Assembly: GCA_021371795.1 (NCBI GenBank)
Contig: JAJFVK010000025.1
Span: forward strand, 1-62,002
Reading direction: 5' to 3'
DNA: 62,002 nt
Origin: Planctomycetaceae bacterium
GTDB taxonomy: Bacteria > Planctomycetota > Phycisphaerae > Sedimentisphaerales > UBA12454
A program made the translations under genes and the position numbers. Shown one piece after another: positions 1-62,002 of the stretch; positions within the stretch are counted from its first letter, which is position 1, and the number at the start of each line of letters is the position of its first letter. Below the pieces are notes generated by a model. It was not told where the DNA came from. It searched no databases and saw only the letters and a program-made list of their open reading frames with translations.

Positions 1-74
1 GAATAGCCTTGTTCTGTGACGAGTTTTGCCGCCTGTAACTTGAAATCTTTACTGTAATGTTTGTACTGTGCCAT
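1..74 (-). pseudogene. IS3-family transposase OrfA, N-terminal fragment running off the window
   Basis: The minus strand from the ATG at 72-74 reads MAQYKHYSKDFKLQAAKL followed by VTEQGYS, which is the usual start of an IS3-family OrfA (the helix-turn-helix subunit that binds the element ends). The frame is open to the window edge, so intactness cannot be judged. Immediately upstream lie a partial palindrome and a conserved end-like sequence that recur at 464-539. The family call rests on this N-terminal signature only. Confidence 0.7.
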
Positions 75-142
75 GTTGGACACTCCTTTCTGGGGGTATT
101 ATACCCTCCGTCCGAGTGTCCGTCATTCGTTTAGCACCTCAC
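71..142. repeat. IS-end-like palindromic repeat, copy 1
   Basis: Starts at the transposase start codon and contains the inverted pair GGACACTC (78-85) and GAGTGTCC (114-121), then the tail TTTAGCACCTCAC. The same arrangement recurs at 464-539 (GGACACT 472-478, AGTGTCC 513-519, tail GTCAGCACCTCAC). A shortened form is at 3311-3343 (CCAGTGTCCGCC, then TTCAGCATTTCAC). The likely origin is the upstream end of an IS3-like element. Confidence 0.55.
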
Positions 143-463
143 AGGTTTCCACTTGCGCAAAATTTCAAACACACTATATGTTGTGTGCGCAAGTTTTTAT
201 GCGGCCAAACGTGCGCAAATTTTTCGCAAAAATGCGCAAGTTGTCCCGCTTTGCGGGATCTTCGCTACGCTTCGACAAGTTTTACAAATAAAAAAAATTA
301 TTAAATCACCGTAAAACACACTGAAATGAAATAAATTAATATAAAACAACAGTAAAATCGTAAGAAATAACATAAATGGAAAATCGGTGTTTTGAAAACG
401 TGCGTTTTTTTGGGTCTGTTCATTTAACTGTGTAAACGGTCTTAACGCCTTCAATTTACGCTT

Positions 464-539
464 GCCATTTCGGACACTCCTGTAAATTCGGGCACTATAT
501 AACCTCTCGCCCAGTGTCCGTCGTCTGTCAGCACCTCAC
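464..539. repeat. IS-end-like palindromic repeat, copy 2
   Basis: Same order of parts as 71-142: a minus-strand start codon (CAT at 465-467), GGACACTCC, a spacer, AGTGTCCGTC and GCACCTCAC. No intact transposase follows on the minus strand; the frame breaks within a few codons. Between the two copies (143-463) the sequence is AT-rich with no convincing gene. Confidence 0.5.
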
Positions 540-563
540 ATGCGAATACAATAAATTAAAATG

Positions 564-601
564 CACTAAAAAAGCACAGCGGTTTTTTCTTGCCGCTGTG
601 C
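564..601 (-). terminator. Rho-independent terminator of the GH26 gene
   Basis: The minus strand shows stem GCACAGCGG (601-593), a short A-rich loop, the complementary arm CCGCTGTGC (582-574) and then TTTTTT. It lies about 30 bases past the stop of the minus-strand gene ending at 631. Confidence 0.85.
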
Positions 602-630
602 CTTGTTTGTGCTCAACATATTAATAAAAC

Positions 631-2664
631 TTAATGTGTTGTTTCCCAATAGCTGCTTTGTACATCATTGATGAATTCATTTTTCTCTGTAGAGCCGAGA
701 TTATCAAAGTCAAAAGCACTACCTATACCCCCTTCGTTATACCATACAAAAGCTTTTAACCCGGGAATTTGCATACCGCTTGCGCCAGTTGAAAACCAAT
801 TAGTCATCCAAGCAGTGCGGGCTGCGGTGGTACTCCATGCACTTTCAATACCGCCTTCCGATATTATAAGCGGTTTATAGCCATAGGTACCGGTATAATT
901 AAAGCTGCCCGTGCCTGCGCCACCTTGCCAGATATTAGTCGGAGAAGGATAGTCACCTCCGGGATAGCAACTTATACCTACCCAATCAACATAACAATCG
1001 CCCGGATAATACTTGTCCGGCGTATTCCAGCTATCGGCCGGGTAGCTTACCCCGTTGGGAGACCACTGCCAAATAAGGGAAGTGGCTCCAACCTTTTGAG
1101 CAATATTATACATACGCCACCAGGCACGCATGAAATTCAGCGGGTCACCGCCCCAGTTATTATTAGCATCCTCATCATCTGGGAAAGTCCAATTTCCATT
1201 GAACTCATTCATTGGACGCAGAAATATCGGATCGGTATTACCCGTACCGTTGCGTTTGCTGCCGGTAATCGCATCGGTAAACCAACCTTGAAGGTGCTGG
1301 TCATAACTTTCTGAGCTGCCTGTAGGCGTTATACCCCTGGCAATATCTTGCGCCGTACTGGTTTGCGGCAACCATCCGACTGTAAGATAACGATAGCCGG
1401 AATACGCACCACCACCATACTGAGCGGCACCAAGATTACTTGAATTCCAAAGAACACCAAGATTATCCTCGAACTCTGCCCCTGCAACACCAGGATTGAG
1501 CTGATGATACCACAGCAGCATAGCGAGAGTTTTTTGGGTCGAATTTTGATGGGCTACAGGATCATCGGCACCGACAGAACTTATCGAATAGGCACCGTTA
1601 AAACAGCCGCCTCCCGGAGGCAGACATTTCGCTTCATTTTCAACTTTACCAAAAATCTGAAGCTCATCCAGAAAATTCCAGACGGTATTAGTTAACATCT
1701 CATATTTCACATAGCGAGCGGTTACATAGCTGCCGGATGTTGCGAAATAGTATGCGCTATAATCATAAGTATCTGAAGGCGGAGACATCGAGGAGCCGTA
1801 TTGAGTGTATGAAGTCCCGTTGGTGCTGTAATAAACCTTCACCCATTGCGGGAAATAAATTCCCGATTTTGTCTCGGAACAACTTCTGATGTTAAAGCTA
1901 TTGACAGAGTAACTCTTGCAAAGATCAACTGTAATTGTAAGAGTTCCCGGATTGTACCAACCTACCCAGTTCGTACCCCAACTGCTTGTGCCGTTTGTGG
2001 TATCCGTCAGAAGTGAACCGCTTGAATATGTCAAGCAAGGATAAAGGTCTGGGTAAGAAGCGTTTGGCGAAATATTGTATGTGTAGAATCTACCCCAACT
2101 TACTGGCTGATTAGTTGTTGCAGCGTTTTGGAATGTAAATTCGCTTAGCATCAGCCACTTACTTGTACTATAATCCTTGCAATGTATCTTAAATTCGACA
2201 TAACGATATTTGCCTATGACTCTGAAAGCAGTCGTGTTCACTTGACAGTCGCCACCGGTAAAACCGGTTTGTGAAATCCAGTTTGTCCAGGTCGAATTAT
2301 CCGTACTTAGACGATATTCTATCTTTTCCGGGTTATACACACCGGCAGTCGGATAACTCAAATACGATACATCTATCTGAAAAAGATTTTGCAATGATCC
2401 CAGGTCAAATTTAAGATAGGCATAAGCCGGTTTTTGTGGTGAATACTGATCCGGCGCCCATTGTACCCAGTCAGTATTGGACATATCTGTTGTCGCGATA
2501 GTGCCATTAGCCAGATCATCGCCGGTATTATCCGGTCTGCCTGAATAAGCCGGAGTGGTTGAATCGATCGTGTATGTTACGCTTGAGTGACTTATCGTTT
2601 CGGCATTAACTGTGCTGCAAATAACCAGCGCAACAATAATTAATAATAAACATTTTCTCATCAT
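631..2664 (-). CDS. Secreted GH26 beta-mannanase-like enzyme with two discoidin-like domains
   Basis: This is a 677-residue secreted glycoside hydrolase. Residues 1-21 are a signal peptide. Residues about 25-180 and 190-340 are F5/8 type C (discoidin-like) carbohydrate-binding modules. Residues about 352-675 match GH26: FLRPMNEFNGNW carries the expected acid/base Glu487, WQWSPNGVSYPADSW and YYPGDCYVDWVGISCY are typical GH26 stretches, and IISEGGI carries the expected nucleophile Glu603. GH26 enzymes mostly cut beta-1,4-mannans. The exact substrate here is inferred, since the family also holds xylanases and other activities. The start has AGGACAGGAT upstream, and two ATGs stand in tandem. The gene is transcribed alone, with a strong terminator. 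No dockerin or PEP-CTERM tail is present, so it is probably released. Confidence 0.82.
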   Translation of the reverse strand: MMRKCLLLIIVALVICSTVNAETISHSSVTYTIDSTTPAYSGRPDNTGDDLANGTIATTDMSNTDWVQWAPDQYSPQKPAYAYLKFDLGSLQNLFQIDVSYLSYPTAGVYNPEKIEYRLSTDNSTWTNWISQTGFTGGDCQVNTTAFRVIGKYRYVEFKIHCKDYSTSKWLMLSEFTFQNAATTNQPVSWGRFYTYNISPNASYPDLYPCLTYSSGSLLTDTTNGTSSWGTNWVGWYNPGTLTITVDLCKSYSVNSFNIRSCSETKSGIYFPQWVKVYYSTNGTSYTQYGSSMSPPSDTYDYSAYYFATSGSYVTARYVKYEMLTNTVWNFLDELQIFGKVENEAKCLPPGGGCFNGAYSISSVGADDPVAHQNSTQKTLAMLLWYHQLNPGVAGAEFEDNLGVLWNSSNLGAAQYGGGAYSGYRYLTVGWLPQTSTAQDIARGITPTGSSESYDQHLQGWFTDAITGSKRNGTGNTDPIFLRPMNEFNGNWTFPDDEDANNNWGGDPLNFMRAWWRMYNIAQKVGATSLIWQWSPNGVSYPADSWNTPDKYYPGDCYVDWVGISCYPGGDYPSPTNIWQGGAGTGSFNYTGTYGYKPLIISEGGIESAWSTTAARTAWMTNWFSTGASGMQIPGLKAFVWYNEGGIGSAFDFDNLGSTEKNEFINDVQSSYWETTH

Positions 2665-3401
2665 TATCCTGTCCTTTCTTTTTTAACAAACTCCTGATTT
2701 TAAAACACGTGATGGTTGGTTCTACCGCAATTGCCTTTTTGCGAAATATTTAACAGTCACCTCCTTTCTTCTGCAAAAGTCGAACCATACCTTGAAAATA
2801 AAGCGGCTTTTGCCTGATGCCGCCAGTGACAAAGAATCCGTTCGTCCGCCAAAATAAATTTTAAAGTATTCAAGGTGCCAGACAGGATGCGATTTTTACG
2901 TTACCTTTAATCGCTCTATAAAAACACAGTTTCCCTACTATTGTAAATTACAATGAGTATTATAATCTTTGAAGTCTAACCGTATCGAAAGATGCCCAAC
3001 TATGGATTTATAAATTGCGTTCATTTTATCAAGGAGTTAAATGTCCCAGATACGGGATAATACCAATTGATATTATTACTCACGCGTTGTGATATTTGTA
3101 AATTCTTTGCAGGCTTCGCTTTACCCGCGGAGAATCGCACGAGTAATTTTTAGAATCCGTATAAGATGTGATTTTTACGTCGGCATTGCAAAAACAAAAA
3201 CATAAGTTGCTATATAATCGCAAATGCAGACACGCTTCGCCGGGCTATGTAAGCCCGACTGCATATGAAGAACTATATGAAATCAAACATGAGCAGGCGG
3301 CATAATTGGCAAACCCAGTGTCCGCCATCGGTTCAGCATTTCACTGAACCAATCAGCGGCTCCAGCTATCGTTAAGCCGGAGCCGCAAAGTGGAATCTAA
3401 A
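2665..3401. other. Long intergenic region, no gene seen
   Basis: No convincing coding region. It holds a direct repeat GATGYGATTTTTACGT (2886-2901 and 3165-3180) and an imperfect inverted pair (ACCTTGAAAATA near 2790, TATTCAAGGT near 2868) that could fold in the leader of the mannanase mRNA. It also holds the hairpin CGGGCT/AGCCCG near 3241 and the third, shortened IS-end-like copy at 3301-3343 with a small hairpin GGTTCAG/CTGAACC. Confidence 0.5.
3356..3386 (-). terminator. Hairpin downstream of the PEP-CTERM gene
   Basis: Stem GCGGCTCC (3356-3363) pairs with GGAGCCGC (3379-3386), 15 bases beyond the stop of the minus-strand gene at 3402. No T-tract follows, so it may act as an mRNA-end stabiliser rather than an intrinsic terminator. 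Confidence 0.5.
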
Positions 3402-4025
3402 TTATTTTTTTCTTCTGATCAAACCTAACAAGCCAACAGCTAAAAGCGACATTGTAGCAGGTTCTGGAACTTCGTTAAAAGTGAATTCACCGAGATGCAT
3501 CCACTGACCTGGAGATATAGGATTAACAAAGACTTTTACAAACCGAGCTGTACTGGCAGAAAACGAGAGTTCCTCTGCAATTGCTGCATAAGGCGTAACT
3601 CCCACTTCCCAAGTCTGAGTTGTCAAAGCGAGATTGATAGGAGCAGTGTAATCTACTCCGTTAGCGCTAAATTCTACATCCAGTGAACCTGGTTGAGGAA
3701 GACCATAAGTTGGGGCGAAAAAATATCCTATTGTAATAGAACCGAGATCGTAAACTCCACCCAAGTCAAAAAGCAGCTCGGCACCGCCACTAATGCATTC
3801 GACCCAGTCTTCACTCTCGTGGTCTACACCATCAATTATTCCATTTAAATACCCGTTTGCAAGATCATCGCCACTATCATCAGGCCTTCCTTCGTAATAA
3901 CCATAAGCTACTGGATCGGTCCAGGAATACGAGACTTGAGCAGCATCGATGGCTGCCGCATTTACCCTGGCTCCCATGACAAGAGCGATAACAAGAACTG
4001 CAACAAAAACACACAACTTCTTCAT
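3402..4025 (-). CDS. PEP-CTERM protein with one discoidin-like module
   Basis: A 207-residue exported protein. Residues 1-23 are a signal peptide. Residues about 28-180 form a single discoidin-like module of the type found in its neighbours (EGRPDDSGDDLANGYL, ESEDWVEC, LGEFTFNEVPEP). The C-terminus VPEPATMSLLAVGLLGLIRRKK is a classical PEP-CTERM tripartite signal: VPEP, hydrophobic helix, basic tail. PEP-CTERM proteins are processed by an exosortase and held at, or released from, the envelope. The likely role is surface display of a glycan-binding module. The start has a strong GGAGGT site 5 bases upstream. It is divergent from the XylR-type regulator at 4362, so the shared intergenic region may control both. 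The binding target cannot be read from sequence. Confidence 0.85.
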   Translation of the reverse strand: MKKLCVFVAVLVIALVMGARVNAAAIDAAQVSYSWTDPVAYGYYEGRPDDSGDDLANGYLNGIIDGVDHESEDWVECISGGAELLFDLGGVYDLGSITIGYFFAPTYGLPQPGSLDVEFSANGVDYTAPINLALTTQTWEVGVTPYAAIAEELSFSASTARFVKVFVNPISPGQWMHLGEFTFNEVPEPATMSLLAVGLLGLIRRKK

Positions 4026-4101
4026 AAACTACCTCCAATTCAAAAAAATCAATATCTCCAGTTATACTAAACAATAACATCAAACTCGTATGCACTCTAC
4101 T

Positions 4102-4139
4102 TGTTGTATTGTAGTGATTCAGTACCCCTCAATACAACA
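4102..4139. promoter_or_regulatory. Inverted repeat, candidate operator between divergent genes
   Basis: TGTTGTATTG (4102-4111) and CAATACAACA (4130-4139) are perfect 10-base inverted arms separated by 18 bases. They sit between the PEP-CTERM gene (start 4025) and the XylR-type regulator (start 4362). The right arm overlaps the repeat at 4132-4178. A binding role for the adjacent regulator is an inference. Confidence 0.45.
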
Positions 4140-4178
4140 CCAATACGATACTATTTACCACCATTTTAGGCAAACTTG
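4132..4178. repeat. Dispersed upstream repeat, copy 1
   Basis: Shares a 24-base identical block (4132-4155) and a 15-base identical block (4158-4172) with 24872-24920, separated by the same two-base difference. Both copies lie between divergent genes of the glycan region, which suggests a common regulatory site. Confidence 0.65.
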
Positions 4179-4290
4179 TCTTATGCATGACACTGATGGC
4201 ATTTATAGGTCCTTTTGCAACCCCCAAAAAGTTCGTGAACCTTCCCCCATCTTTATCAAGCACAGTTGTTTTATGGTTCCATTTCACATA
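4173..4290 (+). pseudogene. Degenerate fragment of a XylR-type regulator gene
   Basis: The bases from about 4183 resemble the coding stretch at 4541-4620 of the downstream regulator. CATGACACTGATGGCATT aligns with CATGATATTGATGGTATT, and CCTTTTGCAACCCCCAAAAA aligns with CCTTTCGCAAGCCCCAAAGA. Both then have TCGTGAAC. The relic reads as HDTDGI, then (after a frameshift) GPFATPKK. It looks like a decayed partial duplicate of the neighbouring gene. Confidence 0.6.
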
Positions 4291-4361
4291 AAATGAAAGA
4301 GTTCTCTTGCATCAATCTCTGTTTTATGTAAAATTATTTTAAATATAAAAGGTGTTTGATT

Positions 4362-5546
4362 ATGATTGCTAATCCAAAATATCCGACAGTAGCTGTGATG
4401 TTTGACATTTCCAGCGCATACGGCAGGGGAATTTTGCGCGGGATAGCAAAATACGCCAGATCATATGGACCTTGGGTATTTATCCGGGTTCTACCCACAT
4501 ACCTGACTTTAAAACAGGGGCATCCAAACCAAAGGCTGCTAATCCATGATATTGATGGTATTATGGGACCTTTCGCAAGCCCCAAAGAAGCTCGTGAACT
4601 GATACCACCTGGTATTCCTGCAGTCCTTTCATTTTATAACAAAATGGGCAAATCTCACTATTCGACTATTGTTGGAGATTACAAAAACCTGGGCGTAACA
4701 GCAGCAGAATATTTTTTGAGCCGTGGATTTCGCAGATTTGCCTATTGCGGCTTTGAAGATAAATTCTGGTCGCGTCTTACCGGTGATAGTTTCATCTCAG
4801 AGATATCAAAAAAAGGTTTTGAGTTTTACAGGTATAAATGTCCGAAGAGCAAAAAAACGTTATGGTCTGATGAGCGTCAGGAAATAGCAAAATGGCTCAG
4901 CAACTTGCCAAAACCTATTGCTGTAATGGCCTGTAATGATGACCGTGCTCAGCATATTCTTGAAGCTTGTAAAGTGGCAAGATTACATGTTCCTGAAGAA
5001 GTTGCAGTACTTGGATCAGATAATGATGACCTTATTTGCGACTTGTCGACGCCTTCTCTTTCAAGTATACCATATAATTATGAAAAGGCCGGCTTTGAGA
5101 TAGCAAAGCTTCTTGACGAACTCATGAAAAATAAAAATGGAGGCAAACAAAAGAACCTTATTATAAGTCCCATGGCTGTAGTAACAAGGCAATCAACAGA
5201 CATTATGGCAATCGAAGATAAAGAGATTGCTATGGCCATGAGATATATACGGCAACACGCTAAAGAAAAAATCCAGATTGATGACGTAGTTGAAACTATA
5301 TCTATTTCAAGGCGGGAACTTTACAATCGCTTTCAGCGAATACTTAATCGTAGTGTTCATGAAGAAATTATAAGAGTTCGTGTGGCAGAAATAGCAAATA
5401 TGCTGGTAGAAACAAATTTGACAATTTCGCAAATAGCGGTAGTTCTTGGGGAAAATTCCGATAAACATATAGCAAGGATATTTCGTTCATATATGGGAAT
5501 GTCTCCAATTGAGTATCGTAAAAAAATGCAAACGCCAACCATTTGA
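4362..5546 (+). CDS. XylR-type transcriptional regulator (sugar-binding domain plus AraC HTH)
   Basis: A 394-residue cytoplasmic DNA-binding regulator. Residues about 1-280 have the LacI/periplasmic-binding-protein-like fold of XylR (TVAVMFDISSAYGRGILRGI at the start, ACNDDRAQHILEACK and VLGSDNDDLICDLSTPSLSS later). Residues about 285-392 are a double-HTH AraC domain ending FRSYMGMSPIEYRKKM. Such proteins activate sugar-utilisation genes when ligand binds the N-terminal domain. The ATG at 4362 is chosen because AAAAGGTG lies about 8 bases upstream; a TTG two codons earlier is less likely. It is the only dedicated sugar regulator near the glycan operon and converges on the symporter gene, so it probably senses a breakdown product. 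The ligand is unknown. Confidence 0.85.
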   Translation: MIANPKYPTVAVMFDISSAYGRGILRGIAKYARSYGPWVFIRVLPTYLTLKQGHPNQRLLIHDIDGIMGPFASPKEARELIPPGIPAVLSFYNKMGKSHYSTIVGDYKNLGVTAAEYFLSRGFRRFAYCGFEDKFWSRLTGDSFISEISKKGFEFYRYKCPKSKKTLWSDERQEIAKWLSNLPKPIAVMACNDDRAQHILEACKVARLHVPEEVAVLGSDNDDLICDLSTPSLSSIPYNYEKAGFEIAKLLDELMKNKNGGKQKNLIISPMAVVTRQSTDIMAIEDKEIAMAMRYIRQHAKEKIQIDDVVETISISRRELYNRFQRILNRSVHEEIIRVRVAEIANMLVETNLTISQIAVVLGENSDKHIARIFRSYMGMSPIEYRKKMQTPTI

Positions 5547-5616
5547 ATGTGGGCTTTAATCAAAGACTCATGCAGCTATGCCATGCGTGCATTTCAAATA
5601 GCAGCATAGTGTCTCA

Positions 5617-7446
5617 TTATTTTTCCACAGTCAGAATCGGTGAGGCTTTTGTCATTCTGTCGATGTGCCAACCGAATGAATACTTAAACGAAATCGCAAA
5701 AACAACAGCAATAACGCCGCAGAGAATGCCGATATTCCATTTGCCCACAAACAAAAATGAAAGACAAATAACCGAAAGTATCAGCCAGGTCGCACCTAAA
5801 AATGTAACAAAAAATCCGGCAGGTATTAACATTTTCGGAGTATCTATTTTACTGCCCTGCTCAACTTCAATCGCACGACGAACCGGCCCCCATAAGCCCA
5901 GAGGATGAGCCTTACGATAAAAACTTTTCAACAGTTCCATATCCTCCGGCTTTGTAATAAGTGCTACGAACATCCAGGTACAGGTAGTAATGACCATAGA
6001 GATAACAGCCTGATACATCTGCATCTGCTGCGCAATTGATTCAGACTGCATTGATTTCTGCTGCCACCAATTAATTTTATGAAGGACAAACTCCAGAGTA
6101 AAATATACAACAGGTCCGGCTACATTTGCGGTAACCCAGGATTTGAAATTTATACGCCACCACCACCATTGTGCCCAACCGATAAGAGCTGTTGAGCCAA
6201 AAAGACCTACGAGTACAACAGCGATACCTATCAAACTGTTGGAAAAAAATACTACAAGCAATGAAATCGCTATAATCACCAGCATAAAAAATCTGCCAAG
6301 CCAGACAGCCTGTGATTCCTTAGGCTTACCCATTAAAGTACCATATACATCATTTACAAAAGTCTGTGAGCCGTAATTTAAGAAGCTTGACACTGATGAC
6401 ATAACAGAGGCAACAATAGCGGCCAAAGCAAGCCCCAAAACGCCTTTCGGCAGAAAATCTGCAAGAAGCATACCATAAGCCTGTTCGCGTAGAGCTGGAG
6501 CCGCACGATATAATTCAGGATGATTTATTATAGCACCCAATGCAGGCAATGTGAGCGAAAGTAGAATCATGAAAAGCGTAATCTCCGCCCAGACAGCCAT
6601 CTTAGCGGCTTCTCTGTTATCACGGCAGGAAATTACACGCTGACCTTCGGTACCAACATTGCCCCCGATACCTAAAGTTGAAAGTAACATCCATGCGCCT
6701 ACCACCATAGGAGTTAAAATAGCACTGCCCGTTTGAGGCAGCGGATTCATTATATTATCAGCCAATGCGCCATGAACTTTTGTAATTGCTGCGGCTAATC
6801 CTGAGGGACCGCCGAAATGAGACAAAATAATAATCAATAACGCAATGTTGGCCAAAAAAATAACAACGCCGAGGAATACGTCAACAACGAGTATTCCGGC
6901 AAATCCGGAAATCCAAACATACGCCAATATGATAGGGACTACTATTGAAATCGTAATTAATTTATTTTCAATTCCAAATATAGGTCCAACAATCATGTGA
7001 AGACCAAGCAATCCTGCTCCAATCCATGGAATCATGCCTATTAAAAGAGCATACAGAGATGAATAAACTCTAACAAATTTACCGCCGGTACCTTTGAATC
7101 TTAATGAAAAAAATTCAGGTCCGGTCGCTATTCCGATTTGTCTCCACTTAACCGCAAATAATGTCGCAATAATCAGCCAGCCAATAGTAAATCTTGACAA
7201 GTAGAACCAGCAGACCGATAGCCCCATCGCTGCGCCCATACCAACATAAAGAGGAGCAACATCGGCATTAACTGCTGCCAGCGATAATGAAATACCTGTT
7301 ACCCACCCTTTCATGCCTCGGCCGGCAAGAAAATAATCTTCTGTGGTCTTGCGATTGCGATGAAGTAATCGGCTGGCAAAAATACCAATCGTAAACGTAC
7401 ACGCCAAATATATGACAACAACAACTAAATCAAAGGTTCGATTCAT
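5617..7446 (-). CDS. Sodium:solute symporter (SSS family)
   Basis: A 609-residue inner-membrane transporter with about 13-14 hydrophobic segments. The N-terminus (DLVVVVIYLACTFTIGIFAS, then TTEDYFLAGRGMKGW) is typical of the SSS family, which imports sugars, sialic acids, amino acids or myo-inositol with Na+. It is the last gene of the long minus-strand operon, 13 bases after the epimerase gene, so it most likely brings in the sugar released by the secreted hydrolases or the epimerase substrate. The C-terminal third holds extra membrane helices after a cytoplasmic loop (about 510-560), as in the larger members. The substrate cannot be set from sequence. Confidence 0.88.
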   Translation of the reverse strand: MNRTFDLVVVVIYLACTFTIGIFASRLLHRNRKTTEDYFLAGRGMKGWVTGISLSLAAVNADVAPLYVGMGAAMGLSVCWFYLSRFTIGWLIIATLFAVKWRQIGIATGPEFFSLRFKGTGGKFVRVYSSLYALLIGMIPWIGAGLLGLHMIVGPIFGIENKLITISIVVPIILAYVWISGFAGILVVDVFLGVVIFLANIALLIIILSHFGGPSGLAAAITKVHGALADNIMNPLPQTGSAILTPMVVGAWMLLSTLGIGGNVGTEGQRVISCRDNREAAKMAVWAEITLFMILLSLTLPALGAIINHPELYRAAPALREQAYGMLLADFLPKGVLGLALAAIVASVMSSVSSFLNYGSQTFVNDVYGTLMGKPKESQAVWLGRFFMLVIIAISLLVVFFSNSLIGIAVVLVGLFGSTALIGWAQWWWWRINFKSWVTANVAGPVVYFTLEFVLHKINWWQQKSMQSESIAQQMQMYQAVISMVITTCTWMFVALITKPEDMELLKSFYRKAHPLGLWGPVRRAIEVEQGSKIDTPKMLIPAGFFVTFLGATWLILSVICLSFLFVGKWNIGILCGVIAVVFAISFKYSFGWHIDRMTKASPILTVEK

Positions 7447-7459
7447 ATTTAATATCCAT

Positions 7460-8638
7460 TTACTTTGCAGCTAATTTTTCAAGTTCCTTTGAGCAAAGGA
7501 ACAACGCTCGCGGAAGATGGAAACAGCCCTTCCATTTGCCTCCTTTAGACTGAAAGAGAACCTGCCCCTGTCTGCTAAGATAGCCGAACCATTCGCCGAA
7601 TTCCTTGTCGGCGAAATGTTCCCATGAGTACTCGTGTACTTTTTCAAACCACTGCCAATATTCTTCTTTGCCGGTACTCGAATATGCCATAACAAGTGCA
7701 ACCAGTGTTTCAAGATGAACCCACCAGAGTTTCTGGTCCCATTCGAGCTGCTGCGGCGGGTGGCCATCAATGTCGAGAAAGTAAAATATCCCGCCATATT
7801 TTTCGTCCCAGCCATACTTTAGAATGGTAAGCATTATATCGCAGCATTTGTTTATCAGAGCAGTATCATTTCTGCGTCTGCCTATATCCATCAAAAACCA
7901 CATCGCTTCTATGCCGTGGCCGGGATTGATTAGTCTGCCTTCAAAACAATCTATTCTCTTGCCATCCGGAGCAACATTTTCCAAAAGCAGGCCAGCCTGT
8001 TTGTCATAGAATAGTTCCGTTACTTCCTTAACACACATATCTAATGCTGAATTAAGCTGCTGCGGAGTCAAAAGCCATTCCATCTCCAGCGACAAATTCG
8101 CCAATATCATCGGAACCGCCATCGAAATCATCGGCCTTGTGCCGGCAACAGCTTTTGTATATTGGCCTTTTGGATTTGATTTGCGATTAAAGATATGCTG
8201 ATAAGTATTTAAGGCTATTGTTTTGGATTTTTTATCGCCGGTCGCCAAGGCATATTGGCTGAACGCCATCGCCGCAAAACAATCGCTGAAAATATTATAT
8301 GGAGCAATGAGTGGCTTTCCTGTTCTATCAAGCGAGAAATACCAGTCGCCATTTTTATCCATTCCGTTTTTTGCGAGGAAATCAACTCCGAGTTTCGCTA
8401 TGTCGAGCCATTGTTCGCTTTTCTGGAATCGGTTAAACAAAGCGGAAAACATCCAGACCTGTCGGCATTGCAGCCAGATAAATTTATCCGTATCATAAAC
8501 ATTTCCCTCCCTGTCCAGACAGGTAAAGTATCCGCCGTATTCCTTATCAAGCGAATTGTTAGTCCAAAAATCCAAAACATTGTTCAACAGGGCATTTTGA
8601 TAAAATGCCGCAAGACCTGAAAAATTCTTCCTTGTCAT
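7460..8638 (-). CDS. AGE-family sugar 2-epimerase (N-acylglucosamine 2-epimerase-like)
   Basis: A 392-residue cytoplasmic (alpha/alpha)6-barrel enzyme. The AGE/RnBP family interconverts N-acetylglucosamine and N-acetylmannosamine, while relatives act on cellobiose or mannobiose. The C-terminal stretch [15 protein letters not shown], then [16 protein letters not shown], follows the RnBP/GlcNAc 2-epimerase pattern rather than the cellobiose epimerase pattern. [15 protein letters not shown] and [13 protein letters not shown] carry the conserved active-site histidines. The start has GGAG 7 bases upstream. It lies between the alpha-galactosidase and symporter genes and is probably cotranscribed. 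This suggests intracellular processing of an amino sugar or manno-configured sugar; the precise substrate is open. Confidence 0.78.
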
Positions 8639-8659
8639 CGTTTACTCCAAAGTATGCAA

Positions 8660-10573
8660 TTAATCTTTAGGTATTATTCTGATAAGTACAACTCCGTGTG
8701 CAGGAACCTTTGCGGTAAATTCTTTCTGCATTGTTCCAATATTTTTCTGCCTCCAAAGGTCTCTTACTTTGCACTTTCCAGACAAGCCAATATCAGCCAA
8801 ACTAAAACTTACATTTTTTTCTGCCGCGGCTAAATTGAACAGACCGACAGCCTTTGAGCCATCCTGCATATCCTTTACCCAAACCTGCTCATCGCCCTGC
8901 CACAATTGTCGTGCCTGTCTGCCAAGTAAATCCTGACTAACAGCAATAACCTCATCATTACTAAGAAGGCTAAATGTAAAATCATCAAGACTGTTCATAT
9001 CGCCGCCAATTAAAAGAGGTGATGCTAAAAGACACCACAAACTGACATGGGTATATTGTTCATCCGGAGTAAGACGCGTCTGACGAAGACTTGGTCCCCA
9101 ACCGACTTTCCCGACAACCATCATATCAGGGTCGTTCCAATGGCCTGGACCTGCATATTGCCAGAGATTGCCCTGCGAAAAACCAATATTAAGAATGCTT
9201 TGCCAGGTATCAAATATATCTCCTGTTGTACGCCAGCAATTTCCGCCGGCCTTTTCGCCCCAAAGCCACGGCTTGCCGTTGCCCCATTCACAAATACTGA
9301 ATACAATATCTCGTTTTGCTTTAGGTATGATTTGGCCTAAATTAGAATAGGTCTGCTGTTGATCTTTGCCTTCACAATAACACCAGTCAATTTTTACATA
9401 GTCAAAACCCCATTCCGCATAAGTATCGATGTCAATCTGTTCATACCCCTGGCTGCCTTCATAACCTGCACATGTTTTGGGGCCGCAATCAGTATATAAA
9501 CCTATTTTCAAACCGAGACTATGGACATAATCTGCAAGAGCCTTCATATCGGGAAATTTTTCGTTTGAGGTAATTTTGCCTGTATTGGGGTCTCGCTTGC
9601 CATGCCAACAATCATCAATATTTATATATTGCCAGCCATGATCCGCCAATCCGCTTTTTACCATTGCATCAGCAGCAACTTTTATTTTCTCCGCATCAAC
9701 ACTGCAACCCCAGCAATTCCAGCTATCCCAGCCCATAGGCGGAGTGAGACAAATCGTTTCTCCGACTGCAATAGTAAAATCTTTATTCGCTTTACCTAAA
9801 CCATTTTCCGCTGTAAAGGTCATCGTATAATTGCCGGCCTTATTTATTTTGCCGGTAATAATGCCTGTTTGATTATCTAAATTCAATCCCTCTGGAAGCC
9901 CAACTACCGAAAATTTCATCGGCCTTTTGCCAGTGGCCGCTATTCTGTAAAGAACAGGATTGTTGGGACGAACGCCAAAAATGTCAGCGCCATTTATTCG
10001 CGGAGCATCAGGCTGTTTAGGCGTTAAAATATACGGCTTATATGTTTTTATCGCAATAGCCTTTGGAGCTTCGCCGCAAACCTCGAACTTCGCATCTGCC
10101 CAATCCGCAAAGGCTGAATGAGGGAATGATGTTTCAACAATAAGCTCAATCTCCTCGACACCGGTAAGGTCAATATCAACATTGACAGATTGTCCTAATT
10201 TTATTGTATTGCTATCCCACAAAACTCGTCCTTTGTCTGCAACTATACTGAATTTAAGATTTGTCGGCTCCGTGTATTCCTTCGGAATTGAATCATCGAC
10301 ACCAACACAAGCAGTGAATCGTTTGGAGCCTTTGGCCAGTTTTATTCTAAATTGGCTCGGAGCCGAAACCCCAATACCTTTTTCAAATTGTTTGCCTGCA
10401 ATAGTCAGTGGTTTGTCACTTGCAGATTGGTTTGTTTTTGCAGAGTGGTAATCGCTTTTGCATTTGCCTATATCAAGTTTATCGAGCCCAATAACACGAG
10501 TATCCTGTTTTGCAAAAACCATATTACCCAAACTAAAAAACAGACAAATAACTATACATTTCATAACTTTCAT
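8660..10573 (-). CDS. Secreted GH27 alpha-galactosidase with NPCBM domain
   Basis: A 637-residue secreted hydrolase. A signal peptide (MKVMKCIVICLFFSLGNMVF) is followed by an NPCBM-type binding domain (about 25-170: GKQFEKGIGVSAPSQFRI, FTACVGVDDSI). Next come a putative-Ig linker (about 200-270) and a GH27 (alpha/beta)8 barrel (about 275-560). The barrel carries TPPMGWDSWNCWG, YINIDDCW, the expected nucleophile in DYVKIDWCYCE (Asp396) and the expected acid/base in RTTGDIFDTW (Asp452). A C-terminal beta-sandwich follows. GH27 removes terminal alpha-galactose, and some members act on alpha-N-acetylgalactosamine or beta-arabinopyranose. The start at 10573 is chosen over 10630 because GGAG lies 6 bases before it and it begins the signal peptide. 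It is part of the ten-gene operon. Confidence 0.87.
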   Translation of the reverse strand: MKVMKCIVICLFFSLGNMVFAKQDTRVIGLDKLDIGKCKSDYHSAKTNQSASDKPLTIAGKQFEKGIGVSAPSQFRIKLAKGSKRFTACVGVDDSIPKEYTEPTNLKFSIVADKGRVLWDSNTIKLGQSVNVDIDLTGVEEIELIVETSFPHSAFADWADAKFEVCGEAPKAIAIKTYKPYILTPKQPDAPRINGADIFGVRPNNPVLYRIAATGKRPMKFSVVGLPEGLNLDNQTGIITGKINKAGNYTMTFTAENGLGKANKDFTIAVGETICLTPPMGWDSWNCWGCSVDAEKIKVAADAMVKSGLADHGWQYINIDDCWHGKRDPNTGKITSNEKFPDMKALADYVHSLGLKIGLYTDCGPKTCAGYEGSQGYEQIDIDTYAEWGFDYVKIDWCYCEGKDQQQTYSNLGQIIPKAKRDIVFSICEWGNGKPWLWGEKAGGNCWRTTGDIFDTWQSILNIGFSQGNLWQYAGPGHWNDPDMMVVGKVGWGPSLRQTRLTPDEQYTHVSLWCLLASPLLIGGDMNSLDDFTFSLLSNDEVIAVSQDLLGRQARQLWQGDEQVWVKDMQDGSKAVGLFNLAAAEKNVSFSLADIGLSGKCKVRDLWRQKNIGTMQKEFTAKVPAHGVVLIRIIPKD

Positions 10574-10626
10574 TTTACTCTCCAAATTATATTTACCAAC
10601 AAAATCCAATAGACATCCATGCCTAC

Positions 10627-10851
10627 TCAATAGTTATTTATTTCAATCACATCCCAATATGCCGACTCACAAGCCAAGCCATTAGCTTTATTAAGCAATT
10701 CTATCTTTATAATTTTACCAGCATAATTTGACAAGTCTATATTCTCTTCAAGAAAACGATTAACTGTCGTTTCTGCACCAACTACTTTATCAGCGGCAAA
10801 CACACGACAAGCAAAAACTAAAACCAGCAATAAATTTAATCGCAGTTTCAT
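10627..10851 (-). CDS. Mini-protein: signal peptide fused to the C-terminal tail of the neighbouring hydrolase's last domain
   Basis: A 74-residue exported protein. Residues 1-19 are a signal peptide (MKLRLNLLLVLVFACRVFA). Almost all the rest (ENIDLSNYAGKIIKIELL, NKANGLACESAYWDVIEI) matches the last ~54 residues of the ADP-ribosylglycohydrolase-like protein at 11830-13557 (ENDIDLSEFSGKTVKLEL, FNQANGLGYESACW). The similarity begins right after the predicted signal-peptide cleavage site. It keeps a good ribosome site (AAAGGGACTAAATG) and an intact frame. It may be an internal-deletion relic of a duplicated gene or a working mini beta-sandwich protein. It lies 17 bases after the DUF4434 gene inside the operon. 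Confidence 0.65.
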   Translation of the reverse strand: MKLRLNLLLVLVFACRVFAADKVVGAETTVNRFLEENIDLSNYAGKIIKIELLNKANGLACESAYWDVIEINNY

Positions 10852-10868
10852 TTAGTCCCTTTCATATC

Positions 10869-11789
10869 CTATATGCCGCTTATATCTATTCCAAAATGTT
10901 CACAATATCTCTTGTAAAGATTGCGAGCTGACGGCCAGGTTGAATATGGACTCATAAAATGCGAAAATTCAAATGTAATACACTTATCAACGCCGGCCTG
11001 GGCGGCAAAATCCATCTTCCAAAGCATCTTGCGAAAATCAATCGGAGGAAATTTGAACGGCATATCTCTATCAAAAGATTCAACATTTGACCAGGCAGTC
11101 ATCTGATATTTGTTTATCAGTTCTTTGTTTACACAGATATAATCTTTCAATTCCTCATATTCGACGTGTCCATCCTGAAAAGCTACAATATCAACGCTCT
11201 TGTGGAGAACCGAAAGAATCTCGTCCCATTCTTTGCGATGCTGCTCAATGCTTACCGCATCATCTCCGACAGCTTTCTTTCCCCACATATAAGGCGACAT
11301 TATAACAGGCAGGCCGTTGCTGACTGCCTTGCATCGGTCGGCAACTTTTTTCAGCGACTCCGGCACATCGCCATATCGCCTGCCAAACTCGTGTGCCATA
11401 TACCAGCCGGCGAACGCGCTGCATTTGCCGTACTTCTGCCAAATTTCATCGACCAGCTTAAGATTTATATCAACCTCATCCTGCAATCGCCCATCTCGCC
11501 AAAAAACATTGGAATCATAAGTACCAAAGAAAAGTTTCATCTTATGCTTTTCAGCAAGTTCAAGAAACATTTGTGCAAGGTCGCAATATACCGGAAGTAT
11601 TTTAATTCCCTTTTTCAAAACGCGCGAATCGAAAATGGCATTACGCCCCCAGCCGCTGCGTATGATAATTACAGTATCGATACCCATCCGCTTCATAGCT
11701 TCAAAATCTTTTCCCCATTCTTCCGGCCCCCAGTTATTCGATGGGATGTCACAGGTAATCTCGTCTAAAAAAGTGCCTGTTATTTTCAT
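10869..11789 (-). CDS. DUF4434-family TIM-barrel protein (putative glycoside hydrolase), copy A
   Basis: About 306 residues, with no signal peptide visible from the chosen start. It belongs to the DUF4434 group of glycosidase-like TIM barrels and is close to the gene at 16445. Both start with ITGTFLDEIT, both have NNWGPEEW and DTVIIIRSG, and both end near HFMSPYSTWPSARNLY or FMSPYSCWPSAGNLY. Conserved carboxylates in all window paralogues are the Glu of FAGWYMAHE (Glu134) and the Glu of WSNVESF (Glu237), positions that could serve as acid/base and nucleophile. The start at 11789 matches the paralogue's start and has GAGAGG just upstream. It is part of the operon. Enzymatic activity is inferred, not shown. 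Confidence 0.75.
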   Translation of the reverse strand: MKITGTFLDEITCDIPSNNWGPEEWGKDFEAMKRMGIDTVIIIRSGWGRNAIFDSRVLKKGIKILPVYCDLAQMFLELAEKHKMKLFFGTYDSNVFWRDGRLQDEVDINLKLVDEIWQKYGKCSAFAGWYMAHEFGRRYGDVPESLKKVADRCKAVSNGLPVIMSPYMWGKKAVGDDAVSIEQHRKEWDEILSVLHKSVDIVAFQDGHVEYEELKDYICVNKELINKYQMTAWSNVESFDRDMPFKFPPIDFRKMLWKMDFAAQAGVDKCITFEFSHFMSPYSTWPSARNLYKRYCEHFGIDISGI

Positions 11790-11829
11790 CATACCTCTCT
11801 GCTTAAACAACGGATTATACCACTCACTA

Positions 11830-13557
11830 TTATTCAGAAATAATTTTAATCTTGTCCATCAACCAACAGGCCGACTCATACCCCAGACCGTTTGCCTGAT
11901 TGAACAACTCCAATTTCACAGTTTTACCGGAAAATTCAGACAAATCAATGTCGTTCTCAAATAAGCAGTTTTTTGCAGTATCCCTGCCCACCACCTGACT
12001 GAATAGCTCCCTGCCATCAGCTTTCACTACCAGTAAAAAATCCCCCTGAAAAGAACAGCAAACTGCAATATGGATTTTCGTTTTTTTGCCTGACGTTATC
12101 GCAATGTCCCTGCTCAAAGAACAAGCTCCCATATCCGGCGGAGTGGTTACCAACACATTTTTGTTTTGATCGTAAAAGCTGAAAAAGCCGCTGGAGTCCT
12201 CTCTGCAATTTTCGACCTTCCAGCCCGGTGCAAACTTCTCCACATCTGCGATTGTTCCAATTTTTGGGCCAAGCTGCGGCTCAATTTCCGTTATCCGTTT
12301 CATTTCTTCGGCAGTGAACCGGCTGTTTTCTACCGGTTCCGGATTTGAGGAACGCATAAACTTTGAAGGGTTAACCGGCTTGTGCGGAATCAAGAAAATT
12401 TCTTTGCTATCGGCAGTTTTTTCTATCTTCCCGCCGGCCCTCAAACACACCTCCCCGGCCAATTTGTTGGATACATCTATCAATTTCGGAAAGCTATAGT
12501 TGGTATAGGAAAATTTTATGTTTTTGTCGATGCCTCTTTTGAATTCTTCCGGCAATTTATTGTACCCAATCGTAACAAACAACACCCCGCAAGCACTGGA
12601 TGGATTGCAGTCGGAATCCTGGCCACACTGAATAGCAATAGACATCGTTTGATACGGGTCTGATTGGCCGTATAACAGTCCTATGCAGACAAATGCCCCA
12701 TTCAGTACAGCAGTAATATTCAAATCAGATTTTTTAAAACCTGCCCCCGTGTGATACTTGTCGTTCACCAATTGCCACGTTTTTTTCCAGTCGTCTGGAT
12801 TGTCCTTATACCATCTCAATACATCATTAACACACTCAGCATACCTGCTCTTCGAAGGTATACTCTTGACCGCCTCTGTTATAATCTTTTTTATGTCAGT
12901 CTCAAAATAAGCTTCGCTGTACATCGCCCCAACAAACTGCCCACCGTACATTCCATCGCCATAATTGATTAATCTGCCAAATTTCTCGCCCATCTCCACC
13001 GCAAACTGCGGTAAACCTGGGGCAATAATACCTGAAAAGTCCGCTTCTATCTGGTAATCTATAAAGTCTGCATACGGATTAAATTTCGGGTGGGAACTGT
13101 CAGGCGGAGCTATGCCATTTCTCATATTGCTACGGCCAATATTATTTGCTCCCCAAAGCGTGTATCTGCTGTTGGCAAAATCTATCCCTGCCTGTCGTTG
13201 TGATACATCAAGACCATAAACCTCCAGCGTCCGCAAAAATGTCATCTCGACATATAAATCATCTTCACCAAAACTTTCATTGATGGTATCGGCTGTCCAT
13301 TTTGGAATCCTCTCCAGCGGGAACATAATCCCCAGCGCCTTAGCTTCCGTCGGAGCGCCTACAGAAACCCCCACCATTTGGCCAACCCAACCGGCTTTCA
13401 TCTTGTCAACAAATACATCAGAAGCTATGACCTGCCAATCACTGTTTTCAACCTCTTTTGTCTGTGTCGAACCCAGCGAAAAAGCAGCAGTGCCGGCCAC
13501 AACAACAATAGCGATAAGCCATAGACGGAATAACAACCTTGTCTTTCTCTTGTCCAT
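11830..13557 (-). CDS. Secreted ADP-ribosylglycohydrolase-family protein with C-terminal beta-sandwich
   Basis: A 575-residue protein with an N-terminal signal or anchor helix (residues 10-30). Residues about 45-370 match the ADP-ribosylglycohydrolase (DraG/ARH) fold. GWVGQMVGVSVGAPTE is near the start. FGEDDLYVEMTFL and CGQDSDCNPSSACG sit at the positions of the acidic metal-binding motifs of that family (usually DDT and DTDT-like). The C-terminal ~120 residues are a beta-sandwich-like domain whose end recurs in the 74-residue neighbour. ADP-ribose hydrolysis outside the cell is unlikely. Export and operon context suggest the fold has been turned to a glycan or glycoside. The actual reaction is unknown. 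Confidence 0.78.
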   Translation of the reverse strand: MDKRKTRLLFRLWLIAIVVVAGTAAFSLGSTQTKEVENSDWQVIASDVFVDKMKAGWVGQMVGVSVGAPTEAKALGIMFPLERIPKWTADTINESFGEDDLYVEMTFLRTLEVYGLDVSQRQAGIDFANSRYTLWGANNIGRSNMRNGIAPPDSSHPKFNPYADFIDYQIEADFSGIIAPGLPQFAVEMGEKFGRLINYGDGMYGGQFVGAMYSEAYFETDIKKIITEAVKSIPSKSRYAECVNDVLRWYKDNPDDWKKTWQLVNDKYHTGAGFKKSDLNITAVLNGAFVCIGLLYGQSDPYQTMSIAIQCGQDSDCNPSSACGVLFVTIGYNKLPEEFKRGIDKNIKFSYTNYSFPKLIDVSNKLAGEVCLRAGGKIEKTADSKEIFLIPHKPVNPSKFMRSSNPEPVENSRFTAEEMKRITEIEPQLGPKIGTIADVEKFAPGWKVENCREDSSGFFSFYDQNKNVLVTTPPDMGACSLSRDIAITSGKKTKIHIAVCCSFQGDFLLVVKADGRELFSQVVGRDTAKNCLFENDIDLSEFSGKTVKLELFNQANGLGYESACWLMDKIKIISE

Positions 13558-13641
13558 AACTTTTCCCTTTCAATTTTTAATCGTTATTTTTCCATTCGTT
13601 GTAGAAAGGAAGCCTGAAACTTTTTACCTGAACAAAATCTC

Positions 13642-14952
13642 CTAAGCCCGCAAAAGACTGCTTGTCTCGATAAATTTTTTATAATCATTAAAGAGATCCA
13701 CCGCCGGCTGGCCGCCAAGTTTGATTTGAGCCCACGGATGAGTCATAAGCCCCGGATATTGATAACATAATATTTTTTCAAAATTGTCGAACCGGCTAAA
13801 ATCGCTGACAACCCCCGCAATAGGACGAGGATAAAGCGCCTGGTCTTCGGCAAAAAGAAAGACCTCCATATCCAGCCACAATTGCGAATTAGAATCATTA
13901 CAAAGTCTTCTAAGTAAAGCCGCTGCCTGCTCTCCTGTCATATCATCTTTTGGCATTCTATGGAATCCAAAAGGACAAACAATATCAAGGTTTTCAAGCA
14001 GCTGCGGCCAATATTTTAAACCTTCTACAATATTATAACAATTTGGCGCAAGCATAATCGGTTTGTCAGGGCATAATTTGTTCACATATTTTTTGAACTC
14101 TTTGAAGAAAAGCACAATCTCTTTTCGGCGACTTTCATTATCTCCGAGATTTCCAAAAACTTCCTCGGAAATATACCAGCCATAGAAAGATTTATGATGA
14201 CCATAAAGTTCCCATAATTCTTTTGCTGTATTTTTGTGCCATTCGAGAGAACCCTTTGTGAAATCAAACCAGGCATACATTCCAACGCCGAGAAATACGC
14301 AAGAACCTGTTTTGTCGGCTTCGTCAAGTATCGCCTCAATAGGGTTGGCCGCGGTTATCTGCACTCTTTCGGGATACAATTTTGACGGATAATAGGCCTT
14401 GCCTTTATATCCCTGTTTTTCTATTTTATGTTTACCAACATATTCCTGATTCCTAAATACTTCCTGAACGACGATAATCTTCATACCAATTTCGTCCATA
14501 CCGCGTACAATTTCACGCCAATGGTCGTCATTCAGCATTTTTATCTCATCCTTCCAATACTTCCCCTCCTTGTCGCTCCAATGAGTTATGCCTGCCCATG
14601 CCCCGTCAATTTGCCTGAGCGAAATAGTTTCTGAAGAAACAATTTCAATATCGGATTCGGCTGTAATTATCTCATCTTCAATATCTGCCTGTGCGATTAT
14701 CCTGTGTCTACCGATATAACCTAATGCCGGCCACATAAATCGCACCAGGAAGTATTCTCCCGCTTTAACGGTCTCGGTTTTATTATAGAGCAGATTTTTC
14801 TGTTCCGGCTTATCAAGATAAATTGCTATATCAATCTTTTTTGCCTGATGGCAGTCATTCAGAATTGCAGCTCTTATATCGAGTTTAATTCTATCAGAAC
14901 ACGGACTGGGCGGAACAATCGTCATATTAAAATTATTTTTTAAGATAGACAT
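13642..14952 (-). CDS. DUF4434-type TIM-barrel protein with N-terminal beta-sandwich, copy B
   Basis: A 436-residue protein. Residues about 5-110 look like an Ig-like beta-sandwich (TVKAGEYFLVRF, HRIIAQADIEDEIITAES). Residues about 115-430 form a DUF4434-type barrel: FYGWYISEEVFGN and LWLDMEVFLF align with the conserved Glu motifs of the neighbours, and LAPNCYN and DIVCPFGFHR align with their SPY and FQDG positions. No signal peptide is evident, so it is either cytoplasmic or its export signal is not recognisable. AAGG stands 3 bases before the ATG, which is close. It is 14 bases from the preceding gene and clearly cotranscribed. A role in glycan cleavage is inferred. Confidence 0.68.
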   Translation of the reverse strand: MSILKNNFNMTIVPPSPCSDRIKLDIRAAILNDCHQAKKIDIAIYLDKPEQKNLLYNKTETVKAGEYFLVRFMWPALGYIGRHRIIAQADIEDEIITAESDIEIVSSETISLRQIDGAWAGITHWSDKEGKYWKDEIKMLNDDHWREIVRGMDEIGMKIIVVQEVFRNQEYVGKHKIEKQGYKGKAYYPSKLYPERVQITAANPIEAILDEADKTGSCVFLGVGMYAWFDFTKGSLEWHKNTAKELWELYGHHKSFYGWYISEEVFGNLGDNESRRKEIVLFFKEFKKYVNKLCPDKPIMLAPNCYNIVEGLKYWPQLLENLDIVCPFGFHRMPKDDMTGEQAAALLRRLCNDSNSQLWLDMEVFLFAEDQALYPRPIAGVVSDFSRFDNFEKILCYQYPGLMTHPWAQIKLGGQPAVDLFNDYKKFIETSSLLRA

Positions 14953-14966
14953 AGACCTTCATGCCT

Positions 14967-16418
14967 TCACTGAAGCAGTAATTTCTTAACTGTATTGGCA
15001 GGAACAATATTAATTTCGCCTTTCGGCGCCAAACGACAATTGGGGTCATCTTTAATGCCCTCTATGTGTACTGTTACCTCTTTTACGCCTGAGAGGTTGC
15101 CATCAAGCACTATCTTAAGCAAATTGCCGTCAACTTCGGCGGATTTGACAGCAAAAATTTTACCATCATCTACCGTAATCATCTTTCTGCCGGCAACTAT
15201 TTTACTGCAATCTTTTGATATTCGCTTGTCAAAACACAATTCTACAGCGTCTTTCGATATCAAGCTAATTTTACAAAGTTGTGGAGGTCTTTCGTAAACT
15301 GCCCACCTAAGGGAGAATTCATAATAAGTCGTACTATTAAGCTTTAATTGGTCACAGGTATCATAAAAAAGTTTCTGCCAATCCAATGACCTTCGAGCAA
15401 CTAACTGCGAACCAAAATCCGCCTGAAAACCTATCGGCATATTCGGAGAAGCATTTTTAATTTCATCAAAAAAAGGTTTATAAATCAATGGATAATCACT
15501 TTTTAAATCAGGATTTAACCAATCCGGGGCATGAGTCTGAATGAAGTGCATATCCGGTTTTACTTGCTTAATCATTGACGAAATTTCGTTACCTTCCAAT
15601 TCGCGAAGTTTTTCGACACCGTTAGGTATGCTGATCCCCAGCGTCCAGCTTGCAACAAATACTCCCGGACATTTTTCTCTTACTCCGTCTTTCCCATTGA
15701 CTACCTCATCATAAAAATCATTAACTGTCTTTATGCGAAACACTACAAGATCATTATAAACTTTGGGAATTTTTTTATAATAATTTGGTTGATTGTGGTC
15801 AACAAATTCAGGAAAAACTGTATTATTCGTGGCCTTTTTAAATTCAGCCTGAAATGCCGGAGAAATATCCCCATAAAGCACCTTGCTTCGTTCAAGACCA
15901 TCAGCAACAGGGTACATAGCCTCGGCAAAAGTAAACCCATCAAACCCATTTTTGTTTATCAGTTTAACTATGCGATGTTTCATCCAAACGGCATAATCCT
16001 TATGCACAAAAGACATGAATTTGTATTCATCCATCTCATGGCTCGTGTACTCCATCCGATATTTTTCCCAGCCATTCGGACGTTCTTCTTCAGGCAAATA
16101 AGCTCCTGAAGCGATAACCAGTACTGCTACAGGAATATCTCTTTTCTGCAACTCAGCTATAATATCCTTTCTCGCAATGCTGTCAGCTGTCACAAAATAA
16201 TAAACGCCATCATAACCATTCGCCACAATTTCTTCCGCAACACTTCGTGCGCTGCGGTCTTTATACATATCAAAACTAAAATCAACGGTGACCGTCCTTC
16301 CGCAAAGCAGCTTTTTTGCTCTCGGCGTAAGTTCGGTTCCATAAGCCGGTACGAGAAATGTCGTCAGTAAAAACAAATTTACAAATATCGCGCGCTTCGT
16401 ACAACTTTTATTTTGCAT
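14967..16418 (-). CDS. Secreted TIM-barrel-like protein of unnamed family, homologous to the second half of the 17440-20853 fusion
   Basis: A 483-residue protein. Residues 1-27 are a signal peptide. Residues about 40-375 are probably a TIM barrel and 376-483 a small beta domain. It matches residues about 545-900 and 1045-1140 of the fusion protein: FDGFTFAEAMYPV with FDAITFAEPMYPV, HFIQTHAPDWLNPDL with HYFQTHWPDWCDPDL, and VDGNLLKIVLD with VDGNLLKLLLN. The Glu of TFAE (Glu166) and the Asp of PDW are shared and are candidate catalytic residues. I do not recognise a named family. Its place between DUF4434 genes and the fusion suggests a partner glycosidase. AAGGAG lies 6 bases before the start. 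Confidence 0.62.
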   Translation of the reverse strand: MQNKSCTKRAIFVNLFLLTTFLVPAYGTELTPRAKKLLCGRTVTVDFSFDMYKDRSARSVAEEIVANGYDGVYYFVTADSIARKDIIAELQKRDIPVAVLVIASGAYLPEEERPNGWEKYRMEYTSHEMDEYKFMSFVHKDYAVWMKHRIVKLINKNGFDGFTFAEAMYPVADGLERSKVLYGDISPAFQAEFKKATNNTVFPEFVDHNQPNYYKKIPKVYNDLVVFRIKTVNDFYDEVVNGKDGVREKCPGVFVASWTLGISIPNGVEKLRELEGNEISSMIKQVKPDMHFIQTHAPDWLNPDLKSDYPLIYKPFFDEIKNASPNMPIGFQADFGSQLVARRSLDWQKLFYDTCDQLKLNSTTYYEFSLRWAVYERPPQLCKISLISKDAVELCFDKRISKDCSKIVAGRKMITVDDGKIFAVKSAEVDGNLLKIVLDGNLSGVKEVTVHIEGIKDDPNCRLAPKGEINIVPANTVKKLLLQ

Positions 16419-16444
16419 AGCAAACTCCTTTTCTCACAATTTTC

Positions 16445-17371
16445 CTATTCTCTAACCAACTTTTTAATGCCTAAATAATCACAATATCTGTCATACAGAT
16501 TGCCCGCGCTCGGCCAGCACGAATACGGACTCATAAAACTCGAAGACGTAAAGGTAATCACCTTTTCGACTTTGGCTTTGCTGGCCGCGTCCAATTTCCA
16601 CCTAAGTTTTCGCCAGTCAATAGGAGGAAATTTAAAAGGTACTTCCCTGTCAAACGTCTCAAGATTACTCCACACTCGCATACCATATTTCGTAAGCAGT
16701 TTTTTGTTGGTCAGGATATAGTCCGGAAGTTCATGATAATCAACATTACCATCCTGAAAAGCAACGATATTTATAGAATCCTTAAGAACAGAAAGCATAT
16801 AGTCCCAGTCCTTTTCGTGCTGCTGAAGAGTAATCGGGGTTTCGAATTGCTTTTTTCCTGCGATGTAAGGCGAGATAACCGTCGGCAGTTTATCGCCGGT
16901 TATTCCCCTGCAATGCTCTGCGATTTCTTTAATACATCGTACGCCGTCTTCATCCTTAACAGAAAGCTCCTGCGTGATATACCAGCCCTTGAATGCCTTA
17001 AATTTACCGTATCGTTTCCAGGCTTCATCAATATACTCTTTATTAATATCGATAATTTTCTGATGTCCATTGTTTCGCAACTTGCCGTAATCATCATAAG
17101 TGCCAAAATACAACGCAATGCCGTTTTCTTCAGACAGTTTCAGGAATAATTCACACAAATCGTCATAAACCGGCATCATTGAGCCAATATATTTTTCAAG
17201 GACCTTTGACGGAAAAATACACTTGTTCTCAAAACCGGAGCGAATAATAATAACGGTATCAATACCGATATACTTCATCGCCCGAAAATCCTTAGCCCAT
17301 TCTTCCGGCCCCCAGTTATTCGACATAATATCAACAGTAATCTCGTCAAGAAATGTTCCCGTTATACGCAT
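16445..17371 (-). CDS. DUF4434-family TIM-barrel protein (putative glycoside hydrolase), copy C
   Basis: A 308-residue protein without a visible signal peptide. It is closely related to the gene at 10869, with the same length, the same ends and the same motifs. KGWYITQE (Glu135) and WSNLETF (Glu238) hold the shared glutamates; SPYIAGKK, FQDGNVDYHELPDYI and KFPPIDWRKLRWKLD are also shared. Two related copies in one operon imply either different linkages or different cellular places. It is 26 bases from the next gene downstream and 68 bases from the fusion gene upstream. Function is inferred from the DUF4434 fold class; no biochemical activity is implied by the sequence alone. Confidence 0.75.
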   Translation of the reverse strand: MRITGTFLDEITVDIMSNNWGPEEWAKDFRAMKYIGIDTVIIIRSGFENKCIFPSKVLEKYIGSMMPVYDDLCELFLKLSEENGIALYFGTYDDYGKLRNNGHQKIIDINKEYIDEAWKRYGKFKAFKGWYITQELSVKDEDGVRCIKEIAEHCRGITGDKLPTVISPYIAGKKQFETPITLQQHEKDWDYMLSVLKDSINIVAFQDGNVDYHELPDYILTNKKLLTKYGMRVWSNLETFDREVPFKFPPIDWRKLRWKLDAASKAKVEKVITFTSSSFMSPYSCWPSAGNLYDRYCDYLGIKKLVRE

Positions 17372-17439
17372 AAATACCCTTTATAATTTGACAATAGATT
17401 CTATTTTAATTTTCTATTCATATCAATTTTAAACTATAA

Positions 17440-20400
17440 CTATTCCACTCTTAGTTCGACTACGGTTCCGGATGGAATCGTGTTAATGCTACCTATGGCA
17501 ATATTAGAGTTCGTCCACCTTGCAGATTGGTCACTGCTTATCCCGCCAATATCAACCAAAAGCGTATCACCAGGCTGAATCGGTTGATTGAGCAACAGTT
17601 TGAGCAGATTGCCGTCAACACATGCATACGAAACGCCGCACGTAATATTTGGATATTTAACAATATTTCTCTGTATCATTACGTCCGCGCTGTTACTATC
17701 TATTCTCTGGTCAAACTCAAGATTTAGCGTTTTGGAATCAGTTAGATTATGTTGAACTCCGTTGACTTCAATAATTTCAGGAAGATAAACATTCGCCGTT
17801 TCATATCTAAGCACATTTAAATTAATAGTATTAACTTCAGCGTTTGGTGTGAGGTGAAGGATTATATCCACATACGCAGGCTTGCCCTGAGCACTAGGTG
17901 CCCACTCAACCCAGTCCGTATCAGCCATATTTGCTCCCACAAGGATACCATTCGCAAGATCATTGCCATTGTCGGGCCTGCCGACATAAGGCGGAGTCAG
18001 TGGAGAAATAGTATAGGTAAAACCGCCAGTTCGGCCGTTGACCATGATCTCAGAAATGAAAAACCAATTTGTGGTAACAGCTCCCTTGGCATATACCCTC
18101 AAACGCAAATTCCCACTGCTGTCAGCACATTCGTTTATCTCGGTGCCCCGAAGACCGGCAGACTGATTAGCTATATTGCTCGAACATATAAACTGCGAAA
18201 TTCGTTTCAATTGTGGAACAGCTTCATAAATATCGGCTCGAATATCAAAGCAGTAATAAGTTGAGTTTGAAACATTGCCGGCCTCACAGGCAGTCAGAAA
18301 ATCACTATAATACTGATTTCTGCGACGCATAGAATCAGAACTGCCTATATCATCCTGAACTCCTATCGCAACATCCGGCATAGCACGCCAACTCTCTTTA
18401 AAATTGTCTATATACTGATAAACATGCTCCGGGCTAAGGTCAGGATCGCACCAGTCCGGCCAGTGAGTTTGAAAATAATGTATATCAGGCTTGGATTTCT
18501 TTACTATGCTGTAGGCGTCGTTTCCTTCCCATTCAGGCAAAAGCTGCACGCCGCCATTCGCCAATTTTGAACAGGCCAGAGACCATGTAACCACCAATGT
18601 ATCAGGAGCTGCCTGACGTAATCCACTAACGCCATTGATTATTTCGTCAAAGTAATTTGTAATCGAATCAATCCTGTGCTGTACGAGTTTTTGATAAAGA
18701 GCTGTATTGGTCTTGAAATAATTTGGGCTTACAAAATTCGTAAAGTCCGGGAAATTATTTTCGCCGGTATCGGCTTTAAATATATCCTGATAAGCCTGCG
18801 ATACATCGGCATACACAACCGGAGTTTTAGTAACGCCGTTATAAACAGGGTACATCGGTTCGGCAAATGTGATCGCGTCAAAACCATAAGTATTACAAAG
18901 TCCGACCGCACGCTGCTTCATCCACTGACGATACCCATCGTGTATAAAAGAAATTTGCGAACCACCATTTGACACATTCAGAAATTCCATCAACCATGCT
19001 TCCCAGTCCGATGGCAAAGTGCCATAGATACTACTGGCGAAAAGCATCAGCCCTGCCCCGATACCTCTTTCGTGCAACGCATCTACCATTCCAGCCTTAA
19101 ACGTATCATTGTAAGCCGGTATAATAAACACAGACTCTACCCCATTAACAGAAAGTTCAGAAGCTATGCTTTCAGCACTTCTGCCCTGCATATAAATCGA
19201 ATCCTGTGTAATTTGAACGCCTCTCAACTTATAAAATTGATTCCTGTATGTCTCTTTTGGGATTCTCTGCCAGCCTAAATTTTCTGCTAATGCGGCAAAA
19301 GCCTTAAAGTCAAACCGTATTCCATCAGAATTGCTTTCCAGCCAATTGTGTGCCAGAATCGCAATGTCTTGCATATCGACTTTAGAATCTAAATTATAGT
19401 CTCCTGTCGGAGCGCCTCTAAAAACACTTAGCTCCGAACACATCAGCCAATTTGATGACTGAAATTTGAATTTTATATACCTGGCCGAGATATGATTCTG
19501 CAGAAAATCAAAATACACATTAAGGGAATCGCCGGAAGCGGGAAACGTTGAGAGTTGAGTAACATAGTCAAAAGTCAGGTTATCTTTGGAAGCATATACC
19601 TGCACAAAAACAGGCAGAACAGCGCCCCAGCTTGTCCGCTTCATTATCGTTGCCGCAAAACCATACCTTGCGGAGATATTTTCCCGCAAATCTATTGTAA
19701 TTGAAACATCCTGGGAGGTGCTGTGATAAAATCCAACCTGCGTATCCATTTCAAAGTCAATCTGCGAATCCGTCAGTTCGTGCTTTATGTCTGGATAGCT
19801 CGTAGATGGCGATTCACTTAAAGTATAGGTCTTATTAAGTGATACCAGATCAAGTCCTTTGTTGTACGCCAGCATTTTCACATAAAAGTTTTGCCGGTCC
19901 GTGGTCCTGCTCTCACCCCTCATTCTCTGTGTCGGCGTAATATAAAACCACTCCCACGTTACAATTTTATCAACATATTCTTTATTAATATCAATCTGAA
20001 TCTTTGCATCGCTAAAAGTTTTGGCCGACCAATCCGATTGATTAAAAGTCTCAAGGTCGTTCCAGAACTGAACTCCATTATTATGGCAGGCCACCGCGAG
20101 ATTCCTGAAATACGGAATGATTTGTTCAGGCTGCCTGTTGGTATCGGCACCCATCCCGTCCTGAAACATTAGTATATCAAAATCAACCTGGCTAAGAGTA
20201 TAATTCCACCATGTATAACAAGCCTCTGCTCCTGCATTTATATTATAAACATATGGAGCAGTCGCCACAGGCTTGCCAGGTGTAATGGATTTTAAATGAT
20301 TAATAACCGGATTAAGCAAAGTATTTATTAATTGCGTACGATTTCCGCCCGTTCCCCATGCTGAAAATTGAATTTCCTCTGTCATGTACCAGCCGGAAAA

Positions 20401-20853
20401 AGACGTATGTGGGCTTACCAATGGCAATAGCTCGTCAGCACAGGCGATATCATTCGCGGCAAGAGAGGCTAATATCGTACCATTGCCAATGCTTAACCAC
20501 CATCTTTCATCGCCAACAAGCCCAACAAAACAATTCACATTATAAATATCACAGGCGTTTAGAATCATTATCAGTCCATTATCTGTAACGCTGGTCACAA
20601 ATGACAAAGAACTTGGATAATGAGCTTCACCATCTGCTATTGAGGGCGTAACAATAACAGTATCCAGCCCGGCCCTGCTCATCTGCTCAATTTCCTCGTT
20701 CCAGTCCGCCTGACTGTAACCGGCCATATATGGGCTTATTTGGATAAACGCTCCGCTAAGTGGTTTGGCTATCGCTATCTCGGTTAGTAGCAAAAAACCG
20801 AAAACCATCAACCGAAAAAGATTTTTATATTTTCTAAATATTACCGTTTTCAT
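17440..20853 (-). CDS. Secreted fusion: DUF4434 barrel, discoidin, dockerin-like, second barrel, discoidin and beta domain
   Basis: About 1137 residues. A signal peptide (to about residue 29) is followed by a DUF4434-type barrel (about 35-335, with FSGWYMTEE and FWNDLETF), a discoidin-like domain (about 340-480) and a dockerin-like segment (GDYNLDSKVDMQDIAILAHN, about 483-528). Next comes a second barrel (about 540-900) like the gene at 14967 (FDAITFAEPMYPV, YFQTHWPDW), then a discoidin-like module (VGRPDNGNDLANG, ADTDWVEWAP, about 940-1045) and a C-terminal beta domain (VDGNLLKLLLN). The same barrels occur as separate genes next to it. The ATG at 20853 is preferred to a TTG three codons upstream. 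It is the first gene of the operon and follows a terminator. A bifunctional extracellular glycan-active protein is the best reading. Confidence 0.72.
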   Translation of the reverse strand: MKTVIFRKYKNLFRLMVFGFLLLTEIAIAKPLSGAFIQISPYMAGYSQADWNEEIEQMSRAGLDTVIVTPSIADGEAHYPSSLSFVTSVTDNGLIMILNACDIYNVNCFVGLVGDERWWLSIGNGTILASLAANDIACADELLPLVSPHTSFSGWYMTEEIQFSAWGTGGNRTQLINTLLNPVINHLKSITPGKPVATAPYVYNINAGAEACYTWWNYTLSQVDFDILMFQDGMGADTNRQPEQIIPYFRNLAVACHNNGVQFWNDLETFNQSDWSAKTFSDAKIQIDINKEYVDKIVTWEWFYITPTQRMRGESRTTDRQNFYVKMLAYNKGLDLVSLNKTYTLSESPSTSYPDIKHELTDSQIDFEMDTQVGFYHSTSQDVSITIDLRENISARYGFAATIMKRTSWGAVLPVFVQVYASKDNLTFDYVTQLSTFPASGDSLNVYFDFLQNHISARYIKFKFQSSNWLMCSELSVFRGAPTGDYNLDSKVDMQDIAILAHNWLESNSDGIRFDFKAFAALAENLGWQRIPKETYRNQFYKLRGVQITQDSIYMQGRSAESIASELSVNGVESVFIIPAYNDTFKAGMVDALHERGIGAGLMLFASSIYGTLPSDWEAWLMEFLNVSNGGSQISFIHDGYRQWMKQRAVGLCNTYGFDAITFAEPMYPVYNGVTKTPVVYADVSQAYQDIFKADTGENNFPDFTNFVSPNYFKTNTALYQKLVQHRIDSITNYFDEIINGVSGLRQAAPDTLVVTWSLACSKLANGGVQLLPEWEGNDAYSIVKKSKPDIHYFQTHWPDWCDPDLSPEHVYQYIDNFKESWRAMPDVAIGVQDDIGSSDSMRRRNQYYSDFLTACEAGNVSNSTYYCFDIRADIYEAVPQLKRISQFICSSNIANQSAGLRGTEINECADSSGNLRLRVYAKGAVTTNWFFISEIMVNGRTGGFTYTISPLTPPYVGRPDNGNDLANGILVGANMADTDWVEWAPSAQGKPAYVDIILHLTPNAEVNTINLNVLRYETANVYLPEIIEVNGVQHNLTDSKTLNLEFDQRIDSNSADVMIQRNIVKYPNITCGVSYACVDGNLLKLLLNQPIQPGDTLLVDIGGISSDQSARWTNSNIAIGSINTIPSGTVVELRVE

Positions 20854-20930
20854 TTGTTCCAAATTGTAACAAAAATCCGAGCTTATACCAATTGCGATTT
20901 ACACCCAAATAAAGTCCGCAGACTCGAAAA

Positions 20931-20962
20931 AATTGCCCGCCCCAGAAAAAAGGCGGGCAATT
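20931..20962 (-). terminator. Rho-independent terminator after the 869-residue discoidin/dockerin gene
   Basis: AATTGCCCGCC (20931-20941) pairs with GGCGGGCAATT (20952-20962). Read on the minus strand the stem is followed by TTTTTCGAG. It ends the transcript of 20998-23607 and separates it from the ten-gene operon that starts at 20853. Confidence 0.88.
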
Positions 20963-20997
20963 ATGATCATCTATAAACTGTAAATACAACCAACTGT

Positions 20998-23607
20998 TTA
21001 ATACATCCATTCCAGAGCAAATTTCGCAAAATCTTCGAAGTTAACTATTTGATCATTGCCAACAATATCAGCCGAAAGGCCTTCACCTATTTGCAGCCAC
21101 TGGGCAGACATCATTCTGACATCTCGCATATCCACGACACCATCATCATTAATGTCACCAGTAAATACGTTGAATTTAAATTCTGCAAGATAGAGCCAAT
21201 TAGCAGGATCATCATTCATACAATGCACTTTCAGCTTAACATATCGAGCATTCGTCTGTGGTAAATCAAATGTAGTAGTAAATACCGTCTGTTTGACTGA
21301 ATTGTCGTCAAATACAGCGCCAGTATTCTGGAATGATGTAAAGTTCGTTCCCTCTGCATTTGTGTTGAAAGCAACGTCTAAACCACCAGGAACGCGTACG
21401 CCGCTTGGAGGCGTTGAAGGCCATGCACAATATGTAATAGCAACATTTTTAACCTTTATACTGGATTTCAAATCAAAGGTTATTATAGCATACGCTGGTT
21501 TAGGAGTACCCTGATTCGGAGCCCATTCAACCCAATCGGAATCAGCATAAGCGCCTACGATGATTGGAGTATATGCATTGGTTAAATCACCAAATTTAAG
21601 ACATTGAAGGAAAAAGTCTGTTGCAACGTCACCCTGTGCACCTGTACTACCACCATATACAGGAGTAGTGGAATCAATAACGTAGGTCATCTGCGGTCTG
21701 TTTGTTATAATAATTTCACCAATTGCAAGAGTTCCAACGCCATCCCCGACAATTTCAACCTTTACATACTGACCTGTTTGCTTAGCGAAAGTCATTTTAT
21801 CTGTTCTGCCTCTACCAGCAGTTCCTGTTGCATACCAACCATCCGCATCAGTCACAAGTATCGGGGTACCATAAGTTTCTCCATCATCACTGAAGCTCAG
21901 TTTAACTAATTGAGGTGTGCTAATAACAGTTGTTACTCCACTTATAGTCGCATTACCTGTGATATAATTCATTGAAATATTTGAAAATTCTTTAACTTTG
22001 CCATAGTTGACATACAGAATCGCACTGCCATAATGCTGCAAAGAAGCATTGTCAAAAAATACCCAATCAGTAGTTGTATTGGCATAACTAATTGCACCAT
22101 TCATAAGATTTGTTTGATTCAAATCCTTATGATTGCCAAGTGGTTTAGTAGTCGGATCAATAGTGTAGCGTGGGAAACGTGATTCAGGTGGACGATTAAA
22201 TTCTACCTCAGACAACAAGAACCATTTAGCTGGGTCACTATTAAGGCAATTTATACGCATTTTGACATACCGTACGGATGTAACGTTGACTTCAAGATGA
22301 GTCTTTGCAATGAAGCCTGTTCCTGAGAATGCCTCATAATTTGTCGGAGTCGAAAAACTGATGCCATCGGTGCTGTATGAAATGTCAAAACTGCCTGGAT
22401 ATAGGGAAACTTCAAAACCAGTATGCAGAATATCAATTGTATCAACATCTTTAAGACATTTAAAATCGAAAGTTATGTCAGCATAAGCAGGTCCGCTCGT
22501 TTCACTTGGAGCCCATTCCACCCAATCCTCAGCAAAGCCATCTTCGCCAACGTAAAAACTTCCTTCGAGATATCCATTACACAAATCATTACCTGTATTA
22601 TCACTGCCTGCCCAACTCGCAGTTGGCGTTTCTGCGGATATTACATAAGATGCACCATATTTGCCAAGTATCGGAATAGAAAAATTGCTCGGAAGAATAT
22701 CAATAAAATTCGGGTCAGTACTTGATGCGGTAACTGCAACCGTCTCAACACTGAATGCTGAAGAATTGATATCTACAACAACTTCCCGCCTTATATTCCA
22801 ATTTGAATTTGTGAAAACAATATTAACAGGATTTCCGAATCCAGCACCAAAATTTAGTGTAACATTAGGGACAATGGTAAAATTTACATCCGCAGAAGGC
22901 TGCCGAGTCATAACCATCGACAATTTTACAGTACCACCTGCACATCCATAAGGCCCGTTAACATCAACATCAACAATATCATTAATCGTAAGTACACGAT
23001 CGAACCCTATATCATCGATCCAAAGCTGGGCAGCTTGCGGAATGTTTGCGTCTATAGTATAGTATAATAAAACTCTGCGCATAGAAGTTATGTCCCCATC
23101 ACCATTGAAAGGAGCAATAATTTTATGCCACTGGCCATCGTTGGGGACAGAAACCCAGGTGTCCTTCGCGATATCGTAGCCTTGATCCCAAGTATCTCGC
23201 ACAGCTAAACAACAAGTTTTTATTGCAGAAGACGTTGGCAATTTAATCATTGCCGTTGCAACATTGTATGCACTAACATCAACTGGATTTGCCTGGTCAT
23301 CGTATCTTATTTGCACACCCCACTGTGCGCTGCACGGATCGCCTTCATAACCATTCCTCAAGGGTGTCTCAAGTCTCATAGACTGATTGTCTGCGTATTT
23401 TTCTGTATCATCGGCGTAAACGGACAAATAAGGATTGCCCGGCTCTCCGTGTATCCAAATCCACGTTATATCGCCCGGGTTGCCAGTACCCTCGTCTCCC
23501 GGAACATAAGATTCAAAATCTTCATAAAGAAGGGGCTCCACCGCTGTTGCCCAGCCAGCTAAAACCAAGCTCAACAACATCACAAATACTATTTTGCAAT
23601 CTTTCAT
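20998..23607 (-). CDS. Large secreted glycan-binding protein: CBM-like, three discoidin-like modules, dockerin
   Basis: An 869-residue protein. Residues 1-22 are a signal peptide. Residues about 24-210 are a jelly-roll CBM-like domain (LLYEDFESYVPGDEGTGNPG). A beta-rich linker (about 215-315) is followed by three discoidin-like modules near 318-485, 490-640 and 645-805. Two of these carry the local signature DTDWVEWAP or its variants EDWVEWAPSE and SDWVEWAPNQ. Residues 812-869 form a two-repeat dockerin-like domain (GDINDDGVVDMRDVRMMSAQ, DQIVNFEDFAKFALEW). No catalytic domain is visible, so it is likely a binding or scaffold-attached protein. It has an AGGAGGT site 4 bases before ATG and its own terminator. 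The ligand is unknown. Confidence 0.8.
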   Translation of the reverse strand: MKDCKIVFVMLLSLVLAGWATAVEPLLYEDFESYVPGDEGTGNPGDITWIWIHGEPGNPYLSVYADDTEKYADNQSMRLETPLRNGYEGDPCSAQWGVQIRYDDQANPVDVSAYNVATAMIKLPTSSAIKTCCLAVRDTWDQGYDIAKDTWVSVPNDGQWHKIIAPFNGDGDITSMRRVLLYYTIDANIPQAAQLWIDDIGFDRVLTINDIVDVDVNGPYGCAGGTVKLSMVMTRQPSADVNFTIVPNVTLNFGAGFGNPVNIVFTNSNWNIRREVVVDINSSAFSVETVAVTASSTDPNFIDILPSNFSIPILGKYGASYVISAETPTASWAGSDNTGNDLCNGYLEGSFYVGEDGFAEDWVEWAPSETSGPAYADITFDFKCLKDVDTIDILHTGFEVSLYPGSFDISYSTDGISFSTPTNYEAFSGTGFIAKTHLEVNVTSVRYVKMRINCLNSDPAKWFLLSEVEFNRPPESRFPRYTIDPTTKPLGNHKDLNQTNLMNGAISYANTTTDWVFFDNASLQHYGSAILYVNYGKVKEFSNISMNYITGNATISGVTTVISTPQLVKLSFSDDGETYGTPILVTDADGWYATGTAGRGRTDKMTFAKQTGQYVKVEIVGDGVGTLAIGEIIITNRPQMTYVIDSTTPVYGGSTGAQGDVATDFFLQCLKFGDLTNAYTPIIVGAYADSDWVEWAPNQGTPKPAYAIITFDLKSSIKVKNVAITYCAWPSTPPSGVRVPGGLDVAFNTNAEGTNFTSFQNTGAVFDDNSVKQTVFTTTFDLPQTNARYVKLKVHCMNDDPANWLYLAEFKFNVFTGDINDDGVVDMRDVRMMSAQWLQIGEGLSADIVGNDQIVNFEDFAKFALEWMY

Positions 23608-23665
23608 TACGACCTCCTATTAAAAATGATTTATTTAAAATTTTAATTTATCTTAATAGTTTATA

Positions 23666-24637
23666 TTACTGTCCATCATTTTGAAAATATTGATGATATT
23701 TATATCTTACTTTTCCTCTCTTATTTTGGCCAATGCGAGTCTTATCATCAAATCCTGGTGGTTCTTTTGATGCATGGCCATCAAACCATGCTATATTGCT
23801 GTAGCCCATACCTGTTTTGGGGTTAACCGTGCCATGCCAGCGAGCCTGAACTAATTCATAAGATGGATTACTTGTCGCTGCGGCAATATCATTAACAAAC
23901 GTATAGCTTCCCTCATGACCACCAGGGCCACTTCTGACAGAAAGTTGATAGGGGCTATACATATAATAGCCATCATACGGCATCATCATTGTGTAACTGT
24001 AATCCTGGAAATATAACTTTCTTGAAGGGTTGGGTATTTCTAATACCTTGGATTTACCATGCTCCAAGGCATACATATTATTCGGACCCCACGAATCGTA
24101 TGCAGAACCTTTCGGAACACCTTTCGAACCAAGCCACTGGTACTCATCCCATTGAACCGCCAAACAATTTACTCCATACGAAGCGGCGCCGATCCTGCTT
24201 ACACCAGGCTGTCTAAAATAACTTGAAGCCAAGGCAAACAATTTTTCGCCAAACTTTGCGGCCGTAGGACAGCTATAGAGATTACTTTTCTTGCTTTGAT
24301 TTGTACCTGTATATTTCTCAAGCGAAGCGCCTCTTGCTATCGCCTCAGCACACAAACCAGCCTCGAGAGATTTATCATCTGGATAAGGTTTTGCAGGAAC
24401 ATACCAAAAACTCGGAACTACATAACCATCATGGTCCTCCGACCAAAGCGATGCTGCAAGCGTGATTTGTTTTAAGTTCGTTTTGCAGACCGTACTTCGG
24501 GCCCCTTCTCTGGCTTTATTGAGAGCCGGCATCATAACCGCCAGGAGAATGGCTATAATGGAGATGACCACTAAGAGCTCAACCAGCGTAAAGCCTGACA
24601 CCAACTTCACATTTTTAACACTTCTTTTTTCCATCAT
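23666..24637 (-). CDS. Prepilin-like protein with N-terminal cleavage/methylation motif and H-X9-DG-type C-terminus
   Basis: A 323-residue protein. [20 protein letters not shown] at about 15-34 is a type IV prepilin or pseudopilin signal with the conserved Glu at +5; a prepilin peptidase would cut after Gly15. The globular part contains [20 protein letters not shown] and near the end [12 protein letters not shown], as in the expanded planctomycete family (DUF1559-like). Such proteins are thought to assemble with type II secretion-like machinery, but no secretion genes lie in the window. It is upstream of the 869-residue protein with a 58-base gap, so the two may be cotranscribed. The function is not known beyond the pilin-like fold. 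Confidence 0.85.
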
Positions 24638-24871
24638 TTTACCATCCCTTTCCTTAGTACCTTTTTAGCTTGTGAAAGCCCTATTTTCCGGCATTCCCGC
24701 AAACACAATATAACTCGAATCGGCTCATATATTACCCTGGCGGCACAACGGCTGCCGCACTTACCTCAACGTCCTATCACAATAAGCACAACACAGCACT
24801 TCCACATCCAAATTAGAGGCCTGAATGCATTACACTTATATATATACACATTATAATAACTAAGCATTCTC

Positions 24872-24920
24872 ATACAACACCAATACGATACTATTCCCCA
24901 CCATTTTAGGCACAGTTGCC
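24872..24920. repeat. Dispersed upstream repeat, copy 2
   Basis: Two identical blocks of 24 and 15 bases shared with 4132-4178, in the same order and spacing. It lies 235 bases before the prepilin-like start (minus) and 330 bases before the GH20 start (plus). Confidence 0.65.
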
Positions 24921-25025
24921 TTTTTTCATGGCTTTAATCCTTTCAAAATCGAATTTTAACAACTTTTTTTGCATTTTGAATGGATTTATTTTCGAGGAAC
25001 AGGTCATACCTTTACCTGAATCAGT

Positions 25026-25085
25026 TCATAATCCATCATTTGGGGAATATTGACGCCAACTATATCCCAAAAAAGTATCGCCACT
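25026..25085 (-). pseudogene. Possible C-terminal relic of a prepilin-like gene
   Basis: The minus strand reads LGYSWRQYSPNDGL then stop. This resembles the end of the neighbouring prepilin-like protein ([12 protein letters not shown] then stop) and the general WRxYxPN-like ends of that family. Nothing upstream in frame looks like the rest of the protein. Short and therefore uncertain. Confidence 0.35.
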
Positions 25086-25249
25086 GACAGAATTTATTTT
25101 TGAAACTTTGTTTACAAAAAACTTAGAATTTACTACACTCACTTTAGTATGGAATGGTAAGATTGTGATGATTACAAATATCGTAATCCTATATATTGAT
25201 TGAGAAGACCGCAAGGCATACCTCAAAAACTGTTTTGAGAGAAGGCAAC

Positions 25250-26911
25250 ATGTTCAGTCATATTAAAGTCATTTACGCAAGCATAATTATTGTTTTTCAA
25301 CTTCTATTCGGGTTTGCCCAAGCAGTTAGCCCCCCTGTCATTACAGTTGTTCCCAAACCGGCCTTCATGCAGATGGCACATGGTGAATTTAAATTAAATC
25401 AGGCATGCCGCATCTTGCTTAGGTACGCAGATCCAAATTTGACCGCCAATGCGGAATATTTTAAAACCATCATTGCCAAATCCACAGGCTATAATCTGGA
25501 GATTATCCACCAAACAGATGATATGAATAATGCCATATTGTTTGAACTTTCAACAGAGTTACAGCACCTCGGGCAGGAGGGATATGAACTCAAGGTGACA
25601 AAACGAGGCGTTAGCATAAAAAGCCAGACCACGACAGGGAATTTTTACGCATTGCAGACACTCCGGCAAATGCTGCCGGCCGATATCGAAAGCAAGAAAG
25701 TAATTAAGCGATTATGGACAATACCCTGTTGTCGTATAATTGACAAACCATCTTTCGGCTGGCGAGGCATGCACATGGACGTTTGCAGGCATTTTTTCGA
25801 TAAACAATTCATTTTGAAATATCTGGACACTTTGGCGATTTATAAAATCAATAAATTTCACTGGCATCTGACCGACGATGAAGCATGGCGAATACAAATA
25901 GATAAATATCCCAAACTTACCGAGATCGGGGCATGGAGAGGCCCTGCAAATGATCGGTACGGGGGTTTTTACAGCAAAGAAGATGTTAAAGAAATAATCG
26001 AATACGCCAGGAAGCGATACATCATGATAGTGCCGGAAATCGAAATGCCGGGGCACTGCAATGCCGCAATTTATTCATATCCAGAGCTTTCCTGCAGCGG
26101 AAAGATACATGCTACCGGAGATAACAACAGCATGTCATACTTCTTAAAAGAAGGCAGGTTTGCATTTTGCGCAGGGAAAGAGCAGACTTTTTCATTTCTG
26201 GAAGATGTTTTATCCGAGGTGCAAGATCTTTTCCCAAGCCCTTATATACACATCGGCGGAGATGAAAGACCTGAAGCAGTATGGGATAACTGTGAACTTT
26301 GCCGTAAGCGAATGAAGGATAACGGTATTGACAACGCCGAGAAATTACAGCAGTATTTCATCAGCCGAATAGAACAATATCTGAATTCAAAAGGAAGAAG
26401 ATTGATAGGCTGGGATCAAATCACATCGAAAACCCTGGAGAAAAGTTCTATTGTCATCTCCTATCAGGGAACGGCTCCGGCTATACAATCTGCAAGAACC
26501 GGAAATGATGTGATTTTGGCACCGAATGTCAATTGCTATTTTGACTATTATCAATCCAACTCTCCTGATGAGCCGGAAGCAATCGGTGGGCTTGTAACAT
26601 TGAAAAGCATTTATTCGCTGAATCCAAAACTGTCAAACCTTACGACCAAACAGCAAAAGCATATATTGGGCGCAGAAGCCTGCCTGTGGACAGAATTTAT
26701 TAAAACCGACAAACATGCGGAATATATGACTTTCCCAAGAATTTGCGCCTTGGCTGAAGTTGTCTGGACGCCTGCTAATAAGAGAAACTGGGGTGATTTT
26801 GAAAATCGTATAACAGCACATTATGAACGGTTCGACAGACTCGGAGTAAATTATCGAAGATACCGTAGTAAAAATGTTTTTGAGCCCGAATCTACAACCT
26901 CCGGGTTATGA
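25250..26911 (+). CDS. Secreted GH20 beta-N-acetylhexosaminidase
   Basis: A 553-residue exported enzyme. Residues 1-25 are a signal peptide. Residues about 28-160 form the GH20b alpha/beta domain, and 165-530 the GH20 barrel. The barrel has WRGMHMDVCRHFF, HWHLTDDEAWRIQIDKYPKL, the catalytic Asp-Glu pair in HIGGDERPEAVW (Asp338, Glu339) and the tryptophan-rich end GAEACLWTEFI. GH20 enzymes release terminal beta-GlcNAc or beta-GalNAc by substrate-assisted catalysis. The start at 25250 is chosen because it begins the signal peptide and has GAGAGAAGG upstream; a TTG at 25196 is in frame but has neither. It is divergent from the prepilin-like gene. Together with the AGE-type epimerase it points to amino-sugar use. 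Confidence 0.9.
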   Translation: MFSHIKVIYASIIIVFQLLFGFAQAVSPPVITVVPKPAFMQMAHGEFKLNQACRILLRYADPNLTANAEYFKTIIAKSTGYNLEIIHQTDDMNNAILFELSTELQHLGQEGYELKVTKRGVSIKSQTTTGNFYALQTLRQMLPADIESKKVIKRLWTIPCCRIIDKPSFGWRGMHMDVCRHFFDKQFILKYLDTLAIYKINKFHWHLTDDEAWRIQIDKYPKLTEIGAWRGPANDRYGGFYSKEDVKEIIEYARKRYIMIVPEIEMPGHCNAAIYSYPELSCSGKIHATGDNNSMSYFLKEGRFAFCAGKEQTFSFLEDVLSEVQDLFPSPYIHIGGDERPEAVWDNCELCRKRMKDNGIDNAEKLQQYFISRIEQYLNSKGRRLIGWDQITSKTLEKSSIVISYQGTAPAIQSARTGNDVILAPNVNCYFDYYQSNSPDEPEAIGGLVTLKSIYSLNPKLSNLTTKQQKHILGAEACLWTEFIKTDKHAEYMTFPRICALAEVVWTPANKRNWGDFENRITAHYERFDRLGVNYRRYRSKNVFEPESTTSGL

Positions 26912-27350
26912 GTAAAATAAGGCTAAAAATCATAACTTATTGAATTATCAATATATACTTATAAGTGCTGGTCATGCAAAGAACAATCTTAAATATGCAT
27001 GTTGAGCATCACATGCACAAAATATATGACAAATTATTTAGGGCCTGCTGAAAAAGTTCCCATTTTCAATTTTAGCGGCATGGGTCGGGACGGCTGCCGG
27101 ATAAGCCGAAATTTATTTTATATCGTTTCAAGGCGGGCCTGACGGAAGCGGTAAACACCTGTTTTGGGCTGCATAGAGATTTGCTGCATCTGTCTACGGG
27201 AAACACCTAAGTTTGAGTATTTTCTGTCTTGACAATGGGTAGGGGCACAAGTTAGGGTGTCATGAAATCACAATATTAAAGGGTAAAAACAGAATCAGAG
27301 AATTTATAAAACAAGTTTGAAAATGCGAAGTTTTTTTAACGGAGGTTGTA
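26912..27350. other. Intergenic region with IS-end-like sequence
   Basis: At 27040-27060 the sequence GGGCCTGCTGAAAAAGTTCC resembles the ends of some IS families (TGCTGAAAAAGT). The next 200 bases hold only short frames; one on the minus strand (KTGVYRFRQARLE) is vaguely integrase-like. It is best read as decayed mobile DNA. No intact gene. Confidence 0.35.
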
Positions 27351-27715
27351 ATGAGTAGTGGGTCGAAAAACACTTTTACTGTGTTTTCAATAACGGTGTT
27401 TTTTGCAATCACTGCTTTCGCCAGTGCCCCTAATCGTATGGGGTGGTTGAGTTTGATAAGGCGGCTGCAAAGTTTGAAATTAAGGATGATGTTCTTCATA
27501 TTTGCCACAGTGGGCAATGTCTTTGTGTTTCGCTGAATTCTCCCCGGTTTATATTCTCTGAAGGTTTAGAATATGGTAACAATGTCAAACCATTGTCTGT
27601 TAGTGGAGAAATTGCTTCAGATAAGCCCCTGGAGATAACTTACGATAAGATTGTTTTGAAAAATTCCGGCAGTCTGCAGGTGAAGCTTTATCTGCAATGG
27701 TCTGCTTCAGATTAA
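27351..27715 (+). pseudogene. Small secreted protein interrupted by a one-base frameshift
   Basis: A strong ribosome site (ACGGAGG, 7 bases before ATG 27351) leads into a good signal peptide (NTFTVFSITVFFAITAFASA). Soon after, the frame runs into unrelated residues, while another frame from about 27443 reads a plausible mature protein (VEFDKAAAKFEIKDDVLHIC, then KPLEITYDKIVLKNSGSLQV) ending at 27715. Adding one G to the G-run at 27440-27443 would join signal peptide and mature part into a protein of about 122 residues. It could be a sequencing error, a real pseudogene or a slippage-controlled gene. The family is not recognised; the mature part looks like a small beta-rich domain. Confidence 0.6.
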
Positions 27716-27723
27716 TTTCCCTT

Positions 27724-27990
27724 TTAAATCTTATCTATCTCCTCTTGTATCTCTTTTACTTTTTGTGGCACACCCATTTTGCTGAAATATTCTATTGCCA
27801 GAGACCAACATTCCCTATCTTTATTATAATCCTTACGTTTTTCATATATTGAACCTAAGTTGTCATACCTGATTGCCAAACCTTCACATGATCCAAGTTT
27901 TTTGTCTATTTCCAATGCCTTGAGATACATTTCTTCTGCTTTATCGAAATCTTTTTTATCTCTAAATACTACGCCTATATTGTTTGATTG
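27724..27990 (-). pseudogene. C-terminal fragment of a TPR protein
   Basis: The minus strand reads QSNNIGVVFRDKKDFDKAEE, then MYLKALEIDKKLGSCEGLAI and YDNLGSIYEKRKDYNKDREC, and ends IQEEIDKI. These are two to three tetratricopeptide repeats with the usual 34-residue spacing. The upstream part is missing: at about 27990 the sequence turns into an IS110-type transposase start in a different frame. It therefore looks like a TPR gene cut by a rearranged insertion element. Confidence 0.65.
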
Positions 27991-28058
27991 GCAAAAGAAA
28001 TTGCGATTTTATGCTCTTTTTTGTGGGTGTCCAATGCGACATAAGTTATATTGTTCAT
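27972..28058 (-). pseudogene. IS110-family transposase, N-terminal fragment
   Basis: From the ATG at 28056-28058 the minus strand reads TYVALDTHKKEHKIAI after MNNI, then runs out of homology near 27999 where the TPR fragment begins. The Asp of ALDTHK matches the first catalytic Asp of the DEDD (RuvC-like) domain of IS110-family recombinases. Only about 20 residues remain, so the element cannot move by itself. The start codon directly abuts the structured region at 28059-28189. Confidence 0.7.
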
Positions 28059-28189
28059 CGACCGGTTCCTTTCATTGTATGCGGCTCTGTCCCGATTTGG
28101 GATAATCCACGATTGCGGCGGCTACGTACCGCCTTGTCGCAATATCTGTTATCAGGTATTGACGACTTTTACAACCACGGAGCCGGTCG
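28059..28189 (-). ncRNA. Candidate IS110 bridge RNA region (degenerate element)
   Basis: Just upstream of the IS110-type start the sequence folds strongly. Outer arms CGACCGGTTCC (28059-28069) and GGAGCCGGTCG (28179-28189) pair over 11 positions with one G-U. Inside is a bulged hairpin (ATTGC 28112-28116 with GCAAT 28139-28143; GGCGG 28117-28121 with CCGCC 28129-28133) and a small hairpin (TCCC 28090-28093, GGGA 28099-28102). In the IS110 group the non-coding end upstream of the recombinase encodes the bridge RNA, so position and fold fit. Exact RNA ends and guide loops cannot be set without an intact relative. Confidence 0.45.
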
Positions 28190-28286
28190 TTCCATATATT
28201 CTAAACGACGTGGATTCCCCCAGAGGAGTTTCCGCAGTTGCTCCAACCGTTTTCAAGGGAATGACAAACGTTGTCGTTCCGACAAC

Positions 28287-28329
28287 GGCTAAACGAACCC
28301 CGTCAAAGTGTTGACGGGGCTAAACGACG
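28287..28329. repeat. Dispersed hairpin element, copy A
   Basis: CCCCGTCAA (28298-28306), loop AGTG, TTGACGGGG (28311-28319), flanked by two direct copies of GGCTAAACGA (28287-28296, 28318-28327). It has the same layout as 37421-37468 (CCCTGCCAT, loop AGTG, ATGGCAGGG) and 35398-35452, with compensating changes in the stem. Confidence 0.65.
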
Positions 28330-28554
28330 GTTTGTTATCCGGAAGGGAGTTTTAGACCCTTTTAAATCTTAAATAAGAAATTTTAAATTTTGTCCTATAT
28401 AAACTGCGGTTTTTGCCGCGAGGATTGCGATTTTAAAAAATTTTCGCCTTTTTTGAATTTTGTTCGGTTTTTGTTAGGGTCTTTGATGTCTGTTTGACGA
28501 TAGATGTTTTGACAAGAAAAACAAAAAGTATCAAAGAAGAAACGGATGTGAAAA
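28330..28554. promoter_or_regulatory. Upstream region of the 28555/lexA pair
   Basis: AT-rich. It contains the small hairpin AAGGG/CCCTT (28345-28363), a GCGG/CCGC hairpin near 28405, and two similar boxes TGTTTGAC (28491-28498) and TGTTTTGAC (28505-28513), about 50 bases before the ATG at 28555. The boxes are a candidate for a promoter element or LexA site, but this is a guess. Confidence 0.3.
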
Positions 28555-29049
28555 ATGGAAAGCAGAAACGGATTTTTGAATGATGGAAACGCCCCTCTTT
28601 GTCGATTCGGCCCCGGCGGTGATTACGTAAAAGATTGGCCGGCCGGAACTTACAAAGCACAACAAAAACCGATTGGTTCGGTTTTAAACACAATCGCAAA
28701 GATGCTTGATACTGTAATTGACCAAGAGCTGATGCAAAATTCGACGATTGCGAAGATTCATTCAGCGATACAGAACGCTCAATTACCAGATTTAACGGAG
28801 TACGAAGTTGAGTACGAAAAATCAAACAATGCTAACGCCGCGTCAGTTTCAGGTGTTAAAGTTAGTCAACAGTTCACGGCAGAACCGATGTTATTCGATA
28901 ACTCTGCAGGAGCTTTCGGACATTCTGGGAACAAGCAGAACAACGGCATTCGAGCACATCGCCGGCCTAAAAGAAAAAGGGCTTCTTTCGGCCGAGTCTG
29001 GCAAGGCTCGCTCTTTGACGCTCACCAGCAAAGCGTTAAAGTTGCTTAA
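28555..29049 (+). CDS. Unknown protein overlapping lexA in another frame
   Basis: A frame of 164 residues from an ATG at 28555. Its first ~85 residues (FGPGGDYVKDWPAGTYKAQQ, SVLNTIAKMLDTVIDQELMQ, NAQLPDLTEYEVEYE) lie before lexA and read like a real protein. From 28808 on it overlaps lexA in the +1 frame for about 240 bases. That part is low-complexity and basic (RAHRRPKRKRAS) and may simply be open because lexA constrains the DNA. I do not recognise a family. The GGAG site of lexA lies inside this gene, so the two are probably translationally coupled. The true C-terminus needs proteomic or comparative data. Confidence 0.5.
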   Translation: MESRNGFLNDGNAPLCRFGPGGDYVKDWPAGTYKAQQKPIGSVLNTIAKMLDTVIDQELMQNSTIAKIHSAIQNAQLPDLTEYEVEYEKSNNANAASVSGVKVSQQFTAEPMLFDNSAGAFGHSGNKQNNGIRAHRRPKRKRASFGRVWQGSLFDAHQQSVKVA

Positions 29050-29458
29050 AGAAGCGGCTCTCGAAGAGTCGAGCAATTCTGAATCGTCGGACGGTATCGC
29101 TCTGCTTGGCAGGATAGCGGCCGGTGCGCCGATTGAAGCGATTGAAAACGCAGAGCGGATTTCGATACAATCGGCGTTTGGAAACGATGAAGAAACTTTT
29201 GCGCTGAAGGTTCAGGGCGACAGTATGATCGGCGACGGTATAAATGACGGCGATTATGTAATTTGCAAAAAAACACAGGATGCGGCTAATGGAAAAATCG
29301 TCGCGGCAATCGTTGATAACGAAAACGCAACTGTAAAACGATTTTACAAAGAACAAAACCGGATTCGTCTTGAGCCGTCGAATCCGGCCTATAAGCCGAT
29401 ATACACGCAGAACTGTAATATCGCAGGCGTTGTAGTGGGATTAATGCGAAAACTATAA
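28808..29458 (+). CDS. lexA: LexA repressor (SOS regulator, S24 family)
   Basis: A 216-residue repressor. Residues about 8-75 are a winged HTH (LTPRQFQVLKLV, ITLQELSDILGTSRTTAFEH). The autocleavage site is Ala105-Gly106 in GRIAAGAPIEA. The C-terminal protease has Ser139 in GDSMIGDGI and Lys177 in NATVKRFYK. RecA-stimulated self-cleavage would derepress SOS genes. A TTG start at 28808 is chosen because GGAG stands 7 bases upstream; the ATG at 28829 is the alternative and would remove 7 residues. It overlaps the unknown gene at 28555 and is 17 bases before the YbjQ gene. Confidence 0.88.
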   Translation: MSTKNQTMLTPRQFQVLKLVNSSRQNRCYSITLQELSDILGTSRTTAFEHIAGLKEKGLLSAESGKARSLTLTSKALKLLKEAALEESSNSESSDGIALLGRIAAGAPIEAIENAERISIQSAFGNDEETFALKVQGDSMIGDGINDGDYVICKKTQDAANGKIVAAIVDNENATVKRFYKEQNRIRLEPSNPAYKPIYTQNCNIAGVVVGLMRKL

Positions 29459-29475
29459 TTATCAAGAGGTTTAAT

Positions 29476-29808
29476 ATGCAAATAACAACAACGTTCACCA
29501 TTGATGGCTATCGGATTAGAGAGTACAAAGGTATCGTGCGCGGCATAATTGTTCGTTCGCCGACAATCATACAGGGCTTTTTAGGCGGATTAAAAAACAT
29601 ACTCGGCGGACAAATCGGCGCTTATACTGAAATGTGCGAACAGGCTCGTCTGCAAGCGTATGATTTGTGTATTCAGCACGCACATGATATGGGAGCCAAC
29701 GCAATCGTAGGTTTCAAATATGATGCGTCAGAGGTAGGCGGCAAGTTTTCAGCAACGGAAGTTTTGTGCTACGGCACGGCTGTTATAATTGAACCGGCGC
29801 AATCCTAA
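29476..29808 (+). CDS. YbjQ/UPF0145 family protein
   Basis: A 110-residue cytoplasmic protein of the YbjQ (UPF0145) family. Typical are YRIREYKGIVRGIIVRSP, the glycine-rich GGQIGAYTEMCEQAR and the signature GANAIVGFKYDASEV. The family forms small beta-rich oligomers; its role is unknown, with proposed links to metal or membrane stress. AGAGG lies 7 bases before the ATG. It follows lexA by 17 bases, so it may be SOS-coregulated. It overlaps the convergent RNase HII-like gene by 4 bases. Confidence 0.85.
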   Translation: MQITTTFTIDGYRIREYKGIVRGIIVRSPTIIQGFLGGLKNILGGQIGAYTEMCEQARLQAYDLCIQHAHDMGANAIVGFKYDASEVGGKFSATEVLCYGTAVIIEPAQS

Positions 29809-30779
29809 CGGCAGCGGATTAATTGCGCGGGATTGTATTGAATGTGCGGCGCGATAGTTTTTAAATCATTTAAAAATCTATGGCCATCCGTCCAATAGCC
29901 CGCGGTTGGTTTCAACTCTGCACACTTTTCAATAAAATAATTATTGTGCGCAATCATTAACTGTTCACGCAGATACTTGCAGGCCATTGAAGCAAGGCAA
30001 ACAGGCAGAAAATCATCATCGGCTTTGACGGCAAAATCCATTCTTATATTTTTGTTCGGAGAAATAAGCTGGTAACTGCTGATATTCTCTTCTTCGGTCA
30101 AAATTTTCAAATCCATATCGGAAAACATCGTTCGAAGGTGCGGAGCGTAACGCATTCTGCCGCCCTGCCGGTCGATTACGAAATGATAATCGCGATGGCC
30201 GGTTTTGAGAACTTCGCTTATGAGTCTGCACACAAAATGGAAAACAACACTGGATTTATTTCTGATTTTTTCAATCAGCTCGTTATAACAGCCTGCGCCA
30301 AGGCAAAAACTCTTCAAATACGTAAGATTTATTCCATTCTTCTGTAAATCTTTTTTCAGCATCGATGCGCAGATAGAAACCACATCCGGATTTAATTCAA
30401 TCTTCTGGCTGTCAATATTTTTATAAAATGGCGAGGTGATAATTCTCTGTTTGCTGTCTGGGGCGAGCATCTCCATCAGTTCGGCAACCGTGGCGGGCGT
30501 TTGCGAACGGCATTTCAGGAAAGTCAGTATTGTTTTTTCGAGAAAACCGATTCCGGACGCGGGAGTGTACGCTTTTTTGCTGTCGCAGACAAGGATTCTG
30601 CCGGCAAGTTTCTTTTTGCTCGATGAAACGCTTTCCGGCAAAAGCTGCCACATATTAGAGTCTGCTTTTTCGGGCGGGATGCTAAATGCGGCGGCTGAAA
30701 CGACCAAAGGCCCTAAAATCGGGCCCAGGCCAGCTTCATCAATGCCGACATATAACGTATCATTCTGTGCTGCGTTCAT
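29805..30779 (-). CDS. Divergent RNase HII-like protein
   Basis: About 324 residues, longer than a usual RNase HII (about 200). YVGIDEAGLGPILGPLVV near the N-terminus matches the RNase HII motif GxDEaGRGplaGP, including the catalytic Asp and Glu. CDSKK, DYHFVIDRQGG and AVKADDDFLPVCLASMACKY correspond to the other acidic motifs, including the last Asp near a K-x-D. The Arg of the usual EAGRG is Leu here. The likely activity is cleavage at ribonucleotides in DNA or RNA-DNA hybrids. The extra ~100 residues (about 60-160) are family-specific. The ATG at 30779 is preferred over a TTG five codons earlier. Confidence 0.72.
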   Translation of the reverse strand: MNAAQNDTLYVGIDEAGLGPILGPLVVSAAAFSIPPEKADSNMWQLLPESVSSSKKKLAGRILVCDSKKAYTPASGIGFLEKTILTFLKCRSQTPATVAELMEMLAPDSKQRIITSPFYKNIDSQKIELNPDVVSICASMLKKDLQKNGINLTYLKSFCLGAGCYNELIEKIRNKSSVVFHFVCRLISEVLKTGHRDYHFVIDRQGGRMRYAPHLRTMFSDMDLKILTEEENISSYQLISPNKNIRMDFAVKADDDFLPVCLASMACKYLREQLMIAHNNYFIEKCAELKPTAGYWTDGHRFLNDLKTIAPHIQYNPAQLIRCR

Positions 30780-30931
30780 TCTTCCGTCTTTCAAAACGCT
30801 AATAATATGGTTCTAATCCCATGGAATCAATAAAAATAATCAAACCGCCAATTTTTATTAACCTATTGACTGTAAAGCAAATATGAAATAAAATCAGGTG
30901 AAATTAAAATTGTTTTAGGGATTGTGAGTCT

Positions 30932-32545
30932 ATGGAAACACGGAAAGTTTACGCGATCGTATTAATCGGTATGCTGTTATGGATTGGCGGCTGTGAGGAA
31001 TCACGGAAAAAGGGCAAAGGTAAAGACGTCAACGATGTTAATGAGCCAACGAAGTTAGACCGAACCATCGGCGACCTTGCGGAAATTGTAGCGAACAATA
31101 CTGTTCCTGTAAAAGGCGTCGGCCTTGTAATCGGTCTTTCCGGCACAGGCTCATCCGAATGTCCGGCTGCAACACGCGAATACCTGCGGAAATATATCGT
31201 TACACAGGTAGGCCGACAAGATACGGTCAAGCCAGATTCCATGATTAACAGTATAGATACGGCTGTCGTAATTGTAGAGGGCACTATCCCGCCGGCAGCA
31301 TCGAGATATCAGCATTTCGATATCACTGTTAAACCATATCCTGACACACAAACAACTTCTCTTGTCGGCGGAAGGCTTTACACGACCGAATTGAAATTTA
31401 TCGCAAAAGTCGATAACTCACTTGAAGCATCACGAACACTGGCTTACGCGGCAGGCCCTATTTACATAGATTCCATGGCAGATTCCAAAACCTCGCCGAT
31501 GTCCGGAGTTGTTCTCGGCGGCGGAAGAGTTATAGACGATTATTCAGTCACCCTTTCATTAATCAAGCCGGATTACAAAGCGGCAGCTTATATTCGCAAC
31601 CGTATTAATCAGCGTTTCGGCAAAGACGTCGCCAACGCGGTGTCAGACCGTATTATCAATGTGTCCGTTCCAGCAAATTACAAAGATAAAAAGTCGAAAT
31701 TCATTATGCTGATAAATTCGCTGTATATCGCTTCTGGCGCTGCGAACGAAGAAATTCACATAAATCAGCTTATTGAAGAACTTAAACAATCGCCTGACAA
31801 AACCAAATTCCAAATCGCACTGGAAGCCATCGGCAGACCCGCGGCTGAAGAACTGTATTCCTTAATAGATGCCAACGACGAAAAGACCAGATTTTCCGCA
31901 GCAGCGGCTTCACTTGCAATCGGAGACAGCAGAGGCTTAAAACCGCTTCGCGATTTTGCGCAAGACCCCTGCTCATCGCTGCGCATTCTGGCGATAAATA
32001 ATGTCGGCGAATACGGGTACAAGAACGATGTAATCTCGCTGATGAACAGACTTTCAGGCGATGATCATTTCGACGTCAAGTTCGCAGCGTATACTTATCT
32101 GTGGAAATTTAGCGCCCCTTCCGTTATCCGCACAATAGTATCGGAAGATTTTTTTGTCGATCAGGTTATAGCGACCGGACCAAAAGCTATTTACGCATAT
32201 CGTAAACAACAGGCCGGCTTTGTCTTTTTCGGCGCCCCTATAAATTGCGAAACAGATATCTATATCGAATCAGAAGACGGCGGTATCATCATCAATTCCC
32301 CGCCGACAGACGACCGTATTTCCATATTACGCAAGCACCCGATAACAGGCGGACTCATGGGTCCGTTGAAATGCTCAACAAGAATCGCAGATATTGTAAA
32401 ACTGCTGGGCGACCCGCCAACACCAAAGAATGACAAAGCACGCCCCGGTTTGGGTGTGCCATATTCTGAAATAGTTCAACTGCTGAAAACTATGTCTGCA
32501 AAAGGCGCAGTAAAGGCGGAATTTATCGCAGGGCCGGCGGAGTAA
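30932..32545 (+). CDS. FlgI (flagellar P-ring)-like lipoprotein with internal HEAT-like repeats
   Basis: A 537-residue protein. A lipoprotein signal ends in LLWIGGC (Cys21). Residues about 42-270 resemble the flagellar P-ring protein FlgI: VKGVGLVIGLSGTGSSECP, then SMINSIDTAVVIVEGTIPP and a DITVKP stretch. Residues about 280-400 look like HEAT-type helical repeats (RFSAAAASLAIGDSRGLKPL, SLRILAINNVGEYG). The C-terminal part (about 405-537) returns to a beta-rich fold. No other flagellar gene is in the window, so a true P-ring role is uncertain; a periplasmic or outer-membrane ring or scaffold is possible. It ends 6 bases from the convergent rhomboid gene. Confidence 0.72.
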   Translation: METRKVYAIVLIGMLLWIGGCEESRKKGKGKDVNDVNEPTKLDRTIGDLAEIVANNTVPVKGVGLVIGLSGTGSSECPAATREYLRKYIVTQVGRQDTVKPDSMINSIDTAVVIVEGTIPPAASRYQHFDITVKPYPDTQTTSLVGGRLYTTELKFIAKVDNSLEASRTLAYAAGPIYIDSMADSKTSPMSGVVLGGGRVIDDYSVTLSLIKPDYKAAAYIRNRINQRFGKDVANAVSDRIINVSVPANYKDKKSKFIMLINSLYIASGAANEEIHINQLIEELKQSPDKTKFQIALEAIGRPAAEELYSLIDANDEKTRFSAAAASLAIGDSRGLKPLRDFAQDPCSSLRILAINNVGEYGYKNDVISLMNRLSGDDHFDVKFAAYTYLWKFSAPSVIRTIVSEDFFVDQVIATGPKAIYAYRKQQAGFVFFGAPINCETDIYIESEDGGIIINSPPTDDRISILRKHPITGGLMGPLKCSTRIADIVKLLGDPPTPKNDKARPGLGVPYSEIVQLLKTMSAKGAVKAEFIAGPAE

Positions 32546-32551
32546 AACCGG

Positions 32552-33538
32552 TTACGGTATTCGAACAGGCTGTTTGCAGCGCGGACATTTTCCGGTTTTG
32601 CCGGCGTGCTGAATGGAAATTTTGCACTTCATTCCGCATCTGCATTGCAGGTGTATAAGACTCTCGGCGAAAGCGGAAGACGCTGACAATTCTTCGGAAA
32701 CCTGTACGTTTTCGCCAGTTTCATAATCGCGAGCGAGGATTCTTTCGTAAAGCGGTTTTTTCAACGGCTCCGCGTGTTTTGGCGCAAGGGCTTTATATAT
32801 AGAAATCTCATCCCGCTTCATCTTAATTATACCTGTCAGCAGTAACAAAGAAGTCATAATAACGCCTGCCGCAAATCCGCCGAAATGCGCGAAATACGCG
32901 GTGTTCCCAACGCCAAAAATTGAAAAGATTATGTCATGAATAAAAAACATCAAAATTATGACATAACTTGCAGCATCAAAAGATTTGAAATAGCCAATCG
33001 GCAGAAAATAAAACAAACACGAAATGGCATTTGTCGGAAAAAGTACGAGATACATTCCAACAACTCCGTTAATCGCGCCGCTTGCTCCAATGGCCGGTCT
33101 GCCGGAAAAATACATGTGCGCAGCACCAGCCGCAACTCCAAACAGCACATACAGAATTATAAATTTCAGATTGCCTATTTTGGTACATACCGAATTTCCA
33201 AATATCCATAGAAAATACAAATTGCCAAACATGTGCAGCATATTAGCGTGAAGCCACATATAACCGAACAATTCCCTCGTACTCCAGCTTTTGAGCACCA
33301 TATTGTTGAAAATGTCTTCCTTAAAGGTGAAAGAGCTGTTACTATTTTTTATCGCAACATTACGCAATTCCTCTTTTATTGTCGTGTGATACAAAGCGGT
33401 CTGTTTCATCTGCCATGCAAAAAAAACGATAATGCCTCCTATTATAAGCCAGTTGGCAACCGGTACTCTCTCTTCAGGGACATCCACCTTCCACGGTATG
33501 ATGCCCACACCCGCAAAAATTAGAACGATAAATATCAC
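32552..33538 (-). CDS. Rhomboid-family intramembrane serine protease with C-terminal zinc-ribbon-like tail
   Basis: A 328-residue membrane protein. Catalytic Ser lies in AIGASGAINGVVGMYL (GASG motif) and the His in TAYFAHFGGFAAG; HANMLHMFGNLYFLWIFGN is the usual helix-2 histidine/asparagine motif. There are about seven membrane segments. The C-terminus (HLQCRCGMKCKISIQHAGKT, then CPRCKQPVRIP) has four to five cysteines in a zinc-ribbon-like pattern. The start is GTG with AGGG 7 bases upstream, overlapping the stop region of the preceding gene, so translation is probably coupled. It cleaves membrane proteins within the bilayer; substrates are unknown. Confidence 0.85.
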   Translation of the reverse strand: MIFIVLIFAGVGIIPWKVDVPEERVPVANWLIIGGIIVFFAWQMKQTALYHTTIKEELRNVAIKNSNSSFTFKEDIFNNMVLKSWSTRELFGYMWLHANMLHMFGNLYFLWIFGNSVCTKIGNLKFIILYVLFGVAAGAAHMYFSGRPAIGASGAINGVVGMYLVLFPTNAISCLFYFLPIGYFKSFDAASYVIILMFFIHDIIFSIFGVGNTAYFAHFGGFAAGVIMTSLLLLTGIIKMKRDEISIYKALAPKHAEPLKKPLYERILARDYETGENVQVSEELSASSAFAESLIHLQCRCGMKCKISIQHAGKTGKCPRCKQPVRIP

Positions 33539-33547
33539 TTTAATGCC

Positions 33548-34639
33548 CTATTTAATCATTTCGATTATAGCACTTCCGCTGATTGTTATTGGTATATTCA
33601 TATTCGGACGAACACTTTTAAGATTAGCACTGAAATTAGACAAAGCTGTTTTGTCAGTTTCAACGTACTGCAAGCCTGTAAATTTAATCATCGCTTCGCT
33701 TTTCCGCAACAGACCAGTATTAAAATCCAGTGAATTTTTGGCCAAATGCACACCAGATATATATTTCGAGATTTTCTCCCTCGCATTAACTTCTACAACC
33801 TTAAGCTTTTTGTGCATATCAACGTCAGAAATACTATCGACATACACAATGTCATTTTCTTTACCTTTCAATATGTAAGTAAGATTGGCGTCAACCGGCA
33901 TACTGTAAATATTCAATTGCGTCTTGTCGTACCATTTATTACCTGCCGTTACCGTCCTGCATGGATACTTGATAAAAATATTGCCGAGCATTTCTTTGGT
34001 ATCAGATTCGATAGAACCAAGAAAATGTTTGTAAAACGAAATCCTCGCATTGACCTCGTTATCCAACATTTTCTTCGCAATCACAGTTAAAGTCTTCTCA
34101 TTAAAATTCGGGTCGTTGATTTCTTCTATAATTTCTTTTTTTATCTTCGGCTCCATCTTCTTTAAAACAGCTTCAAAGCCCTTAATCTCGCCTCTATCGC
34201 CTGTCGGACTGACTTTAACCGAAAACTTACTTGCTATAACGGCGGCAGTAACATCTGAAATCGCTTTAATATATATATCATTTGTTTCGACAGGAGGTTT
34301 GGTGGAATCATACTTTATAGTGCGGCCGGAGACATTTGCATCCAATGCAACAGACTTATAATAAAAAACTATATTCATCGTTCCATTCGTATCAACGGCG
34401 CCAACATCCAATCCCACTACTTGGTCTGTCTTCGAATTGTATTTAGCCATTTTGTCTTTATAAGTTTGCACCACCTCATAAACATTAGTCAATTTCATTT
34501 CATGGTGTTGGCCGACTTTGAGACGAAGCTTCAAATCAATCTTTTCTTTAGGTTTTTGATTTTCCTGAATACTAAAAAGAACGATAGCAGCAACTATAAT
34601 ACCGACAAGAATGATAAGAATAATATTTTTGGCACTCAT
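33548..34639 (-). CDS. Membrane-anchored protein of unknown function (DUF6263-like)
   Basis: A 363-residue protein with one N-terminal membrane helix (residues 4-23) and a large extracytoplasmic part. KLRLKVGQHHEMKLTNVYEV near the start and the repeated beta-rich segments recall DUF6263-type proteins of unknown role. This assignment is from memory of the pattern and is weak. An AAGGAGGT site lies 3 bases before the ATG. It is followed after 9 bases by the rhomboid gene, so it could be that protease's substrate or partner. Both are on the minus strand and are probably one transcript. Confidence 0.55.
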   Translation of the reverse strand: MSAKNIILIILVGIIVAAIVLFSIQENQKPKEKIDLKLRLKVGQHHEMKLTNVYEVVQTYKDKMAKYNSKTDQVVGLDVGAVDTNGTMNIVFYYKSVALDANVSGRTIKYDSTKPPVETNDIYIKAISDVTAAVIASKFSVKVSPTGDRGEIKGFEAVLKKMEPKIKKEIIEEINDPNFNEKTLTVIAKKMLDNEVNARISFYKHFLGSIESDTKEMLGNIFIKYPCRTVTAGNKWYDKTQLNIYSMPVDANLTYILKGKENDIVYVDSISDVDMHKKLKVVEVNAREKISKYISGVHLAKNSLDFNTGLLRKSEAMIKFTGLQYVETDKTALSNFSANLKSVRPNMNIPITISGSAIIEMIK

Positions 34640-34905
34640 TTAACCTCCTTACTGTTTAAACATTTCTAAATCAAAAACCTCAACATCAAAAAAAATTATA
34701 GCAAAAGACTTTTAATTTCTCAAACTTTAAAAGCCTTACTTGGCACAAAACAAATTTGACACTTCGAAAAATTGAAACGCGCAAAGAAAAAGGCTTTTTT
34801 GCGCAAATCCTTTAAAAACAAGCATTTAACGTTGATTGCCTGCAAAACTTTTAGTAAAATCCTTAATAGATAAAGCAACAGATTCTTTATTTAAAGGATG
34901 GTGGT

Positions 34906-35343
34906 ATGAAAAAGACACTTTTTTCGGCGGGGATTCTTGTATCTTTATTTCTCTTCACTGCTTCTGTTTATTCCTTTGACAGTACACCAATCGGCTGGAA
35001 CACCGGCAATATTTTTTATAACTGCACACAACCAACGTGGGCAACAAATGTTTACTCCACAATATTTACACCTCCGTATGATTATAAGCTTGATGACGCT
35101 GCTGATGTGCCGGACGAGGTAATGGCATACGCAGGCGCGGGAACGCCATATCCGCCGCATTGGTTTTATACTGTTTACGGCGATTTCGACCGCAATGGAG
35201 AGGTAAATTTATACGACCTCGATACCTTTGCTGATTACTGGCTGATGACAGACTGCAACGCAATTGCTGACACAGATTATGACAACGACTGCAATGTGAA
35301 CTTCTATGAATTTTCGCTAATGGCAGAAAACTGGATGGAATAG
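34906..35343 (+). CDS. Small secreted dockerin-like protein
   Basis: A 145-residue protein. Residues 1-23 are a signal peptide. Residues about 88-145 carry two dockerin-like repeats (GDFDRNGEVNLYDLDTFADY, DNDCNVNFYEFSLMAENWME) with the D-x-N/D-x-G/N calcium-loop pattern and trailing hydrophobic helix. The part between (DSTPIGWNTGNIFYNCTQPT) is not recognised. The start has AAAGGATGG 4 bases upstream. It stands alone, and a dispersed hairpin (35398-35452) follows between it and the convergent KDG kinase gene. A role in attachment to a cell-surface assembly is an inference; no cohesin gene is visible here. Confidence 0.7.
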   Translation: MKKTLFSAGILVSLFLFTASVYSFDSTPIGWNTGNIFYNCTQPTWATNVYSTIFTPPYDYKLDDAADVPDEVMAYAGAGTPYPPHWFYTVYGDFDRNGEVNLYDLDTFADYWLMTDCNAIADTDYDNDCNVNFYEFSLMAENWME

Positions 35344-35397
35344 TAAAATCAAAAATCAAATATAAAAAATCAAAATTTAGGAATTTACTGTTTTTAT

Positions 35398-35452
35398 GAA
35401 CCCTGCCGTGGTCCCCTGCGAGGATTAAAATGACGGCAGGGCTAATCGACGT
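35398..35452. repeat. Dispersed hairpin element, copy C
   Basis: GAA then CCCTGCCGT (35401-35409), a longer 23-base loop, ACGGCAGGG (35433-35441) and CTAATCGAC. The stem ends match the other copies with G-C/A-T swaps. It sits between convergent genes, so a two-way terminator function is possible. Confidence 0.6.
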
Positions 35453-35508
35453 AGATTTACGCTAATGCTCCGACCGCCTGCGCGGAAATGACAAAGAATG
35501 TTTTGGAT

Positions 35509-36609
35509 CTATCTATCCACACGCGCAGTGCCGCCGGCCATAATTTTTTCGACATCGGACAGGCTAACCGTCGTTGTGTCGCCGGGCGTTGTCATAGCCA
35601 GCGCACCGTGAGCTGCGCCGTATTCAACTGCCTGCTGACCAGTTTTGCCTTCCATCAGGCCGTAAATTAATCCTGATGCGAAACTGTCGCCGCCGCCGAC
35701 ACGGTCGTAAATCTCCAGATTTTCGCGGAGTGTCGCTTCATAGAAATTGCCGTCTGAATAAAGTATTGCGCCCCAGTCATTAACGCTTGCGGTTTTTGCG
35801 TTTCGCAGCGTTGTGGCAACGGCTTTGAAATTCGGGAATTGTTTTACCGCTTCGAGAATCATCTTTTTGAAATTTGACGGATCAAGTTTTGAAAGATGTT
35901 TGTCCATTCCCGGAACTTCCAAACCAAGACATGCTGTAAAATCTTCCTCGTTGCCCATCATTACATCGATGTATGGAGCGAGTTTGCGATTTACTTCCTG
36001 CGCCTTTTTCTGGCCGCCGATAGATTTCCATAAGCTCGGCCTGTAATTCAAATCATACGAAACTATCGTGCCATATTTTTTCGCTGTCGTAACAGCTTCT
36101 ATTATCACATCCGCTGTCGTTTCGGAAAGCGCGGCGAAAATTCCGCCTGTGTGGAACCATCGCACACCCGCTTTGCCGAAGATTTCTTCCCAATCGATAT
36201 CGCCCTTCTTCAAATTTGAAGCAGCCGAATGGCCTCTGTCGCTGCAACCTTTGGCGGCTCTTACGCCGAAACCGCGTTCGGTAAAATTCAGGCCGACACG
36301 AACATCTCTGCCGATACCGTCAAACGGCACCCATTTAACATACGTCATATTAACGCCGCCCTGCAGCATCAAATCCTCAAGCAATCTGCCAACAGGATTA
36401 TCCGGTATCGCGGTAACAATCGCGGCGCGTTTATTGAAACATCTGCGAAGACCTCTTGCAACGTTATATTCGCCGCCACCTTCCCAGACTTTAAATTCTC
36501 TTGTTGTGTGAATTCTGTTATCGCCGGGGTCGAGACGAATCATTACTTCGCCGAGCGAAAGAATATCGTATCTGCAATTCGCTGCGGGTTTAATATCCAA
36601 AGCTGACAT
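35509..36609 (-). CDS. kdgK: 2-keto-3-deoxygluconate kinase (PfkB family)
   Basis: A 366-residue PfkB-family sugar kinase. ILSLGEVMIRLDPGDNRIHT and the glycine-rich WEGGGEYNVARGL bind substrate; RVGGGDSFASGLIYGLMEG is the second PfkB signature with the catalytic Asp. The likely reaction is phosphorylation of 2-keto-3-deoxygluconate to KDPG, because the KDPG aldolase gene is immediately upstream with 1 base between them. The GAGGAGG site overlaps the end of that gene. The pair feeds uronic acid or alginate/pectin breakdown products into glycolysis. Substrate specificity is inferred from the neighbour. Confidence 0.83.
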   Translation of the reverse strand: MSALDIKPAANCRYDILSLGEVMIRLDPGDNRIHTTREFKVWEGGGEYNVARGLRRCFNKRAAIVTAIPDNPVGRLLEDLMLQGGVNMTYVKWVPFDGIGRDVRVGLNFTERGFGVRAAKGCSDRGHSAASNLKKGDIDWEEIFGKAGVRWFHTGGIFAALSETTADVIIEAVTTAKKYGTIVSYDLNYRPSLWKSIGGQKKAQEVNRKLAPYIDVMMGNEEDFTACLGLEVPGMDKHLSKLDPSNFKKMILEAVKQFPNFKAVATTLRNAKTASVNDWGAILYSDGNFYEATLRENLEIYDRVGGGDSFASGLIYGLMEGKTGQQAVEYGAAHGALAMTTPGDTTTVSLSDVEKIMAGGTARVDR

Positions 36610-36610
36610 T

Positions 36611-37288
36611 CTATTTGCCTCCTCTGATTTGATTAATCATATCAATCGTCTCTTTTACTTTCTTCGCAATTCCAGTCCAGTCTTTTGCGGCAATCAATTC
36701 TTTTGTAATCAGTTTCGAGCCCATACCAGCGCAAACGATGCCGGCCTTGAACCATTCGGTCAGACTTTCCTTTGTCGGTGAAACACCGCCGGTCGGCATA
36801 ATTTCCGTCCATGGGCACGGGCCTTTTACAGCCTTTACAAAATCAGGGCCGCCGATTGTTTCGCCGGGGAAGATTTTTACGATTTCAACGCCGAAAGTAT
36901 GCGCTCTTTGAATTTCCGTTACTGTTCCACAGCCGGGCGAATACGGAATTTTTCGGCAGTTGCACATTTTTGCGGTGTCTTCATCAAAACACGGGCCGAC
37001 AATAAAATCGGCGCCTGCGGAAATGTACATCGCGGCTGTCGGAGCATCACAAATTGAGCCGACGCCCAAAATAATATCTTTGCGTTCGGCGTCTCTATAT
37101 TCGGCTAATTTTGTGAATGTGTTTATCGCTCTGTCGCCGCGGTTGGTAAACTCAATGCACTTCGCGCCGCCATCTGCACAGGCCGTTACGATATTTTTCA
37201 CGGTTTCAAAATCATTGTGATAAAAAACCGGAATCAAACCAATTTTCTTCATGGCTGTTAAAACGTCAAGTCTTGAATGCCTTGCCAC
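36611..37288 (-). CDS. eda: KDPG/KHG aldolase
   Basis: A 225-residue class I aldolase that cleaves 2-keto-3-deoxy-6-phosphogluconate to pyruvate and glyceraldehyde 3-phosphate. The conserved Glu and Arg lie in CIEFTNRGDRA and the Schiff-base Lys in VEIVKIFPGE. GLIPVFYHNDFETVKNIVTA at the N-terminus is typical. A GTG start at 37288 is chosen (AAAGGG 7 bases upstream); the next ATG is 12 codons in. It is followed directly by the KDG kinase gene in one operon. Confidence 0.85.
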   Translation of the reverse strand: MARHSRLDVLTAMKKIGLIPVFYHNDFETVKNIVTACADGGAKCIEFTNRGDRAINTFTKLAEYRDAERKDIILGVGSICDAPTAAMYISAGADFIVGPCFDEDTAKMCNCRKIPYSPGCGTVTEIQRAHTFGVEIVKIFPGETIGGPDFVKAVKGPCPWTEIMPTGGVSPTKESLTEWFKAGIVCAGMGSKLITKELIAAKDWTGIAKKVKETIDMINQIRGGK

Positions 37289-37638
37289 AGTTTGACCCTT
37301 TCAAAAAACAATTAACAAAACAGGATTGTAATATAATTATCAAAATTATCAAGTTAAAGATTTGGCAATACTTTGGACAAACCGCACCTGCGGCGAGTAA
37401 AGCCCCCACCCTATAAAACTGGCTTTACGAACCCTGCCATAGTGATGGCAGGGCTGATATGGAACGACCTTTGTCAAATCAATTTTGTAATATATTTTTC
37501 TTTCATTTTTTTTAATCTTTTTTTTATTAACAAACAAGGTACAGGCTGCTTCGACGATGAATCAGTCTGATATTCGTGGATTATCCTTTGTTAAAGGACA
37601 GAGCCGACAGTGATATTCTTCGTCCGGAATCGTGCCTT
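37289..37638. other. Intergenic region with hairpin element
   Basis: About 350 bases before the KDPG aldolase gene. It contains GTAAAGCC (37397-37404) pairing with GGCTTTAC (37421-37428), the dispersed hairpin copy B, and an AT-rich stretch. On the minus strand a short frame of 33 codons with an AGGCAGG site (MLAGLTILEGTIPDEEYHCR, near 37565-37665) has one CxxC and may be the tail of a deleted gene. No convincing gene. Confidence 0.4.
37421..37468. repeat. Dispersed hairpin element, copy B
   Basis: GGCTTTACGAA, then CCCTGCCAT (37432-37440), loop AGTG (37441-37444), ATGGCAGGG (37445-37453) and CTGATATGGAACGAC. It shares loop and flanks with copy A at 28287-28329 although the stem bases differ. 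Confidence 0.65.
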
Positions 37639-37956
37639 CTAAAATCGTGAGTCCGGCAAGCATAAAACCTGCCTGTCAACATAGCTCGCATCGATACATT
37701 TTTTCGTAAGACTGAAATGAGTATTAATCGGCGTGGGCACATAAACGACATCGGCTTTGCCTTTGATGCCGGCCAAGAGTTTATCGGTGTCATCGTAAAC
37801 GGGAATGCCTTTTTCCAAACATGCTGCCCTGCCGGGAGAGTGCCTTGAAGGATTGCTGCTGACGGCGACAAGGCTGATTGCATCGGGAATTTCCCATATC
37901 CATTTAATCAGATTAAATGCGTAGCCCCCTGCGCCAATCATCGCCAGTTTGACCAT
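37639..37956 (-). pseudogene. Truncated Gfo/Idh/MocA oxidoreductase
   Basis: The N-terminal 90 residues are a normal NAD-binding Rossmann domain (MVKLAMIGAGGYAFNLIKWI, VVYVPTPINTHFSLTKKCID). The frame then changes into unrelated residues (SYVDRQVLCLPDSRF) and stops at 105, where family members run beyond 300 and would next show an EKP motif. The break falls right after KKCIDA. A deletion that joined the gene to another sequence is the simplest explanation. The start site (AAAGGA) is still good. It lies upstream of the KDPG aldolase and KDG kinase genes and may once have supplied their substrate. Confidence 0.65.
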
Positions 37957-38068
37957 AAAAATCCTTTATTTGGACAAAACAACCACTTCCTCTTGGTAAC
38001 CTTTTTTCACCTAAATATCAATAAAAATAACACTTTACAGCAAAAAATGGCTATATTGGAAATTTGTC

Positions 38069-39505
38069 CTAATTTTTGGGATTATTGGCGTAAATGGAGT
38101 CATCTCCGCCGCCTAAAACGGCGTAAAGTCTGGCCTGATTAGTGATTTTTGCCAATCTATATGAAACGAGTCCCTGCTGGGCGGCATAAAGCGACCGCTG
38201 GGCATCAATCACCGACAAATAATTATCAATTCCCTTCAAATATCGCGTGTTCGACAGGTGATAAGTATCTTCCTGTGCTTTTGTCAATGACCGCTGCGCG
38301 GCTAACTGCGATTCGATAGTGCCCTGAACCGCAAGAGCATCGGCAACCTCCTTGAACGCCTGCTGAATCGTACGTTCATATTTCGTAAGAGCTATCTTCC
38401 GGTCTGTCTTTGTAACAGTCAGCGCCGACCATGCACGCGGGTCAAAGATAGGCATTGTAATTTGCGGCGCGAACGTCCACGTTGTCGAGCCATTGGAAAA
38501 CAAACCGCTCAACTGCGTACTTGACGTGCCAATCGAACTTGTCAGAGCTATACGCGGAAACAGAGCTGCGCGTGCGGCGCCGATATTCGCATTAGCCGCT
38601 AACATCATATTCTCGGCCTGAAGAACGTCAGGACGGCGCAACAGTACATCCGAAGATATTCCTGCTGAAATTTCCTGCGGCTGGGCAACGGCGTCCAACG
38701 TCGCAGGCAAAAAATCATCCGGCACTGTCGAACCAACCAAAAAATCCAAGGCATTCTTATCCTGCGCAGCCAATCTGGTGTAAAGCGAAACATCAACACG
38801 AGCTGAATCAACACGCGTCTGCACCTGGAGCAAATCAATCTCCTGCGAAAGACCAATATCATAACGCTTCTTAATCAAATCATAAGCAGCCTGCTGCGAA
38901 TCCAATGTGGACCTCGCGATTTGAAGACTTTCGTTATCAGCAGCAAGTGTCAGATATGCGTTGGCAACCTGCGATATCAGGGTAATCTGCGAACTGCGGC
39001 GAGCCATTTGAGAAGCAAAGAACTCCTGCAAAGCGGCATCCTTCAAGCTACGGATATATCCAAAGAAATCGATTTGCCATGAAGCCATGCCTAATTCAAC
39101 GTTATATGTTTTTTTCGTCAACGACACTCCCTGACCAGACAAATCAGCAGGCAAATGCGTTTTAGTAAGTCCGGCGTTCGCGTTAATAACCGGGAAAAGT
39201 TCTGCACGCTGTATGCCGTACATTCCTTGTGCTCTTTCAACATTTAACGCGGCAAGACGCAAATCACGATTATTCTTCAACGCCATATCGATAACCGTTT
39301 GCAATTTCGCATCAGTGAAGAATTGCTGCCATGTAATTTTATCCACTGCCGGAGCGTTAGCGTCTGTTTTAATTTCCTTATAAGCATCACCTTTCGGCCA
39401 CTCGGTCGGGACAGGCGATTCCGGTCTTGTGTATTTAGGCGCCATCGAACAACCTGTTACACTAACCATTAAAGTTAAACCAATAATCCAATATAACTTT
39501 TGCAT
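38069..39505 (-). CDS. RND efflux outer-membrane factor (NodT/OprM-type lipoprotein), system 1
   Basis: A 478-residue outer-membrane channel of the TolC/OprM class. The lipoprotein signal ends VTGC, followed by SMAPKYTRPESPVPTEWPKG, the standard NodT-like start. Coiled-coil and beta-barrel segments repeat in two halves (LAALNVERAQGMYG, RRPDVLQAENMMLAANANIG). It forms the exit duct of a tripartite pump with the genes at 39507 (RND) and 42687 (adaptor). The ATG at 39505 follows the RND stop by one base and has GGAGGT upstream; an earlier in-frame start would sit inside the RND gene. It is the last gene of the operon that starts at 50213. Confidence 0.88.
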   Translation of the reverse strand: MQKLYWIIGLTLMVSVTGCSMAPKYTRPESPVPTEWPKGDAYKEIKTDANAPAVDKITWQQFFTDAKLQTVIDMALKNNRDLRLAALNVERAQGMYGIQRAELFPVINANAGLTKTHLPADLSGQGVSLTKKTYNVELGMASWQIDFFGYIRSLKDAALQEFFASQMARRSSQITLISQVANAYLTLAADNESLQIARSTLDSQQAAYDLIKKRYDIGLSQEIDLLQVQTRVDSARVDVSLYTRLAAQDKNALDFLVGSTVPDDFLPATLDAVAQPQEISAGISSDVLLRRPDVLQAENMMLAANANIGAARAALFPRIALTSSIGTSSTQLSGLFSNGSTTWTFAPQITMPIFDPRAWSALTVTKTDRKIALTKYERTIQQAFKEVADALAVQGTIESQLAAQRSLTKAQEDTYHLSNTRYLKGIDNYLSVIDAQRSLYAAQQGLVSYRLAKITNQARLYAVLGGGDDSIYANNPKN

Positions 39506-39506
39506 A

Positions 39507-42500
39507 TTACTGCACCTCCTGTGAAGAAGCCGAATCCAACTCGGCAATCGTTACCGGCTGCTGATGCTTTTTCGCAAATAAGCGATTTACAAGCACAAAG
39601 AACAGCGGAATAAATATTAAGTCAATAAAAGTCGCTGAAAGCATACCGCCGCAAACGGCCGTTCCAATCGCGTTTTGAGCGCCGGCACCTGCGCCTGTCG
39701 AAATCGCCAAGGGCAAAACGCCAAAGAAAAATGCCAATGACGTCATCATAACAGGTCTGAATCTTGTCTTCACGGCTCCGAGCGTTGCTTCAATCAGCCC
39801 TTCACCCTGATCAATACGATGCTGCGCGAACTGAATAATCAAAATCGCGTTCTTCGTGGACAAACCAAGAGTGGTAAGGAATCCAATTTGGAAATAAACG
39901 TCGTTCGGCAGTCCGCGAAAATGTGTCGCCAGCATCGCGCCGAATACGCCCAGCGGAAGCATCAGCATATTTACACATGGAATCGTCCAGCTTTCATAAA
40001 GCGCCGCGACGCAAAGGAAAATAATCAAAATTGAAAACGCGTACAACGGAACAGTCTGTCCGCCGGCCTGTCTTTCCTGATAAGAAAGACCTGTCCAGTC
40101 GTAGCCAACGCCCTGCGGTAAAGCTCTTACAAATTTTTCCATTTCAGCCATCGCTTCGCCCGAACTTCTTCCGGGAGCTGATTCACCTACAATATTAATA
40201 GACGGGAAACCATTGAATCGCTCAAGCTTTGGAGAACCGCTGGTCCAGCGACCTGACGCAAACGAAGAAAATGGAACCATTTTTCCGCTGATATTGCGGA
40301 CGTAAAGTTTTTCAATATCCTTCGGCAGCATACGATAAGGAGCATCTGCCTGCACATATACTCTCTTTACACGGCCGGCCTGAATGAAGTCGTTTACGTA
40401 CGCGCTTCCGAACGCAGCGGAAATTGTATTGTGAATATCATTAATTGGAACGCCCAAAGCGCCGGCTTTTCCCCAATCGACATCCACGTGATATTCCGGA
40501 ACATCTTCAAGGCCGTTCGGGCGAACTTTTGTCATCACAGGACTCTGTGCGGCCATACCGAGAAGCTGATTTCTTGCAGCCATTAATTTTTCGTGTCCCA
40601 GACCGCCGCGGTCGAGTAATTGAAAATCAAAACCCTTGGACATGCCGAGTTCGGTTACCGCCGGCGGAGCAAAGGCAAATACCATCGCGCTGCGAATCTG
40701 TGAAAACGCGCCCATCGCTCTTCCGGCAACCGCATTTACTTTCAAATTTGGATTGTTACGAAGTTTCCAATCCTTAAGTTTTACAAATGATAAACCCGCG
40801 TTTTGTCCGTGGCCGGAGAAACTTACGCCTGAAATTGTCATACATGATTCCACGGCGTCTTTTTCCTGCCCCATAAAATAATTTCTGACAGTCTCCATAA
40901 CCTGCTTTGTCTGCTCCAGTGTCGAGTTGGCCGGAAGCGAAGTCTGCACCATTAAAATTCCCTGGTCTTCATCCGGCAGATAAGCCGTAGGCATTTTTTT
41001 GAATATGTATCCGACTCCCGCGACAATCAGCACAAACACCAACAGATAGCGGAATTTTTTATTGAAAGACTGTCCGACAACTCCAACGTACAAATCTCTG
41101 ATTTTGAAAAAATTACGGTCGAACCATTTGAAAAACGGGCGCATAAAGAATACGCTCGCATCGGCAGGTTCATGTCCTTTCGGAATGGGTTTTAACAGTG
41201 ACGCGCACAAGACAGGTGTAAGTATCAAAGCAACCACAACCGAAAGCATCATCGACGAAATAATAGTAACAGAAAATTGACGGTAGATAACGCCGGTCGC
41301 GCCGCCAAAGAATGCCATCGGGCCAAACACCGCTGAAAGCACTAAACCAATACCTATCAGAGCAGGCGTGATTTGTCCCATCGATTTTGCAGTAGCCTCT
41401 CTTGGCGAAAGCCCTTCTTCGCCCATAATTCGCTCGACGTTCTCGACGACAACAATAGCGTCGTCAACCAGAAGACCTATGGCCAAAACCATCGCGAACA
41501 TCGTGAGCATATTAATTGAAAATCCGAAAAATCCCAATGTCGCGAAAGTACCCAAAAGCACTACCGGCACTGCAATCGTCGGAATCAAAGTTGCACGCAT
41601 ATTCCCCATAAATAAATACATCACAAGGAAAACGAGGAGTATGGCCTCTAAAAGCGTTTTAATAACCTCTTCGATAGCTACGGTAATAAACGGAGTAGTA
41701 TCATAAGGATACACAACTTTCATACCTGAAGGGAAAAAGTTGCTAAGCTCCGCCATTTTGTTTCTGATATTATTTGCCGTATCAAGCGCGTTAGCACCTG
41801 CGGCCTGTCGAATAGCCATCGCAGCAGAGGGTTTGCCGTTGAAAAACGCTTCGACATCATAAGATTCGGCACCAAGCTCCACACGTCCAATGTCTTTAAC
41901 TCGCAAAATAGAACCGTCTGGATTTGTACGCAACGGAATACTTCCAAACTCTTCAGGTGTTTTGAGCATACTCTGCACAAGAATAGAGGCGTTTAAACGC
42001 TGCCCTTCTACGGCAGGCGCGCCGCCAAACTGGCCGGCGGAAACTTCCACATTGTAAGATTTAAGCGCAACGACAACATCCTGAATTGTCATTTGATAAT
42101 CAATAAGTTTGTCCGGATTGAGCCAGATTCGCATAGAATACTGACTTCCAAAAATTTCAACTTCTCCGACGCCGGGGACACGCGAAAGTATTTTTTCAAG
42201 ATTCGACTGCGCGTAGTCTCGCAAATCGTGTCCGTCCATACTGCCGTCTTCCGATATCAAACCTATAATCAAAAGATAATTTCGTGTGGACTTGCTTACC
42301 TTTACACCCTGTGTCTGTACAACATCCGGAAGACTGGCCATGGCAAGCTGCAGTTTGTTCTGCACCTGTGCCCAAGCAAGGTCCGGGTCTGTTCCCGGAG
42401 CAAATGTTAAATCGATACGAGAAGCACCGGATGATTCACTGCTGGCTGAAAGATATAACATATTGCTCAAGCCGGTCATTTTCTGCTCGATAATCTGCGT

Positions 42501-42686
42501 TACGCTGTTTTCAACAGTTTCAGCAGATGCACCCGGATAGCCCGCTGTAATTGAGATTGAAGGCGGAGCTATCGGAGGATACTGCGAAACAGGCAATTTA
42601 TAAATCGCAAGACCACCCAATACCATAATTATAATGGCGATAACCCAAGCAAAAACCGGACGCTCTAAAAAGAATTTAGATAACAT
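39507..42686 (-). CDS. RND multidrug efflux transporter (HAE1 type, AcrB/MexB-like), system 1
   Basis: A 1059-residue inner-membrane proton/drug antiporter. The N-terminus FFLERPVFAWVIAIIIMVLG and SQYPPIAPPSISITAGYPGA are typical HAE1. The proton-relay pair is Asp408-Asp409 in GLLVDDAIVVVENVERI. The lysine on helix 10 is kept in GLSTKNAILIIQFA, and LPEDQG-like text occurs as PTAYLPDEDQGILMVQ. It would capture amphiphilic compounds from the periplasm and pass them to the outer-membrane factor. It is directly between its adaptor (42687) and its channel (38069). Confidence 0.93.
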   Translation of the reverse strand: MLSKFFLERPVFAWVIAIIIMVLGGLAIYKLPVSQYPPIAPPSISITAGYPGASAETVENSVTQIIEQKMTGLSNMLYLSASSESSGASRIDLTFAPGTDPDLAWAQVQNKLQLAMASLPDVVQTQGVKVSKSTRNYLLIIGLISEDGSMDGHDLRDYAQSNLEKILSRVPGVGEVEIFGSQYSMRIWLNPDKLIDYQMTIQDVVVALKSYNVEVSAGQFGGAPAVEGQRLNASILVQSMLKTPEEFGSIPLRTNPDGSILRVKDIGRVELGAESYDVEAFFNGKPSAAMAIRQAAGANALDTANNIRNKMAELSNFFPSGMKVVYPYDTTPFITVAIEEVIKTLLEAILLVFLVMYLFMGNMRATLIPTIAVPVVLLGTFATLGFFGFSINMLTMFAMVLAIGLLVDDAIVVVENVERIMGEEGLSPREATAKSMGQITPALIGIGLVLSAVFGPMAFFGGATGVIYRQFSVTIISSMMLSVVVALILTPVLCASLLKPIPKGHEPADASVFFMRPFFKWFDRNFFKIRDLYVGVVGQSFNKKFRYLLVFVLIVAGVGYIFKKMPTAYLPDEDQGILMVQTSLPANSTLEQTKQVMETVRNYFMGQEKDAVESCMTISGVSFSGHGQNAGLSFVKLKDWKLRNNPNLKVNAVAGRAMGAFSQIRSAMVFAFAPPAVTELGMSKGFDFQLLDRGGLGHEKLMAARNQLLGMAAQSPVMTKVRPNGLEDVPEYHVDVDWGKAGALGVPINDIHNTISAAFGSAYVNDFIQAGRVKRVYVQADAPYRMLPKDIEKLYVRNISGKMVPFSSFASGRWTSGSPKLERFNGFPSINIVGESAPGRSSGEAMAEMEKFVRALPQGVGYDWTGLSYQERQAGGQTVPLYAFSILIIFLCVAALYESWTIPCVNMLMLPLGVFGAMLATHFRGLPNDVYFQIGFLTTLGLSTKNAILIIQFAQHRIDQGEGLIEATLGAVKTRFRPVMMTSLAFFFGVLPLAISTGAGAGAQNAIGTAVCGGMLSATFIDLIFIPLFFVLVNRLFAKKHQQPVTIAELDSASSQEVQ

Positions 42687-43886
42687 TTATTTACTCCCGC
42701 TCATTTGATTTTGTGCGGCGGATTTCGCATCCTTACCGTTTTTATATATAACAACTTTTACAGCAGCACCGGGACGAACTTTCTGGATGCCTTCGATAAC
42801 CAAACGATCACCAACTTCCAGACCCGATGTTACAAGCCACTGGTCACCAATCGCGCGGTCAAGATTAAGCATACGTATTTCAACTTCCTTGTCTTCATTA
42901 ACAACATACGCCATTGGATTCCCTTTTACATCACGTAATATTGCCTGCTGTGGAATGAGGATGGCTTTTTCCTGAACGCCTTCCTCTATGACAGCACGCA
43001 TAAACATACCCGGCAAAAGTTCTCCTTCAGGATTCGGGAAAACTACCCGCAGGATAACAGAAGCCGTCGTCGGGTCCACCGTTATATCACGGAACTGAAG
43101 AGTGCCTGCCAAAGGATATGGCGTACCATCCTCAAGGAAAAGTTTTACTGTGTTTTTGCTCGCTTCGTTCTGGTCAAGCATACCAGTCTTCAGGTGTCTG
43201 TTCAATCGCAACATTTCCGATGTGGATTGAGGCACATCGACATAAATCGGATTCAACTGCTGAACGGTCGCAAGAACCACCTGTTGATAAGCAGTTACCA
43301 TAGCGCCATCGGTTATACTTGACATGCCAATACGACCTGAAATCGGCGCGGTAATTTTTGTATAGCCGAGATTGATGTTAGCCGTATCAAGCATTGCTTT
43401 ATAATATTGAATTTCAGCTTCAATTTGATTCAACGAGCTTGTCGCGTCATCAAATTCCTGCTGACTTACGGCTTTATCAACAAGCAACTCCTTATATCGC
43501 TCAACTCTCGATTTGACAGAAGGCAAACTTGCTTCGGCTCTGGTAAGCGATGCTTTAGCATTATTAACAGCGGCCTGAAACGGTGCCGGGTCAATTTGAT
43601 ACAGAACCTGACCTTCATTAACATCCGAACCTTCTGTAAACAAACGCTTCTGTATTATACCACTGACCTGCGGCCTGACATCCGCGATTCGATACGCAGA
43701 TGTTCTACCAGGCAATTCTGTTTTAAGGACTACCGGCTGTGTATGCACTTTAATCGCCACGACTTCAGGCATCGGCATTGTCATCTGCTGTTTGCCCTTG
43801 CAGCCTGCCAGCAAAAACACACCCGACATAACAACGCCAATAAAGATTATTGTTATTTGCATTTTGTTTTTGTTTCTTTTATTCAT
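42687..43886 (-). CDS. RND periplasmic adaptor (AcrA/MexA-like lipoprotein), system 1
   Basis: A 399-residue membrane fusion protein. The lipoprotein signal ends LLAGC. A biotinyl-lipoyl-like domain (VRPQVSGIIQKRLFTEGSDV, YQIDPAPFQAAVNNAKASL) and the GYTKITAPISGRIG motif, with the alpha-hairpin between, identify the family. It connects the RND pump to the outer-membrane channel. The ATG at 43886 has AAGGA about 9 bases upstream and starts the signal peptide; earlier in-frame starts fall within the preceding gene. One base separates its stop from the RND start region. Confidence 0.9.
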   Translation of the reverse strand: MNKRNKNKMQITIIFIGVVMSGVFLLAGCKGKQQMTMPMPEVVAIKVHTQPVVLKTELPGRTSAYRIADVRPQVSGIIQKRLFTEGSDVNEGQVLYQIDPAPFQAAVNNAKASLTRAEASLPSVKSRVERYKELLVDKAVSQQEFDDATSSLNQIEAEIQYYKAMLDTANINLGYTKITAPISGRIGMSSITDGAMVTAYQQVVLATVQQLNPIYVDVPQSTSEMLRLNRHLKTGMLDQNEASKNTVKLFLEDGTPYPLAGTLQFRDITVDPTTASVILRVVFPNPEGELLPGMFMRAVIEEGVQEKAILIPQQAILRDVKGNPMAYVVNEDKEVEIRMLNLDRAIGDQWLVTSGLEVGDRLVIEGIQKVRPGAAVKVVIYKNGKDAKSAAQNQMSGSK

Positions 43887-43908
43887 TTTTGTACATCCTT
43901 TACAGATA

Positions 43909-46900
43909 TTAATTTTCAACAGTAATACTATCTTTGTTTTTATGATTTTTACGTGTAAACAAATCATAAAGAACCGGCATTATTATCAGCGTAAGTACGC
44001 CCGAAACAACCAGACCGCCGACAGAAGCAATACCTACGCCATTTCTCAATTCCGCTCCGATACCTTTACCGGTTGCCAGCGGCATCATACCTAAAATCGC
44101 AGCCAACGTAACCATCAGAATCGCCCTAAAACGTTCGCACGCGGCACTAATCATCGCCTTGTGAATCAGCACGCCTTGTCTAACGTGAACGTTAAACTGA
44201 TCCATAATCAAAATCGCGATATTAACAACTATACCGATGAGCATAACCATTCCCATCATCACGAACATCGACATACTTTCATCAGTCAACGCCAGCGCCA
44301 ATATAACGCCGATAATAGCCAAAGGCAGCGTAACCAAAATCAGCCACGGCTGCTTGAACGATTCCAATAATGCCGCAAGCATAAGGAAGCATAAAACTAT
44401 AGCGATAATTCCCGCTTCGCCGAACGCCATCATAGCTTCATCCATCATTTCCGCGGTTCCGGCAAATTTATAATTATATCCCGGAGGCAATTTTCCGCTT
44501 TCATCAAGCTTTGCACTTAATTCATCAATTGCATTGCCGAGCGGTTTTGTTACTGAAGGATTCGACAGTAATTTAGATATACGCTGCTTGTCCTTCCTTG
44601 TTATTTGTATCGGAGCAATCTTCTGATAAACATCGCCGAGATTAGTCAACATCAGAGTTTTGCCGTCACCGGCCGGAAACATAAATTGTTCAACCTGATT
44701 TTTGCCTTCCTTTTTATCAAACAATACTACAATATCATAATTGCGAGCGTTCTGTTTAAATGTTCCACATTCAATACCTTCGATATTCGCACGCAACACC
44801 AGCCCCAAGTCTGTCGCGGCAATGCCTAAATCCGCAAGCACCGCTCTTTTCGGCAAAACTCGCAGTTCCGGCTTACCCTGGCGAACCGTCGTGTCGGTAT
44901 CAATATATCCGTTCTCTTTGGTCGCTATGCTCTTGGCATACAACGCGAGATTGTCAAGCACATCAAGATTCGAACCTGAAATTTCAAGTTCGATATCCGT
45001 TGACTGTCCGCCAATAATCGAAGGCTGCGAAACCGTTACAATACATTCAGGATACTTCGCCAGCTTCTGTCTTGTAATTTCCATAAGCTGCTCAAGTGCA
45101 ATTTGGCGTTCCGTTCGCTCTGAAAACTTCAGAAGCAGCTGCGCAAGATAAACGCCTTGGGACGCCTGGCCTATAGTGCCTTCAACTCTGCCGATAGCTG
45201 TCAGAGTGTGTTTTAATTCTGGCAGGTCCTTAAGTATTTCTTCTACTTCATGAACTCGCTTGACCGTCAGATTGAGATCGTATCTGGTGGGATATTCGAG
45301 TTTGACGTAGATTTGTCCCTGGTCGCTTTCCTTGAAAAAGCTGAAACCGACCTTCTTGGCGAGCTTTAATGATTGTATGAATAACAATACAGCTACGAGA
45401 ACAACTAATACCGCAACTATACGATGCTGCTCATTAAACGTCAACAATTTTCTGTAGCCGCTTATTATAACATTGAGAAAACGATTGAAGCCGTTTTCCA
45501 CTCTCTTAAGAATTGTTTTTCTATTCGGATCAACCGGCTTAAGAATCAAAGAACACAAAATCGGCGTCAGAGTAAACGATATAAACAATGACACAAGATT
45601 CATAATGAGCATTGTTACGGCCAGCGGCTTCATAAACTTTCCGACCATACTGCCCATAATCGCTATCGGGAAAAGCACAACAACGTTTGTTCCTGCGCTT
45701 GCGATAACAGCAGTCGCAACTTCAGCGGCACCGAGCCTTGATGCTTCTTTTGGATCTCCGGTTTTATTCAGTCTGTCAACAATCGCTTCCATAACAACGA
45801 TTGAATTTGTAACCAGAATACCAATCGACAATCCAATCGCAAGCAGCGTCGAGATATTAAGCGTATATCCCAAAAACTGCATAAAAAAAAGACCGATGAT
45901 AATCGTCAGCGGCATCGTAACCGCAATGATAAACGTCGAACGCAGATTATAAAGAAACAAAAACAGAATTAAAGCAGTAAGAGCAACGCCCTGCCCTATA
46001 TCGCTCCAGGCACTATTCACGCTGGCCCTGATAAACACGCCGTCATCGGAAACCCAGACCAATTTCATTCCGCCAGGCAATTCTTTGTTCAATTTTTCAA
46101 CCGCCGCTTTGACCGCGTCAACAACTTTAACGGCGTTGGCTTCGGCTTTTTTGACTATTTTAATATATACCGCCTGTTTGCCGTCGATAAATGCTTTTTG
46201 GCGAACTTCTTCGGTTGCCATTTCAATTCTGCCGATGTCTCGCAGATAGCAACGTTGTCCGCTGCCGCTGTTTATCTGCATCGACTCGAAATCAGAAATT
46301 TTATAATAATCCGCATCAACCTTTACAGAATATTCAGTTCCTTTTTCCTGGATTCGGCCGGAAGGAATCAGCCTAACGCCCTGTCGTATTGCCTGAAGAA
46401 TATTCAGGCTGTTGAGCCCTTTTTCGGCAAGTTTGTCTCTGTCGAGAATAATATGCACTTCACGAATATTTCCGCCGATAAGTTCGGCATCCGCGACGCC
46501 CGATATAACCGTCAGCTTGTCTCGCAATTCGTTGTCCGCGTAATCATACAAATCGTCCAGCGGCAAATCGCCCGTAATGGCCATATATATAATGGGCTTG
46601 GCGTTAATATCATATTTCAAAATTTTCGGGTCTTCCACATCTTCCGGAAAATCCTCATTTATCAAATCAAGTTTTTCACGAACATCCGTCGCGGCAATAT
46701 CGACATCGACGTCAAGATTAAACTCAAGCAGCGTCTGGCACACATTTTCCATACACGATGAACTTACGTGTTTAAGGCCGTCGATTGTAACTACCTGATC
46801 TTCGATTCTTTTCGCGACATCTGTTTCAATCTGCTCCGGACTTGCGCCGGGATATATCGTGGTAATGGTGATATAAGGCACATCGAGCTTGGGCATCAGC

Positions 46901-47004
46901 TCAAGCCCCATTTTACGGTACGCATTCAATCCCAGCAGCGACAAGCCTATAATCAAACAGCCCATCGCTACAGGTCTTCGTATTGATGCGTTGGAAAGAA
47001 ACAT
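43909..47004 (-). CDS. RND efflux transporter with atypical proton-relay residues, system 2
   Basis: A 1031-residue RND-family transporter with two large periplasmic loops and 12 membrane helices. It starts SNASIRRPVAMGCLIIGLSL and contains TIYPGASPEQIETDVAKRIE, as in HAE1/SwrC-like pumps. At the position of the AcrB Asp407-Asp408 pair it has Thr399-Asn400 (GILVTNSIVVMEA). The helix-10 lysine site reads GIVVNIAILIMDQ, without the lysine. The coupling mechanism must therefore differ, or the pump may be inactive or driven otherwise. Its adaptor gene (47004) overlaps it by one base and its channel gene follows upstream in the same operon. Confidence 0.88.
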   Translation of the reverse strand: MFLSNASIRRPVAMGCLIIGLSLLGLNAYRKMGLELMPKLDVPYITITTIYPGASPEQIETDVAKRIEDQVVTIDGLKHVSSSCMENVCQTLLEFNLDVDVDIAATDVREKLDLINEDFPEDVEDPKILKYDINAKPIIYMAITGDLPLDDLYDYADNELRDKLTVISGVADAELIGGNIREVHIILDRDKLAEKGLNSLNILQAIRQGVRLIPSGRIQEKGTEYSVKVDADYYKISDFESMQINSGSGQRCYLRDIGRIEMATEEVRQKAFIDGKQAVYIKIVKKAEANAVKVVDAVKAAVEKLNKELPGGMKLVWVSDDGVFIRASVNSAWSDIGQGVALTALILFLFLYNLRSTFIIAVTMPLTIIIGLFFMQFLGYTLNISTLLAIGLSIGILVTNSIVVMEAIVDRLNKTGDPKEASRLGAAEVATAVIASAGTNVVVLFPIAIMGSMVGKFMKPLAVTMLIMNLVSLFISFTLTPILCSLILKPVDPNRKTILKRVENGFNRFLNVIISGYRKLLTFNEQHRIVAVLVVLVAVLLFIQSLKLAKKVGFSFFKESDQGQIYVKLEYPTRYDLNLTVKRVHEVEEILKDLPELKHTLTAIGRVEGTIGQASQGVYLAQLLLKFSERTERQIALEQLMEITRQKLAKYPECIVTVSQPSIIGGQSTDIELEISGSNLDVLDNLALYAKSIATKENGYIDTDTTVRQGKPELRVLPKRAVLADLGIAATDLGLVLRANIEGIECGTFKQNARNYDIVVLFDKKEGKNQVEQFMFPAGDGKTLMLTNLGDVYQKIAPIQITRKDKQRISKLLSNPSVTKPLGNAIDELSAKLDESGKLPPGYNYKFAGTAEMMDEAMMAFGEAGIIAIVLCFLMLAALLESFKQPWLILVTLPLAIIGVILALALTDESMSMFVMMGMVMLIGIVVNIAILIMDQFNVHVRQGVLIHKAMISAACERFRAILMVTLAAILGMMPLATGKGIGAELRNGVGIASVGGLVVSGVLTLIIMPVLYDLFTRKNHKNKDSITVEN

Positions 47005-48221
47005 TATTTATTCCCCTCCTGAACAGCAACCACTTTGCCGTCATCAAGCATATTCTGCCCCATCGTTATAACCATATCTTTTTCGCTCAATTCATCGCCG
47101 CTGACTTCTGTCATGCCGTCATTTTCCAGACCGGTCTGCACGGCAACCTGATGCGCCCTGCCGTCTTTGACTGTGAAAATTATATTTCCGTCAACGCGTT
47201 TCTGAATCGACACTGTCGGAACAGCAAGAGCTTTTCTTGTCTCGAAGATGACTTTTATATCCGCCATTGCGCCGGCAGCTATCGTATGCGATGAATTATC
47301 GAGTAAACATTTCACTTCAAATGTACGAAGCTTATTTTCAATAGTCGGACTTTTATAATATAGCGACTGTTCGCCGTGCTCTTTGCCGAAAACATTGACA
47401 CGCATTTTGGTTTGCCCTGCGATAACTTCCGAATAATATTGAGCGGGCAGATACGCACTGACTTCTATCGAATTGTTATCCGTGATAAGAAGCGCAGGCT
47501 CTTCGGGACTTCCCATTTCGCCCGGCTCTTTGAATCTTGCGCTGACAAAACCGCTGATTGGAGCATAAACAACTGTATCAGACAGGTTCTTTTGCGAGAT
47601 AATCAAATCCGCCCTGGCTCGCTCTATGTTGGAACGGGCAAGATCTATATCCGCCTGAGCGGCCTTTATCGCGGCTTTCAATTGATTGTAGTGCGATTCC
47701 TGCAACTCAAACGCGTTCGCGGTTACAGCTTTCTTTTCGTATAACCGTTTGTATCTGTTGTAATCAAGCTGAACTTTTTCAAAATCAACTTTAATTTTTT
47801 CCAAACCGGCCTGTGCCTGCTTTTCAGTGCTCTCGGCAATAGCCAACGCTTTTCTCCCGGCCTCAACAGCCTGTTCAAGTTTTACCGAATCGATGCGAAA
47901 CAGCATTGTCTTTCCGGCAGTAACGTTGTCCCCCTCATCGACAAAAAGCTCTTCGATAGTGCCCGGAATCCTCGGCGAAACATAAGCGAAATTTTTGGCT
48001 TCAAGATTTCCCTGAACAGCAGCGTATCGTTCAAATGTTTTTGTTGCAATCGGCGAAGCGACTACGGAAAATTTCGGCTCTTCAGGAGTTTGCTGTACCA
48101 CTACATTCGCTTTTTTCACAATCCTAATGTAATAAAACAGCATCCCCGCGATTACAATCAGAAGAAGGATTATAATTATCGCAGAAAGATTAATTTTTTT
48201 CGGCTTTTCATTGTTTTCCAT
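47004..48221 (-). CDS. RND periplasmic adaptor, system 2
   Basis: A 405-residue membrane fusion protein with an N-terminal membrane helix (about 11-31) rather than a lipobox. The lipoyl-like domain is SPRIPGTIEELFVDEGDNVT and LFRIDSVKLEQAVEAGRKAL; the second half is DTVVYAPISGFVSARFKEPG. The alpha-hairpin is long (about 110-210). It overlaps the channel gene by 14 bases and the RND gene by 1 base, so all are translationally coupled. Confidence 0.88.
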   Translation of the reverse strand: MENNEKPKKINLSAIIIILLLIVIAGMLFYYIRIVKKANVVVQQTPEEPKFSVVASPIATKTFERYAAVQGNLEAKNFAYVSPRIPGTIEELFVDEGDNVTAGKTMLFRIDSVKLEQAVEAGRKALAIAESTEKQAQAGLEKIKVDFEKVQLDYNRYKRLYEKKAVTANAFELQESHYNQLKAAIKAAQADIDLARSNIERARADLIISQKNLSDTVVYAPISGFVSARFKEPGEMGSPEEPALLITDNNSIEVSAYLPAQYYSEVIAGQTKMRVNVFGKEHGEQSLYYKSPTIENKLRTFEVKCLLDNSSHTIAAGAMADIKVIFETRKALAVPTVSIQKRVDGNIIFTVKDGRAHQVAVQTGLENDGMTEVSGDELSEKDMVITMGQNMLDDGKVVAVQEGNK

Positions 48222-49605
48222 AGAGTGCCTCGCTCGGGCTGTTATTTTGCCCCATCAGATTATTTAACACCGCAATACTTACCTGAAGTTGATATTTGCT
48301 TGTCATCAAATCCATTTGAGCGTTGTCTTTTTCGGCGGTTACCTCAAGAAGTTCCGAACTTACAACTAATCCTTCTTTCCATTTTTCATTTGTTTCTTCG
48401 AAATGTTTCGATGCCGTATCAAAAGCCTTCAGTGTAAGCACAGACATTTCTTTTGCGTTTTCAAGATTTAAATAAGCCTTATAAACCTCAAGCATCAAAA
48501 CAAGCGTTTGCTGCTCTCGTTCTATAAAAGCTACTTTTTGCCTTTCTTTAGCAGCCTTGTATTCGTTTATATTGGCAAAGCCGTTGAAAATCGGCAAAGT
48601 GCCCGACAAACCGTAAGTCCAGAAATTTTGAAATACCTGAAACGAGTCGGACGTATTGGTTCTGCCGGCAAATATCGCCAGCTTCGGCAGGAATCCTGCC
48701 AACGCGATTTTGACTTTCTCTTTTTCAATTTGAATTTGTTTGTCGGAAATAAACAAACCCGGATTTTGCAGCATTGCAGTGTAAACAAGTTCTTCTACAG
48801 GAGCATCAGGCATCTGCAAAGGCTGTTCGGGAATCAGGTTGATATCAGCTAAAGGCGACAACCCCAGCGAAAACATCAAATCTCCTTTTGCCTGCTGCAC
48901 GGCATAACGCGCTTCATTGACATCAATTTGTCTTGCCAGCACATTCAACTGTGCCTGCTGAAGCTGCCAATCGGTAACAAGTCCTTCATTGTACAGCGAT
49001 TCAATTTCACTTTGCAACCCCTGCGTCGAACTTAATTGACTTTCAAGAGCCAGCTGCATCTCCTGCAAAGACAGGCAATGATAATAATTAACTATCACGT
49101 CGAGAATAATTGTCTGTCTTGTATATTGGCTGACAATTTTTGTCAGCTCTTCGCCGCGTTTATACATTTCATACAGAAACCACGTCTGCGGGTCGAATAC
49201 AGATAACTGCATCTGCCAGGTAACGTCTTTTATCGCCCTGTCGTGAGTAGCCGCGGCAGCACCGCCAAATTTAGTCATAGGTGTTCTGTTCCACCTTGTC
49301 TCTGAATAATCGAGATTTATCACGGGCAGGAAATTTGCAAAAGCGACTTTCCGTTCAAGTCCGGATATTTTTTCTTCGATTGCAGATATCCGTATCTCAA
49401 GATTATTCTGCAAAGCGATAGATACACAGTCGTTCAGGCCGTACGCAGGCTTCATCGATAAAACATCGTTGGTTTCACTTTTCAGCGATGCACTGAATGC
49501 TCCGGCGTGCTCCTGCCTGACCAGACGGTCATTGACTTTCTGGCAGCCGGCCTGGAAAATTACCAGCAATGAAATCACAAACAAAATGTTTTTATTTCTG
49601 TTCAT
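48208..49605 (-). CDS. TolC-like outer-membrane efflux channel, system 2
   Basis: A 465-residue outer-membrane protein with a signal peptide ending in a lipobox-like AGC (Cys21). Two TolC repeats with long helices are visible (LNDCVSIALQNNLEIRISAI, QLQQAQLNVLARQIDVNEAR, LEVTAEKDNAQMDLMTSKYQ). It provides the exit duct for the second RND pump. Its start codon overlaps the stop of the TetR gene (ATTAATGA), and its end overlaps the adaptor gene. Confidence 0.85.
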   Translation of the reverse strand: MNRNKNILFVISLLVIFQAGCQKVNDRLVRQEHAGAFSASLKSETNDVLSMKPAYGLNDCVSIALQNNLEIRISAIEEKISGLERKVAFANFLPVINLDYSETRWNRTPMTKFGGAAAATHDRAIKDVTWQMQLSVFDPQTWFLYEMYKRGEELTKIVSQYTRQTIILDVIVNYYHCLSLQEMQLALESQLSSTQGLQSEIESLYNEGLVTDWQLQQAQLNVLARQIDVNEARYAVQQAKGDLMFSLGLSPLADINLIPEQPLQMPDAPVEELVYTAMLQNPGLFISDKQIQIEKEKVKIALAGFLPKLAIFAGRTNTSDSFQVFQNFWTYGLSGTLPIFNGFANINEYKAAKERQKVAFIEREQQTLVLMLEVYKAYLNLENAKEMSVLTLKAFDTASKHFEETNEKWKEGLVVSSELLEVTAEKDNAQMDLMTSKYQLQVSIAVLNNLMGQNNSPSEALYGKQ

Positions 49606-50213
49606 TAATTTATCAACATACCACAGAAAAGATTCTCAATCTTTGCAAGCCCATCCTGTACATTGGCCTTATTATAATTCACTGATGATTCCATAATATA
49701 AGTCTGAAGCGATGCCTCTAACGAAAGAACATAAATATTGGTATCCACAGGTTTAAAAAATTTCTTTGCAATTCCAGCATTAATAACTTCTACAAGCTTA
49801 TTTCGCAAAACAGTCTTAACTTCATAAGCCTTTCCTTCCTTTTCGTTATTAGAAGGCGTCAACGTCCCGTGCTGCGCAACGTACAACCTGATAAATTTCA
49901 AATTCTCTTCCATCAAGTCAATATGAGACACAATGTAAACATGTATCTTTTCATTTTCAGGCGTATCGCTTTCCAAAATCGGCATCAGTGACTGTAAAAT
50001 TCTTTCAACGCAATCATTTCTCAATTCATCAAACAGTTGCTCCTTGCTCTGGAAAAAATTATACAGAGTTCCTACCGCATACTCCGAACGAACGGCAATA
50101 TCCTGCATCGAAACATTGTGAAACCCCTTCTCTGAAAACAAATCCAGCGCCTTGGCAAGTATTTCTGTCCGGTGCCTGATTTTTTCCCGTTCTTTTCTTG
50201 AAATCGTTTCCAT
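49605..50213 (-). CDS. TetR-family transcriptional repressor of the RND operon
   Basis: A 202-residue regulator. The N-terminal HTH is ILAKALDLFSEKGFHNVSMQ plus YAVGTLYNFFQSKEQLF, the standard TetR pattern. The C-terminal ligand domain is divergent. It is the first gene of the seven-gene efflux operon and overlaps the next gene, so it is probably autoregulated and releases the operon when a pump substrate binds. A run of alternating ATGAA/TTCAT half-sites at 50256-50290 is a good operator candidate. AGGGA lies 6 bases before the ATG. Confidence 0.9.
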   Translation of the reverse strand: METISRKEREKIRHRTEILAKALDLFSEKGFHNVSMQDIAVRSEYAVGTLYNFFQSKEQLFDELRNDCVERILQSLMPILESDTPENEKIHVYIVSHIDLMEENLKFIRLYVAQHGTLTPSNNEKEGKAYEVKTVLRNKLVEVINAGIAKKFFKPVDTNIYVLSLEASLQTYIMESSVNYNKANVQDGLAKIENLFCGMLIN

Positions 50214-50255
50214 AGCAATTCCCTGTTTTTTCTTAATTAACCAGCTTAACTTTCT

Positions 50256-50290
50256 ATGAACATATATTCATATTATGAATACTAATTCAC
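50256..50290. promoter_or_regulatory. Candidate TetR operator
   Basis: ATGAA (50256-50260), ATTCAT (50266-50271), ATGAAT (50275-50280) and ATTCAC (50285-50290) form overlapping palindromes, the centre being a perfect ATTCAT-ATT-ATGAAT. The site is 43-77 bases upstream of the repressor start and could cover the operon promoter. The 220 bases from there to the divergent MFS gene show nothing else clear. Confidence 0.6.
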
Positions 50291-50511
50291 AAAATGTCAA
50301 GCCTTAAACCTTATTCAGTGTAAAATCGGCATTCCCTAACCTGAAGTTAATATAAACCGCTGTATTTTAAGAATTTACAGCATAATTTAGGCCTGAAAGT
50401 CCTATAAAATTGGGGATATTTGAAGATTTGACCACAGCGAGGTTTTATGATTGTTATGCTATCAGACTTATATATAATTTGTAATCTGGCATTGCCGGAT
50501 TAGGATAAAAA

Positions 50512-51852
50512 ATGACAGCGAATAATAACGGTTCGTCAAAAAGCAGCATTGAACTGATTTTGCGAGCCTTAAAACATAAGAATTACAGACTTTACTTTGC
50601 CGGACACGGAACGTCACTGATTGGCACATGGATGCAGCAGCTTGCGATGAGCTGGCTTGTTTACCGACTCACCGGCTCGGCGTTTTATCTTGGATTAGTC
50701 CCCTTTTGCAGCCAAATACCTGTTTTTCTTGGCGCACCGATTGCCGGCGTAATTGCCGACCATAGCCCAAAACGCCGAATCCTGATAACCACACAAATTT
50801 TAGCTATGCTGCAGGCTTTTCTCCTTGCTGCGCTGGTTTTCTTCGGAAAAATAAATCTGATATGGATAATCACGCTAAGCATTTTAATCGGAATCATCAA
50901 CGCATTCGATATTCCAACCAGACAGGCTTTCATTTATGAAATCGTGGATAACGAAGAAGATTTGCCAAATGCGATTGCATTAAATTCTCTTATCTTTAAC
51001 GCAGCCAGATTGATAGGCCCTTCTATTGCCGGTTTTTTAATTGCAATCACCGGCAACGAATACGTCTGTTTCTTTATCAATGGAATAAGCTTTTTAGCTG
51101 TTATTTATTCGCTTGTCGCAATGAAAATTACTCGGCCTATTCAGAAAAAATCTGTGTCGAATATTCTTGCGGGCTTAAAAGACGGTGCGAAATACGCCTT
51201 CGGTTTTGTTCCAATCAGAACGGTATTGCTTTTTACAGCGTTCATTAGTATCGTAGCAGTACCCTATTCTGTACTTCTGCCGATTTTTGCAAAAGATATT
51301 CTGCACGGCGATTCAAGAACACTTGGTATGCTTACATCTGCGATTGGAATTGGCGCACTTGTGGGCGCTATATTCCTGGCGATACAAAAAAATCCGCGGC
51401 GATTCGACAATATAGTTGTTTTCGCCGGAGGCGTTTTCGCTGTTGGTTTAATAGGATTCTCCTTATCGCAGGTGCTCTGGCTGTCGCTTTTATTGATAGT
51501 TCTGCCGGGCTTTGGCTTAATGGTGCAGTCGGCGTCGACAAATATTATTCTGCAAACTATCACAGACGACGACAAACGAGGCCGGGTAATGAGCTTTCAC
51601 GTAATGGCATTTGTAGGCACCGCACCGTTCGGCAACCTTCTTGCCGGCGTTGTCGCTGAAAGAATCGGCGCACCACACACACTGCTGCTGTGCGGAGTAT
51701 GCACGATAATAATTATGCTGTTTTTCGTTTTCCAGATTCCGCGTCTGCGTCAACTGATTCATCCGATATATGTCCGCAAAGGGATTATACCTGAAGAAGT
51801 GGCACAGGGCTTGAGCACTGCAACGCAAATTGCCGCTGAAACTAAAGAGTAA
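50512..51852 (+). CDS. MFS transporter (MFS_3/EntS-like exporter)
   Basis: A 446-residue major facilitator with about 12 membrane helices. ALKHKNYRLYFAGHGTSLIG and GTWMQQLAMSWLVYRLTGSA are typical of the MFS_3 (enterobactin exporter-like) group. Motif A-like GVIADHSPKRRILI lies between helices 2 and 3. TAGGAT stands 6 bases before the ATG. It is divergent from the TetR/RND operon and might share its operator. Drug or siderophore export is likely, but the substrate is unknown. Confidence 0.85.
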   Translation: MTANNNGSSKSSIELILRALKHKNYRLYFAGHGTSLIGTWMQQLAMSWLVYRLTGSAFYLGLVPFCSQIPVFLGAPIAGVIADHSPKRRILITTQILAMLQAFLLAALVFFGKINLIWIITLSILIGIINAFDIPTRQAFIYEIVDNEEDLPNAIALNSLIFNAARLIGPSIAGFLIAITGNEYVCFFINGISFLAVIYSLVAMKITRPIQKKSVSNILAGLKDGAKYAFGFVPIRTVLLFTAFISIVAVPYSVLLPIFAKDILHGDSRTLGMLTSAIGIGALVGAIFLAIQKNPRRFDNIVVFAGGVFAVGLIGFSLSQVLWLSLLLIVLPGFGLMVQSASTNIILQTITDDDKRGRVMSFHVMAFVGTAPFGNLLAGVVAERIGAPHTLLLCGVCTIIIMLFFVFQIPRLRQLIHPIYVRKGIIPEEVAQGLSTATQIAAETKE

Positions 51853-52036
51853 CTTAATGGAACGCAACTTTACGGCACTTGCACCCATCATACTTTTTAG
51901 GCTCAGACGACTTTTACATACTATGCGCACATGCAAACGCCTCAGGCGTCTAAAACCTTGCACTGTATTGCTCTGCCCAAACCTTGAACTTAGTATCAGT
52001 TAGTATCCAAACCTCATTTGAAAAATCTCTGCATCT

Positions 52037-53275
52037 TTATTTTCGATAAGCGGTTTCAACTTTGTTTAGAGCAGCCAGAATATTATTAATATCTGATTCG
52101 CTCCAACTTTCAAATAAATGTACAATAAAATGAGCCTCAACTGCTTCACGAGTATTTTTCATTTCAAAAGAAGGATTTCTTGGGCCTTTATAATCGGAGC
52201 AGTTCCATGGGAATCCGCTCTTACCAAAAACGGCCTTATCTTTGAACCACGGGAATGTACAAGGTACATGGTTATAGTCTGGATTAACCATGACGCCTTC
52301 TGCCGCCAGTGCCTTGCAAAAAGTCTGTTTATCAACACGAACTACATTTGAATCAAATTTCAACCGAACAAACCAATATGAACTTTCAGTATCCGGCACC
52401 TGCCAGCCCATTGAAACAGCTCTGGATTTCTTGAGGCCTTCTCTAAGAAGACCGGCCAATTTGCGTCTTTTCTCAATTATGCCTGGAAGTTTCTTTATTT
52501 GCACGCTGCCGATGCAGGCTGAAAGATCATTCAAATTGCAATTCAAGCCGGCGACAACATTGTTTTCAACAGACAAATTGAACGGTTTGCCACGGTCAGC
52601 AAAACGTCTGCCCTGCCAATGAAGCTTTTCATTGCGGGTGTAAACAACCCCGCCCTGCCCGCCGGTACAATGATGCTTGCCGAACATTGTTGAAAAAGCG
52701 GCAACATCACCAAAAGTTCCAACCATTTTACCTTTGTATTTTGCGGCGTGTGCCTGGGCACAATCCTCAACCAAATATAAATTATGCTCCCGCGCCAGAG
52801 CGATAATCGGGTCCATGTCAACAGGTTCTCCGCCTATATGGGCAACCAGAATTGCTCGTGTACGTTCATTTATCAAAGGCTTGATTCCATCAGCACAAAC
52901 GTTGAAACTGCGTGGATCGCTATCAGCCATAACCGGCACACAGCCTGCAAATACAACCGGCGTTACGCCTCCATTATCGGTAATCGGCGGCACTATGACT
53001 TCGGACAATGCATCTAATTGCAGAGCTCCCAGGGCACAAAACACAGCATTGGTGCCGGAGTTGACGCCGTCGGCAAAACCACCTTGCATGAAATCGACAA
53101 AATCCTTTTCGTATTGCTTTTCTACAGGTCCGTTATATCCAAACGCCTCGCCGGTTTTGATAGCATCATCAAACAGACGCATAACGGCAAGTTTTTCTTG
53201 TTCGTCAAATAGCTTGCGAGGAGATAAAGGTTTTTCGAAAATTGGTTTACCACCGTCTATTGCCAACCGTTCCAT
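52037..53275 (-). CDS. DegT/DnrJ/EryC1-family PLP aminotransferase-like protein
   Basis: A 412-residue fold-type I PLP enzyme. FADGVNSGTNAVFCALGALQ binds the cofactor phosphate region, VEDCAQAHAAKYKGKMVGTF holds the Asp for the pyridine nitrogen, and the Schiff-base Lys is in STMFGKHHCTGGQGG. Family members aminate keto-sugars or make AHBA. Here it is the last gene of a four-gene set with a DapB-like dehydrogenase, a Gfo/Idh oxidoreductase and an amidohydrolase. That suggests a pathway acting on an amino- or keto-cyclitol or sugar. The substrate is open. AAGGG is about 9 bases before the start. Confidence 0.85.
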   Translation of the reverse strand: MERLAIDGGKPIFEKPLSPRKLFDEQEKLAVMRLFDDAIKTGEAFGYNGPVEKQYEKDFVDFMQGGFADGVNSGTNAVFCALGALQLDALSEVIVPPITDNGGVTPVVFAGCVPVMADSDPRSFNVCADGIKPLINERTRAILVAHIGGEPVDMDPIIALAREHNLYLVEDCAQAHAAKYKGKMVGTFGDVAAFSTMFGKHHCTGGQGGVVYTRNEKLHWQGRRFADRGKPFNLSVENNVVAGLNCNLNDLSACIGSVQIKKLPGIIEKRRKLAGLLREGLKKSRAVSMGWQVPDTESSYWFVRLKFDSNVVRVDKQTFCKALAAEGVMVNPDYNHVPCTFPWFKDKAVFGKSGFPWNCSDYKGPRNPSFEMKNTREAVEAHFIVHLFESWSESDINNILAALNKVETAYRK

Positions 53276-53312
53276 AAATGTTTTCCCTTTATAACTTAGA
53301 TTTAAAAAAAAA

Positions 53313-54200
53313 TTATAAATTCAGAATCCTGGAAACATTTCCAGATGTGATTTTATTATACGCGGAAGATGATATTTTACCTTGCTTGAGCGCATCAGTT
53401 AACCATTCGACGTGCTGCATATCGTTATCAACCGCACAATAATCCTGGCCTAAAAGCAAGCGATCCTGAAATTCTTCGATAAATTTCCAGGCATGCTCTG
53501 TATCTCGTGAGAGCGCATTAAGGCCGCTGCCTGCCGAAAGGTCTGCGTACAGATTCGGATAATTGCGCAGCAATCTCGGTACAGCGCCGCCGGGCGTAAC
53601 TTTGCCTACGGGGTATGAATTTTTATCCTGCCATTTTAAGTCGCCGCTTATTTCGCTCCAGAAAGCCTGGCTGTGACCAATTAATTTCAAATTTGGAAGT
53701 TTTTTCAGCACAAATTCCAAATATGGTAAATTTATGAAATCCAGAACACCATAGGAATTTTCATCCGGCGTTGTCGTGTGGAAAAGAACAGGGAATCCGA
53801 CAATACTACAGGCTTCCAAGAGAGCCAATAAACTTGGATCATTCCAAAAAACTCGGCAAGCCATTTCGCCAAGCCCTTTACAGCCCAAAGCTTTGTACTG
53901 CTCAAGATATCTGACGAACACATCGGCGGTAATCATATCCGGCCTGCAAGGCAGACGCGGATCGAGATTGCAGAAGGGAATAAATCTGCCCGGATACTTC
54001 TCACAAATGGACAATACCTCGCCTATGCTTTGATGTTCCGCAGGCGCTTCGGCATTATTGAGCGGCAGAATTACAGCCTTGTCTATTCCTTTGGAATTCA
54101 TCATGCTGATTTGCTGCTCGGCCGATAGGAATGGTTTCGTACCGAAACGAGAACAGATTTTTGGAGAAACATACACATGTGCATGAACGTCTATTATCAT
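53313..54200 (-). CDS. Amidohydrolase-family metal-dependent hydrolase (amidohydro-rel type)
   Basis: A 295-residue TIM-barrel hydrolase. IIDVHAHVYV carries the HxH metal pair, LKLIGHSQAFW the third His and LLGQDYCAVDND the likely catalytic Asp. This group includes decarboxylases and lactonases such as ACMSD-like and 2-pyrone-4,6-dicarboxylate hydrolases. It starts one base after the stop of the Gfo/Idh gene and is 37 bases before the aminotransferase gene. Hydrolysis of a lactone or decarboxylation in the cassette's pathway is likely but not specified by sequence. Confidence 0.82.
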   Translation of the reverse strand: MIIDVHAHVYVSPKICSRFGTKPFLSAEQQISMMNSKGIDKAVILPLNNAEAPAEHQSIGEVLSICEKYPGRFIPFCNLDPRLPCRPDMITADVFVRYLEQYKALGCKGLGEMACRVFWNDPSLLALLEACSIVGFPVLFHTTTPDENSYGVLDFINLPYLEFVLKKLPNLKLIGHSQAFWSEISGDLKWQDKNSYPVGKVTPGGAVPRLLRNYPNLYADLSAGSGLNALSRDTEHAWKFIEEFQDRLLLGQDYCAVDNDMQHVEWLTDALKQGKISSSAYNKITSGNVSRILNL

Positions 54201-54201
54201 T

Positions 54202-55059
54202 TTAACCTACTCTTTCCACTTTATGGCTCTTTAATGAGCGTGCCAACGCTTCGAGAATTTTTATTGGAACTATTAGATTTTCGTGCGTTTCCGGCTCCTG
54301 CCTCGTTAAGAACATACGAGTAAAAGTTTTTATGCCTGCAAGATACGGATTGGAATCAAAAGTAATATTCTCAAATACGCCGCCTTTTTCACCGACAGCA
54401 CCAATCGAGAAACCGGAGCACCCTTCTTTAATGAAGTTCAGCGTTATTATTTTATTATCTGAGTAAATCAGTTGTCCTGTTGCTCCATTTGGATTCCTGG
54501 AAATAAAAACCCGGTCAACATTAAAACCAAATGCCTTGAGAGCCATTTCAACCTGATGAATCCCATAGAAGAAAATACCTCCATACGGACTGTCAACGTC
54601 GCATACTCCATACGTTGCTCCGGCCAAAACCAGTCCCATCCTGTCCTTCTTTAAAATAAACTGCCTGATTTTTTTTTGTTCAGGAACAACACTAAAACTT
54701 GTAACAGGCGATCCTGTCTGTTTTGCTAATTTGAGAAACTTTTCACCTTTAGCAGAATTAAAACACAAAGGTTTATCGATAAAAACAGGAATGCCCTTTT
54801 TAATAAAAGGAAGTGCCGCATCAAGATGGTACTTCGGATGACGATGATCGACGATCAATGCGTCAATTTTGCCCAGCATTTCCAAAGGATTTTCGACAAT
54901 ATTCGGTATTTTCCCCTCTTTTGCAACAGCCTGTGCCAGTTTTCTTGTTTCACCCCACAAAAACTTCACACTGCAGTTTTTTATCTTTTTTTCAATGTTG
55001 ATGGTTTTAGCGATAGCAAGTGAATGTGAATTCTCGCTTCCAATAATTCCTATTTTCAT
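54202..55059 (-). CDS. Gfo/Idh/MocA-family oxidoreductase
   Basis: A 285-residue NAD(P)-dependent oxidoreductase, shorter than usual (about 330-400). The Rossmann start is KIGIIGSENSHSLAIAKTIN (GxxGxxxSH variant). FIKKGIPVFIDKPLCFNSAK carries the DKP version of the EKP catalytic motif. The C-terminal beta-sheet domain is reduced. It would oxidise or reduce a sugar or cyclitol hydroxyl. AAGGA lies 7 bases before ATG. It is the second gene of the cassette. Confidence 0.82.
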   Translation of the reverse strand: MKIGIIGSENSHSLAIAKTINIEKKIKNCSVKFLWGETRKLAQAVAKEGKIPNIVENPLEMLGKIDALIVDHRHPKYHLDAALPFIKKGIPVFIDKPLCFNSAKGEKFLKLAKQTGSPVTSFSVVPEQKKIRQFILKKDRMGLVLAGATYGVCDVDSPYGGIFFYGIHQVEMALKAFGFNVDRVFISRNPNGATGQLIYSDNKIITLNFIKEGCSGFSIGAVGEKGGVFENITFDSNPYLAGIKTFTRMFLTRQEPETHENLIVPIKILEALARSLKSHKVERVG

Positions 55060-55153
55060 ATATTTTCCTTAATTATTCAAAGTTAAACACGTCGAAACAA
55101 ATGGGATGACTTCGCAAGGTATTTGCTGGGGTACGCATATCGGAAGTCGTAAA

Positions 55154-56149
55154 TTACACGGCTGAAAAATATGTCGCTGCACCCATTTCACCCATTGTTT
55201 TGAGGCCTGGGGCGGCGGACAGTATCGATTTTACTGCATTGAGTGTAATTGCACAAGTTGCAATGTCGCCATTTACGCCACCGGCAATAGTAGAATCAAT
55301 ATTTGGAATTCCATTGACCATGATACGATCATAGGATTGCGGCTCACCGACGGCAGCCCTGAATTCGAGTGTAATTACTTCTCTGTTGCCTACAAAGCCC
55401 CGCCCTGTCTGATACACTCCTCGTGCCATGCCTTTTAGAATTGGTTTGAAGCCGCTATGAATATCAATATCTGCGATAATCGGCTCAAGGGTTTCTTCGT
55501 TTCGATCCAAATTCCAGCCCATTCTGGCGGCAATAAAATCAACAGATTCCGGAAGGCCTACATGGCGAAGCGTACCATTTCTGTGTTTTTCACGAAATTC
55601 ATCGAGCGATAGACCTGCTCCAATTTTCTGCTGGAACGGCACACGTCGTATTGACGCATCCTGCACGCGCCAGACATGAATAGAATCAACTTTTTGGCAT
55701 ACACCTGTCAAAACTGTGGGCAAATATTCCATCAGAAAACCCGGATTAACTCCTGTGCCAATACAAGTAACACCGGATTGTTTGCAAATTACATCCAGCC
55801 GTTTCGATATTTCGGGCTGTGTCCGCCAGGGAAACGCAAGTTCTTCACAGGTCGAAACAATATGCAAACCAGCTTTAGCTAATTCAACAGCTTGAGGTTC
55901 GAATTTGACAAGGCTTGAGACGGTAGTAACAACAGCGACCTGCGCTTTCTTGCCTTTCAAAGCTTCTGTAAGGGAACTGCATATTGGAATACCCAACAAC
56001 CCAAGACCACAAAACTCACCGAGGTCTTTGCCTATTTTGGCGGGATCAGGGTCAACCGCACCCAAAATATTAAAGACTCCCCGCTCAAGGGCAAAACGCA
56101 CAATTTTCTGTCCCAAGGGTCCCAACCCAAGATGAACTATATTAATCAT
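55154..56149 (-). CDS. DapB-like / 2,4-diaminopentanoate dehydrogenase-like NAD(P) enzyme
   Basis: A 331-residue two-domain dehydrogenase. VHLGLGPLGQKIVRFALERG is the NAD(P) Rossmann motif of dihydrodipicolinate-reductase-like proteins. CIGTGVNPGFLMEYLPTVLT and the later part fit the 2,4-diaminopentanoate dehydrogenase C-terminal domain. Such enzymes handle amino acids or keto-acids with two amino groups. It begins the four-gene cassette that ends at 52037, with 94 bases to the next gene. The actual substrate in this cassette is unknown. The 243 bases upstream (56150-56392) hold no gene. Confidence 0.75.
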   Translation of the reverse strand: MINIVHLGLGPLGQKIVRFALERGVFNILGAVDPDPAKIGKDLGEFCGLGLLGIPICSSLTEALKGKKAQVAVVTTVSSLVKFEPQAVELAKAGLHIVSTCEELAFPWRTQPEISKRLDVICKQSGVTCIGTGVNPGFLMEYLPTVLTGVCQKVDSIHVWRVQDASIRRVPFQQKIGAGLSLDEFREKHRNGTLRHVGLPESVDFIAARMGWNLDRNEETLEPIIADIDIHSGFKPILKGMARGVYQTGRGFVGNREVITLEFRAAVGEPQSYDRIMVNGIPNIDSTIAGGVNGDIATCAITLNAVKSILSAAPGLKTMGEMGAATYFSAV

Positions 56150-56392
56150 AACTTGTCATCCAAAATATTAGCCTGTACGCATGACTTCGTAAAATTCGAT
56201 GAACGCAAATGGCCAAAGCAGTTTGAAATTTTAAAAAATGATTTATGTTTACATTTCTCCAGAGAATTTGATAAAAAACTCTTGTTTGAATATATCCGGC
56301 TACCTTGAAATGCGATGTAAACAGTAACCTTCCATATAAAACACCTGGCCAGAACTTATATTCCCATTTTGCGGAATTATGATCAGTTGGAC

Positions 56393-57217
56393 TTACCTGG
56401 GAAATTGACGACAATCGCCCCAGGCAGAATGGTCCTGCTCTGTATCAACCGGTTTAAATTCCGGTGAATTAAAATTCTTCCATACAGCATGGCAGTCCAC
56501 GTAGAGCATATTAATACCGTCGTTAATGCGTAACTTCTTGGGATGATACAGTTCCTGCCATTTTGCTAATGGCACTACCATTGAAGGAGGAATAGCAAAT
56601 GAACTTACATTGTTAAGACATAAAATTGTACCTGAACTATTTTTAATCTGTTCTACCTTTACCTGCAAAACCGGCAATCTCATACCTGCTTCGGTATTTA
56701 GCGAACCGGTACGTTGATAACAACCGAATCCCGGAGCGTAACCGCCGCAGCCAAGTGCACGATGATTATACCCGTATGAAGGAGCCGTTCCCGAACAAAA
56801 CCAGTAATACCAGTTCGAGTCTTTATTTTTTTGTCCGTACAACATATCCCTATGGTCGTATTTTGCAAATTCCACTGAAAAATACTTCTCGTAAACCGGG
56901 GACGTAAAAACTTTTCCGGTTTTGGTGTAAGGAACAAGTTTCTGCTGCCAGTAGACGTTGGTAAAATCATCTCCATCTTTCCCACTCGCCCTGGGCGGCA
57001 TATAATCGGGGGGCAGAGTGCCTTTATTATCACTGATGTACATAAACATACTCGACCCGGTTGATTTTAAGTTTGTGGCATCAATAACTTTTATGGCCTG
57101 TTCACGAGCCTTCTGTAATGAAGGCATCAGAACCGCCAGAAGCAATGCTATTATTGAAATCACAACGAGGAGCTCAACCAAGGTAAAACCCGTTGATCTG
57201 ATATTTCTTCTGTTCAT
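56393..57217 (-). CDS. Prepilin-like protein with N-terminal cleavage/methylation motif
   Basis: A 274-residue protein. [20 protein letters not shown] is the type IV prepilin-like leader with Glu at +5 after the cleaved Gly; SIIALLLAVLMPSLQKAREQ continues the hydrophobic helix. The C-terminus INMLYVDCHAVWKNF corresponds to the H-X9-DG-like end (DCH for DGH). The start at 57217 is chosen because GGAGGA lies 5 bases upstream; frames starting at 57310 would add an unlikely leader. A sigma-70-like promoter is visible at 57355-57384. It resembles the gene at 23666 in layout but not in detail. Confidence 0.82.
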   Translation of the reverse strand: MNRRNIRSTGFTLVELLVVISIIALLLAVLMPSLQKAREQAIKVIDATNLKSTGSSMFMYISDNKGTLPPDYMPPRASGKDGDDFTNVYWQQKLVPYTKTGKVFTSPVYEKYFSVEFAKYDHRDMLYGQKNKDSNWYYWFCSGTAPSYGYNHRALGCGGYAPGFGCYQRTGSLNTEAGMRLPVLQVKVEQIKNSSGTILCLNNVSSFAIPPSMVVPLAKWQELYHPKKLRINDGINMLYVDCHAVWKNFNSPEFKPVDTEQDHSAWGDCRQFPR

Positions 57218-57354
57218 CATTCCTCCATTTTCTTCAATTTTGCAAAATAAATTTGAATCTTGAGACCAAACAACTCTCGATATTTTCGTCTGTAACATTA
57301 TCACTTCCAAAATAATATATACGTTAAATGCTAATCAGTACGTCATATTAATAT

Positions 57355-57384
57355 AGTATAGCACGTATCGTAGATAGTTGTCAA
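57355..57384 (-). promoter_or_regulatory. Sigma-70-like promoter of the prepilin-like gene
   Basis: Read on the minus strand: TTGACA (57384-57379), an 18-base spacer, TATACT (57360-57355). Transcription would start near 57348 and give a leader of about 130 bases before the ATG at 57217. The match to consensus is the best seen in the window. Confidence 0.6.
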
Positions 57385-57401
57385 TGTTTTTTTTACTTTT
57401 T

Positions 57402-58721
57402 TCATGTCCCGCCGGTCGGTTCATTTGCTTTGCTACTATAGCCATCAAAAACTACATCCACCTTGCAATTTTTATCAATTATAGAATTACACTCCTTCGT
57501 ATAACGTTCAACATATTGTTCGGCCAGATGTTCAGGCAGACTATCGCGGTACTTTTGTGAAAATCTGACTGACACAATAGCATGTTTGCTATGAGAAACA
57601 CGTTTTTTTGCGGAAAAGGCACCATTGAACAAAAGTTCCTCTTCCGGAATAGCATCTTCTGTACGAACCTGCTTACATAACCACGGTCTCGCATTACTCT
57701 GTTCCAGAAGTTCTATCCACAAATTAACATCTTCTGGCCTTTTCACATAAAAAATCGCAATCAGCGGGACATTATGCTGCCTGGCAATTGAAGCAAAAGC
57801 CGAAAGACCCGCCCTGATTATAACCTTGTCTTTGACAGGTTGGTGAACATGATATATTTCATGGGATATGGCGTCCCAATTACTCGCATAATGCTGCGGC
57901 GACACCCCCATTCCGGTTAAATTCGCTCCGATACAATTCGAAGCACAGCCCCATAATGCTATATTTTCCGGCAAGAAATTACGGAGCCTCTTATAATGTT
58001 CCGCTGTCCACTGATAACGTAAATCAATCCACTGCTGGCGATATGTATTTGCCGGGTTTTCCCAGAAATCTTTATCAGATTGGTCGGGCAGTTCCATTTT
58101 CGTAGCATTGTAAAACTTTTCCCTGCAATGGGAACATCCACAGGTATATATATCCGGTAAAAATTGCAGATCATCGGACATCAGGGCATCATATTTGATC
58201 TTTTCCACATGTCTTCCGATAAAGGCCAGATAAGCTTTCTGATAATCAGGATTGTTGGGGCAGAAACATTCGTTGTTCCAGCCTTCATGGTAAACCGGTT
58301 TATTGTCCTTACTTGATATTTGCCTCCAATCGGCGAGCTTTGAACCATTAAAACTCAGTTCATCACAATTATCAGGATAAAAAGGCACATGATGCCTGTT
58401 CCTGATTCTGATTTCCCAGCGATCATTTACATTCCGTACTCGGTGTACAAATGTTGCGGAATGATGCTCAACAACTCTAAGACCATGACTATGGCAGATT
58501 TCTGTAATTCTTGCCAAAATCTCAAGAACGCGATCAAGTACCGGGAGATAATCCCACCTGAAATGGAATCCGAATATAACAACTGCATTAATCCCCGCCT
58601 TAGAGAAGATTTGCGCACGATTTTCCCATTTCTTTTCGATAGCATAATCAGGCCACTCAAGGTCTTCCCATGTCATCCACCAAGATGTGAATTTAGCCTC
58701 TTTTATCCAGTCAAATTTCAT
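57402..58721 (-). CDS. Putative TIM-barrel glycosyl hydrolase (GHL6-like)
   Basis: A 439-residue protein without a signal peptide. It fits the hypothetical glycosyl hydrolase (GHL6/alpha-amylase-like) barrel group. FTSWWMTWEDLEWP leads, then RAQIFSKAGINAVVIFGFHF, LRVVEHHSATFV and FCPNNPDYQKAYLAFIGRHV. The segment KYDALMSDDLQFLPDIYTCG with CGCSHCREKF holds a likely catalytic Asp and a cysteine cluster often seen in this group. It lies near a prepilin-like gene and two repeat proteins, suggesting another glycan locus. The enzymatic role is inferred from the fold only. GAGAG lies 8 bases before the ATG. Confidence 0.65.
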   Translation of the reverse strand: MKFDWIKEAKFTSWWMTWEDLEWPDYAIEKKWENRAQIFSKAGINAVVIFGFHFRWDYLPVLDRVLEILARITEICHSHGLRVVEHHSATFVHRVRNVNDRWEIRIRNRHHVPFYPDNCDELSFNGSKLADWRQISSKDNKPVYHEGWNNECFCPNNPDYQKAYLAFIGRHVEKIKYDALMSDDLQFLPDIYTCGCSHCREKFYNATKMELPDQSDKDFWENPANTYRQQWIDLRYQWTAEHYKRLRNFLPENIALWGCASNCIGANLTGMGVSPQHYASNWDAISHEIYHVHQPVKDKVIIRAGLSAFASIARQHNVPLIAIFYVKRPEDVNLWIELLEQSNARPWLCKQVRTEDAIPEEELLFNGAFSAKKRVSHSKHAIVSVRFSQKYRDSLPEHLAEQYVERYTKECNSIIDKNCKVDVVFDGYSSKANEPTGGT

Positions 58722-58850
58722 TATTTATCTCTCATTTCAAAGAAGTTACTTTTATAATATAATGTTATGCAACAATTCAATCGTACAGCCTTTATAAAAT
58801 TATCATTTTGGACAAAAACTTTATTCTCTAAATTATTACTAAGATTTCAA

Positions 58851-58885
58851 AAAAAGCTCAGGGGACTGTATTAAACAGCCCCTGA
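58851..58885 (-). terminator. Rho-independent terminator of the dockerin repeat protein
   Basis: On the minus strand TTCAGGGGCTGT pairs with ACAGTCCCCTGA across a short loop (TTAAT), with one bulge, and is followed by GCTTTTTTT. It ends the gene at 58906. Confidence 0.88.
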
Positions 58886-58905
58886 ACTTTATCACTTACT
58901 ACCCA

Positions 58906-60687
58906 TTATGGATTGTTGTCCTTAAGCCAATCATTAGCAATTATACCAAGATCCCTCATATTAACCGTCTTATCACTGTTCAAATCAGAAGCTATCGGAT
59001 CAAACGGATCTGACATCAACCACTGATCAGTGAAAATAGCCAGATCGTCGAGATTAACTACACAGTTCTCGTCCAAATCGCCCTGATAACCCTGTCCAAT
59101 CTTATGCACCTCGTAACAATTGGCGGGAGTGGTAATCACATCGCCGACCAAAAAGAAGCCAAGCGAACCAGTAGTTCCACTAATCTGTTTCTTTGTTGTG
59201 TCAATAGAACTCGTAATGTCAACCCACTGATTAGTCTGATATTGATAAATCTTCAGATCGGCCTCTGTCGTGCCAAGTTGAGCCGACAGCAGATCGTTAT
59301 AGCGAATCACGATGCCGACATTCGAAACCGAAGCGGTATTTTGGAAATTCCAGGCGCCTATAACACGATAAGGATTTACCGGCAGATCAGAACGGCCCTC
59401 GCAAAGCAGATTGCCTGTCAAAGTTCCAGCCGTTGACGAATTAAAAGTGATCTTTGCACTGTTAATCAAATCAATATCAGTATCTGCGACATCTTCGCCC
59501 CAGTTGTAACTATTTGTTCCTGCTGCGACCGCAATAGACGGAAGAACCAGCCGGCCCTTGTTTACAGCGTACCATCCGTTAGCACCGCCAACTGCGTTAT
59601 CGACAGGCTCTTGAACAGAACTCATGGAAGAAAAATCCAAATCTCTGTCGATCCCATAACCATTGGCATCGATAATACCTGAATTGGACAGTGCTCCGCC
59701 AAATACTACAGTACCCCAACCATTGAAGATACCAATATTGGCTCGCACTGTTAAATTTGTATAGGTACCGTTCATAGTACCTGTCGTATTTTCATTACCA
59801 AAATTAAACGTCGCTTCTTTAGCAAGATCACTATTTCCAATTATTAAATCCGTCGGATTTGTCGGCGTGGCAAAATCCTGGAAAGTAATAGTACCGCCAC
59901 TCATATTGAACACGCCGTTGCAATCCTGATTTGCCAGCGATATCTTGTTGGTTAATATCGAGCCGCCATACATGTTGAACTCAGCGTCACATCTCAAATC
60001 TGCACCAGGCGACAAGTTGCCCACGATAAGTGAGGCATTAACTCCGCGGTCACATGTTGTCGTTATGGTGCCGGCATACATATCATATTTAACGTCACTA
60101 TTATCGTGCGGGAAAGCACCGCCATATTCAGGCTGCATTGAGCCAAGCCTGATCTGGCCTATAATATTACCACCATACTGCCATACATTATTACGGTGTT
60201 CCTCCGCATTCAATTCACCAATTAAGCGAATGGTGTAATCACCTTCCTGGAGATACAGAGTTCCGCCGCTGGTGCCTGGCTCGCCACCGTCAAGGAAATA
60301 ACCCAGGATTATCCCCTGGACATAAATATCTGCCCCATGGCCAATGGCATTAACTACCGGGACGTTGTTGTCGTCTACCTCACGGATAATACAAACTCTG
60401 TCATCATCGACCAAAACAGTATCTCCCCACGTTGTTCCAATTGGTTGTTCGAATACAACTCCCCAACGAGGAATGGAAAACCATCCCACTCCCCCCATGT
60501 CAAACCATGGCGTCGTGAGATCGTAGTACCAGTCACTATTCAAGGGATCATTCGGGTCCTCCGTGTTGTATGTTCGCCAGTCCTCAAAGAAATAGGATCT
60601 CCGTGGATCATAAGCAAACAGCCGACTGGCATTCGTCATTATTACTAATCCAATAATAATAAATTTTAGAAATAATTTATAATTCAT
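58906..60687 (-). CDS. Secreted beta-repeat protein with dockerin-like C-terminus
   Basis: A 593-residue protein. A signal peptide (about 1-25) is followed by beta-rich, autotransporter-like repeats (GGSILTNKISLANQDCNGVF, NMSGGTITFQDFATPT). A unique domain (about 345-510: YGIDRDLDFSSMSS, GRLVLPSIAVAAGTNSYNWG) is shared with the next gene. Residues about 535-593 form a dockerin-like pair (GDLDENCVVNLDDLAIFTDQ, SDLNSDKTVNMRDLGIIAND). A surface-associated or complex-attached structural protein is likely. AAGGAG lies 8 bases before the ATG. It is followed by its own terminator. Confidence 0.78.
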   Translation of the reverse strand: MNYKLFLKFIIIGLVIMTNASRLFAYDPRRSYFFEDWRTYNTEDPNDPLNSDWYYDLTTPWFDMGGVGWFSIPRWGVVFEQPIGTTWGDTVLVDDDRVCIIREVDDNNVPVVNAIGHGADIYVQGIILGYFLDGGEPGTSGGTLYLQEGDYTIRLIGELNAEEHRNNVWQYGGNIIGQIRLGSMQPEYGGAFPHDNSDVKYDMYAGTITTTCDRGVNASLIVGNLSPGADLRCDAEFNMYGGSILTNKISLANQDCNGVFNMSGGTITFQDFATPTNPTDLIIGNSDLAKEATFNFGNENTTGTMNGTYTNLTVRANIGIFNGWGTVVFGGALSNSGIIDANGYGIDRDLDFSSMSSVQEPVDNAVGGANGWYAVNKGRLVLPSIAVAAGTNSYNWGEDVADTDIDLINSAKITFNSSTAGTLTGNLLCEGRSDLPVNPYRVIGAWNFQNTASVSNVGIVIRYNDLLSAQLGTTEADLKIYQYQTNQWVDITSSIDTTKKQISGTTGSLGFFLVGDVITTPANCYEVHKIGQGYQGDLDENCVVNLDDLAIFTDQWLMSDPFDPIASDLNSDKTVNMRDLGIIANDWLKDNNP

Positions 60688-60720
60688 GTCAGAACTCCTT
60701 GAGAACGCCTTTCAACTATG

Positions 60721-60749
60721 TTTTGGGAGGACACAATGTCCTCCCAAAA
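60721..60749 (-). terminator. Perfect 13-base-pair hairpin after the PEP-CTERM repeat gene
   Basis: TTTTGGGAGGACA (60721-60733) and TGTCCTCCCAAAA (60737-60749) with a 3-base loop. It lies 19 bases past the stop of the gene at 60769; the U-run is inside the stem. Confidence 0.75.
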
Positions 60750-60768
60750 CAATCAAAGTCAATACGTA

Positions 60769-62002
60769 TTAGCGGCTTCTTTTTCTTAGAAGCGCGGCAC
60801 CGATACCCAGAATAATAAGGGTGGTCGGCTCAGGAACACCTACTGCGAATGTTCCTAATGAATCTGTCGATATAGATATTATGTTGGAAAGCGAATCAAC
60901 CGTACCCGGCAGAACTTCCCAAGCACCATTAACCAGTTTGTATACATTGAGTAGTGATTCATCAATGCCAAGCTCTGCTGCCTTAGCATCATCAAATCTG
61001 AAAGCAATATTGGCGTTGGCAAATGCCAGTTGGTCCATCTGCCATACTGCCAGGAATGCCAAACCGTCATGAGCAGCAACATCGCTGCGATCTTCGGCCA
61101 AAAGTGCAGCAGTGAGATTGCCAGCAGAAGCACCTGTGAAAGTTACACGGAAACTGTTGACAAGACTGGTCGTAGTGAAATAGGAATCGTCGCCCCAGTT
61201 ATAGCTGCCATTACCTGCTGCAACTGCAATGCTCGGCAGAAGAAGTCTGCCACAATTAACAGCAAACCATCCATTTGTGCCTGTATTTATAGTGTTATAA
61301 ATCTCAACATGGTTAAACTGCGAGAGATCAAGGTCGCGGTCAATACCATAACCATCGGCCTTGACAACGCCGTCGTTGTAGAGTCTTGCAGCATAGTCAC
61401 TGCTTTGGACGCCACCCAGATCAAAAGTGCCCCAACCACGCAGCATGGAATTACGGCTATCAATTAAAAGACTTGCTGTGTTGGCCATCTGAATAGTTCC
61501 AGTGCCGGCAGCATCTCCGAGATTGAATTCGGATTGAACCGAACCTGACCCTGAACCAATCGCACCAATCTGGAAATTTCCGCCATACTGAACACCATTG
61601 AGTGTGCCGCCTGTCATGTTATAAATGCCCGTGGAGCCGGCCTTGCCGACTGCGAAGCCGTTCGTTGTTAGTGTACCACCGGTCTGAGTCATTGTTACGG
61701 TACCACCACCAGCGTCGCCAACTACGAAGCCGTTGGTCCGAGCTGTCATCTGACCGCCATTCAGGTTGATCGTGGCATCATTACCACCACCGATACGCAC
61801 GCCATTGCTCGTAAATATACCGCCATTCTGGGTGACAACCGCTTCTCCGCCTTGTCCGATAGTGGACTGGTTAGTTATATTCAGGTTAGCACCATTTTCA
61901 ACATTCATACTTGACGCTTGGCCCCAATATCCTATCCACAAACCTAACGCAGAGGCATCGCTGTCGACAATAGCCATATTATTTGCCGGATCATCACCAG
62001 TA
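60769..62002 (-). CDS. PEP-CTERM beta-repeat protein, 5' end outside the window
   Basis: At least 410 residues; the frame is open to the window edge, so the N-terminus is missing. The visible part has repeats such as GGIFTSNGVRIGGGNDATIN and GGTLTTNGFAVGKAGSTGIY. It then has the unique domain shared with 58906 (YGIDRDLDLSQFN, GRLLLPSIAVAAGNGSYNWG, RSDVAAHDGLAFLAVWQMDQ) and ends VPEPTTLIILGIGAALLRKRSR, a PEP-CTERM signal. It would be exported and processed by an exosortase. It is a paralogue of the gene immediately downstream, but with a different C-terminal sorting device. Confidence 0.8.
   Translation of the reverse strand, partial: TGDDPANNMAIVDSDASALGLWIGYWGQASSMNVENGANLNITNQSTIGQGGEAVVTQNGGIFTSNGVRIGGGNDATINLNGGQMTARTNGFVVGDAGGGTVTMTQTGGTLTTNGFAVGKAGSTGIYNMTGGTLNGVQYGGNFQIGAIGSGSGSVQSEFNLGDAAGTGTIQMANTASLLIDSRNSMLRGWGTFDLGGVQSSDYAARLYNDGVVKADGYGIDRDLDLSQFNHVEIYNTINTGTNGWFAVNCGRLLLPSIAVAAGNGSYNWGDDSYFTTTSLVNSFRVTFTGASAGNLTAALLAEDRSDVAAHDGLAFLAVWQMDQLAFANANIAFRFDDAKAAELGIDESLLNVYKLVNGAWEVLPGTVDSLSNIISISTDSLGTFAVGVPEPTTLIILGIGAALLRKRSR

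Follow-up and report, generated by a model that had tools for sequence, protein, structure and literature searches.

There is a good case, judged against Pfam, NCBIfam and the PDB, for regarding barrel2, the second of two TIM barrels joined in the product of gene 17440-20853, as a candidate new glycoside hydrolase family, with a familiar predicted fold and probably an ordinary kind of function. With DUF4434 (PF14488) and, in some genomes, an epimerase domain, it makes up a real, conserved and undescribed pair or trio of enzymes. This is supported by the genes themselves, their domain order, the predicted fold, the conserved residues, the clades and a gene order kept across two phyla; from these we infer that the proteins are catalytic, in which order they act, and that the substrate contains amino sugars. 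The full reading, in which barrel2 is an undescribed secreted TIM-barrel family with a PgaB/Cwp19-type fold that cleaves glycosides and cooperates with DUF4434 on one polysaccharide, has in our judgement an even chance of being right. The window, meaning the whole stretch of 62,002 nucleotides analysed, encodes both barrels in the following fusion, which runs from a signal peptide through a DUF4434 barrel, an F5/8 type C domain, a dockerin-like segment, barrel2 and an F5/8-like insert to a C-terminal beta domain:

17440..20853, minus strand: fusion gene, ATG start, 1137 aa
19852..20766, minus strand: DUF4434 barrel, residues 30-334 (PF14488, 138 bits)
20374-20376, minus strand: predicted acid/base Glu160 of the DUF4434 barrel
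20050-20052, minus strand: predicted nucleophile Glu268 of the DUF4434 barrel
19429..19731, minus strand: first F5/8 type C domain, carbohydrate-binding-like (PF00754, E 4e-4, under the curated cut-off)
19267..19404, minus strand: dockerin-like EF-hand segment, GDYNLDSKVDMQDIAILAHNW, recognised by eye
18223..19242, minus strand: barrel2, residues 538-877
18859-18861, minus strand: Glu665, equivalent to Glu166 of the free copy
18349-18351, minus strand: Asp835, equivalent to Asp334 of the free copy
17772..18174, minus strand: F5/8-like insert at the junction of barrel2 and the beta domain
17443..17771, minus strand: C-terminal beta domain of the barrel2 unit

The fusion gene is real and is neither a frameshift nor an assembly artefact, because the same domain order recurs in two other places. 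A second fusion of 992 aa in the same genome (L016 5816-8794) runs DUF4434, F5/8 type C, dockerin-like, barrel2, beta domain, and an orthologous fusion with identical domain order is found in G127, a complete genome from another family of Sedimentisphaerales (L027 9003-12419), which also encodes a short DUF4434 protein, a free barrel2 and a symporter alongside it. The first F5/8 type C domain is beta-rich in the predicted structure. The dockerin-like segment has no match in Pfam; it comprises one clear and one degenerate repeat, with helices at residues 494-506 and 516-525 in the structure model. The F5/8-like insert, in which the C-terminal motif precedes the N-terminal part, is found in the fusions of the window and of G127 and is missing from the fusion at C9.

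The sequence-only reading had proposed that this product joins a DUF4434-type barrel to a second barrel that is also encoded, with its beta domain, as a free-standing protein at 14967, and both proposals are borne out. PF14488 scores 138 bits on the N-terminal half, and the barrel of the free protein (14967-16418; barrel residues 38-376, beta domain 381-483) is 37% identical to the fused barrel2 over 335 residues (E 2e-73). The beta domains of the two proteins align as a separate match (E 6e-09), since in the fused copy the insert lies between barrel and beta domain.

The AlphaFold2 model of the free protein, built from six sequences (pLDDT 81, pTM 0.82), predicts a TIM barrel followed by a C-terminal beta domain, in agreement with the earlier proposal of a second barrel. 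The eight barrel strands lie at residues 40-45, 71-75, 97-102, 161-165, 254-261, 290-295, 329-333 and 362-365. Against the PDB, PgaB of family GH153 ranks at the top (Z 23.1, rmsd 3.5, 301 residues, 13% identity) and Cwp19, a GHL10 protein, second (Z 22.1, rmsd 3.2, 280 residues, 12% identity), scores that are tied within the error of the method; GH14 and GH42 folds come next at Z of about 20.7. Barrel2 within the separately modelled fusion, a weaker model overall (pLDDT 65), matches Cwp19 at Z 20.3 and PgaB at Z 19.5. GH156 sialidases, whose catalytic residues are Asp14/His134 (PMC6811678), appear at rank 13 of the Foldseek list.

Sequence comparison places barrel2 in no described family, in agreement with the earlier remark that it belongs to none that could be named. 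Pfam and NCBIfam give no family match for the barrel2 of the window proteins or of 17 members, and barrel2 profiles find no relative among PDB sequences. Among the same 17 members, PF14883 (GHL13/GH153) has no match at E <= 1, PF02638 (GHL10) matches one at E 0.0077 and GH31 matches two weakly at E 0.0058; GH31 or GHL10 membership was rejected, the weak matches being judged a common barrel signal. Profile comparison with PgaB gave P 0.051 with two PgaB sequences and P 0.013, at a probability of 3%, with seven; the latter alignment stays colinear over strands 1 to 5 and sets Glu166 on the FHDD motif. Since this profile score is weak, only the fold is common to barrel2 and PgaB, and GH153 membership fails at the level of sequence. 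PF14883 itself occurs in 2 of 294 Planctomycetota genomes, neither hit being a barrel2, and no barrel2 relatives were found in viral contigs.

Barrel2 is a rare family: among the 392 Planctomycetota genomes sampled 2 carry it, in Sedimentisphaerales 3 of 161 do, and the Victivallis vadensis class has it in 9 of 197. A contig scan with a six-row barrel2 alignment recovered V. vadensis and a Sedimentisphaerales MAG; a three-row version with poor patterns recovered none. In the barrel2 tree the fused domains form one clade (100/100) and the free copies of the window and of G127 another (100/100). Fused and free copies are thus each orthologous between the two genomes, so both forms are old and both have been kept: either they arose before the two lineages separated or they moved jointly by transfer. 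In V. vadensis and four relatives barrel2 follows a PF07221 N-acylglucosamine 2-epimerase domain in the same protein, and these copies make up a third clade (100/100). To the fused epimerase domain of V. vadensis, cellobiose 2-epimerases are about as close as the best N-acylglucosamine 2-epimerase matches. Several genomes encode barrel2 as a lone secreted protein.

Linkage to DUF4434 is recurrent. All three barrel2 genomes of Sedimentisphaerales carry DUF4434, a domain present in 12 of the order's 161 genomes (p = 3e-4), and a same-strand DUF4434 neighbour stands beside 7 of 16 barrel2 loci (window, C9, C24, G127, V. vadensis, G729 and G728). With 3% assumed for each locus, a rough binomial estimate puts the chance of this at about 1e-7, the loci being not fully independent. 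A symporter is present at six of these seven loci. The gene order AXE1 esterase, DUF4434-long, symporter, DUF4434-short, barrel2 is common to V. vadensis and G729, and the last two genes overlap in V. vadensis. The co-occurrence that the sequence-only reading had suggested counting, and whose absence it had named as a refutation, is therefore seen in Sedimentisphaerales and as one operon in V. vadensis, but is not significant in the Victivallis class (6 of 9 barrel2 genomes against 81 of 197, p = 0.11), where DUF4434 is so common that the comparison is uninformative. Five free barrel2 loci (four from the Victivallis class, one from Sedimentisphaerales) have no same-strand DUF4434 nearby; at two of them a DUF4434 gene lies 2-4 kb off on the opposite strand. 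Nor is the pairing exclusive, since five genomes fuse barrel2 to an epimerase domain and three of these have no DUF4434 match.

Within the window, the genes from 17440 down to 5617 all lie on the minus strand, mostly 13-84 bp apart, with a single wider gap of 238 bp. The fusion is preceded and followed by these genes:

20998-23607: F5/8-domain gene upstream of the fusion
16445..17371, minus strand: free DUF4434, short clade (PF14488, 226.5 bits; relative of 4h41, E 2e-79), with Glu135 at 16967-16969 and Glu238 at 16658-16660, minus strand
14967..16418, minus strand: free barrel2 protein, 483 aa, signal peptide, with Glu166 at 15921-15923 and Asp334 at 15417-15419, minus strand
13642..14952, minus strand: DUF4434 of the long clade with an N-terminal beta extension and without a signal peptide (PF14488, 127.9 bits)
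11830..13557, minus strand: ADP-ribosylglycohydrolase-fold protein (PF03747, E 1.7e-21)
10869..11810, minus strand: second short DUF4434 (PF14488, 244.4 bits)
8660..10630, minus strand: GH27-type alpha-galactosidase with NPCBM (PF16499, PF08305, PF17801)
7460..8638, minus strand: N-acetylglucosamine 2-epimerase (PF07221, E 6e-80, 269.5 bits)
5617..7446, minus strand: sodium:solute symporter (PF00474)

The three genes originally singled out were correctly placed on the minus strand, and the DUF4434 genes 13642-14952 and 10869-11810 had been overlooked; with the fused domain and 16445 the cluster holds four DUF4434 domains. All score above the PF14488 cut-off of 30 bits (138 for the N-terminal half of the fusion, 226 for 16445, 128 for 13642 and 244 for 10869). 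A terminator-like hairpin with a T run, seen by eye at about 20960-20925 on the minus strand, stands between 20998-23607 and the fusion, so the fusion may be the first gene of a transcription unit; the loop of this hairpin exceeds the length permitted by the terminator scan, and a scan for promoter- and terminator-like sites gave counts at chance level. The GH27 gene of the window and the AXE1 esterases fit hemicellulose equally well.

The proposal that both barrel families exist fused and separate in this operon holds for barrel2, with its free copy at 14967, but not for DUF4434 in the sense intended. The free protein 16445 is about 24% identical to the fused DUF4434 over 243 residues, and in the DUF4434 tree the fused domain is a deep-branching clade of its own, distinct from the short and long types of free protein, although long branches leave the deep joins uncertain. 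A split-off half of the fusion was considered as the origin of 16445 and ruled out by the tree, which puts it in a different clade. Short and long DUF4434 proteins begin directly with the domain and have no signal peptide by eye; 16445 is probably cytosolic. Being in its own clade and without a signal peptide, it is no simple substitute for the fused DUF4434 beside the secreted free barrel. These differences in clade and signal peptide suggest that free and fused forms probably act at different stages, the fused DUF4434 probably outside the cell on the polymer and the free forms probably inside on imported oligosaccharides.

It had also been argued, on the Rosetta-stone principle, that the two activities meet on one substrate. 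The recurring adjacency with DUF4434 speaks for this, and against its strict form stand the findings that 16445 is not the unfused form and that barrel2 has another fusion partner, which makes the DUF4434 pairing frequent rather than obligate. The argument holds in this weakened form: since DUF4434 and barrel2 are fused, and the gene set recurs in other bacteria, they probably act on the same polysaccharide. Likewise, of the suggested undescribed glycan-cleaving pair, the lack of a Pfam, NCBIfam or PDB family and the recurrence with DUF4434 stand, and the pair is not an exclusive one.

Conservation in the barrel2 family is highest among the polar residues that follow strands 4, 6, 7 and 8 at their C-terminal ends. 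Invariant in the 17 members from two phyla are Glu166 at the end of strand 4; His291, Gln294, His296, Asp299 and Trp300 on strand 6; Gln332 and Asp334 on strand 7, Asp334 lying just after it; and Tyr366 and Arg371 on strand 8. Enzymes of clan GH-A and GH14 have their catalytic positions on strands 4 and 7. Because Glu166 and Asp334 occupy these positions, they are the proposed catalytic pair, Glu166 likely the general acid and Asp334 likely the base or nucleophile. In the fused DUF4434, Glu160 and Glu268 fall at the ends of strands 4 and 7 by strand count and are invariant in nine DUF4434 proteins; the domain is probably a retaining enzyme of clan GH-A type. Its nearest solved structure is 4h41 (BT_0435; Z 27.1, rmsd 2.9, 276 residues), after which come GH164 beta-mannosidase, GH42 enzymes and GH5 mannanases, the GH164 and GH5 structures at Z 18-20. 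A search for literature on DUF4434, PF14488 or BT0435 found no paper and no characterised member; 4h41, the single solved DUF4434, bears the automatic name 'putative alpha-L-fucosidase'.

Other roles for barrel2 were weighed against catalysis by this pair. That it is non-hydrolytic, or works with a single acid as a lytic transglycosylase or anhydro-forming enzyme on a peptidoglycan- or exopolysaccharide-like polymer, would suit the presence of the lytic transglycosylase Cwp19 (PMC6016235) among its two closest folds, as well as GH153, which apparently needs one catalytic Asp on strand 4 (PMC5933820), the place to which Glu166 aligns (profile P 0.013). Yet Asp334, invariant in 17 of 17 members, sits at the second-carboxylate place of clan GH-A and GH14, and we regard this alternative as quite unlikely. 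Barrel2 could instead be a non-catalytic or carbohydrate-binding module that holds the polymer for the DUF4434 or epimerase domain; its fusion to two different catalytic domains is in keeping with this, and to our knowledge many GHL-type barrels are without proven activity. Such a role is very unlikely, given that the family is best conserved at the polar C-terminal ends of strands 4, 6, 7 and 8 and is also secreted alone.

As to the substrate, an amino-sugar-containing glycan has, in our estimate, slightly less than an even chance. The operon epimerase, the fusions of barrel2 to an epimerase domain, the GH20 and NAGLU fusions, the PgaB/Cwp19 fold and an SGSH-type sulfatase suggest a candidate containing N-acetylhexosamine. 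The epimerase 7460-8638 is close to solved GlcNAc 2-epimerases (6f04, E 6e-184, 615 bits over 387 residues; 2gz6, E 1e-181) and reaches only about 1e-20 with cellobiose 2-epimerases. Elsewhere in Sedimentisphaerales, DUF4434 is fused to GH20 (G531) and to a NAGLU-like protein (G398), and the sulfatase adjoins the G127 fusion. PgaB cleaves deacetylated poly-beta-1,6-GlcNAc (PMC5933820), and Cwp19 cleaves peptidoglycan (PMC6016235). Alternatively, both barrels may be glycosidases of an acetylated galacto(gluco)mannan-like hemicellulose, with DUF4434 as a mannanase- or mannosidase-like member of clan GH-A, a view that draws on the GH164 and GH5 folds ranked after 4h41, the GH27 alpha-galactosidase of the operon and the AXE1 acetyl esterases at the V. 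vadensis loci. GH42 and GH14 structures score about equally, however, so the rank of DUF4434 folds gives no specificity; the operon epimerase is of GlcNAc rather than cellobiose/mannobiose type, and a sulfatase adjoins the G127 fusion. A mannan-like substrate therefore appears unlikely.

Under the preferred reading, with a glycan that contains amino sugars, the secreted fusion would act extracellularly on the polymer through two active sites, those of DUF4434 and barrel2, tethered by binding domains. The free secreted barrel2 would trim the polymer products further, the symporter would take them up, cytosolic short and long DUF4434 enzymes would complete the breakdown of oligosaccharides, and the GlcNAc 2-epimerase would channel the freed N-acetylhexosamine. 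We put forward more tentatively that barrel2 founds a glycoside hydrolase family, defined by Glu166/Asp334 and the PgaB/Cwp19 fold, which serves as the hub of a modular breakdown system, joined to DUF4434 in Planctomycetota and to a 2-epimerase domain in the Victivallis class, and acts on an amino-sugar glycan outside known pathways.

The locus offers a testable way into two uncharacterised barrel families together, one of which, DUF4434, is widespread (81 of 197 Victivallis-class genomes) and has one solved structure. Because the operon is conserved in Victivallis vadensis, which comes from the human gut and is in culture, growth, transcript and gene tests are feasible, and the epimerase, GH20 and NAGLU fusions point to glycans containing N-acetylhexosamine as the first substrates to try.

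Among known systems, the closest fold to barrel2 is the C-terminal domain of PgaB (GH153/PF14883, GHL13; 4p7l, 6au1), which resembles the fusion in being secreted with two catalytic domains. In GH153 the catalytic Asp lies at the end of strand 4 (D474 in Bordetella; PMC5933820), whereas barrel2 has a Glu in place of the PgaB Asp pair, and barrel2 proteins have other partners, with neither a deacetylase domain nor a pga operon. Cwp19 (GHL10/PF02638; 5oq2, 5oq3) is a fold match from both models, but barrel2 proteins are without its cell-wall-binding repeats. The family of BT_0435 (DUF4434/PF14488; 4h41) takes in the first barrel of the fusion as well as three free proteins of the window. The PF07221 N-acylglucosamine 2-epimerase occurs as a free gene in the window operon and as the N-terminal partner of barrel2 in five Victivallis-class genomes; the fused epimerase is diverged and its protein appears secreted, whereas the free one of the window is close to the solved GlcNAc 2-epimerases.

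Genes for DUF4434 and for the second barrel domain, which has no Pfam or NCBIfam family (barrel2), are repeatedly adjoined by URO-D family proteins, often corrinoid methyltransferase-like (L016 1165-3462, where the assignment comes from one of the two genes; L019 5799-6920; and L027 13378-14700). Their recurrence there hints at an O-methylated sugar. Two further DUF4434 fusions also bear on the substrate of DUF4434:

L044 6147-8720, DUF4434 fused to a GH20 hexosaminidase
L043 27-3650, DUF4434 joined with a NAGLU/GH67N-like protein

Short DUF4434 genes at L018 5791-7737, L044 2031-3002 and L037 3836-5485 lie among phosphodiester glycosidase-type (NAGPA) proteins, a type tested against Pfam at L018 among these three loci, together with symporters and oxidoreductases; this neighborhood is a different cluster type. 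Near or adjoining DUF4434-long in three genomes is a protein of 470-510 aa (L045 7502-8911, L046 7326-8858 and L039 8874-10343), for which no clear Pfam family was found, and only a weak C5-epimerase match in the one of the three that was scanned.

Incomplete barrel2 copies were also observed. A third copy in the window genome (L017 6751-8027, contig C24) is broken off at about residue 170 and meets, out of frame, a DUF4434-long gene without a start. The arrangement looks like the outcome of a loss of about 1.5 kb, and it may stem equally from decay or from assembly collapse. In the Victivallis-class genome G728, a barrel2 gene adjoining DUF4434-long (L085 7786-8574) has lost about 220 residues internally, in frame, between strands 3 and 7.

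The second fusion of the window genome, on contig C9, carries no F5/8-like insert. Within the insert of the window fusion (17772-18174), the middle part of the model is absent and the N-terminal part follows the C-terminal motif (NWFFISEIMVNG), and the L027 fusion (9003-12419), from another family of the order, shows the same features. Judged by motif order, the arrangement resembles that of a circular permutation.

What the first reader, a model, noticed from the sequence alone, without database searches (positions are those of the whole stretch)
27972..28189. IS110-family relic with a well-folded candidate bridge RNA directly before its start codon
An IS110-type N-terminus (YVALDTHKKEHKIAI) is preceded at once by DNA with an 11-pair outer stem (28059-28069 with 28179-28189), a 10-pair bulged hairpin and a small hairpin. 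IS110 elements such as IS621 encode a bridge RNA in this position, whose loops specify target and donor DNA. A relic this clear lets one look for an intact, possibly active relative with its own guide RNA in this lineage.
Basis: partly seen in the sequence, partly recalled or inferred. Interest (0 to 1): 0.65.

Follow-up and report, generated by a model that had tools for sequence, protein, structure and literature searches.

The report
Split RNA-guided transposon relic with structured leader

Summary
In detail: on the minus strand, 28189-28059 folds well (z -4.3) and is followed at once by ATG and 27 codons of an IS110-type recombinase. The bridge-RNA reading does not hold. In intact relatives the target guide lies downstream of the gene: it matches each element's own right flank (mean 6.40 against 4.24 nt in other elements, 0 of 10000 permutations), while the upstream RNA shows no such match. 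A model of the downstream RNA finds it in this window at 37540-37716 (E 2.7e-30), beside a right end inserted at a REP-like palindrome. So the window carries a left-end and a right-end relic, 9.3 kb apart, of IS1111-type elements that insert at REP-like repeats. The upstream RNA is still real: 34 leaders found, 149 both-sided pair changes against 35.5 expected, no Rfam match. It buries the ribosome-binding site, and its central hairpin is the reverse complement of the bridge RNA's donor loop (signature on the antisense strand in 31 of 34 leaders, on the sense strand in 0 of 34). Most likely it controls recombinase translation; the mirrored donor loop is unexplained.

The parts
28201..28340 (-). 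REP-like repeat modules forming the left flank; they end in GTCGTTTAG (28209-28201) at the insertion point
   Evidence: dispersed copies in 12 of 13 family genomes; empty-site-like copy at G000:C4
28201..28202 (-). AG core dinucleotide at the left end
   Evidence: AG is at both ends of the 7 copies in G156
28185..28197 (-). left subterminal inverted repeat ATATGGAACGACC
   Evidence: its complement GGTCGTTCCATAT is at the right end
28059..28189 (-). structured 5' leader RNA (the finding)
   Evidence: fold z -4.27; covariance model R1, 138 bits; pair changes
28179..28189 (-). outer stem, 5' arm (overlaps the inverted repeat)
   Evidence: pairs with 28069-28059
28059..28069 (-). outer stem, 3' arm; holds the GGA of the putative ribosome-binding site AAAGGA (28072-28067)
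28136..28166 (-). leader hairpin 1
   Evidence: 8 modelled pairs, all with both-sided changes in relatives
28117..28133 (-). leader hairpin 2
   Evidence: 6 modelled pairs, all with both-sided changes in relatives
28075..28112 (-). central hairpin, reverse complement of the donor loop of the bridge RNA
27975..28058 (-). recombinase start: 27 codons and a stop; the rest is deleted
   Evidence: 68% identity over 22 residues to G008; homology to intact recombinases ends about 27981-27990
27724..27980 (-). 3' fragment of a tetratricopeptide-repeat gene joined to the truncated recombinase
   Evidence: weak matches to TPR protein families, all below their cut-offs
37540..37686 (-). bridge RNA of a second, right-end fragment; the first target guide is lost at about 37683
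   Evidence: model R2 108 bits, E 2.7e-30
37639..37646 (-). left target guide GATTTTAG; compare the left flank GTTTAG at 28206-28201
37553..37624 (-). donor-binding loop; 37573-37567 ATATCAG equals right end plus core; 37606-37596 and 37586-37574 are complementary to the leader
37456..37477 (-). right end: TTGACA box (37477-37472) and right inverted repeat (37469-37457)
37432..37455 (-). AG core and REP-like palindrome forming the right flank
37684..37956 (-). truncated oxidoreductase gene joined to the bridge RNA
   Evidence: long-frame homologues in 5 of 7 genus genomes; the window's genome holds only the fragment and G010 none

Best explanation
The feature is the left end of a dead IS110-family element of IS1111 architecture. 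The element inserted by an AG core at the foot of a REP-like palindrome. SHOWN: the RNA between the left inverted repeat and the start codon is a conserved, covarying structure; target choice maps to a different RNA downstream of the gene, a truncated copy of which survives at 37.5 kb; the central hairpin of the leader is the reverse complement of that RNA's donor loop. INFERRED: in the circular intermediate the joined ends make a promoter (TTGACA in the right end, GAAAAT-like box in the left end, about 17 bp apart) that starts a transcript at the foot of the leader; the closed leader hides the ribosome-binding site in its outer stem and so keeps recombinase translation low until something opens it. 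What opens it is not known; candidates are an antisense RNA, as in ISPpu9, or the bridge RNA itself.
For: Leader conserved before the gene in 33 loci besides the window; 92.9% of cells paired against at most 42.1% when slid, 149 both-sided changes against 35.5 shuffled. The leader's right-flank match is not distinguishable from chance (713 of 10000 permutations) while the downstream RNA's is 0 of 10000. The downstream RNA has two internal-loop hairpins with covariation. TTGACA or TTGACG lies in 22 of 23 right ends tested and TAGACA in the other. In leader hairpins 1 and 2 G.U outnumbers A.C 19 to 2, favouring the sense strand (sums). ISPpu9, another REP-targeting IS110 element with an AG repeat, has an inhibitory 5' UTR that likely hides the ribosome-binding site, supported by mutation (PMC8450116; abstract and passages).
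Against: No expression data exist here; the control function rests on the fold and on analogy. In the outer stem A.C mismatches outnumber G.U (20 to 12 by my sums), which does not favour the sense strand there. The recombinase (362-390 aa in relatives) is longer than the 330-350 aa given for IS1111. The alignment behind the pair counts was fitted to the model, and one of its 35 rows was the antisense match in the window.
Confidence: 0.75

Rival explanations
1. The leader is the bridge RNA: its loops pair with target and donor DNA, as in IS621.
For: Position between left end and start codon fits the IS110 group; real fold and covariation. In an unanchored test the leader matched own flanks somewhat above chance in three of four comparisons (126, 165 and 210 of 5000).
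Against: In the anchored test the leader is near chance for both flanks (713 and 2809 of 10000); in the unanchored one the key comparison (right flank, complement) gave 1651 of 5000, and the left flanks there included a few bases of the element itself. A downstream RNA with clear guide matches exists in the same elements. The shortest leaders are about 75-90 nt with a single inner hairpin.
Confidence: 0.03
2. The leader is a docking site for the bridge RNA: the donor loop pairs with the central hairpin of the recombinase mRNA, giving feedback between guide and enzyme.
For: 31 of 34 leaders carry the donor-loop signature on the antisense strand; in the window the two RNAs have complementary runs of 11 and 13 nt; duplex energy is slightly better for own pairs (207 of 5000), and local alignment gave 21 of 10000, neither corrected for kinship or base content.
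Against: No element-specific match: the stem 4-mers agree in own pairs in 3 of 19, against 25% in other pairs, and the right block gives 570 of 5000.
Confidence: 0.2
3. The left end encodes an antisense RNA that mimics the donor loop (like Asr9 of ISPpu9 in position) and binds or titrates the recombinase; the mRNA leader is only its complement.
For: Same orientation as the bridge RNA on the antisense strand, with conserved internal-loop bases and an independently varying stem.
Against: G.U over A.C in hairpins 1 and 2 favours the sense strand; donor guides are not kept in the mirror copy (my reading of the sequences); no convincing antisense promoter in front of the leader was found in the window.
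Confidence: 0.2
4. The mirrored donor loop is only a fossil: the left end arose as an inverted copy of the right end with part of the bridge RNA, a step in moving that RNA from one end to the other.
For: Both the inverted repeats and the hairpins are inverted copies of each other; Durrant et al. propose that the bridge RNA moved between ends (PMC11208160, passages).
Against: Conservation and compensatory change across phyla imply present selection on the leader, though this need not concern the mirror itself.
Confidence: 0.25

Closest known systems
IS1111 group (ISEc11 and relatives; Siddiquee et al. 2024, PMC11187229, sections 6 and 12 and passages read)
   Same: Subterminal inverted repeats with 7 bp and 3 bp outside them if the repeat is counted as ATGGAACGACC; downstream guide RNA; complement of the top strand first
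   Different: Recombinase about 370 aa, and a long conserved structured leader upstream as well
ISPpu9 of Pseudomonas putida (PMC8450116, abstract and passages read)
   Same: IS110 family, inserts in REP elements with an AG repeat, RNA downstream of tnp, structured 5' UTR likely to hide the ribosome-binding site
   Different: The paper says the downstream Ssr9 is partly complementary to the antisense Asr9; here the downstream RNA's donor loop resembles the antisense strand of the leader. The ISPpu9 sequence was not compared here
IS621 and the bridge RNA (Durrant et al. 2024, PMC11208160, passages read)
   Same: Two-loop bridge RNA with target and donor guides, DEDD recombinase
   Different: IS621 carries its bridge RNA in the left end before the gene; this group carries it in the right end

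Membership tests
IS110 family | DEDD_Tnp_IS110 and Transposase_20 domains | tested here: met
   in 4 of 4 intact relatives scanned and NF033542 in 2 of 2; the relic's 27 residues alone match no IS110 model in either library
IS1111 group | subterminal inverted repeats of 7-17 bp | tested here: met
   exact 11-16 bp inverted repeats in the 23 elements carried forward of 32 examined; both halves present in the window
IS1111 group | bridge or seek RNA downstream of the gene | tested here: met
   remnant in the window at 37540-37716
IS1111 group | transposase of 330-350 aa | tested here: not met
   362-390 aa in full-length relatives; the published description calls this a typical range, not an absolute rule
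IS1111 group | position of the recombinase in a tree with IS1111 and IS110 reference elements | not tested
   no reference sequences were fetched; the claim here is IS1111-type architecture
IS110 group with upstream bridge RNA (IS621, ISEc21) | upstream RNA carries target guides | tested here: not met
   leader near chance in the anchored test
Bridge RNA (the leader itself) | internal loops complementary to target DNA | tested here: not met
ISPpu9-type control | antisense RNA to the leader and an effect on translation | not testable with these tools
   needs expression data

The most novel reading that the evidence does not exclude
RNA-guided recombinases of this group carry a second, antisense-oriented copy of the donor loop of their bridge RNA inside the leader of their own mRNA, so that guide RNA, enzyme production and the joined ends of the circle are wired into one control circuit.
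Probability: 0.3. Interest if true: 0.8.

Novelty: new variant of a known kind. Interest (0 to 1): 0.52.

Why it matters
IS110-family elements are the source of programmable bridge-RNA recombinases. Their guide RNAs are well studied; their control is much less so. A covarying leader that buries the ribosome-binding site and mirrors the donor loop gives a testable idea of how guide and enzyme could be balanced. It is also a caution: a good fold before the start codon of an IS110-family gene is not enough to call a bridge RNA.

Tried and rejected
Leader as guide RNA: rejected by the flank-matching tests. Rfam: no match at gathering score for six relatives; nothing above gathering near the leader or near the second RNA in the window. 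Strict, element-specific pairing between leader and own bridge RNA: not supported. One element broken in two as against two truncated copies: not settled. In G012 and G011 the oxidoreductase start and the aldolase are about 7.5 and 8.1 kb apart, against about 0.4 kb here, which suggests a deletion beside the right-end fragment and favours two copies; the halves share no overlap to compare. Viral contigs: no relative. Right donor guide: pairing with the left end looked plausible in some elements only and was not scored.

Rows dropped: L107; L107, L086 and L114 in the anchored test (20 of 23 elements kept); L099, L114, L118, L109 and L107 in the duplex test (19 of 24 kept, window included); the window's antisense match; L099 (no motif found). 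The L086 and L114 junctions were joined wrongly because no AG follows their right end; only their TTGACA box counts. In one search the automatic motif picker misread some donor loops (for instance L088, L100, L107, L110), so its counts are rough.

Full report
Observation. On the minus strand the window reads, from 28209 down: GTCGTTTAG, the left inverted repeat ATATGGAACGACC (28197-28185), a folded stretch closed by 28189-28179 with 28069-28059, then ATG at 28058-28056 and 27 codons of an IS110-type N-terminus, then TAG and a tetratricopeptide-gene fragment. The fold has z -4.27. The outer stem has 10 Watson-Crick pairs and a C.A mismatch. Homology to intact recombinases stops near 27984. No DEDD_Tnp_IS110 domain is found in the window's genome.

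Relatives. A DNA search of the 461-base stretch gave one true relative in the genus (G008, 75% over 28203-28017); it has an in-frame stop and is apparently interrupted by another insertion sequence (by eye). A protein search found 7 copies in one complete genome of the order, G156. Four are identical over 1616 bases, two more differ by one gapped base, and the seventh by 6 mismatches and 2 gaps. A scan of genome contigs gave 80 loci from Planctomycetota to Bacillota and Proteobacteria; the G008 contig appears there, by identical length and match, as Planctomycetes bacterium GWF2_42_9.

Anatomy of intact elements. Comparing the G156 copies fixes the ends: flank-AG-AAAATATGGAACGACC ... GGTCGTTCCATATC-AG-flank. 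In 23 elements carried forward of 32 examined, a left repeat of 11-16 bp has its exact complement 276-518 bases after the stop codon. The gene codes for about 370 residues. There are two non-coding regions: the leader, and a downstream region of 287-530 bases.

Where the guide is. The downstream region holds a conserved RNA with two internal-loop hairpins (19 sequences; 103 both-sided changes against 34.5 shuffled, 91.8% of cells paired). For 20 elements, the run of bases complementary to core plus right flank averages 6.40 in the element's own downstream region and 4.24 in those of others, 0 of 10000 permutations as good; 14 of 20 reach 6 or more. The left guide gives 4.60 against 3.95, 41 of 10000. 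The leader gives 3.15 against 2.86 (713 of 10000) and 3.05 against 2.93 (2809 of 10000). An unanchored version on 22 elements agrees for the right flank: downstream 0 of 5000, leader 1651 of 5000. For the left flank in sense the downstream RNA gives 0 of 5000; the leader gives 126 of 5000 there, and 165 and 210 of 5000 in the two comparisons of the wrong strand. These weak leader signals are told here as results against my reading; the flanks in that version include a few bases of the element itself. The order of guides (complement of the right flank first) fits the IS1111 group. So the leader is not the guide.

The second relic. The downstream-RNA model, searched on 81 sources, hit the window itself at 37540-37716, minus strand, 108 bits, E 2.7e-30. 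It is the only hit in 13 genomes of the family. The RNA is cut at about 37683, where an oxidoreductase gene fragment joins it; beyond it lie TTGACA, the right inverted repeat and, across the AG core, a REP-like palindrome. Its left guide GATTTTAG agrees with TTTAG of the flank at 28201. The relative L092 sits in a TTTTAG/CCCC site, and its right guide GCGACGGGGCT is the complement of AGCCCCGTC as found in the REP-like repeats of the window's genome (sequences; repeats). On the minus strand the order is right end, 9.3 kb, left end. Two truncated copies are more likely than one split copy, because relatives G011 and G012 have about 7.5-8.1 kb between oxidoreductase and aldolase where the window has 0.4 kb, but this is not settled.

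The leader as an RNA. A model from 11 leaders, searched on the window and 74 loci, found 34 leaders at or just upstream of the gene, 24 of them not used to build it. On the fitted alignment of 35 rows (one of them the antisense match in the window) 30 of 35 pairs show both-sided changes, 149 cells against 35.5 shuffled. G.U against A.C is 19 to 2 in hairpins 1 and 2 but 12 to 20 in the outer stem (my sums). Of the 33 loci with a leader, 30 also show the downstream RNA; in the other three (L091, L103, L121) the contig ends too early. In the order 31 of 161 genomes have the leader; in the genus 2 of 7.

The mirror. A two-block profile of the donor loop (GCTCTG ... TAATCCACGA) scored on leaders gives a mean of 22.3 on the antisense strand, 3.8 on the sense strand, 5.0 for random stretches and 23.2 for the bridge RNAs themselves; 31 of 34 antisense leaders and 0 of 34 sense leaders exceed the 99% background. 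The downstream-RNA model itself hit the antisense strand of three leaders (L108, window, L105) with E 0.019, 0.027 and 0.097. In the window the leader and the bridge RNA have complementary runs of 11 and 13 bases. Element-specific agreement is not seen (3 of 19 against 25%; 570 of 5000), so pairing of the two RNAs is possible but not shown to be under selection.

How it probably works. Joining the ends gives TTGACA - 17 bp - GAAAAT, GACAAT, GAATAT or a similar box in most elements, so the circle should start a transcript at the foot of the leader. The closed leader hides GGA of the ribosome-binding site. By analogy with ISPpu9 (PMC8450116, abstract and passages) this should keep recombinase low. 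These steps are inferred. Siddiquee et al. note that 26 of over 350 ISFinder elements have two longer non-coding regions (PMC11187229, section 6), so the two-region plan as such is known. I saw no description of a conserved leader of this kind or of a mirrored donor loop in the listings of searches; of their hits I read parts of three papers only, so this is a weak statement about print.

Noticed in passing
window 28201-28340 (-), and loci L002-L037: Modular REP-like repeats, GTTTAG followed by a short palindrome and sometimes chained, dispersed in nearly all genomes of the family; they resemble REP elements with a GTAG-like foot (likeness recalled).
   Followed up: partly
L068, L079, L083, L084 (G156): Copies inserted at GT-AG before palindromes such as GGCAAGCGTCCCCGCTTGCC: REP-like targets in a second, distant lineage of the order.
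   Followed up: partly
window 37684-37956 (-): Oxidoreductase gene cut after about 90 codons by a deletion that reaches into the bridge RNA; 7-8 kb lying there in G011 and G012 are missing at this place.
   Followed up: partly
G109 contig ends: Many leader fragments (model positions 38-124) at contig ends, suggesting repeated copies that broke the assembly.
   Followed up: no
L115, L128, L131, L158, L160 and others: Downstream bridge RNA present with no leader match: the leader seems limited to a subset of the group.
   Followed up: no
window 28808-29458 (+): ORF that looks LexA-like by eye, next to the left-end relic; not scanned.
   Followed up: no
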